From Paracamarosporium sp. OC-R06-R3 (lineage: Eukaryota > Ascomycota > Dothideomycetes > Pleosporales > Didymosphaeriaceae): a stretch of 31,675 nt of DNA. The translations under genes were made by a program, and so were the position numbers. Location of the stretch: the NCBI GenBank assembly GCA_019828545.1, contig JACVRA010000015.1, positions 1-31,675 on the forward strand. Reading direction: 5' to 3'. The first letter of the stretch is position 1. Each line of letters opens with the position of its first letter. This document shows, one piece after another, positions 1-31,675 of the stretch. The notes below the pieces were generated by a model. It saw only the letters and a program-made list of their open reading frames with translations. It made no database searches and was not told where the DNA came from.

Positions 1-316
1 CTTATCTGATCCGTACTGCGTACGGACAAATACTATAAAAGTTAATTCTTAATAGTATTTAATCTCTTTTTATATTAAATAGGACTAGTTTATACTATAT
101 TATATAATAATAGGTATAGTTTTAATAGAGTTTTAATAAAGGTAGGCTACTTATCTATATAAACTACTTACCTATAGAGTATATTAGTAGTAATAAATAA
201 ACGTATCTTTTTATAATTAATAATTATTTCTTTAATTAGTAGCGCTTTCCTAATATTAAATAAGATTACTCTTAATATAATAGAAGATAAATTAAAGAAA
301 ATCTTACGTTGTTAGT
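1..316. repeat. AT-rich RIP-type repeat relic at left edge
   Basis: The stretch is dominated by TA-rich words and has no usable reading frame, in contrast to the balanced composition that starts near 317. A short perfect inverted repeat with 7-bp arms (TCCGTAC / GTACGGA, 3-bp loop) lies at 10-26. This composition is what RIP leaves behind in a repeated element. The element type cannot be told from what remains, and it probably continues to the left of the window. Confidence 0.6.
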
Positions 317-436
317 TGCCAAGTACAAGACAATATTAGGCACCAACGGCCAAACCTCTTACTCCAATGTTCAACTCGTCACTTTAATAGGCCCAAACTT
401 CTATTAACAGCCTTTACAGTTATATAATTCCTTACA

Positions 437-1420
437 ATGGCCAAAGAACTTTTGGCAGATATGGAATCACCAGCTTGGGCTCTTGGGCAGCAAGCATGCG
501 AGCATGACGACACAACACTCTTAAGTCAAATCATATCTACGATACCTAAGGACGACCCCGAGCGACTGTATTGGCATCTCCGCGGACATGCAATCAAGAA
601 CAATGCTCTCAAAGTTCTCAACGTCCTCGTCGCGCTCGGGGTCGATTTCGAACATTTAAGTCCAGGTGATATCCTAGGAGAGGGTGCGAAGATATCCAAG
701 GAAACTCTCAAATTCCTCAGGACACACGGCTGGAAAATCAACTATCGCAGCAGAAGCGGTCGCCTGGATCACCACAAACCCTTCATGTGGCATTGTGTCG
801 ACAATTATGACATGGTTGTCTGGTGTCTAGAGCTTGGAGCGGCCGTACGGCCAAGTATTCAGGAGCCCCTTAACAAAGATTTCGTCACAATCTCGCAGGT
901 TCAATGCCCACAGATTCTTGAGTGCGTTGTGGATCATGGCTCAATTGCTACGTTCGAGCTTCTGCGGTCAAAAGGAGCACCGCTAGGCTGGCGCCCGCTG
1001 CATCGAGCAGTCCAGAATTGTGCTATAGACAGTTCTATGCATTTATCAGATGCTGAGAAGGATAGCCCGAGAGCCCAAGAAGTCAAAAACAAAGTCGAAC
1101 AACGAATGGCAATGGTCCGTCACTTGATTGACGTAGTCAAAATCGATGTGAACGCCCCAGACCGACCAGCAGGTTCTTGTATACCTGGAAATTGGTGGGG
1201 AACGCCGATTTGTTATATTCCAGGCTCACAGATTGGCTATATCTCCTCGCTGATGATGAATCGGAGTACGCGGGAGCTTACGTGGCTGCTGCTCAACCGA
1301 GGCGCAGATCCAACTCCTGCGCTAAAGGTTGCCGAACAGGAGGGATACCCCCAGTTCGTGAAAGATGTCGAAGCATGGAAGACTCAGAAGGCAAATGATC
1401 GAACATGCTGTGTACAATAG
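437..1420 (+). CDS. Ankyrin-repeat protein, single exon, possible CaaX box
   Basis: An uninterrupted 327-residue frame with no need for introns. Degenerate ankyrin-type helical pairs are visible: a segment ending in VLVALGVDFEHL, another with WCLELGAAV, a third with LLRSKGAPLGWRPLHRAV, and a final one with LTWLLLNRGADPTPAL followed by AEQEGY. Ankyrin repeats mediate protein binding, and fungal genomes carry many such genes of unknown role. The protein ends in CCVQ, which fits a C-terminal CaaX prenylation box, so membrane attachment is possible but unproven. The first ATG after the AT-rich relic was used as the start. The gene stands alone, about 120 bp from the relic, and shows no RIP damage. 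The partners and function are unknown. Confidence 0.75.
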   Translation: MAKELLADMESPAWALGQQACEHDDTTLLSQIISTIPKDDPERLYWHLRGHAIKNNALKVLNVLVALGVDFEHLSPGDILGEGAKISKETLKFLRTHGWKINYRSRSGRLDHHKPFMWHCVDNYDMVVWCLELGAAVRPSIQEPLNKDFVTISQVQCPQILECVVDHGSIATFELLRSKGAPLGWRPLHRAVQNCAIDSSMHLSDAEKDSPRAQEVKNKVEQRMAMVRHLIDVVKIDVNAPDRPAGSCIPGNWWGTPICYIPGSQIGYISSLMMNRSTRELTWLLLNRGADPTPALKVAEQEGYPQFVKDVEAWKTQKANDRTCCVQ

Positions 1421-1973
1421 ATAGTTTGATGGGTTTTGATGTAACACTCGTTTGTACCACAAATGTCACTATGTACTTGAATATATCGAACCTGCGAAGG
1501 TGTCAATTGCGGGGAACCACCTCAACTGTACGCTAGAATATATTCGGGTATTTAAGTGGCGCGAGTCATTATATTTTACTGGCATCTCTCCTACCTCTCT
1601 TTTACAAACTACTGTAGCACACTGCCTTGAGCTTCTGCATATTGGCACAAAGATGTTACTGTTGCGCTAGGAGAAAATCTCATGCCATCCTACATACTAC
1701 AGTACTTGTAGCAAGGTTCATGCAAAGATCTGTGTGTGGACGGTTTGTACTAAATGGTAACTAATGTAGTTGTTTAGGTGACGGTCTGGAAAATCGAGTG
1801 CGAAAACAGAAATTATAGTCCTAAGCACCATGGAGATGGTGCGTACCTAATCCTAAGGGCGTTCCTGCCCATGCTAACCTAAACACTACGACCTTGTCGA
1901 ATCGCGTCTCGAGCGCGTCAATACCACGGTAGATGCCTACGCTTACGTGTATTCACTGCCTATAGTGATGGAT
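1421..1973. other. Intergenic stretch, no gene seen
   Basis: This lies between the 3' ends of the ankyrin gene and the alpha/beta hydrolase, which converge. The only open frame (72 codons near 1452) has no recognisable features. I see no repeat, RNA gene or regulatory signal here. Confidence 0.5.
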
Positions 1974-2844
1974 CTAAAGATCTTCGAACTCCTTAGCCAG
2001 CTCTAGCAAGATAGTTGACAGCTTCTCCGGCTGAGAGAGCTGTGGAGAATGGCCGCTTTCCATTTCCTTCACCTTCCACTCGACGCCGGTCCCTAGCCAA
2101 TTTAGTGCAGTTCATTCGATGGCAAATCGAGGTCACATGCCTTCAATCCACGTCTGTTGCACATGTGGAGGAATCGCTCCGTCATTAAGGGTTTTGATGA
2201 AAGCGATTCGGCCCTTATACTGGTCATTGTCCCATGTCGCCCGTGGAACCGGCGAATTGAATGATGGGATCCCTTGAGCCATGGCAGCGACTCCCACCAC
2301 GTCCCTCAGATCCGAGGGAGTAACATCTTGGTAAAGAGGTCCGACGCGGTCATCGCATCGAAGGAGGTTTGCCGGAGGCTGCGGAACTACGTCAATCACG
2401 ATTTCCCCCTGGGCAGTAGCCACTTACATCAGCGCGGATATGTGGAGGATATTGTCCACCGAAACCGCCGACAATGGTTTGTCCATCACCACCTTTTAGC
2501 AACATTGCGGAAATGTAGATCTGCCCAATGACACCTTTCTTACCTTGGGCTGCACGCTCCACTTTTCCTAATCCCGCAGCAGCATGAGACCCAGGGACAC
2601 TGCTGTAGGAGTGCATCACGACTATAACGTCGTGCTCTTCGTAGTCAAGTACAGGGATGAGCAGATGGTCTCGAACGTACTTAGCATCATCCTCAGCAGT
2701 AAAATCCCCACTGCCCACTGAAGGCAACAACCCAGTCCACACTGGATAACCAGCAAGCTGCAGAAGATGGGTCAGATAGCCATAATGGGCAGGACTTTGA
2801 GAAGCACCAGGCACGATGACGATGAAGGGACGTTGTGCGGCCAT
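1974..2844 (-). CDS. Alpha/beta hydrolase family protein, three exons
   Basis: The model joins 2844-2428, 2378-2141 and 2092-1974 to give 257 residues, the usual size for small fungal alpha/beta hydrolases. The N-terminus IVIVPGASQSPAHY is the first strand and oxyanion-loop region. VIVVMHSYSSVPG is the nucleophile elbow, with Ser after His and with serines where GHSYGG is usual. The last exon carries KEMESGHSPQLSQP, which places the catalytic His near the C-terminus. Intron 1 (49 bp) has a GTAAGT donor and CAG acceptor. Intron 2 only keeps frame if it starts with GC (GCATGT...CTAG, 48 bp), a rare GC-AG intron. The substrate is unknown. It has no CGG-N6-CCG site upstream and is probably not part of the cluster that follows. 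Confidence 0.8.
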
Positions 2845-4919
2845 AGTCTTAAGAAGACAAGAACTGTGCTAGAGTAGATATCACAAAACGGCAAAGAGCA
2901 GCGAGGGTGAACGATAAATAGAAGCATCTAGGAGCGGTGGGTTTGACTTTCTTTACATCAAGACGAATTGAAAGGTGGAAGTCATGTTATATGCCATTAA
3001 GTTGCGTACAAGGCTAGACAAACTCCCTAAACAAGCCGCCGCCGCAGTCGATCTTTCCCGTATGCCACCAAAAACGACGCAAATCCTGATTGTTGATGAC
3101 GTTGAGTTGTAGCACGCCGTGCGGCGTAGTTTGTGCTCAATGGTGTGGGGCGGCACTTCTGCAACGAGGGGTAGCCGGGAAAAGCTTGTCGGAGCCCGAG
3201 AGACATCGACTCCGGTCCTTGCAGTCACCCTTGCCGAATGCAATGCATTCGGTTTATTCATACATATAATATCGAACTGGACGCTTTTAGCCGGGCGTGT
3301 ACCCTATGTACGCATTTCGTCACTTACGGCTAGGTCGTGTCCACGTTGCTGTCGCGCCGTCATTGTACTACGAAAACAAGCCAATCGCATGTAGTATCCC
3401 GATGTAGCCGTGCCGCATTGAATGTGCTCTACAATGGAGATTCTGGATCTCACCTCAGACGACCAGAGTGCCAAGTTGACTTGATGCCTGTTAGATGCGG
3501 GATGGGTTTTGACGATGACGCCTGTCAGATATGGCATGGGCTGTGATGGTTTAGGCGCCTACATACTGATAATTGTCGTCCTCGATCTGAGAAAAACCAG
3601 GCTTTGATCGATGCCTCATAGTGAATTGTACTGATTCTGGATTACCATATACTTCAACTCCTTCTTCGCCAGTTGAATTCGCCATTTCCTCGTTTGGTGC
3701 ATAGACAACTTCCACGATTCCTTTCCGCGAATAAACGCGGATATTCCGCTGCTCCAATCTCTGCCGCACACCATAGCGAAGAGGGAATAGGCGCTAGCTG
3801 GTTCACTGCCGGGTATCTCTACGAATTTCAGTCGAAATTTCGAGCTTTGGGCTCCGCCTATTACAGTCGCTGGTTGTGTGATATTTTGTTATTACTTCCT
3901 ATGTGTAATTCAGTTCGCCTTTTAGTGTATACCTCGCTAAGGCTTATGGATTTCAATAGTAGGGGCAAAATGCAGCAATGAAGCGGCTTTAACATTTGCC
4001 GCTGCCGCCTTTGGCCAGCTTACAGACCTGATGTTGTACGCCTTGATTTTATACTTGCTACTACTTGACGATACGGCTTGTGTTGGAGGATGGCGGACGT
4101 TAGTCTCAATCAACATCGTGGCTTTGTTATAAGTTCCCTCCGTCAGCTCTTCCTCCGTCTGTCGATTTTGCCCAGGGACTGATAGTTTCGAAAGCGGGAT
4201 ATTGACTACAGTAGCTACTCCGTACTACTACTTTCCATTCGTCGATGTTGACACGGATGTAACATTTCATGTCGTCATTGTGGGAATATAGGCCATGGCT
4301 GAGTACGATCATTCTCGTCGGATGTATGCCGTCGTTTGAACCCTACATAAATACAAAAGGATGTGTCACGCTGCTCGAAGAACTGTACGAGTAGGTCTCT
4401 TAGACTTTATATGAACAGGTCTTAGTGTTCGAGCTTCCGGTTGCGCTTGCACGGGGAATGTGCAGTGTCTGCGAAAGAGTGTGTGATGGATAGAAGAAGG
4501 TATTAAGTCTCAGTCGGAAGATGGTTCGAATACTGCTTGAAACTTGATGAAAAATGCAAAAACCCTGCGAAATCTTCTGAAAGTTAGATCTTCGGATTCA
4601 GTTTCGAAGCTCAACACTGTTTTGGAACTTGGCCGTGACCCACAAGCAGATCTGTAGAGTACTGTTCAGGGCGAAAGCAAATAACCATAACCCTAATTAT
4701 ACTGAACCAATTATAAGATCCTCCATAACCTTAACATAGGAGTTGAGAATGAAAATAGTTTATAGTAGTCATCGTGTACCGTTCCAGAAGTATAGTCTTG
4801 ATTTCGATAATGCTTACCAGGCTTGGCTATCCTTGGGCTTATATGTTCTATCCAGCTCTTGCATCTAGATACATGACCTCTGTGACTGGTGCAAAACATT
4901 TCCTGGGTACGCTCTACTA
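2845..4919. other. Two-kilobase gene-free stretch
   Basis: Composition is balanced and not RIP-like, yet all frames are short (under about 100 codons), lie on both strands and show no domain motif. The best candidate is a 72-codon frame at 3551-3769 on the minus strand, which I do not recognise. The part next to 2844 presumably holds the hydrolase promoter. It separates the left flanking genes from the cluster. Confidence 0.5.
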
Positions 4920-6947
4920 TTAAACCTCAATCTTGCTAACCACAACCTGCGCCCCACCTCCCTTTGTAAGCATCTCAAACGCCCCACTTGGCGGTGTCGG
5001 TGGAGGCCCTCTTTCCACTACGGTCGGCACAGGTGGGATATCCACCTTGTCAAGATACCCCACGGTGCTTGTCTTTAGTTCCTGCGCCTCTATCATCCCG
5101 TTGCCCATCCACGCTAGCGTATCTAGCTCGTCTCCATCGTCAAAGGACGAGTACTCGAAATCTTCGAACCGCGGGTGCTCGAGCGTGGCACGCTGGTGCA
5201 CAGCAGAACCCGGCCAGTAGCCTAGCATGCGGCCGTTCGCAGTACGCTTAGCCCAGTTGTTACATGTGAATGCGAAGGTTGTTTTCTCGAAGTAGCAGTC
5301 GACTTGGCGTTTGAAAGCTTCTACGGCAGAGTCTCTGTGCAGACGTATTAGTCAAGCGGTTTGTTGAAGGAGCGGAGAAGGGAACGTACTTGGGCTGCAT
5401 CCAGCGGAGGTTCTCGCGTTGGAGTTTCTGGATGCATTTTATCATGTACTCGCACGCACATTCGCTCATATGAATGGTAGACCCGGCACCGGGAGCACCG
5501 TTGGGCCCGACAAAGAGGAACAAGTTAGGCATTTGAGGTGGGCACATGGACATATAGGCTCCGGGCTCGCTTTTCCAGAGGCCGTCCAGGGAGACACCGT
5601 TCGCGCCATAGATAGGCGAATCGTTGAGGCGCAGTGAAGTGTCGAATCCGGTCGCACAGATAATAGAATCTACTTCTCGCAGCATGCCGAGGTCGTCTAC
5701 AATGCCCGTCTCAGTCACCTCTTGCACCCCGCTGGGAATGAAATTCACTTTATCATCAACGAGACATTCGAGGTAGCGCGGACCGGGGGATACGCGGCGG
5801 CAGGCTACGGGGTAGTTGGGACGCAGGTGCTCAAAGATTTCCGGTTTTCTGGCGAGACGGCGCGCCATGGAGTCTTCGGTGGCTTTAGAGAAGCTCACGT
5901 TCATGTCGGAGCCTGGCCAATGGATGAATTGGAAGGAGTTTACGTAGTTTTCGATTGTAGCACGGTAAGTTTGGTAGGAAGTTGGGTCGCGCAGGTAGGC
6001 TTCTCTTTCTTCGAGGGGGTGCGGGACTGAACTGGTGTCAGGATGGTCCCAATCATGATGACTAGCGGGTGGAAAAAGTCTTACAGTTGTGTAAATCGGG
6101 ATTGCCCGCTTTTCGAGGATCTGCGGCGACATATCCAGCGGGCGAAATCCAAGCTTGACCCCTGACATAGTGATCGATATACTTGACCTTAGGCAGGATG
6201 GCTGGAACTAGTTGCACCGCAGTAGCACCGTATCCCACAACTGCGACACGCTTTCCAGTAGGATCGTAGTGCTCTTTCCAATTCGCTGAATGGAGGAGGT
6301 CCCCTTTGAAGTTTTGTAGACCTGGCAGCTTCGGCCAGCACCATTTGTTGAGATTTCCTGTGGCCTTAACGAAGACATCACAGCGGTCTGTGAACTCCTG
6401 TTCATGCTCGTGAGCAAATGTTTACAGAACTTGGCATTAATCATAGACTTACTAATTGGTCGTCGGATCGTACAAGTGTGATCTCCCACTGTGCATGTTC
6501 CTCAATCCACCTCGCCGACTTGAAAATGTGCCGGAACTTGATGTACTTCTTGACGTCGTACTTCTCTGCCACATCTCTGAAGTATTCACCAATCTCTTGA
6601 CCTGGTGAGAAAAAATGTGTCCATTTGGGATTGTTAGCGAATGTGTATTGAAAACAATGCGAGGGCACGTCGCAAGTCACGCCGGGGTATCTAGACAGAG
6701 ACCTTAGCCAAACAAATCATCCACCCAACGATGGAATGATTTCAACATACTTGTTCTCATACCACACTCCTCCAACCTCATCATTCTTCTCGTATATAGT
6801 CAATTCCAAGTTCGGGATACGCTGAGGGAATCGAATGCCACATAGAATGCCAGACATGCCAGCACCAATACATATCACTTTGATAGGGCGAGCATGGTCT
6901 ACAGGAACTGCCCTGGGCTTCGGCGTGCTCTTCCAGTTTGAAGTCAT
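4920..6947 (-). CDS. FAD-dependent monooxygenase, Baeyer-Villiger type
   Basis: Five exons (6947-6751, 6690-6453, 6406-6085, 6026-5390, 5334-4920) give 602 residues, typical of class B flavin monooxygenases. An N-terminal FAD Rossmann motif GAGMSG is at residues 28-33. It is followed by WYENKYPGVTCDVPSH across intron 1. The Baeyer-Villiger fingerprint FxGxxxHxxxW appears as FKGDLLHSANW at about 178-188, and the NADPH-binding GYGATA at about 203-208. CATGFDTS and a C-terminal WPGSAVHQRATLEHPRFEDFE also fit the family. Such enzymes insert oxygen next to a carbonyl, or oxidise N or S, using NADPH and O2. Exon 3 could instead start at 6397 (CAG acceptor), shortening the protein by 3 residues. It is the leftmost cluster gene, with two CGG-N6-CCG sites upstream. 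The substrate is unknown. Confidence 0.9.
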
Positions 6948-7191
6948 GATATTAATCGAGGTACAGTTGACCTTCGAGGAAGTCGTGATGTTGGATTTTC
7001 AAGTTTAACATTGACACCGCATGCATTTTATTCTCGTTGTCACATTCCAATACTGCTTCTATCTTTCCTACGCGGTCGCAGTCCAGTGAGCATCGAATGA
7101 TACGAACGTAGATTTCGGGTAGGCATATCTCACAGTCAACCCTGCCCATTGAGCCTAGTAGGAATGTTCCGCATGTTGGTGTTCACGTGCT

Positions 7192-7203
7192 CGGGTCAGG
7201 CCG
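7192..7203. promoter_or_regulatory. CGG-N6-CCG palindrome (FMO promoter, site 1)
   Basis: The sequence is CGG GTCAGG CCG. Inverted CGG triplets at fixed spacing are the classic binding site of Zn2Cys6 dimers, and this cluster encodes one. It lies about 245 bp upstream of the monooxygenase ATG. Confidence 0.6.
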
Positions 7204-7246
7204 TTAGCGTCATTGTCGGCAAAGGATAGCCGTTGCTGGATCAAGA

Positions 7247-7258
7247 CGGCTTGAGCCG
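7247..7258. promoter_or_regulatory. CGG-N6-CCG palindrome (FMO promoter, site 2)
   Basis: The sequence is CGG CTTGAG CCG, about 300 bp upstream of the monooxygenase ATG and 55 bp from site 1. A pair of sites suits cooperative binding. Confidence 0.6.
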
Positions 7259-7580
7259 TTATTTGGCACTGAGATGACATCAACCTGGGTAAAGATCTAA
7301 AAACCACCTACGAAGCACCATGGGTTATTCCTAGTAGATCTCGAGTCCTCTTTGCGAGCCACGCTCAACGACAGGTCGACTTTAACGTGAAGATTGGCTT
7401 GTATTACATCTTCACGGACTCACCCCACAGGTATCCACACATAACTGTTAGATCACACTTAAGCTCTAAGATTTTAGATTGTAGGATGTCATGAGAAAGG
7501 AGTGAGTTGTTAGCTATGGAGCATGTCAAGTGATGTTATGAAACGAATCGACAAGAGATAAGGGACCAAGCTAGTCCTAA

Positions 7581-8237
7581 TTAGGGAGCTGATGGCCTTG
7601 TCGCCCTCTTCCACGTCTCCACAAGAAAGCCACCTTCACCCAACACCGGGTCGAATCGTGGCACAGGCACCTCGAGGCATTGTCTCTTGTATTCCTCTGT
7701 CTTCTCTTCCGGCTCATCGCACCATACACTAATCCAATGCGGCTCGCCCTGAGCTACATGTTAGCAAATCGCCTGGTCCCGAATGCCAGCTGGCTTGCGA
7801 GCTTACCGTCGGAAACAATACTACGAATCTATAGCTCGCAGTCGCTATAGAAGAACAGTGGGAGATTCCAGCAGGAAGAACAATAACATCGCCTTGATTT
7901 ACAGGTAGCAACATTCCCTTGGAGCTGTCATCGAGCGGCCCACGTCCGAGCGATAACTCAGACGAGCCTGAGACGACACCGTAGCATTCGTGGATGTTAG
8001 GGTGATAATGTGCTTTGAAGAATGCGTTCCACGCTCCCTGAATCGTGTTAATGTTCGACAATATAAGGCCTGGAAGTGACTTACTCCTTTCTTCCATCCA
8101 CCATTTGCTTCTAATGCGTCTTTCATCGCATCCTCATTTTCGCAATGAGACAGCGCTCCCCGATAAACTACAATAGGCAGATGACTTCCTGGTACGAAAG
8201 GAGTACCGCCAATGTAGTGTAGCTCTGGTTGAGACAT
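7581..8237 (-). CDS. Single-domain cupin protein
   Basis: Three exons (8237-8085, 8037-7807, 7748-7581) encode 183 residues. Intron 2 has a textbook GCTAAC branch point. Cupin motif 1 fits HxH-x4-E-x6-G exactly, with H61, H63, E68 and G75 as likely metal ligands and turn. Motif 2 fits G-x5-P-x-G-x2-H, from G100 to H111. The size and single domain resemble the small YjlB-like cupins. These proteins fold as a beta barrel and may be enzymes (isomerase, dioxygenase, hydrolase) or sensors; sequence alone does not say which. The gene is transcribed away from the FMN oxidase and shares its 367-bp promoter with one CGG-N6-CCG site, which suggests co-regulation. Confidence 0.85.
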
Positions 8238-8604
8238 AGCGAAAAGCAATATGTAGCAGGACAACGTAAAGAGACCCGTATGAATGATTCGATTACGATC
8301 TAGTATTTCAGCAGTCCAAGTAATACAGATTTCAAGTATGGCTAAGTTGTAATTCTGTAGTATCACGAGTATCCTTCAGCGGTGGTCTACGCCAATAGGA
8401 ATATCCCGCACAACGCTTATGGGCAAAAGTGGGTGCTCGGGATGCGCCGAAGACACATCTATTGCTCGTACTAGCCTCTAATGTGAGCCTGGCGAGTATC
8501 CGTCCCGTGGACTTAATAGCTCCAAGACAGCTTTAATAAGAATAACTGTCATAGTATTCACAAAACATGCAGTGGTAAATGAGTTTTTTTATTGCGGATG
8601 AACG
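8238..8604. promoter_or_regulatory. Divergent promoter, cupin / FMN oxidase
   Basis: This 367-bp region separates two divergent starts and must hold both promoters. A single perfect CGG-N6-CCG site lies near its middle. No other clear element was seen. Confidence 0.6.
8438..8449. promoter_or_regulatory. CGG-N6-CCG palindrome (cupin/FMN oxidase promoter)
   Basis: The sequence is CGG GATGCG CCG, flanked by T and A so that it also fits the extended form TCGG-N6-CCGA. It lies about 200 bp from the cupin start and about 155 bp from the FMN oxidase start. Confidence 0.65.
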
Positions 8605-10007
8605 ATGGCATTATCCACACCCCTCGAAACGCTGTGCACAATCGCAGAGCTCAAGGCTGAGGCTTCAGAAAGGCTTGGAAGAGTTAATATGGGTAGGCTG
8701 TACTAGAAACCTTGCACCATCTTCTCAACTAATGGCGAACAATAGAGTATTTCAATCATGGAGCTATGGATATGATAACTTTACGTGATAACGAAGAAGC
8801 GTACAATCGTTTCAAAATCCGCCCTCGAATTCTATGCGATGTCGCAGATGTTGACACATCAACAACTCTTCTCGGCGAAAAGGTGTCATTGCCTTTTGGT
8901 TTTGCCCCTGCTGCCATGCACTGCATTGCACATCCAGATGGCGAAAAGGCGACTTCTCGCGCTGCTGCTGCTACCGGAATCGCTATGGGCTTATCTACGT
9001 ATTCTACCGTATCTCTAGAAGATGTAATCGCTCAAAGCAACGGTAACCCATACGCATTCCAACTCAGTGTGCTCAAGGACCGAAAAACGGTCCTGAGATG
9101 GATCAAACGTGCAGAGAGTAAGTGGAAGAACAATGTCCGCGATTCTAGCTTGGCATTTCGAAACTTATGTATCGCACAGACGCTGGATACAAGGCCCTAT
9201 TCATCACAGTGGATGCTCCTGTCCTCGGTGGTCGCCTGAATGAGCGTCGCAACAAATTCTCTTTACCGGAAGGAATGTCATTTCCGAACCTCGAAGGGCC
9301 TTCCTATATCGATGAAAATGGCGAGACTAAAACACGGCCTGTTACAACTCATCACCACAACATGCGCGATGCGACTAATTCATGGGAGTCGGTCATCCCC
9401 TGGGTCAAAGCGAATACGGGATTGGAAATCTGGCTTAAAGGAAGTATGTGCCCGCAGATTTCAACACCGATCCCGCAGGTGCTAAGACCCATTTTTGTAG
9501 TATATACAGCAGACGATGTCCATTTAGCAATACGCCACGGATTAGACGGCGTCATTGTTTCAAACCATGGTGGTCGCCAACTTGATGGTGTCCCGGCTAC
9601 CATCGATGCACTTCCAGAATGCGCGGCTGCCGCAAAGGGTCGCATAAGGATTGCTATAGATGGCGGTATTCGCCGTGGTACTGACATATTCAAAGCTCTT
9701 GCACTGGGTACGTTTTCACGTCACGCTGAAATCGATATAGTGGTTGACAATGTTGTAGGGGCTGATTTTTGTTTCATGGGGCGAGTACCTCTATGGGGCC
9801 TTGCAGTGGATGGGCAAGCAGGCGTGGAGTGGGCTGTGAGGGCGCTTGAGGCTGAGCTTCGCGTCGCTATGGCGCTAGCTGGGTAAGTCTATACTTCCCG
9901 CATACAATATGGTGGCTAATGTTGTTTACAGGTGCAAATCTTTGAAGGAGATCTCGCGCTCACATCTATCTGTCATTGGTTCGAGTGGTCTACTTTGCCG
10001 TCTGTAG
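8605..10007 (+). CDS. FMN-dependent 2-hydroxyacid oxidase/dehydrogenase
   Basis: Six exons (8605-8692, 8746-9117, 9180-9443, 9501-9707, 9759-9882, 9932-10007) give 376 residues, matching glycolate/lactate oxidases. Family marks include EYFNHGAMD at 30-38 (active-site Tyr31), RPRIL, the SNHGGRQLD signature with H264 and R267, and the FMN-binding DGGIRRGTDIFKALALGADF. These enzymes oxidise L-2-hydroxy acids to 2-keto acids, with O2 or another acceptor. The QLYV motif of plant glycolate oxidase reads QLSV here, so the substrate-binding Tyr is Ser137. The protein ends in CRL, which fits a PTS1 peroxisomal signal, as expected for an H2O2-forming oxidase. The true start is a short first exon (ATG at 8605, 29 codons), easily missed. 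It is divergent from the cupin. Confidence 0.92.
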
Positions 10008-10344
10008 ACATCTTATTTCTACTTATTTAGAGGAATGATTTCGAGAAAGAATCACAGGTTAAAGCCTATGTCTTGTGTAATATTTCGACTAGTTCTACTA
10101 AATGAGTGTGATGTAAACCCTCCTATGGCGTGTCTTTTCCGCACAGGGCACCATACATAGTTTGAGTCGTCACATAACACAAAGAAACGTGACTCAGGTG
10201 AGTAGCAAATCTTGCGCACTTGACCTCTGTAACTTTTATAGCGAGGTGACACCGAGTATTGCAGCTCACAATAGCCTGACAAGCAGTGTTTGTGCGGGAA
10301 AACGAGTATTCAACTAGCAATGAGTCTTAGTTTTAAATTCTAAT
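10008..10344. other. Gap between convergent genes
   Basis: This stretch lies between the 3' ends of the FMN oxidase and the class II aldolase genes. The frames are short and unremarkable and no repeat is visible. It presumably contains both transcript ends. Confidence 0.5.
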
Positions 10345-11372
10345 CTACTCCAAGAAATCGCCCCCAGTCTCCTTAAGAATCATCTCATATTCAGGCTTGA
10401 ATTGAGTAAACAACACCGCCGGGGTACCCCCTCTCTCCTTAGTATACGCTGCCTCTACTTCTCCCACATATCTCTTCTTCGCTCCATTTGCCGCAGCTGC
10501 CTCAGCTAGGAGTTGAGTCTGACAAGCCCGTTCAAGTGCAATGAACTTCCCAGCAGCTTCATCCACCGTGCCACCACAAGTAAGAATCCTGTTGTCAAAT
10601 CAGCCACTCGTTTCGTAATACCCGAGCCGTCCCCGGTAAAACTCACCCATGATTCTGCAAGATAATGTTCGTATTTTTCGGCCCCAACGCCCTCGCAATA
10701 TTCTCACCTTCCTCTTTCGCCAACACCACTCCGCCAAATCCCTCATACACAGACAAATCGTCGTAGAAGTAACACGCATCTTGTGTTAAGTTCTCAATCG
10801 GCCTCCCAAAAATAGACCAGGCTCGCCCATACGGCGTGTGCGTGTGACACGCAGCATTGATATCTGGCCTCGCTTTGTGCAGTGCAGCGTGGATCAGGAA
10901 TCCTGCTGTGTTGACTTTGTGCAGAGTTTCCATTTGCGCTTCACCCTCTTCATTCACGAGGATGAGGTCGCTTGCTTTGATCATGCCAAAGTGCATGCTG
11001 TATGGGTCTGTACAGCAGCATGAGATTAGTCACAACTAGCCTGTGCTTGTAGGAGGGGTGAAGCTCACTGATCCAGAAGCAATTCGGTCGGACGGGATCC
11101 CGCAGACTGATGTGCCCGCCCGCACCATCCGCGAAGCCTAATTTCGCGAATACGCGAAACGCTCCTGCCATATGCTCTTTGGCCCATTTGCGTTCGGTGT
11201 GCTTGTTGGTAAATGTAGGTATCGCATCTGACCAGAGATTATTTGAAACTGGTTTGTTCGTCTTGGATGTTTTATTCGGCTGACTTGATAGTAAGAGGGT
11301 GCCATTTGGCTGGGTAGGAGTTTCAGTGGCTGTTGTTGTTGAAGGCATGGCTACGTTGTTGCTGTTTGGCAA
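10345..11372 (-). CDS. Class II aldolase/adducin-domain protein
   Basis: Three exons (11372-11069, 11007-10647, 10588-10345) give 302 residues. A poorly conserved, Thr/Asn-rich N-terminus of about 45 residues precedes the domain. GAGGHISLRDP marks the N-terminal part of the fold. The zinc site is visible as HTHTPYG (H156, H158) and QNHG (H221), so metal binding looks intact. Bacterial members cleave or form C-C bonds of sugar phosphates and 2-keto-4-hydroxy acids, or decarboxylate; most fungal members are uncharacterised. The N-terminus could start 8 codons later at a second Met. It shares a 407-bp divergent promoter, with two CGG-N6-CCG sites, with the 2-hydroxyacid dehydrogenase. A lyase or decarboxylase role in the pathway is inferred. 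Confidence 0.9.
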
Positions 11373-11549
11373 TGCTCCAGAACTAATATTAAACTGATCA
11401 CGGTCAACTACGTAGTTATCGGCAACGCGTAGGCGTACACTGACGAATGCTCTTAGTATTAGGGAAGTTGCCCGCCCTTCTCCGGTAGCGGTGGTATAGC
11501 CCGCATCAAAGGTGGCGGTTTGCCGACGCAGGACTCATTATCGCGTTGG

Positions 11550-11561
11550 CGGCTTGGACCG
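11550..11561. promoter_or_regulatory. CGG-N6-CCG palindrome (aldolase/dehydrogenase promoter, site 1)
   Basis: The sequence is CGG CTTGGA CCG, 178 bp upstream of the aldolase ATG and about 220 bp upstream of the dehydrogenase ATG. Confidence 0.6.
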
Positions 11562-11590
11562 ATTATGTGCGTGTGTGACTGTGGGGAATG

Positions 11591-11602
11591 CGGAATGGTC
11601 CG
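11591..11602. promoter_or_regulatory. CGG-N6-CCG palindrome (aldolase/dehydrogenase promoter, site 2)
   Basis: The sequence is CGG AATGGT CCG. It starts 41 bp after the previous site, about four helical turns, which would place both on the same DNA face. Confidence 0.6.
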
Positions 11603-11779
11603 ATAATGAGTTCAGCGGGGCTAGATGCCGGCGTGCTGCGGGCTACACGTTGCCGGATACACTGAATGTAACATCACTCAAAATATATAGCATAAACGGG
11701 ATTATTATGAAGAGCTTGCTTGTATCTCTGTTTCTTGATAACTGTAGCAGATCGCGAAGTCCTGATTAACCATCCGAAA

Positions 11780-12905
11780 ATGCCAGCAGCACAAGAAAGA
11801 AAACCCAAGATCCTTTGTTTCGGCCCAATAACATGGACCGATCCCAAAGTCCTCGAAGAATTCCAATCAACATTCGACGTGCACGTAAGACTACTTCCTA
11901 CCTTTTCTTCAAGCGAGCTTAAGAGCCACCCAGTGTATTCAACCCACCGACCGTGCTGGAACCGTCGCAACAGTGACATCAACCGCCCAATCTCACGGCC
12001 CCTTTTACGCCGCCATAATCGGCATGAAAAACGGAGGCTATGAACGCTTCGACGCCGAGCTTTTCGGCCCACTTCTCCCCTCCTTGAAAATCGTAGCTTG
12101 CGTCAATGCTGGCTACAACGAGTTCGACTTGGACTGGTTCACTGAGAGAAGGGTTTGCGTAACGAACACACAGGACGCAGTGGCAGAGCCGACAGCTGAT
12201 ATGACCATCATGCTTATACTAAATACTTTGCGTGATTACTCAACGTTCGAACGGAATGTGAAGACCGGCGGCTGGAAAGGCGATGTCGCGTCGCCGCCGA
12301 AAGACCCACACGGACTGACTCTAGGTATTATTGGTATGGGGAAGATTGGGAAGCATGTGGCGCGTAAAGCACAGGTCTTTGGCATGAAAGTACAGTATTA
12401 CAACCGACGGCAGATTCCGGCGAAGGAAGAAGCAGCGCTAGGCGTCACGTATGCCGCATTCCAAGATCTACTCAAAACGTCAGATGTTGTGTGCATCAAC
12501 TGTCCGTTGAATGAAGAGACTAGGGGTATGATTGGAGAGAAAGAAATTGATGCTATGAAAGAAGGCGTGTTCTTGATAAACACAGGGCGTGGCGCTGTGG
12601 TGGATGAGAAGGCGCTGATTAAGGCGTTGTGGGCCGGGAAGATTGAACGGGCAGGGTTGGACGTGTTTGACAATGAGCCGAAGATCAAGTACGTCGCGTG
12701 TTATGCCTGTTATGCCAAAAAACATTACTGATTGTATTGCAGTCCCTTCTTTAGAGCGAATGAGCGATGTACTGTTCAGCCACACATGGGCTCATTCACG
12801 GATGTGGCGTGGAAGAATGCGTATCATGAATGTTTGAGGAATATCTTGGGACTGTATATGGAGGGTAAGCCGGTATCTCCGGTGAACAGTGTTTTGTACG
12901 AGTAG
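11780..12905 (+). CDS. D-isomer-specific 2-hydroxyacid dehydrogenase
   Basis: Three exons (11780-11884, 11934-12688, 12743-12905) encode 340 residues, usual for the family. The Rossmann motif GMGKIG is at 169-174. The catalytic triad is visible: Arg254 in NTGRGAVVDE, Glu283 in DNEP and His301 in QPHMGS. These enzymes reduce 2-keto acids such as glyoxylate or hydroxypyruvate to D-2-hydroxy acids with NAD(P)H, or run in reverse. No organelle signal is seen, so it is probably cytosolic. Intron 2 closes the DNEPKIN-P junction and opens the exon that carries the catalytic His. It diverges from the aldolase and shares that promoter. With the FMN oxidase, the cluster holds both expected stereochemical classes of 2-hydroxyacid enzyme. 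Confidence 0.93.
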
Positions 12906-13198
12906 CAATATATTATAGTACTATTAGGGAAGACATAGGCTTTTAACATGTCACCTACATGAGCCATTCGTGCTCCATTCATCATGGTTTCTTGTTTGAT
13001 CATGGTAACCTAAAGATGGAGGACGTATAATTGGTTACAGTCCATGGACTTAATATTACTATATCAGGGCAAGATTGTACTCAGCGAACTTTGATCTCCG
13101 CGCGTCAAAATATTAATACTGCCTGCGAAATTATTGGCTCGGAAAATCATGGCTGATAGGGATGTGTCATCTTGATATCGCAATGGCAATTTCCAATA
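12906..13198. other. Spacer between dehydrogenase and transposon
   Basis: The stretch is moderately AT-rich and holds no gene. It ends in the TA (13197-13198) that was duplicated when the transposon inserted. Confidence 0.5.
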
Positions 13199-13243
13199 AC
13201 GTACTTGGTAAGCGAGCGCGCCGGACAAGCGAGCGCGCCACCC
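13199..13243 (+). repeat. Left terminal inverted repeat of Fot1-like element
   Basis: It begins ACGTACTTGG and contains the 13-bp motif twice (13210-13222 and 13227-13239). It pairs with 15005-15049 at 43 of 45 positions. Confidence 0.92.
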
Positions 13244-13318
13244 TATAGACTTTTGCACCTCTGGAGCGATCTATCTCAACAACATAATAAGATAATAGAA
13301 TACAGATGCTATACTAAA

Positions 13319-14968
13319 TTAAGATAGATCTCTAGTATCCTTCTTACATGTTTACGAGTTATGGCCAGTCTCCTCACAGAGCCTACAGCGCGCAGAAGCC
13401 TGCCGACTAGTACCTAATTACGCCTTACCTTAACGCGTTTCTCCCTCAAGCTACTGCTTAACCTCCTTTTAAGCAATAATTTCCTCTGCCTTTGCCTTTA
13501 TTAAGGTGCCTTGCTGCTAAATTCGCTTCTTTTTATACTTTCTACGCATTATGGCAGCCTTATTTGCTTTCTTAAGGCTCTTAATCTAATCGCGTATTAA
13601 CGCTATCTCGTGCATCACTATTATAGAGCCTTTCTCAAGCTAATTAAGCCTCTTAATAATGGAAGTAGGTAATAAGCTCTAATGCCTCTGTATCCTCTCA
13701 CGTATTAACGTTAATTAAGCCTCTAGCTCACGCGCGTTGCTTGGTGTTCAAGCTTCCCAGAGCGTAGTCTCTAGCGCAGGCGGCGTTGGCATACAAAGCT
13801 TTACATCAAGCTTTGATATCACCCTATCAGGATCATATAGTACTAGGCCAGCGCCTTAAAAGCTTGCGCAGATATTCTCCTTTGTAATAGACTACTTGTA
13901 GGCTGCGTAGAAGGCTAGTAGGAACTCTAGCTTAGTAATGTAGTTAATGTAATTGCAAATCAGCCCCTCAATCTGGCGGCTATATACGCACTTCAACGGC
14001 AAGAAGCAGCCTACGTTAAGTAGCTGTAGGAGGTACAACAAATATAGCAGTATACAGAGAGTATAGATATTGTTCTCCTTACAGAGTACTTGAAATTCGA
14101 GTAAGTTATAGCTCTCATAGCTATTAAGTATAAGCAGCTGGCGTACGCCTACTCTACGCTCTACTATATGCTTAATAAAGTACCTTAGCTACTCTACTCT
14201 AAGCTTATTTGTTGTCTAGCTATTATCACTAACTGCGAAAGCCTAGTCGTATGGTATATTATTATCCTTATACTAGGCAGAGAGGTGGTACTGGCCAGTA
14301 AAGATAATAAAGGGTAGGATTGCCTAGCCAGCAGCATTAATTCTATAAATAGCTATAACCCACTTACGATTGCCTGGCTGTACTGCTTTTGGTCTGCCTC
14401 ATTGCTCTAAGCCTATAACAACAAGCTGAGCTAATATCCTGCCTATTATAAAGCTAGTCTCGTTGAAGTTAAAGGTATCCTTATCGTAGATTCTATAGGT
14501 AGCTTTTGTGTACGCTATAAGGTCAAACTAGGCTTTAATTGTCTCAGGATCCTTACATAGAGCTCTCTGTTGATCGTACGGTTGATTAAAACGTGTAGTA
14601 AGGCTGTCTATTTGTTTAATAAAGTTGCGTGGCTACTTCTTACCCACCTGGCCAGCGCCGCACTTAGTAAGTAGTCTATTTGCCATATCTTAAACAGCAC
14701 CTAGGGTAGGCAGAAACCCTCGCAAATCTAGGTTAAGTATATACCTAGTAATCACCTCCTCTTCTAGCTTAGTAAGCTTCTTTGAATTAGGCTTACAATC
14801 ACGTCGCGTAGCAATTCTAGTGCGTCGTCAATTTATTGTTCGTCGAGAGACCTTATACGTAGAAGCAGCACATCTCTCACTCTGAATTTAATTGCGATTA
14901 AGAGTAGAGATAGCTAGGATAATATCTGCTTCGTTGTAGGGCGATTAGGTAATAGGTGGTTGAGCCAT
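13319..14968 (-). pseudogene. Fot1/pogo DDE transposase pseudogene
   Basis: From an ATG at 14968 to a stop at 13319 the minus strand keeps one frame for 550 codons with no frameshift, but many internal stops are present. Most are TAG where tryptophan is expected, with some TAA and TGA, the pattern RIP produces. The frame still shows a DDE_1-type core: KWVIAIYRINAAG followed by AILPFIIFTGQYHLSA, then RRLLILNSYESYN, then CKENNIYTLY. Several of these positions are changed from what the family usually has. The C-terminus has a Cys-containing RCRLCEETGHN segment like the zinc-knuckle tails of Fot1 relatives. The protein cannot be made, so the element can move only if a working copy elsewhere supplies transposase. 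Confidence 0.9.
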
Positions 14969-15004
14969 TGTTGTTGATAGATGACGCGTCGCGATAAGCT
15001 CATG

Positions 15005-15049
15005 GGGTGGCGCGCTCGCTTGTCCGGCGCGCTCGCTTGCCAGGTACGT
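15005..15049 (-). repeat. Right terminal inverted repeat of Fot1-like element
   Basis: This is the reverse complement of the left repeat with two differences, where it retains C and the left copy has T. It ends in GTACGT just before the TA duplication. Confidence 0.92.
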
Positions 15050-15267
15050 TATCGCAAAGATCAATTCAAGTTAATCCATCTCAAATGTTACGCACCGGGT
15101 CTATACCAAGAATATTCACTCATTTTCAATCCTTTTCGGTATAGTTCAACCCGATCACCCCGTGAGTACAATAAAATATACTACCAATAGGCCCTTTATC
15201 TCACAGCCCACATTCATTTGATTTATATCGTTATCACCTCGGCGGGATTCAAAAAGGTAGCCTCCTA

Positions 15268-16944
15268 CTAGTTTGAGTTCTCCATCTCAAGCTCACGCTC
15301 AGCCTTAGTCGTGAAACTAGGCAACCAACGAGAAATGATCGGCAGCGCAAGGGCAAGACAGATATCTGCACCTAGAAAAGCCGAAACGACAGCAAATCCT
15401 TTCGTATACTTGGGTGCATCAGAGCTCGGCCAGAGATAGCTGCCATAGATCGACGATATGCTGCCAATGCAATTGACCATGGCGATGATGACAGCTCGTT
15501 TCTCTGCTGGTTTGGACATGGTTTCGGAAGCCCAGTTGAGGATTAGGGGAAGGGTTGTGTAGAGACCGCCTATATAGAAACACAAGAAAACGTAGCGGAC
15601 GATGTCGTGCTGTGTTGAAACATTGATGATTGCGCTGATGAAGGCAGTGCTGAGGCCGCCGACAATAAAGTATTGGCGATTCCCTGTGCGGTCCGAGAGG
15701 TATGGAAAAACAAGAAGGAAGCAAATTCCTACCTAAAAGTTGTGAATATTTTAAAAAAAAACACGTATTGGGAAAGACAGTGAAACTTACAGCCCATATC
15801 GGTACCGTCATCCATTGTTTCTGTACACCTTCGTAACCCATGCTGCCGAGCACTGTTGGAATGAAGTAGCTCACAGACGTAGCCCCGTTCTGCATCTGGA
15901 ACAAGATAATGAACAGATACGCACGAACGTCAACCAAAGCTGCTTTGAAACTTTCAAGGGCCGTCAGTTTTCGCTTAGGCACAACCGTCTCCGCTCTGTC
16001 GTGCATGATGCGAACTACAGCAAGTAATCTCTCTTTCTCAGAGAAACGTTTGCTCTTAAGATGTGGGTAGTCCAGAAGCACGAACCAAGCGATGATCGCA
16101 ACGGCGATAGTTACTATGCCTTCGATGAGGAACAGCCATCTCCATCCACGGCGCCCGTTCGTGCCCTCGAGGCCAGATATAACCGCCCCGGAAATCAGAC
16201 CAGACGCAGCACCAGAAACGCAAAGAGCGGTATAGAAAAAGCACCATCTTTTTCCTGTAGTATGTTAGCATGTTCTGAAAGAGAGATTAGGGCGGGAAGC
16301 TGACCAATTTCGGCTTTCTTGTACCAACACGTAAATATGTACAGAACACCTGGGAAAAAACCTGCCTCGATGATACCCAAGAAAAAGCGGCACACAAGCA
16401 TGTGCTGATATGTATCCACTTCAGACATGACACACACAACGGCGCCCCAGATGATCATCAGAGCAGGAAGGTAATACGAGGGTCGGACCCTGCTCAAGAT
16501 CAAGTTGGACGGAATCTCCCAAAAGCAATACGCGATGAAGAAGATGGATACAATCATGGAATAGTCTGTATCAGAGAGACCAATGTCATCTCCCATGCCT
16601 GCCGCTTGTGCGTTCGCCTAAACATCGTGTTAGGTCTGGCTTATCGGAACTCAGAGACGACGTACGATATTGCTTCTATCAATATATGCTAGGATACACA
16701 TGAGCCATAGCATTGGTAGGAAGAAGATATCGACCTTCCGCAGCAGCTTCTTCTCATCCGGTCCGCCTGGCTGGTATTGGTCGTAGGCTTCGCGGAGTGC
16801 AGGATCACCAATGGCACTGGGGCTATCCATGGGCTTGTCGATGACCTGGCCAACATCAAAGTCGGAGGACATAGGATCAATGGCATGAGAAACATGCTTG
16901 CTGCCGTCTTTGATGTCGGTTGGGAGTGGTTGTTGTGCAGACAT
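15268..16944 (-). CDS. MFS transporter, allantoate permease (ACS) type
   Basis: Four exons (16944-16666, 16617-16305, 16254-15791, 15732-15268) encode 506 residues. A hydrophilic N-terminus of about 70 residues leads to the first membrane segment, LPMLWLMCILAYIDRSNI. The motifs DRSNIANAQAAGM, WEIPSNLILSRVRPS, CRFFLGIIEAGFFPGVLY and WYKKAEIGKRWCFFY are characteristic of the fungal anion:cation symporter family (TC 2.A.1.14), which moves allantoate, nicotinate, pantothenate and similar carboxylates with protons. About 12 membrane segments are expected. Intron 2 has a GTCAGC donor and TGCTAAC branch. It is transcribed away from the Zn2Cys6 gene, and their shared promoter carries two CGG-N6-CCG sites. 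It probably imports the pathway substrate, likely an organic anion. Confidence 0.92.
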
Positions 16945-17132
16945 AGCTTCTGATTGGTAGTACCCAAAGACTGTAGAGGAAAGATCCGTTGCTATTCAAC
17001 GTTACAGGCTCTTAATCCGCAACTGTGGAACATTAGAGCATCGAAGACATTCTGTATATGCATCATGTATGGTTTGTTATCGCGACCAATATCGCGAGCA
17101 AGCTACGGAATGGGGTCGAAGCTCGTGGTTGT

Positions 17133-17144
17133 CGGGATGATCCG
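17133..17144. promoter_or_regulatory. CGG-N6-CCG palindrome (MFS/regulator promoter, site 1)
   Basis: The sequence is CGG GATGAT CCG, about 190 bp upstream of the MFS ATG. Confidence 0.6.
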
Positions 17145-17267
17145 CAAACATTGTAGCGGGGTACTACACGTCGGAACTGAAGCCGATGTCTTGATGCGAG
17201 CTAAATACATGGGGGTGTTAGACCGGCTGGGGAGCGTGTCTGATGTCGATCTATCTGGGGTTTCTGC

Positions 17268-17279
17268 CGGCTGTCACCG
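17268..17279. promoter_or_regulatory. CGG-N6-CCG palindrome (MFS/regulator promoter, site 2)
   Basis: The sequence is CGG CTGTCA CCG, about 280 bp upstream of the regulator ATG and the closer of the two to that gene; it would support autoregulation. Confidence 0.6.
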
Positions 17280-17555
17280 CTTCCTAGCTCGTCAAGCCCC
17301 TCTTATCTTATCTTCCACGGGTCTTCCCTTGACAACTCCCTCTAACAATTGGCGCAGCTGTTACTCTCTTATCTTCAAACCTAAGATGTCGGGTAAATGC
17401 TTCCAAGAAAGCCTGCAGGTCTGGGGCATGGCGTTCGCATCGTTCCGCTATGCATCCCACGTGCAGTGCTGTGGTACCTCCCGCGACGTCCCGCCTGGAG
17501 TGTCACATCTTTGAAGCTCTGTCGATTCATCGCATCTAATCTCGCACGTACCGTC

Positions 17556-19582
17556 ATGTCCGAATCAGCTCAGTCCGCTGTGGAGTCCCCGAGTCAGTCG
17601 CCGCCACGAGGCAGCAGCGTGCGACGTCGACCACGCGTCTCGCATGCTTGCATGGCATGCCAACAACGCAAACAAAAGGTATGATGCACAGATCACGCAT
17701 ATCTACTGTGTCTTATACCCTGACGCTGACAAAAGCTCAGTGTGATGGCCAGACGCCTGCCTGTCGAAACTGCTTGCGCGCAAAACGCGCCTGTGTCAGT
17801 CAGGATCCGGCTACCAAACGCCGTCATCCGCGCGGGTACCTGGAGTCCTTGGAACAGCATAATGAGTCCCTCGAGCGTCACGTGGCATTTTTGGAGACTA
17901 CGATGCGTCAGATGCAGCCGGCCATCAATGTCGATACCCTCACGAACACCAGTTGTACCGTCGACGTCTCGAGTAGTGGCGGTACAGGTATCGATAGTGG
18001 CGTGGTGGACGACTATTCTAAAGTCGAGCTCCTCTGCCTACAATCAGGCGGAGAGCCTCACTACTTTGGTGCATCTTCAGCATACTCATTCAGCAAGCTT
18101 TTCTCTGCAACACTGCGAGCTTGGAGAAGCCAGGCACCAGGCCTCAGTATGAGCGGCGTCGCCTCTTCTGCGGAGCAAAGCCGTACACGCGCACCGCCAG
18201 CGCCCCTGCCTGACCCGTCGCTTGTCACAATGCTCACTGCATCGTACTTTGACCAAGTTCATCCACAGTTTCCTTTCTTACACAGACCGACATATTCTGA
18301 ATGGGAAGACAACGTGCTAGCTGCGCGTGCCAATGACCTATCACCAGACCCTACCCAATTGTTCTTCGTATATGTAGTTGCCGCCGTGGGCGCCTTGACC
18401 ACTCCCTTGGCTGGTGAAACTCTTCCGGAAGGCTTATATGCATCTGCAGAAACACTTTTCGAGCAAGTCATGAAGCTCAACTCGGTGCGATCAATACAAG
18501 CCATTCTTTGCTGCGCAATGTATTCAATCCGATCTCCCGTCGGAGTGTCCGTCTGGACGCTCTCGGGCCTTGCTTTGCGCCAGTGCATTGAACTGGGACT
18601 GCATCGTAGAATCCAATGGTCGAAGGTGGACTCTGATATTCTTAAGACTCAGGTGCGTAGGAGGGTTTTTTGGTGTGCATACAATCTTGACCGAGCGGCT
18701 GCTTTGACCCTAGGCCGCCCCGTCGGCATAGCGGACTGTGACATTGATGTCGAATTGCCTTTAGATGTCAACGACGAGTTCATCACTCCAACAGGTCTCA
18801 CATCTGAGCCACGGGCTTCTCCAGCAGACCCACCATCTACACTCTCAGCTGCTATACATACTATCCGTCTGAGGCAATTACTTGCTCGCATTCAAGCTGT
18901 CATGTATCCTCAGACAGGCCATGAACCGCCCACGGATCCTGTTTTCGCTCGAAGTTTCCATCATGAGCTTGATGAGTGGTTGAGCACTGCTCCAAAACAA
19001 CTGGCCTCCAATCGAGCACACAATAATGCTTTCAGCTCACCGGAGTGGTTTCAAATCATGCATTGGCACTCGATATTGCTTCTGTATCGCTACCAACTTG
19101 TCAAAAGACCTACAGGTCTTCCGGCGCCGCCTTCAGTGCTACTCGAATGTGCCAACGCTGCAGCGTCTATTTGTGCCGCTTATCGACAGTTGTATCTGAA
19201 CCAAAGACTGAATGATACCTGGGGAGCTCTCCATGTCCTGTTCCTTGGAGGTGTCACGTTTCTACACTGCTTGTGGACCAGTGTCGAGGTCAGGACATCA
19301 TACAGACTAGACAAGGTCTCTTCGACTTGCACAAGCTGTATTATCGTACTGGCCATAATGGCAGAGCGTTGGACTGCTGTCCAGCCATATCGCGATGCCT
19401 TCGACATGCTCTCAAATGCAACCCAATCTATGCTTGCTGAAACAGCATCGAACCCAGCCAACACTGCGATGCCAGTTCTGTCGTCTCACGGTCAGGATCA
19501 GTTCCTCGGATACTTGTCTTCCATGTCTGAGATTGGCATGTGTCCATCAGTGGAGCAGTTACTGGAGGGAATGCTTGAATGA
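17556..19582 (+). CDS. Zn2Cys6 transcription factor, likely cluster regulator
   Basis: Two exons (17556-17678, 17741-19582) encode 654 residues. The binuclear zinc cluster is perfect, C-x2-C-x6-C-x6-C-x2-C-x6-C, with Cys32, 35, 42, 49, 52 and 59; the intron falls between Lys41 and Cys42. Basic residues precede it (RRRPR). A short linker (KRRHPRGY) leads to a heptad-like stretch LESLEQHNESLERHVAFLE that should form the dimerising coiled coil. The middle region, with YFDQVHPQFPFLHRPTYSEW, is the fungal-specific transcription factor domain. A dimer of this kind would read inverted CGG triplets, and CGG-N6-CCG sites occur upstream of every cluster gene including this one. N6 spacing is that of yeast Ppr1 and Aspergillus UaY. 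The inducer is unknown. The gene ends 58 bp from the RidA gene end. Confidence 0.93.
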
Positions 19583-19640
19583 AGCAAGGAATTTATTTCA
19601 TTCAGATGTCTCTAGTGGGCGAGCAGTGTGGGCTATTGCT

Positions 19641-20142
19641 CTACAAAGCAGCTATGCAATCGATCTCGACATCTGTGCCTCTTGCCAACGATGCTACTCC
19701 AATACATGCTCTGGCCTACGAATTCACATCAGAAATGATAATCAATTTGCAGTATGAACAAAACTTACAGGCTTCGGATCCGACGAGAAGAATTTAATGT
19801 ATGCCCCGTTTAGAATGGCAACGTCGGCTATGTCCGTCACGTACACCGTCACTCTCAACACCTTCTCCTTCCCAGAACCTGCTGCCACGAGCACCTGTTC
19901 TAGATTCTTCAAAGCTTGCGTCTTTTTGTAACGTTAGTACCACAGATATCATGGACGATAGAACTGTAAAGACGCACCGTTCGATCCGCAATTGTACCTT
20001 CAGCAAATTCCTTTGTTACTGGATCTGTCCCGAGCGCGCCGGAACAGTACACGACACCATTGTGAATGACTGCTTGCGAGAGCGCTAGGAACTTTCCAGG
20101 GGCCTTATCAGTGGTAACGGCTTGACACGTGTAGGCTGCCAT
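19641..20142 (-). CDS. RidA/YjgF/UK114 family protein
   Basis: Three exons (20142-19978, 19921-19769, 19715-19641) encode 130 residues, the standard RidA size. Intron 1 has a TACTAAC branch point and intron 2 splits the signature before ARACIGVA. Family marks are SQAVIHNGVVYCSGALGTDP, NLEQVLVAAGS, VYVTDIADVAILN and the C-terminal PARACIGVASLARGTDVEIDC. The reactive-site Arg corresponds to R108. RidA proteins hydrolyse reactive enamines and imines released by PLP enzymes to ketones and ammonia. That fits its position: it is divergent from a PLP aminotransferase and shares its 373-bp promoter with two CGG-N6-CCG sites. The protein may detoxify or speed the turnover of an imine made in this pathway. 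No targeting signal was noted. Confidence 0.92.
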
Positions 20143-20305
20143 CGTTTGCTATCTTTGAGACTTGGTTCAATTACTTCTGTTTGAAGAGAGGTTTGCTAGG
20201 TATATTGGTGTATAAGTTATAGAGAGGAAAGACTTCTCCATCTCTTTTCTATGTATCTGCCACTAATATTTCCCCATCTCTGGGATCCTACTTGGGTTTC
20301 TTGTT

Positions 20306-20317
20306 CGGGCTGTTCCG
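20306..20317. promoter_or_regulatory. CGG-N6-CCG palindrome (RidA/aminotransferase promoter, site 1)
   Basis: The sequence is CGG GCTGTT CCG, flanked by T and A so it also fits TCGG-N6-CCGA, like the site at 8438. Confidence 0.65.
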
Positions 20318-20351
20318 ATTTTTCCATGCACGGACCAATACAGGTAGGATT

Positions 20352-20363
20352 CGGGTGGAGCCG
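20352..20363. promoter_or_regulatory. CGG-N6-CCG palindrome (RidA/aminotransferase promoter, site 2)
   Basis: The sequence is CGG GTGGAG CCG. It starts 46 bp after the first site and about 150 bp before the aminotransferase ATG. Confidence 0.6.
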
Positions 20364-20515
20364 TTGTAGCGAGGGGCATCGCGACGCTAACGAATCACGT
20401 TATACTCAAGTTGTAGACAAACTTTTGTTCGGTGTATATATCACAGAGTACCAGATCTATGCTAACACAATAAAAAACCATCGAACGTCGCGGTATCGAA
20501 ATCCTTAACATCAAC

Positions 20516-21922
20516 ATGCAAGCCACTCTAGAATCTACGACCGCGCGGTTTGTGAAGAGCCATCCCAATTCTCGCACTCTACACCAAAGCGCTCTCGAGT
20601 GTCTTCCCGGTGGTAACACCCGAACCGCTCTATGGACTGCGCCGTTTCCGATTAGTATCGCTCGAGGAGAGGGCTACCAGGTCATTGATGAAGACGGAAA
20701 TCGGTAAGTCTCGTAATTACCAAACGTTCTACGGGTCTTTCTAACGAGGTGAATCAGGTATAACGACTTCGTCTCAGACATGACAGCTGGCTTATACGGA
20801 CACTCTCACTCTATGCTACAAAAAGCCCTGGTCGACGCCATTAACGTTATAGGTACCAATCTCGGCGGCACGACCGTGTACGAACAGCGGTACGCATCGT
20901 ACCTTTGCGAGCGCTTTGGTCTTGACTTGTTGCGTTTCTCCAACTCAGGAACGGAAGCAAATATCCATGCACTAGCCGCTGCACGGAAATTCACAAATCG
21001 TCGCAAGGTAATAGCTTTCCGTGGCGGATATCATGGTAGTGTCCTAGCCTTCGGTAATGGCATTGCGGCGAACAACGTCGATCCGAACGACTGGATTTTA
21101 TGCCAATATAACGATGTCGTCGGTCTGGAGAAGGCATTTGCGGAACATGATGACATTGCAGCCGTGATTCTGGAGGCCGTGCAAGGCTCTGGGGGTTCGA
21201 TACCTGCGACATCGGAGTTTTTGCACGCTGTGAGGGGCTCATCCAGAAAGGTATTCCTGCTCGTTGTGCAATACACGATAGCTTGCTTACTATTCCAGGC
21301 TGGTGCTCTCTTTATCCTAGATGAAGTCATGACATCCCGCTTAGGCCCAAGCGGTCTAAAAAGCGTACTACACCTCCAGCCCGACCTGGTCACTCTCGGA
21401 AAATACCTCGGAGGCGGCATGCCTTTCGGCGCATTTGGTGGTCGGGCTGAGATTCTCAATGTCTACGATCCGCGCTCACCCACATCGCTTTCCCATTCGG
21501 GCACGTTCCAGAACAACGTTCTCATGCTCAATGCCGGCTTCAAAGGCGCGTCAGAAGTCTACACTGCCGACAAGGCTGTCTCGCTGAATCAGAGGGGTGA
21601 CAAGCTACGTGATGCGCTTAATGAGGCGCTTCATGGGACACGTATGTGCGTTACCGGTCTGGGTTCGCTAATGTGTGTGCATGCTACTACTGTGGGGCTG
21701 AGGCCACAGAATATTACGTGTAGAGATGATGTAGCTCTTGTAGAGGATACGGATTTGAAAAGGTTGTTTTGGTTGGAGATGTTGGAGAAGGGGTTTTGGA
21801 TGCAGTTGAGAGGGAGTATTGCGTTAAATATTCTATTACCTGATGATGTATTGGAAGGGTTTGCGAGTGCTGTTAGAGATTTTGTGAAAGCGCATGGCGA
21901 TTTGTTGGGTGTGCCGAACTGA
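20516..21922 (+). CDS. Class III PLP aminotransferase / glutamate-1-semialdehyde aminomutase-like
   Basis: Three exons (20516-20703, 20758-21250, 21299-21922) encode 434 residues. The second intron (48 bp, GTATTC..CCAG) contains no in-frame stop, so an unspliced reading also stays open, but removing it restores the RK-AGALFILDEV join expected of the family. Motifs include LPGGNTRTALW near the N-terminus, FSNSGTEANIHALAAARKFT and RGGYHG, which bind the PLP phosphate and ring, ILDEV with Asp235, and TLGKYLGGGMPFGAFGG with PLP Lys262. The family contains glutamate-1-semialdehyde aminomutases and related omega- or beta-amino acid aminotransferases. Since fungi do not make tetrapyrroles from glutamate semialdehyde, a catabolic aminotransferase or mutase acting on the cluster substrate is more likely. 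It is divergent from RidA. Confidence 0.92.
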
Positions 21923-22500
21923 ATATATCATATGTCATTATATTTCAGATTCTTCGAGACGAAATGCCACTGTGTTTCCTTGGCGACTTCACTACGTTCT
22001 TGCATTGCATTGTACCGCGGCTTGCAAGAGCACGCGAAGGTCCTCGCTCGGTAGACCAAGTATGGCTTTGGTCTGGTTGTCATGGCTTTGGACATGCCCA
22101 TGTTTTAAATTCCAAGCATCTACTATTTCGAGTGAAGATGTCAACGCTCATTCAACATATAGATCTAGATCTGCGGAAACATGCGGAGATGACTGTCACA
22201 TAAATATATTTACTATCTATTATAGTGTATTAGAGAGACTTATAAGAAGTATCCAATAAGTCTAAATACTCCATATCTTAGATCAGGCACTTTATAATTT
22301 ATCTAACTTATATCACTTATGTTGAGTGTGTAGACATAAACAACTTGTAATTGTACTTAATAAAGAGATAAATATATAAGACAAGGTGCCAACGAGCGTA
22401 TTAAAGTACGAAACTATCTTGCCATACACAATGACTATAATAGTTATCGACATCATACGTAGCGATGTCTCGAAATCAGACAAATAACATCTCATTACCC
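21923..22500. other. Intergenic stretch with AT-rich relic
   Basis: No gene is supported. From about 22200 to 22490 the sequence turns TA-rich and resembles a small RIP-altered remnant. It marks the right limit of the co-regulated cluster. No CGG-N6-CCG site was seen. Confidence 0.45.
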
Positions 22501-24294
22501 TCAACCATTGATTACCGTGTTGAAGCCTGTTGGGACCGGAGTTGGCTTGGGCTGTGGACCAGTAGAGTCGGGGGAAGTTGGTTTCTGCTGCGACGTGCGT
22601 GCGACGTACTTCCCACCTGCAACACGAATGATGGTTCCAGGCTTCTCGTAGAGAGCGACCATCTTGCTGAAAGTGCTGCCAATAGTCTTCAAGTCTATGT
22701 CGCTGTAGCCTGCAACGAGCTTGGATTTCGATTTATTCAACATCTGATCAGGAGTGAGCGCCTGAATCTGCTGATCCCACTTCCGCAACTGCTCAGCATC
22801 GGCTTTGAGACATGTAGAAATGACTGTAGCCTCATCATTTTGCTGGTTCTTCTCTGTGGAGAAGGGCTCAATCAGTCCTTGATATAGCATTGCCATTCTA
22901 CGCCATTGCTCCCGGGGCATCTTGTTCTGTCCATCGATAGAGTCCCCGTTCGGAATCTTCTTGCCTCCCGGTTTATCAGCACGCTTCTGAACATCATCAT
23001 CCAGAACCTGCATCGCCTTTCCAAGTATAGAAGGCGGTGTGCTGATCTTGGCACAATCAAAGTTGGGAACGGCCCCGATCCAGTTGCGCATACGGAAGAA
23101 GGCTTTGGTGCCGAGATGCTCGATGTATATTGTGGGTATGCCAACAAGTGCATTGGCATCCATGGCACCAGTCTTTTGTCCCAGTTGGTATAATCGACCT
23201 GGAAAGCGCTCCATCAAAGCCAAGAAGAAAGATAATTGACCTTCGCGACCATGAGTTGGACCGGGGTGCTTCCTGAAGAACGTCTCCCCAATGTGAAACT
23301 CGGAATGGAAACCTTTGCCATCTTTGTTGTCGTGCCCAATGGTGATAACCTTAGATGTTGGCGAGAGCAAGCGATATAGTTGCTCTTGCCCAATGACGTC
23401 GCTGTCGCCCTGTGGATTGTGCCCGTTGGGCGTCATGCCGCCTGAGTAGCGAGCCCACAGCAGGACAATAGGACTGGTGCCAGTAGCGGGTGGGAACTTC
23501 ATGCCTGCGGCCTCTGCATCTTGCACAATAGAGCTTATTGGCATGATGCTAATATCGTAGCACATCCGACTAGAGAGCTTCTGGTACAATTCCGTAGTCG
23601 CGGTTTTGCCGTTTCGCCAAATTTGTGCAATAAGGCGACTCGCCGAGCTGGGGCCGAAGGTCATGTACAGACTGTTTTTGTTTGTACCGTCGGGGTCCCA
23701 TCGGAAGAGCTTGCTCATGGATTCCTGAGGATAAATTGATTGAGAGTCCGAGACTTTGTGTGTAAGCAGGAGTCATACCTTCGTCTGGTCGCGAGCCAGC
23801 AACTCATTCTCTTTCGAACCGACCGGCATTTCGACAAGCTTACTGATATCATCCACCCCAACCCTCAGGTCCTTAGCATCGTCAGTAATCATGTTGTAAA
23901 GCGTCACATCTCGAGCCTTCTTGTCGTCCTTATTCGACCGCAGCACGATATATCGGACTCGATTTCGCTTCGAGACACCCGCCGCATCTTTTGTCACCCA
24001 TTGGTAGTATTTGACAAGTCCGCAGTACAATTCGCGGGCATCAGGAGACACGACTAGAAGGTCGGTGTTGTCGTCTAAGACCGCTGCTGCGGCCAAGTGC
24101 GTAGCATCGCCAGTTTGTGAGGCCTGCACAACGCAAAGCTGGCATTTAATGCCATTAGGAAGAGTGTCAGAGGTCCACACCGTGGATGTATCGAGAATCA
24201 TGACAGCAGCAGAAGAGTTGAAACTATTAAAGGTTGACTGATTACCTCCAGGGTTGACAGACTTTATGCTGAAACCTACTATAGGCGGTGTCAT
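22501..24294 (-). CDS. Unrecognised 579-residue protein, two exons
   Basis: Exons 24294-23779 and 23724-22501 join in frame across a 54-bp intron (GTATGA..CTCAG) to give 579 residues. I do not recognise the family. The composition and codon use look like a real gene, and the long clean second exon supports this. Visible points are WARYSGGMTPNG, then GQEQLYRLLSP and VITIGHD, and a GxxTGAMDANALVGIPTIYIEHLGT stretch that resembles the nucleotide-sugar end of a GT-B glycosyltransferase fold; this is a weak impression, not an assignment. The C-terminus is Pro/Thr/Ser-rich and looks disordered. No signal peptide or membrane segment is evident. It is just beyond the cluster and has no CGG-N6-CCG site in the 300 bp upstream. 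Confidence 0.7.
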
Positions 24295-26333
24295 ATGACA
24301 ATAGTTGTCTTGCCGACCAGATGGAGGTGGAGTGGAGAGCTGAGTTTAGCACTAGAAAGTCTAGACCTGTCAACCCCGCCTCTGGCGCATACAATAAGTG
24401 GCGGACAGCACGGCCTACAAAGCTAAGTAGGCCTTTCTAAACCTTAATAATAATGTACTAAAGGCAGCGTAGAGGCTGTACACTAAGTTTTCTTCTATTC
24501 TATTTAACAAATTCTTATAGAAGCCTATAGCTATATGCGATTATTATAAAGTTAAAACTATCAAGTAATGTTAAGAGAAGTGGTTTTTGTAGTATTTTGT
24601 GTGGTGGAATGCGCTCGGGCCTCGTCTGACACCATTTCGTGTTCGCCAGAGCCCGCCCACTTGGAAAAGCCATTTGGATAGGTGTACCTAAACTGGGATG
24701 GCTGAACGACTTGATGCTGTCGCAATTTGCAGCACTTGAGATATCACATGCGCCAGCATCTCTTTGACTCCATCTAGGCGACTCAATGCTGTCTCTCGCT
24801 CAAAGCTACCCTAAGTTTGCACGTGCCGTCCGGATTCGCGTGTCGTCCAATTTCTTCCCCCAACCGCACACGAAGATTAGGCTACATTCACTTGCTTTTG
24901 GAATAAATCAACTTACCAAAAGAGCTTCGACAGCTAGGTGGGAAGTTATGAAACCAGCCTCCACGCCCGACAAACAAAGCCGGAAGAGTGATTAAAATTG
25001 CGTAGATACGACGAGAGGCTGAGCTGATCTCGTCGCCTAACCCTGCATTGTCAGCTGAATAATGGCACAGCCCTGCATTAGCCGTGCATCGTGTGTTATC
25101 TTGTCTTCTCAATTCACACATGAAGCTTTACATACATAACGTAGCGTACAGTGCTTGACTGATTTGACATTCTCGAAAGATATTGAGAGACGTACCCTAA
25201 CCTCATGCTCGTCATAGTTTGCCGAACCTTTGCCGGTTGCGCATAGGTTGCATATAGCTAGTGCCTAAATCAGCCTCGCCCACCCAGCCCGCGCCGAAGG
25301 AACGGTGCGCGGAGAATATATCCAATAAAATTAGAAGAGACTCGTGCATAAGTGGAGCTAAACATCGATCTCGTAAAGCCGCGTAACGCGCGGCATTAAG
25401 CTATACTGCATCATATAACCACTTAGATAGCGCTATAGCACCAATAATTGGTGGAGCCTAGGGAACTATCGGGTTCAACCACGTCTGGATTGATCGTAGT
25501 GATTTGATCATCTAGTGGGAAGCATATGTATCCGCGGCTGCCGTTGGCGAACTGGCCCCTAGTAGCAGCGTTTTCCCATTGTCGTTTAGATGTCTTATTC
25601 ATAGCGCGTTTTCGGGTGGCAAGCTTAGGAAATTCACCAAGCAGAGCGGTTGTAATGCAAACTTTAATGACCGAATTAGGCGGGAAGACGTCATTAAGTA
25701 TCGATGCAGGTGGACTTCTTCTAGATAAAGCGGTTGTGATGCCAGAAGCGTCTCTATCAGCGCCGCGCAGTATCGCGGCAGGAGAGGGACAGAGCCACAA
25801 AGACAAATTCTTTTCCTTCTGATCAGATCTGCTCCTGCTTATGAGACGGCGGATCGTTCTCTGTGCCCCCACTGGTAACAATAATAGAATTCTCGTTCCG
25901 GTCAGTGAAGAGCCCTACATCCACGGTAGCAATAAGTCGTGTTATTCGGGGATGTCGTAATAGTGCTGCGAGTTGAACATAAACATAAACAAAATGTACA
26001 GCTGTACACGAGAATGTAGGGATGAGATCGATGAGTTTCTGCGGCGACTGTAGCTTTATTACGAAACTAAGGCGAAGTTGCGAGTTCCCTGAAGGTGTTG
26101 CGCATTATTTCGACAAGAATATTTACACTTCTGCATGTTGCTAGAATGAGGGCAGTGATAGTAACTAGGCTCGATGGACAGATTTGGATATGCCTGTTAA
26201 TTGTGTTTTCTGCCCTGGACATTCTTCACGAAGCCACAGAACTTCAGTTTAGCTCTGCTAAGCATGGAGGCAAGAGCGAGAATGACAACTGTCACGACTA
26301 CACGTTCGAAACCTAGTGTGATGATAAACCTTG
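24295..26333. other. Gene-poor stretch with a small AT-rich relic
   Basis: From about 24420 to 24600 the sequence is TA-rich and looks like a RIP-affected remnant. The rest has balanced composition but only short overlapping frames on both strands. The longest, 152 codons at 25423-25881 on the minus strand, has no recognisable motif and overlaps a 98-codon frame on the other strand. I support no gene here. Confidence 0.45.
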
Positions 26334-27014
26334 CTATGCAGGAGTAGCTAGACTCGCTTTTTGTTCTGACTTAAAATCTATGGTGAAGGACATAGTCGCT
26401 CTCTCCACACCGTAGAAGATCATTTCCCATCCGATATACCCACGCCGGAGAATAATACTCAAAAACGAGACATCAAGGTAGGTTGTAGAATTGGGAGTCA
26501 ACGGATCATTTAACATATACATGAACTGCTCCATGACTTATACATTTTGGACGAATGCCAGATGCTCCAGGGGACACAAGTCAGTTAATACTTTTCCACC
26601 AAAGGAGGCAACCACTTTGTCCGCTTCCTACACGAAACGAACAGGCATGGCAGTGACAAAGATCCCAGTTCTTGTATAGAACAAAAACAGTCACGTTAGG
26701 TTGAGGGGAAGCTGTAAGTGCGTTGCGGGTTTTAGTGTACCCGTATACAGAGGGTGAAGATAAGTTCCTCTGAAGCGCGCAATAACATTGATTTCGAGGT
26801 GCTTGAGGCGCGTGGGCGTATTTTGTAAAGACACAATGCTAATGTTGTGGGGAACGAAAAGATTTTGTAAGTTTGATGACAAAGCTGCATCTCATCACTC
26901 TTGATTTAAAATAAATTCACAAAGATTACCCAGATGTAGTGAGGCCGCAATGTAAGTTTTCTCGTTGTGGAAGCGAGTAACCGAGACATGCTTCAATCCT
27001 TTCCGTGGATATCT
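26334..27014 (-). pseudogene. LRR-like gene fragments, broken
   Basis: Short minus-strand frames in consecutive order read like pieces of one fungal F-box/leucine-rich-repeat protein: GLKHVSVTRFHNEKTYIAAS (near 27000-26940), SLQNTPTRLKHLEINVIARF (near 26840-26780), LTDLCPLEHLAFVQN (near 26595-26550), and a final 66-codon frame ending at 26334. Stops and frame changes separate them, and I could not join them with convincing introns. This may be a decayed gene or a multi-exon gene I failed to model. The assignment rests on the leucine spacing and phrases such as LKHLEI only. Confidence 0.35.
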
Positions 27015-27455
27015 TTATGACCGAAAAATCGATAATGTAGAGTTGAGTTATGCCCATGTATGGTTTCCTGTTTATGGTCTTCTTGAGCCTTTACCAAATT
27101 CTGAGACTGACAACAATCTGTAGCAGTCATAAAAGAGACAGTTGCCATGAATCCCCCTTCTTCAATCAATTCGTAAAAGAACTATACCGGCTTTTCAGGA
27201 TGTAGTTCTCTCAGAACAAATTCCTAAGCATCACGTTTCAAACTCTCCTATTTTGGTTTGGTCTTTTAAGAGGGTTCAAGGCGTTAGCCTTGACTGTGCC
27301 ACTGGCAAAATATATATAGGTCTACCTTGCAGGAAGTACCATGTGAACGCACAGTCTTCGCCATCCTACCATGACGGGGAAACGAAATTTATTACTTGGA
27401 CCTCCCCTCGGCGTTTTCTAATTGATAATTTACTTGATATGGCTTTTGCGATTCT

Positions 27456-27746
27456 GTGCCCTTTGAAACGTTCCGTCTCGTTTCGAAAGCGTGTAGACGT
27501 GTTTCCGAACCGATTATCTCTCGTATTCTTACCTTGCATGATGTAACTAACCTAGCTGAGAAAGTCAACGAGAAAATCTGCGAAAGACTACAATCCGTGA
27601 ATAATAATCTCTCGCAGTGCTTGCGACACTTGAAAATCAGTCCTTTTAAGCAGGGAAAGGACATGTCACGCGTGCAGACACTCAGCTGGGTTCTGGTCGC
27701 TATTGCAAGCCTCCAAGACATCTCGCAAGTATCATCCATACATTGA
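27456..27746 (+). pseudogene. F-box-like N-terminal fragment
   Basis: A 96-codon frame without an ATG start reads PFETFRLVSKACRRVSEPII followed by SRILTL and later NLSQCLRHLKIS. This looks like the part of a fungal F-box protein just after the LP motif: a leucine/valine-rich F-box helix followed by the first repeat. No F-box start was found directly upstream in frame and the frame stops at 27744-27746. It faces away from the LRR-like pieces on the other strand. Confidence 0.35.
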
Positions 27747-28157
27747 ATTGAGGGAAGCTTAAAGCAAGAAGATAGGATGTAAGTTGCGCAATACCACAAG
27801 GGATCCTCATAACCTTCTATAAGAAATGGCCAGGTGCCCATGTCCATGTCTCCAACACGGACCGCATGGACTGATCTCTCCCTCTAGACATCGGTCTACT
27901 CTCTTCTCCACAGCTGCACTCGTTCCATTTTGCCGTCCTCGGCCACTACTTCAGCAGAACCCACACCTCCAAATTTCCCGTCCTACGCCCTGCCCTACTC
28001 TCTGCCAAATCTCTCAAATCCCCATCTAAAGTTTATTAAAATTATTAGGCTAGATAAGTAGATGTGTAGACTATTATTGAACTTAGTACTAAGCCTATAG
28101 CTTTATATACCTAAATCCTAGTCTAGCTAAATTCTTTACTTCAATTTTTTTACTATA
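27747..28157. other. Spacer before the right-hand repeat block
   Basis: A Pro/Ser-rich 67-codon frame at 27826-28029 looks like low-complexity read-through and not a gene. Composition turns AT-rich at about 28030. The stretch ends in the TA (28156-28157) that precedes the next transposon copy. Confidence 0.4.
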
Positions 28158-29025
28158 ACGTACCTCACGGGCGAGCGACTCACACGGGCGAGCGACTCAC
28201 GCTGCCAAGCCCCTACCAAAGTCTGTACTATACACGATAGTACAGAATCACTATAAATTACTATAAAAAATTGTAATAGTATAATCTACTTAGAATCTAC
28301 TTCTATAGGCTGCTTATAAGTTGTTCTGTTGTGCCTAGGCTGGCCGTAGCGTCTACAGCGCCGTTGAGTTAATTTATCTCTATTAGTGTATACCCTCTTC
28401 TTTGCCTTCTTCCTATTACTATACGCTGTAAAGTCCTTTAGAGTAGTTAACTATAGGCCTTCTTTAGCTATTAGAACTCCCTTACGCTGTATATACTTTC
28501 TTTTATGCAATTTACGTTGCGTAGTGGCCTTGTTAGCCGCTTAAAGCTTAGCGTTACGTTTAGTTATTAATACTAGAGAATACACTATTAGCTCAGCGCC
28601 TTTTATAAGCTTTTTAATAGCCTTAACTATTAAAGTTAGGGAACTATCTATATGCCTCTAAATCCTTTACTTTACAAGCGTTAATTGTAACCCTAATTCT
28701 AAAGAGTTTTTTAGTATTTATAACTACTAGTTACTATAATTTATAGTAACTAGTAATAAAGTACGTAGCCTTATATTAAGCTTTAATATTATAGCTTTTA
28801 AATTAAGAGAAACTAATCTAGCGCCTTAAAAGCCTCCTTAGATATTACTTTTAGTAATTAAAGTATAAAAAGCTATAATAAAGTAAAATAGAAACTTAAT
28901 TTTAATAATATAATTAATATAGTTATATATTAAATTCTTAGCTTAGCACCTATACGCCTTCTTTAAAGGCACAAAATAGTCTATATTAAGTAGCTATAGG
29001 AGGTATAATAAATGTAGAGGCATTA
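28158..29025 (-). mobile_element. Truncated second Fot1/pogo-like element, RIP-mutated
   Basis: The left end begins with ACGTACCTCA after a TA, as in the element at 13199, and carries two copies of a 17-bp unit CACGGGCGAGCGACTCA in tandem. About 150 bp inside, the minus strand reads RCRRYGQPRHNRTTYKQPIE, a mutated form of the Cys/His tail of Fot1-type transposases. A TAGCTATAGGAGGTATAATA block lies 833 bp from the end; the matching block in the first element lies 822 bp from its end, which confirms shared layout. Similarity stops near 29020, so the 5' half of the transposase and the right repeat are missing. TA content is higher than in the first copy. Confidence 0.75.
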
Positions 29026-29059
29026 TTAAAATCTAAGATTCCAATATAAAGAAAGACAA

Positions 29060-29460
29060 TTAGTTAAGTAGATTCCTTTTATAGGAAGGCATGTATAGGC
29101 CTAACCCACACGCTTATATACACTAGCGTTTATAGAGGAAGTCACGTGACTACTCTATAGAGAGTACTTTATAGAGAGTACTCTATAGTAAGTGCTCTAG
29201 AGAGAGCGCTCTAGAGAGAATACTTACTAGTAAACAGCCCTAATATAAGTATATAAGAGTAAGAGAATTACCTTTAATTCTCGTATTTAATCTATTTCTT
29301 ATAAGTAATAATTTATTAGTAATCTATTATTTAAATTTCTTTAACACTTCTATTATATTATTTATATAATATAATATCGTTCTTCCTTATACTAAGTACT
29401 CTTACTTAAGAATTAACCCTACTTGCCCCTTTATATCTAGTTAACTATAGGGCTTTAATA
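29060..29460 (+). repeat. Probable 5' LTR of a Ty3/gypsy element (approximate)
   Basis: This stretch precedes the gag-like frame and contains near-palindromic short repeats built from GAGAGTACT and CTCTAGAGAG at 29151-29222. Exact ends cannot be set because RIP has altered them and the other LTR lies outside the window. Confidence 0.45.
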
Positions 29461-31675
29461 TTTTAAATATCCTTAATATAAGTACTAGTAACCTTTTAAC
29501 TATATTTATTAATACTTTTAAGAGTAATAGTATTACTAGTATTAAGGATTACTAAAATTCTATTATTAAGTCTAACTTATACTATAGTAACTATAAATAT
29601 ATAAAGATTTAAGTTTTATAACTTAATATATACTTTTACTTTTTAAGATAAGAATAGGAGAATAAGAATAAAACCCTCTTTACTACTATATATATAAAAG
29701 AAGATATACTTAAATAAATTTAACCCTATATTAATTAATACCTTATATAAAATAATAAAGTTAATAATGCTATTAACTAAATAATAAAAGACTATAACCA
29801 CTTTTATATAAAGCTTAAGATATACTTTAGTATAATTAATATAATTTAAATTACTAAATAAGCCCTTTAAAATATTAAATAAATTGAATTAGTAGTTAAA
29901 TACGTAGCCAAATTTAAAAAGAACTCTAATTAAACTAAATAAAAAAAAGTATCTTTAATAATATACTTTTACTAAAAACTTAAGAAGTTTATTAGACAAG
30001 AGCTCTTATATAGTAGTACTATAATTAATACACTTTAAAAACTTATAAATAAAATAATCTAAATTAATTTAAAATAGTATAACTTAAAATAAGACTTATA
30101 CTATAACCTAAAGAGAGTAAAACGTAGAAAATTAATATTTAAAAAAAGCTATTAAGTCTTATAACTACTACCCTATACTTTAAAGACTAATTATAGATAC
30201 TAACCTATAAAAGAAATCTACTATAGCCAACTTAATATTTTAATAAAAGAATAAGAAAGGAATTTATAAACTATTAAAGAATTATTTAATAAAATTATAA
30301 AACTTAATAATATTACTTTAGTACTTAAAAATAAGTATAATAAAGGTACGTCTATATAAAGGACTATTATAAAATAAGAAACTTATACTTATTTTATATA
30401 TTATAAGCTAAGATATATAGCTAAGAACTATAAATCTAAGAATAAAGTTATTAAATAGTTAAATATATTAACCTCTTCTAAATTAATAATAGAATAGGAA
30501 CTAAAGGAAGAATAAGAAGTTATTTTAACTAAAGAATAAATATAATAGCTTAACAAAATTATAATACTCTTAATAGAAAGTAAAGAATAATATAGTATAA
30601 GTAACCTTAATAATAAATACTAAAAAGAGAATAAGGAAAATATTCTACCTAGAATACCTATACTCTATTTAAATATAAAGGAAAAAGAAAGTATTTTAAT
30701 AATTAATATATAAAACTACCTTAAAAAACCTTAGTAACTAAGGAATAAAAATATACTTATAGAAAATATCTTATACTTAAGTAGTATCTATTAAAAGTAG
30801 AGAGTAATATATACCTTACTAATAAACTAAACTTAAGTAAATATCTACTATAATAATAATAAGAATATAAGAGTAATATATTAAAATAAGAACCCTTTCT
30901 ATTAGTAATAATATAACCTAGATTACTAAAATCCTATATACTTAAAACTATATATAAATTACTATAAATATAATATATATATAATATACTATTAAAGAAA
31001 GGAAGAATTAAATTATAAATTATAATACTTACTTAAATATTATTAGACTTAGTTTAATTACTTAATTACAACCTATAATAAATATCTATAGAATAAATAA
31101 GAAGTAATATTCTTTTTTAACTTTACTAATAGGTAAATCCTTATAGCAAAACTAATTATCAACGATGTATATACTTAAGAATTATAGTATACTTATTTAA
31201 ACCTAGAATACTAACGGCACCTAAAGGAAAAAAGGAAGTATAAATTTAAAAAGAAAAAATACTATTATTAAAAGTAAAAGGTAGAGAGTAACCTCTATCT
31301 TATACTAGAACTATATAAAGAAATATTTTTTTTAGACTTAAACTCTAATAAGAAGAAGTCTTTATTAAGTTAAATAAAATATTAATTATAATAATACAAA
31401 TTAAGCTACTAGTATAGCTTAAAAAAATATAGATAAAAGCTCTTATAGACTTAAAAATAGAAAAAAACTTTATATTATACTAAATAATAAAAAAAGTAGG
31501 ACTTACTATATTAAATAAAGAAGAACCCTATACACTCTACGTTATAAATAAAACCCCAATACCTAAAATACCTTATATTACTTAAGAGGTTAAGGTAATA
31601 ATAATTATTTAAGAATATATAAAAGAAATTATTCTAAATGTATTAAAAGGATTATAATATAAAGTTATATTAAAA
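29460..31675 (+). mobile_element. RIP-degraded Ty3/gypsy retrotransposon, gag and start of pol
   Basis: A mutated gag is readable in one frame from about 29568, where KSNLYY and later KTLFTT and IKEDILK appear between many stops. The frame reaches a zinc knuckle at 30390-30431 whose three Cys and one His codons all read TAT (Tyr) at exactly C-x2-C-x4-H-x4-C spacing. In another frame, ALIDLKIEKNFI at 31439-31474 matches a retroviral-type protease active site, where DSG has become DLK through one C-to-T and two G-to-A changes. KEEPYTLYV follows. Reverse transcriptase would lie beyond the right edge. The element cannot produce working proteins. Confidence 0.85.

Follow-up and report, generated by a model that had tools for sequence, protein, structure and literature searches.

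The window analyzed here, a 31,675-bp stretch of contig JACVRA010000015.1 from Paracamarosporium sp. OC-R06-R3, carries a nine-gene cluster that runs from a monooxygenase to an aminotransferase, in which five short promoter regions (2,415 bp in total with refined gene starts), four of them between divergent genes, serve all nine genes. Enzymes are named at family level only, because NCBIfam models hit the exon pieces solely below their curated cut-offs. The first gene (4920 to 6947, reverse strand, several exons, end approximate) encodes a flavin-binding, Baeyer-Villiger-like monooxygenase with PF00743 and PF13450 on its pieces, which are 55 to 83% identical to the Colletotrichum proteins P0017 and P0018; upstream of it lies a pair of CGG-N6-CCG sites at 7192-7203 (center CA) and 7247-7258 (center TG), with the start codon 245 and 300 bp away. 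The cupin gene (7581 to 8237, reverse strand, PF00190) splices from three exons to 183 aa and has four close homologues. Between it and the divergent gene for an FMN-dependent 2-hydroxyacid oxidase/dehydrogenase (8605 to 9886, forward strand, PF01070, first exon read, 3' end approximate; nearest PDB match hydroxyacid oxidase 1) a site is found at 8438 to 8449 (center TG), 201 bp from the cupin start and 156 bp from that of the FMN dehydrogenase, and this promoter has one site only. The pair at 11550-11561 and 11591-11602 (both center TG) lies between a divergent class II aldolase/adducin-family gene (10345 to 11348, reverse strand, read in exons, end approximate, PF00596) and a D-2-hydroxyacid dehydrogenase gene (11780 to 12905, forward strand, end approximate, PF02826 and PF00389). 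An MFS transporter gene (15268 to 16944, reverse strand, read in exons, end approximate, PF07690 on two pieces) and the gene for a Zn2Cys6 regulator (17556 to 19582, forward strand) diverge from a promoter with sites at 17133-17144 (center TG) and 17268-17279 (center GT), 189 and 324 bp from the transporter start and 277 and 412 bp from that of the regulator. The last promoter, with sites at 20306-20317 (center TG) and 20352-20363 (center GG) that are 153 to 210 bp from both starts, separates a Rid-family (YjgF) gene (19690 to 20142, reverse strand, two or more exons, 3' end approximate; its exon 1 hits PF01042 and TIGR00004, each under the curated cut-off) from a class III aminotransferase gene of the beta-transaminase type (20516 to 21922, forward strand, PF00202), whose top PDB match is a beta-phenylalanine aminotransferase (E = 3e-82).

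The first-pass annotation had described nine perfect palindromes marking every promoter of the cluster, about 2.4 kb together, and this description holds: all nine listed sites (7192, 7247, 8438, 11550, 11591, 17133, 17268, 20306, and 20352) are exact, four regions contain two sites each and the fifth contains one, and the nearest site lies 153 to 277 bp upstream for all nine starts, with second sites at up to 324 bp (412 bp for the regulator). Its view that the sites exceed chance expectation was likewise borne out, with 0.39 sites expected at the genome rate and 0.41 from local composition against nine observed, and a Poisson probability of about 4e-10 for nine sites in the five regions at the genome rate. 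Taken over slightly wider intervals (2,581 bp), the promoters contain 66 CGG/CCG triplets, so some pairing is expected from CGG-rich composition, but none of 5,000 dinucleotide shuffles reached nine (mean 0.38, maximum 5). In the promoters, inverted CGG/CCG at the other spacings from N0 to N20 occur zero to two times each, and direct and everted arrangements zero to three times. Chance or composition as the source of the nine sites is rejected by these shuffles and spacing controls, and we give it a negligible probability. The site excess is far above chance and specific to the N6 spacing.

The extent of the unit is less sharply drawn. The whole window contains 13 N6 sites, all between 6.1 and 20.4 kb, and the four outside promoters fall in coding sequence by our gene reading; three of these (6097, 9664, and 12408) had been reported before, but a fourth, at 19825 in exon 2 of the Rid-family gene, is absent from the earlier list. 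The proposed unit from the monooxygenase to the aminotransferase stands insofar as each of its nine genes has a site less than 280 bp from its start, but its exact borders are soft, because the window outside 6.1 to 20.4 kb has no N6 site in 17,408 bp against 2.8 expected, a depletion of weak significance (P = 0.06), and the rest of the interval, promoters aside, has three against 1.8 expected.

Control spacings, whose count over the genome had been suggested as a check, gave 6,926 N6, 8,361 N5, and 6,967 N7 sites in 43.09 Mb, such that N6 is no commoner than its neighbors; the rest of the genome was assessed from such counts and from close-pair patterns. A 70-kb background sample (six stretches, cut at round coordinates from as many long contigs, and a seventh around C325, the closest aminotransferase paralogue) contained 15 N6 sites, with one in the 20.5 kb of non-ORF sequence, defined as lying outside stop-to-stop frames of at least 120 aa and not by gene annotation. 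C325 is 55% identical over the larger of two pieces and has five N6 sites in its 10 kb; inspection by eye of the translated frames of that 10 kb for a second, paralogous cluster recognized no other cluster gene. Pairs of N6 sites 25 to 55 bp apart number 56 genome-wide (50 of them viewed individually), three of them in the cluster. All four pairs with pyrimidine-purine centers were compared, and the only two in the genome with a TG/CA center in both members are both in the cluster. The center TG, or its complement CA, is found in seven of the nine promoter sites (all except 17268, with GT, and 20352, with GG), against 785 of 6,926 genome-wide (P = 7e-6; 7e-5 after correction for ten center classes) and none of the window's four remaining N6 sites, an enrichment that was noticed post hoc and uses the same sites as the close-pair test, from which it is not independent. 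The regulator may prefer a TG center. Spacer reading by a Ppr1-type protein is nonetheless disfavored, because Gal4 and Ppr1 contact mainly the CGG half-sites, although Put3 reads the spacer too, according to a passage in PMC5729217.

The cluster had also been said to encode a Zn2Cys6 protein, and the gene indeed lies within it. An intron (17679 to 17740) sits inside the zinc module; the spliced regulator has all six cysteines (C-x2-C-x6-C ... C-x2-C-x6-C), and the unspliced frame has a zinc-module score of 19.4 versus the Pfam cut-off of 21. Among solved chains, its DNA-binding domain and linker match Ppr1 best, above Gal4, Lac9, and Put3 (E = 9e-10 versus 8e-6 for the next; with a profile, 1.6e-13 versus 4e-6), an E-value advantage of some four to seven orders of magnitude that concerns sequence only. 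A helix-like stretch follows the linker. At the CGG-contact positions, which lie between cysteines two and three, the regulator has Arg-Lys and Gal4 and Ppr1 have Lys-Lys, so that the first lysine is replaced and the contact lysine kept; Arg-Lys also occupies these positions in RhaR, which reads CGG according to an excerpt of PMC4245848. Judged by these matches, the predicted regulator is a protein with a Ppr1-type DNA-binding domain and linker, and the earlier attribution of the N6 spacing to Ppr1 agrees with a section of PMC11534201 in which Ppr1 binds CGGN6CCG. The regulator may also control its own gene, as had been proposed, but the case for self-regulation is weakened because the sites closest to that gene (17133 and 17268) sit in the promoter it shares with the transporter, nearer to the transporter start.

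Within this genome, the regulator's eleven top-scoring paralogues are 26 to 33% identical to it, and a paralogue at L008 has a similar, Ppr1-like linker. UaY of Aspergillus nidulans is said to read CGG-N6-CCG and serves purine genes, and some homologues of our regulator, a distant one among them, carry the label purine utilization regulator (P0053, at 41% identity). Alternatively, then, the sites could be read for the most part by a different Zn2Cys6 factor whose gene lies elsewhere, Ppr1- or UaY-like and concerned with nitrogen or purine use, with the cluster as part of a wider regulon, for which the thousands of N6 sites in the genome also speak. The cluster, however, holds its own regulator gene with a matching linker, the close pairs with TG/CA centers in both members occur nowhere else, and family searches of the exon pieces recognized no purine-catabolism gene among the nine. 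We consider control from elsewhere unlikely and favor the protein encoded in the cluster.

In certain other fungi the cluster genes appear to be linked, as read from equal-sized contigs and fused gene models; the apparently linked clusters include those of Clonostachys rosea, Thozetella sp. PMI_491, Hypoxylon crocopeplum, Hypoxylon texense, and Penicillium angulare. Homologues of the regulator and the aminotransferase lie on contigs of equal size in five species and those of the regulator and the cupin in four, all four close cupin homologues being on contigs exactly equal in size to those of regulator homologues (of six cupin matches, P0211 and P0212, which are 33 to 34% identical and lie on contigs of some 1.1 kb, were not counted because they are distant). 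Fused gene models in Colletotrichum are a further sign of linkage; in the fused models P0067 and P0068, however, the transporter portion gave no match to the cluster transporter. Five of the nine best regulator homologues (P0001 to P0009; Exophiala, Capronia, Aspergillus karnatakaensis) had no equal-sized contig with a listed aminotransferase or cupin, and of 7,953 matches to the aminotransferase the search covered the best 120, which gives the absence of a species there little meaning. One scan of viral contigs found no relatives of the regulator homologue P0001, and a search of the open-licence literature by text, not by sequence, recognized no paper describing the nine-gene cluster.

CASSIS predicts from promoter features how far a cluster extends and was made for secondary-metabolite key enzymes, none of which was recognized here. 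As a promoter-motif definition of fungal clusters, it is named in a passage of PMC9505985. Ppr1 of Saccharomyces cerevisiae and Candida albicans is the best match among solved chains in zinc module and linker and binds CGGN6CCG (PMC11534201, in part), but it serves scattered pyrimidine or purine genes, whereas the sites described here lie in one cluster holding the regulator gene and mostly have a TG/CA center. RhaR of A. nidulans is likewise a catabolic Zn2Cys6 regulator with a CGG inverted repeat and Arg-Lys contacts, but its site, given as CGG-X11-CCG in the same excerpt of PMC4245848, has a spacing of 11 rather than 6. The 3-hydroxyanthranilate catabolic cluster of Ascomycota is accompanied in some aspergilli by a neighboring Baeyer-Villiger monooxygenase gene, but its core genes as named in a portion of PMC7842363 (3HAO, ACMSD, and AMSDH) were not recognized among the nine.

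We propose, with a probability of roughly 0.75, that the nine palindromes are putative binding sites of the cluster's own Zn2Cys6 protein, by which the genes for uptake and breakdown are switched. Two copies of the regulator would pair, each zinc module gripping one CGG and the Ppr1-type linker fixing the six-base gap between the triplets, and the bound protein would turn on the MFS transporter and the breakdown genes when the substrate or an intermediate is present. Activation and repression cannot be told apart in sequence, and the regulator could in general bind the sites but repress or only tune the cluster, with another signal turning it on; its Fungal_trans domain (PF04082, 1e-31) in a catabolic cluster argues against this, since Zn2Cys6 proteins with that domain in such clusters are mostly activators, and we hold it to be slightly less probable even than control from elsewhere. 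For the preferred reading, we infer regulator binding, activation rather than repression, the inducer, and the substrate. The enzymes suggest that a beta-amino acid is broken down by way of a ketone: the likely route would lead from transamination via loss of CO2 to the ketone and on to Baeyer-Villiger oxidation, and the 2-hydroxyacid enzymes, aldolase, cupin, and Rid protein may handle later or side products. Most likely, this cluster-wide common control by its own regulator is a new example of a familiar arrangement. A bolder, doubtful possibility is a fungal beta-amino acid pathway via a ketone that is not yet described, governed by a Ppr1-type regulator for which an asymmetric TG center is part of the recognized site along with both CGG triplets, and forming a unit of patchy occurrence among distant fungi (Clonostachys, Thozetella, Hypoxylon, Penicillium) that looks as though it had been handed on intact together with its switch. 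If true, this would account for why the only two close TG/CA site pairs in a 43-Mb genome fall in the cluster.

Here, sequence alone yielded a predicted regulon of nine genes for an uncharacterized fungal cluster, together with its candidate regulator and a putative binding site that can be tested, and the regulator would offer a handle on the substrate through the question of which compound induces the cluster. The TG center, if real, would help to account for the ability of a single Zn2Cys6 protein to locate nine targets among almost seven thousand CGG-N6-CCG matches, and target finding among many matches is a question that concerns this large family of regulators in general.

A pattern search of the window placed CGG-N6-CCG palindromes (N6 sites) exactly at each of the nine promoter positions named by the first-pass annotation: 7192 and 7247 in promoter region 1 (6948-7580), 8438 in region 2 (8238-8604), 11550 and 11591 in region 3 (11349-11779), 17133 and 17268 in region 4 (16945-17555), and 20306 and 20352 in region 5 (20143-20515). 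With the regions bounded by refined gene starts (2,415 bp together), sites fall in all five, as claimed, in counts of 2, 1, 2, 2, and 2. Four further N6 sites in the window were assigned to coding sequence; three (6097, 9664, and 12408) had been listed at first pass, and the fourth (19825) had not.

At the N6 rate of the whole genome (43.09 Mb, 337 contigs), 0.39 sites were expected in the promoters against the nine observed (P about 4e-10), and composition gave an expectation of 0.41, bearing out the earlier claim of an excess over chance. All other inverted spacings from N0 to N20 occurred 0 to 2 times each in the promoters, direct and everted CGG arrangements (N0-N15) 0 to 3 times, and none of 5,000 dinucleotide-keeping shuffles, run on slightly wider promoter intervals (2,581 bp), reached nine N6 sites, the maximum being five. 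The genome-wide spacing control proposed at first pass, run for N5 and N7, returned 6,926 N6 sites versus 8,361 N5 and 6,967 N7, and N6 is therefore not favored in general. The non-promoter part of the interval (11,153 bp) held 3 N6 sites where 1.8 would be expected, which is not a true excess (P 0.27); a 70-kb background sample of the same genome held 15 sites overall and 1 in the 20.5 kb outside long reading frames. The flanks (17,408 bp) held 0 sites versus 2.8 expected, and because this deficit reaches only P 0.06, cluster borders drawn from N6 sites are weakly supported. By site counts against genome rate, composition, and shuffles, the pattern is real and highly significant. The first-pass reading of it was largely correct.

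The cluster does encode one Zn2Cys6 protein, whose gene (17556-19582) has an intron within the zinc module and whose product carries the six cysteines and a Fungal_trans domain. Among solved chains, the DNA-binding part best matched Ppr1 (E 9e-10; Lac9, 8e-6; Gal4, 4e-5), a profile of eight sequences gave 1.6e-13 for Ppr1 and 4e-6 for Gal4, and the Ppr1 match extends through the linker (CVSxDPATxxxxPRxY...LE). According to excerpts from the literature, two lysines make the CGG contacts in Gal4 and Ppr1, the linker sets the gap between CGG triplets, an Arg in place of the first lysine seems likewise compatible with CGG reading (PMC4245848), and Ppr1 of two yeasts binds CGGN6CCG (PMC11534201). 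The contact positions of the regulator are Arg-Lys. A Zn2Cys6 paralogue at another genome locus (L008), whose linker resembles that of Ppr1 and whose 4.3-kb locus contains one N6 site, is a possible second reader; because its linker is similar, the cluster regulator may not be the exclusive reader.

TG or its complement CA occupies the spacer center in seven of the nine promoter sites, in 0/4 coding sites, and in 785 of the 6,926 N6 sites genome-wide (binomial P 7e-6; 7e-5 corrected for ten center classes), a preference we treat as a lead because it was noticed only after looking. A count of close pairs, drawn from those same sites, leads in the same direction: genome-wide, 56 N6 pairs lie 25-55 bp apart, 3 of them inside the cluster (among the matches listed, 50 of 56), both members have a pyrimidine-purine center in 4/56, and 7192/7247 and 11550/11591 are the sole close pairs genome-wide with TG/CA in both. 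In one published passage, Gal4 and Ppr1 bind mainly to CGG half-sites and Put3 binds the spacer too (PMC5729217), which counts against spacer reading here; on that passage, such reading therefore has family precedent, not Ppr1 precedent.

A family search of the pieces identified a flavin monooxygenase gene, with a motif we take to be Baeyer-Villiger-like; also among the nine genes are those for a cupin, an FMN 2-hydroxyacid oxidase or dehydrogenase, a class II aldolase, a D-2-hydroxyacid dehydrogenase, and, besides the regulator, an MFS transporter, and the first exon of a Rid-family gene scores below curated cut-offs. The best matches to the class III aminotransferase were beta-phenylalanine aminotransferase and further beta-transaminases (E 3e-82 to 3e-76), ahead of the next family at 3e-41. 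In bacteria, according to published passages, beta-phenylalanine is transaminated to a beta-keto acid, which decarboxylates spontaneously to acetophenone, and a Baeyer-Villiger step may follow (PMC6150868). The cluster enzymes fit this reaction order, though substrate and order in the cluster are our inference. Left of the monooxygenase gene lies an alpha/beta hydrolase fragment (PF12697; 2392-2868) that could act on an ester product, with 0 N6 sites found by pattern search in the 6 kb around it. Just beyond the cluster, two neighboring minus-strand frames of 423 and 190 aa (22504-24345) have no Pfam match. Between the dehydrogenase and transporter genes sits a DNA-transposon-like insert (13190-15058), whose 57-nt terminal inverted repeats are 91% complementary; the insert looks decayed since no long open frame was seen within it. 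The right end of the window (28000-31675), with GC down to 17-32%, short tandem repeats, and 0 N6 sites, is perhaps mutated repeat sequence.

Linkage in other fungi was read from homologues whose contigs have exactly equal lengths, a strong if indirect sign that they share one contig, which leaves between-gene distances out of view. Homologues of regulator and aminotransferase (the latter from the best 120 of 7,953 matches) are so paired in Clonostachys rosea (contig of 352,289), Thozetella sp. PMI_491 (392,696), Hypoxylon crocopeplum (721,122), Penicillium angulare (2,224,392), and Clonostachys byssicola (101,362). The cupin had six database matches, and all four close ones (59-83% identity) lie on contigs as long as the regulator's (C. 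rosea, Thozetella, H. crocopeplum, and H. texense), the tags in H. texense being Hte_007133 and Hte_007135. In two Colletotrichum gene models, a regulator homologue (47% identity) is joined to a monooxygenase that shares 55-83% identity with pieces of the window's monooxygenase. The nine top-ranking homologues of the regulator (P0001-P0009) include five, from Exophiala dermatitidis, Capronia (three proteins), and Aspergillus karnatakaensis, whose contigs equal in length none of those with aminotransferase (best 120 of 7,953) or cupin matches. Gene models from Fusarium nematophilum (P0067) and Colletotrichum karsti (P0068) fuse regulator relatives to MFS transporters, and these transporter parts had no match to the window's MFS pieces. 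These unpaired homologues and unmatched transporter parts speak against full conservation of the cluster.

We propose as most likely that a regulator dimer would sit on each palindrome and that, with substrate or intermediate present, the bound regulator would activate the whole nine-gene set; each of the four divergent promoters serves two of the genes. Autoregulation is plausible only, because the regulator's promoter is common to the transporter and its sites lie nearer the latter (189 and 324 bp from the transporter start, 277 and 412 bp from the regulator start). In kind, the arrangement is probably a well-known one, the pathway-specific Zn2Cys6 regulon within a fungal gene cluster, of which this is a new instance as far as can be told from open-licence literature, with an unusually clean set of sites and a possible spacer preference.
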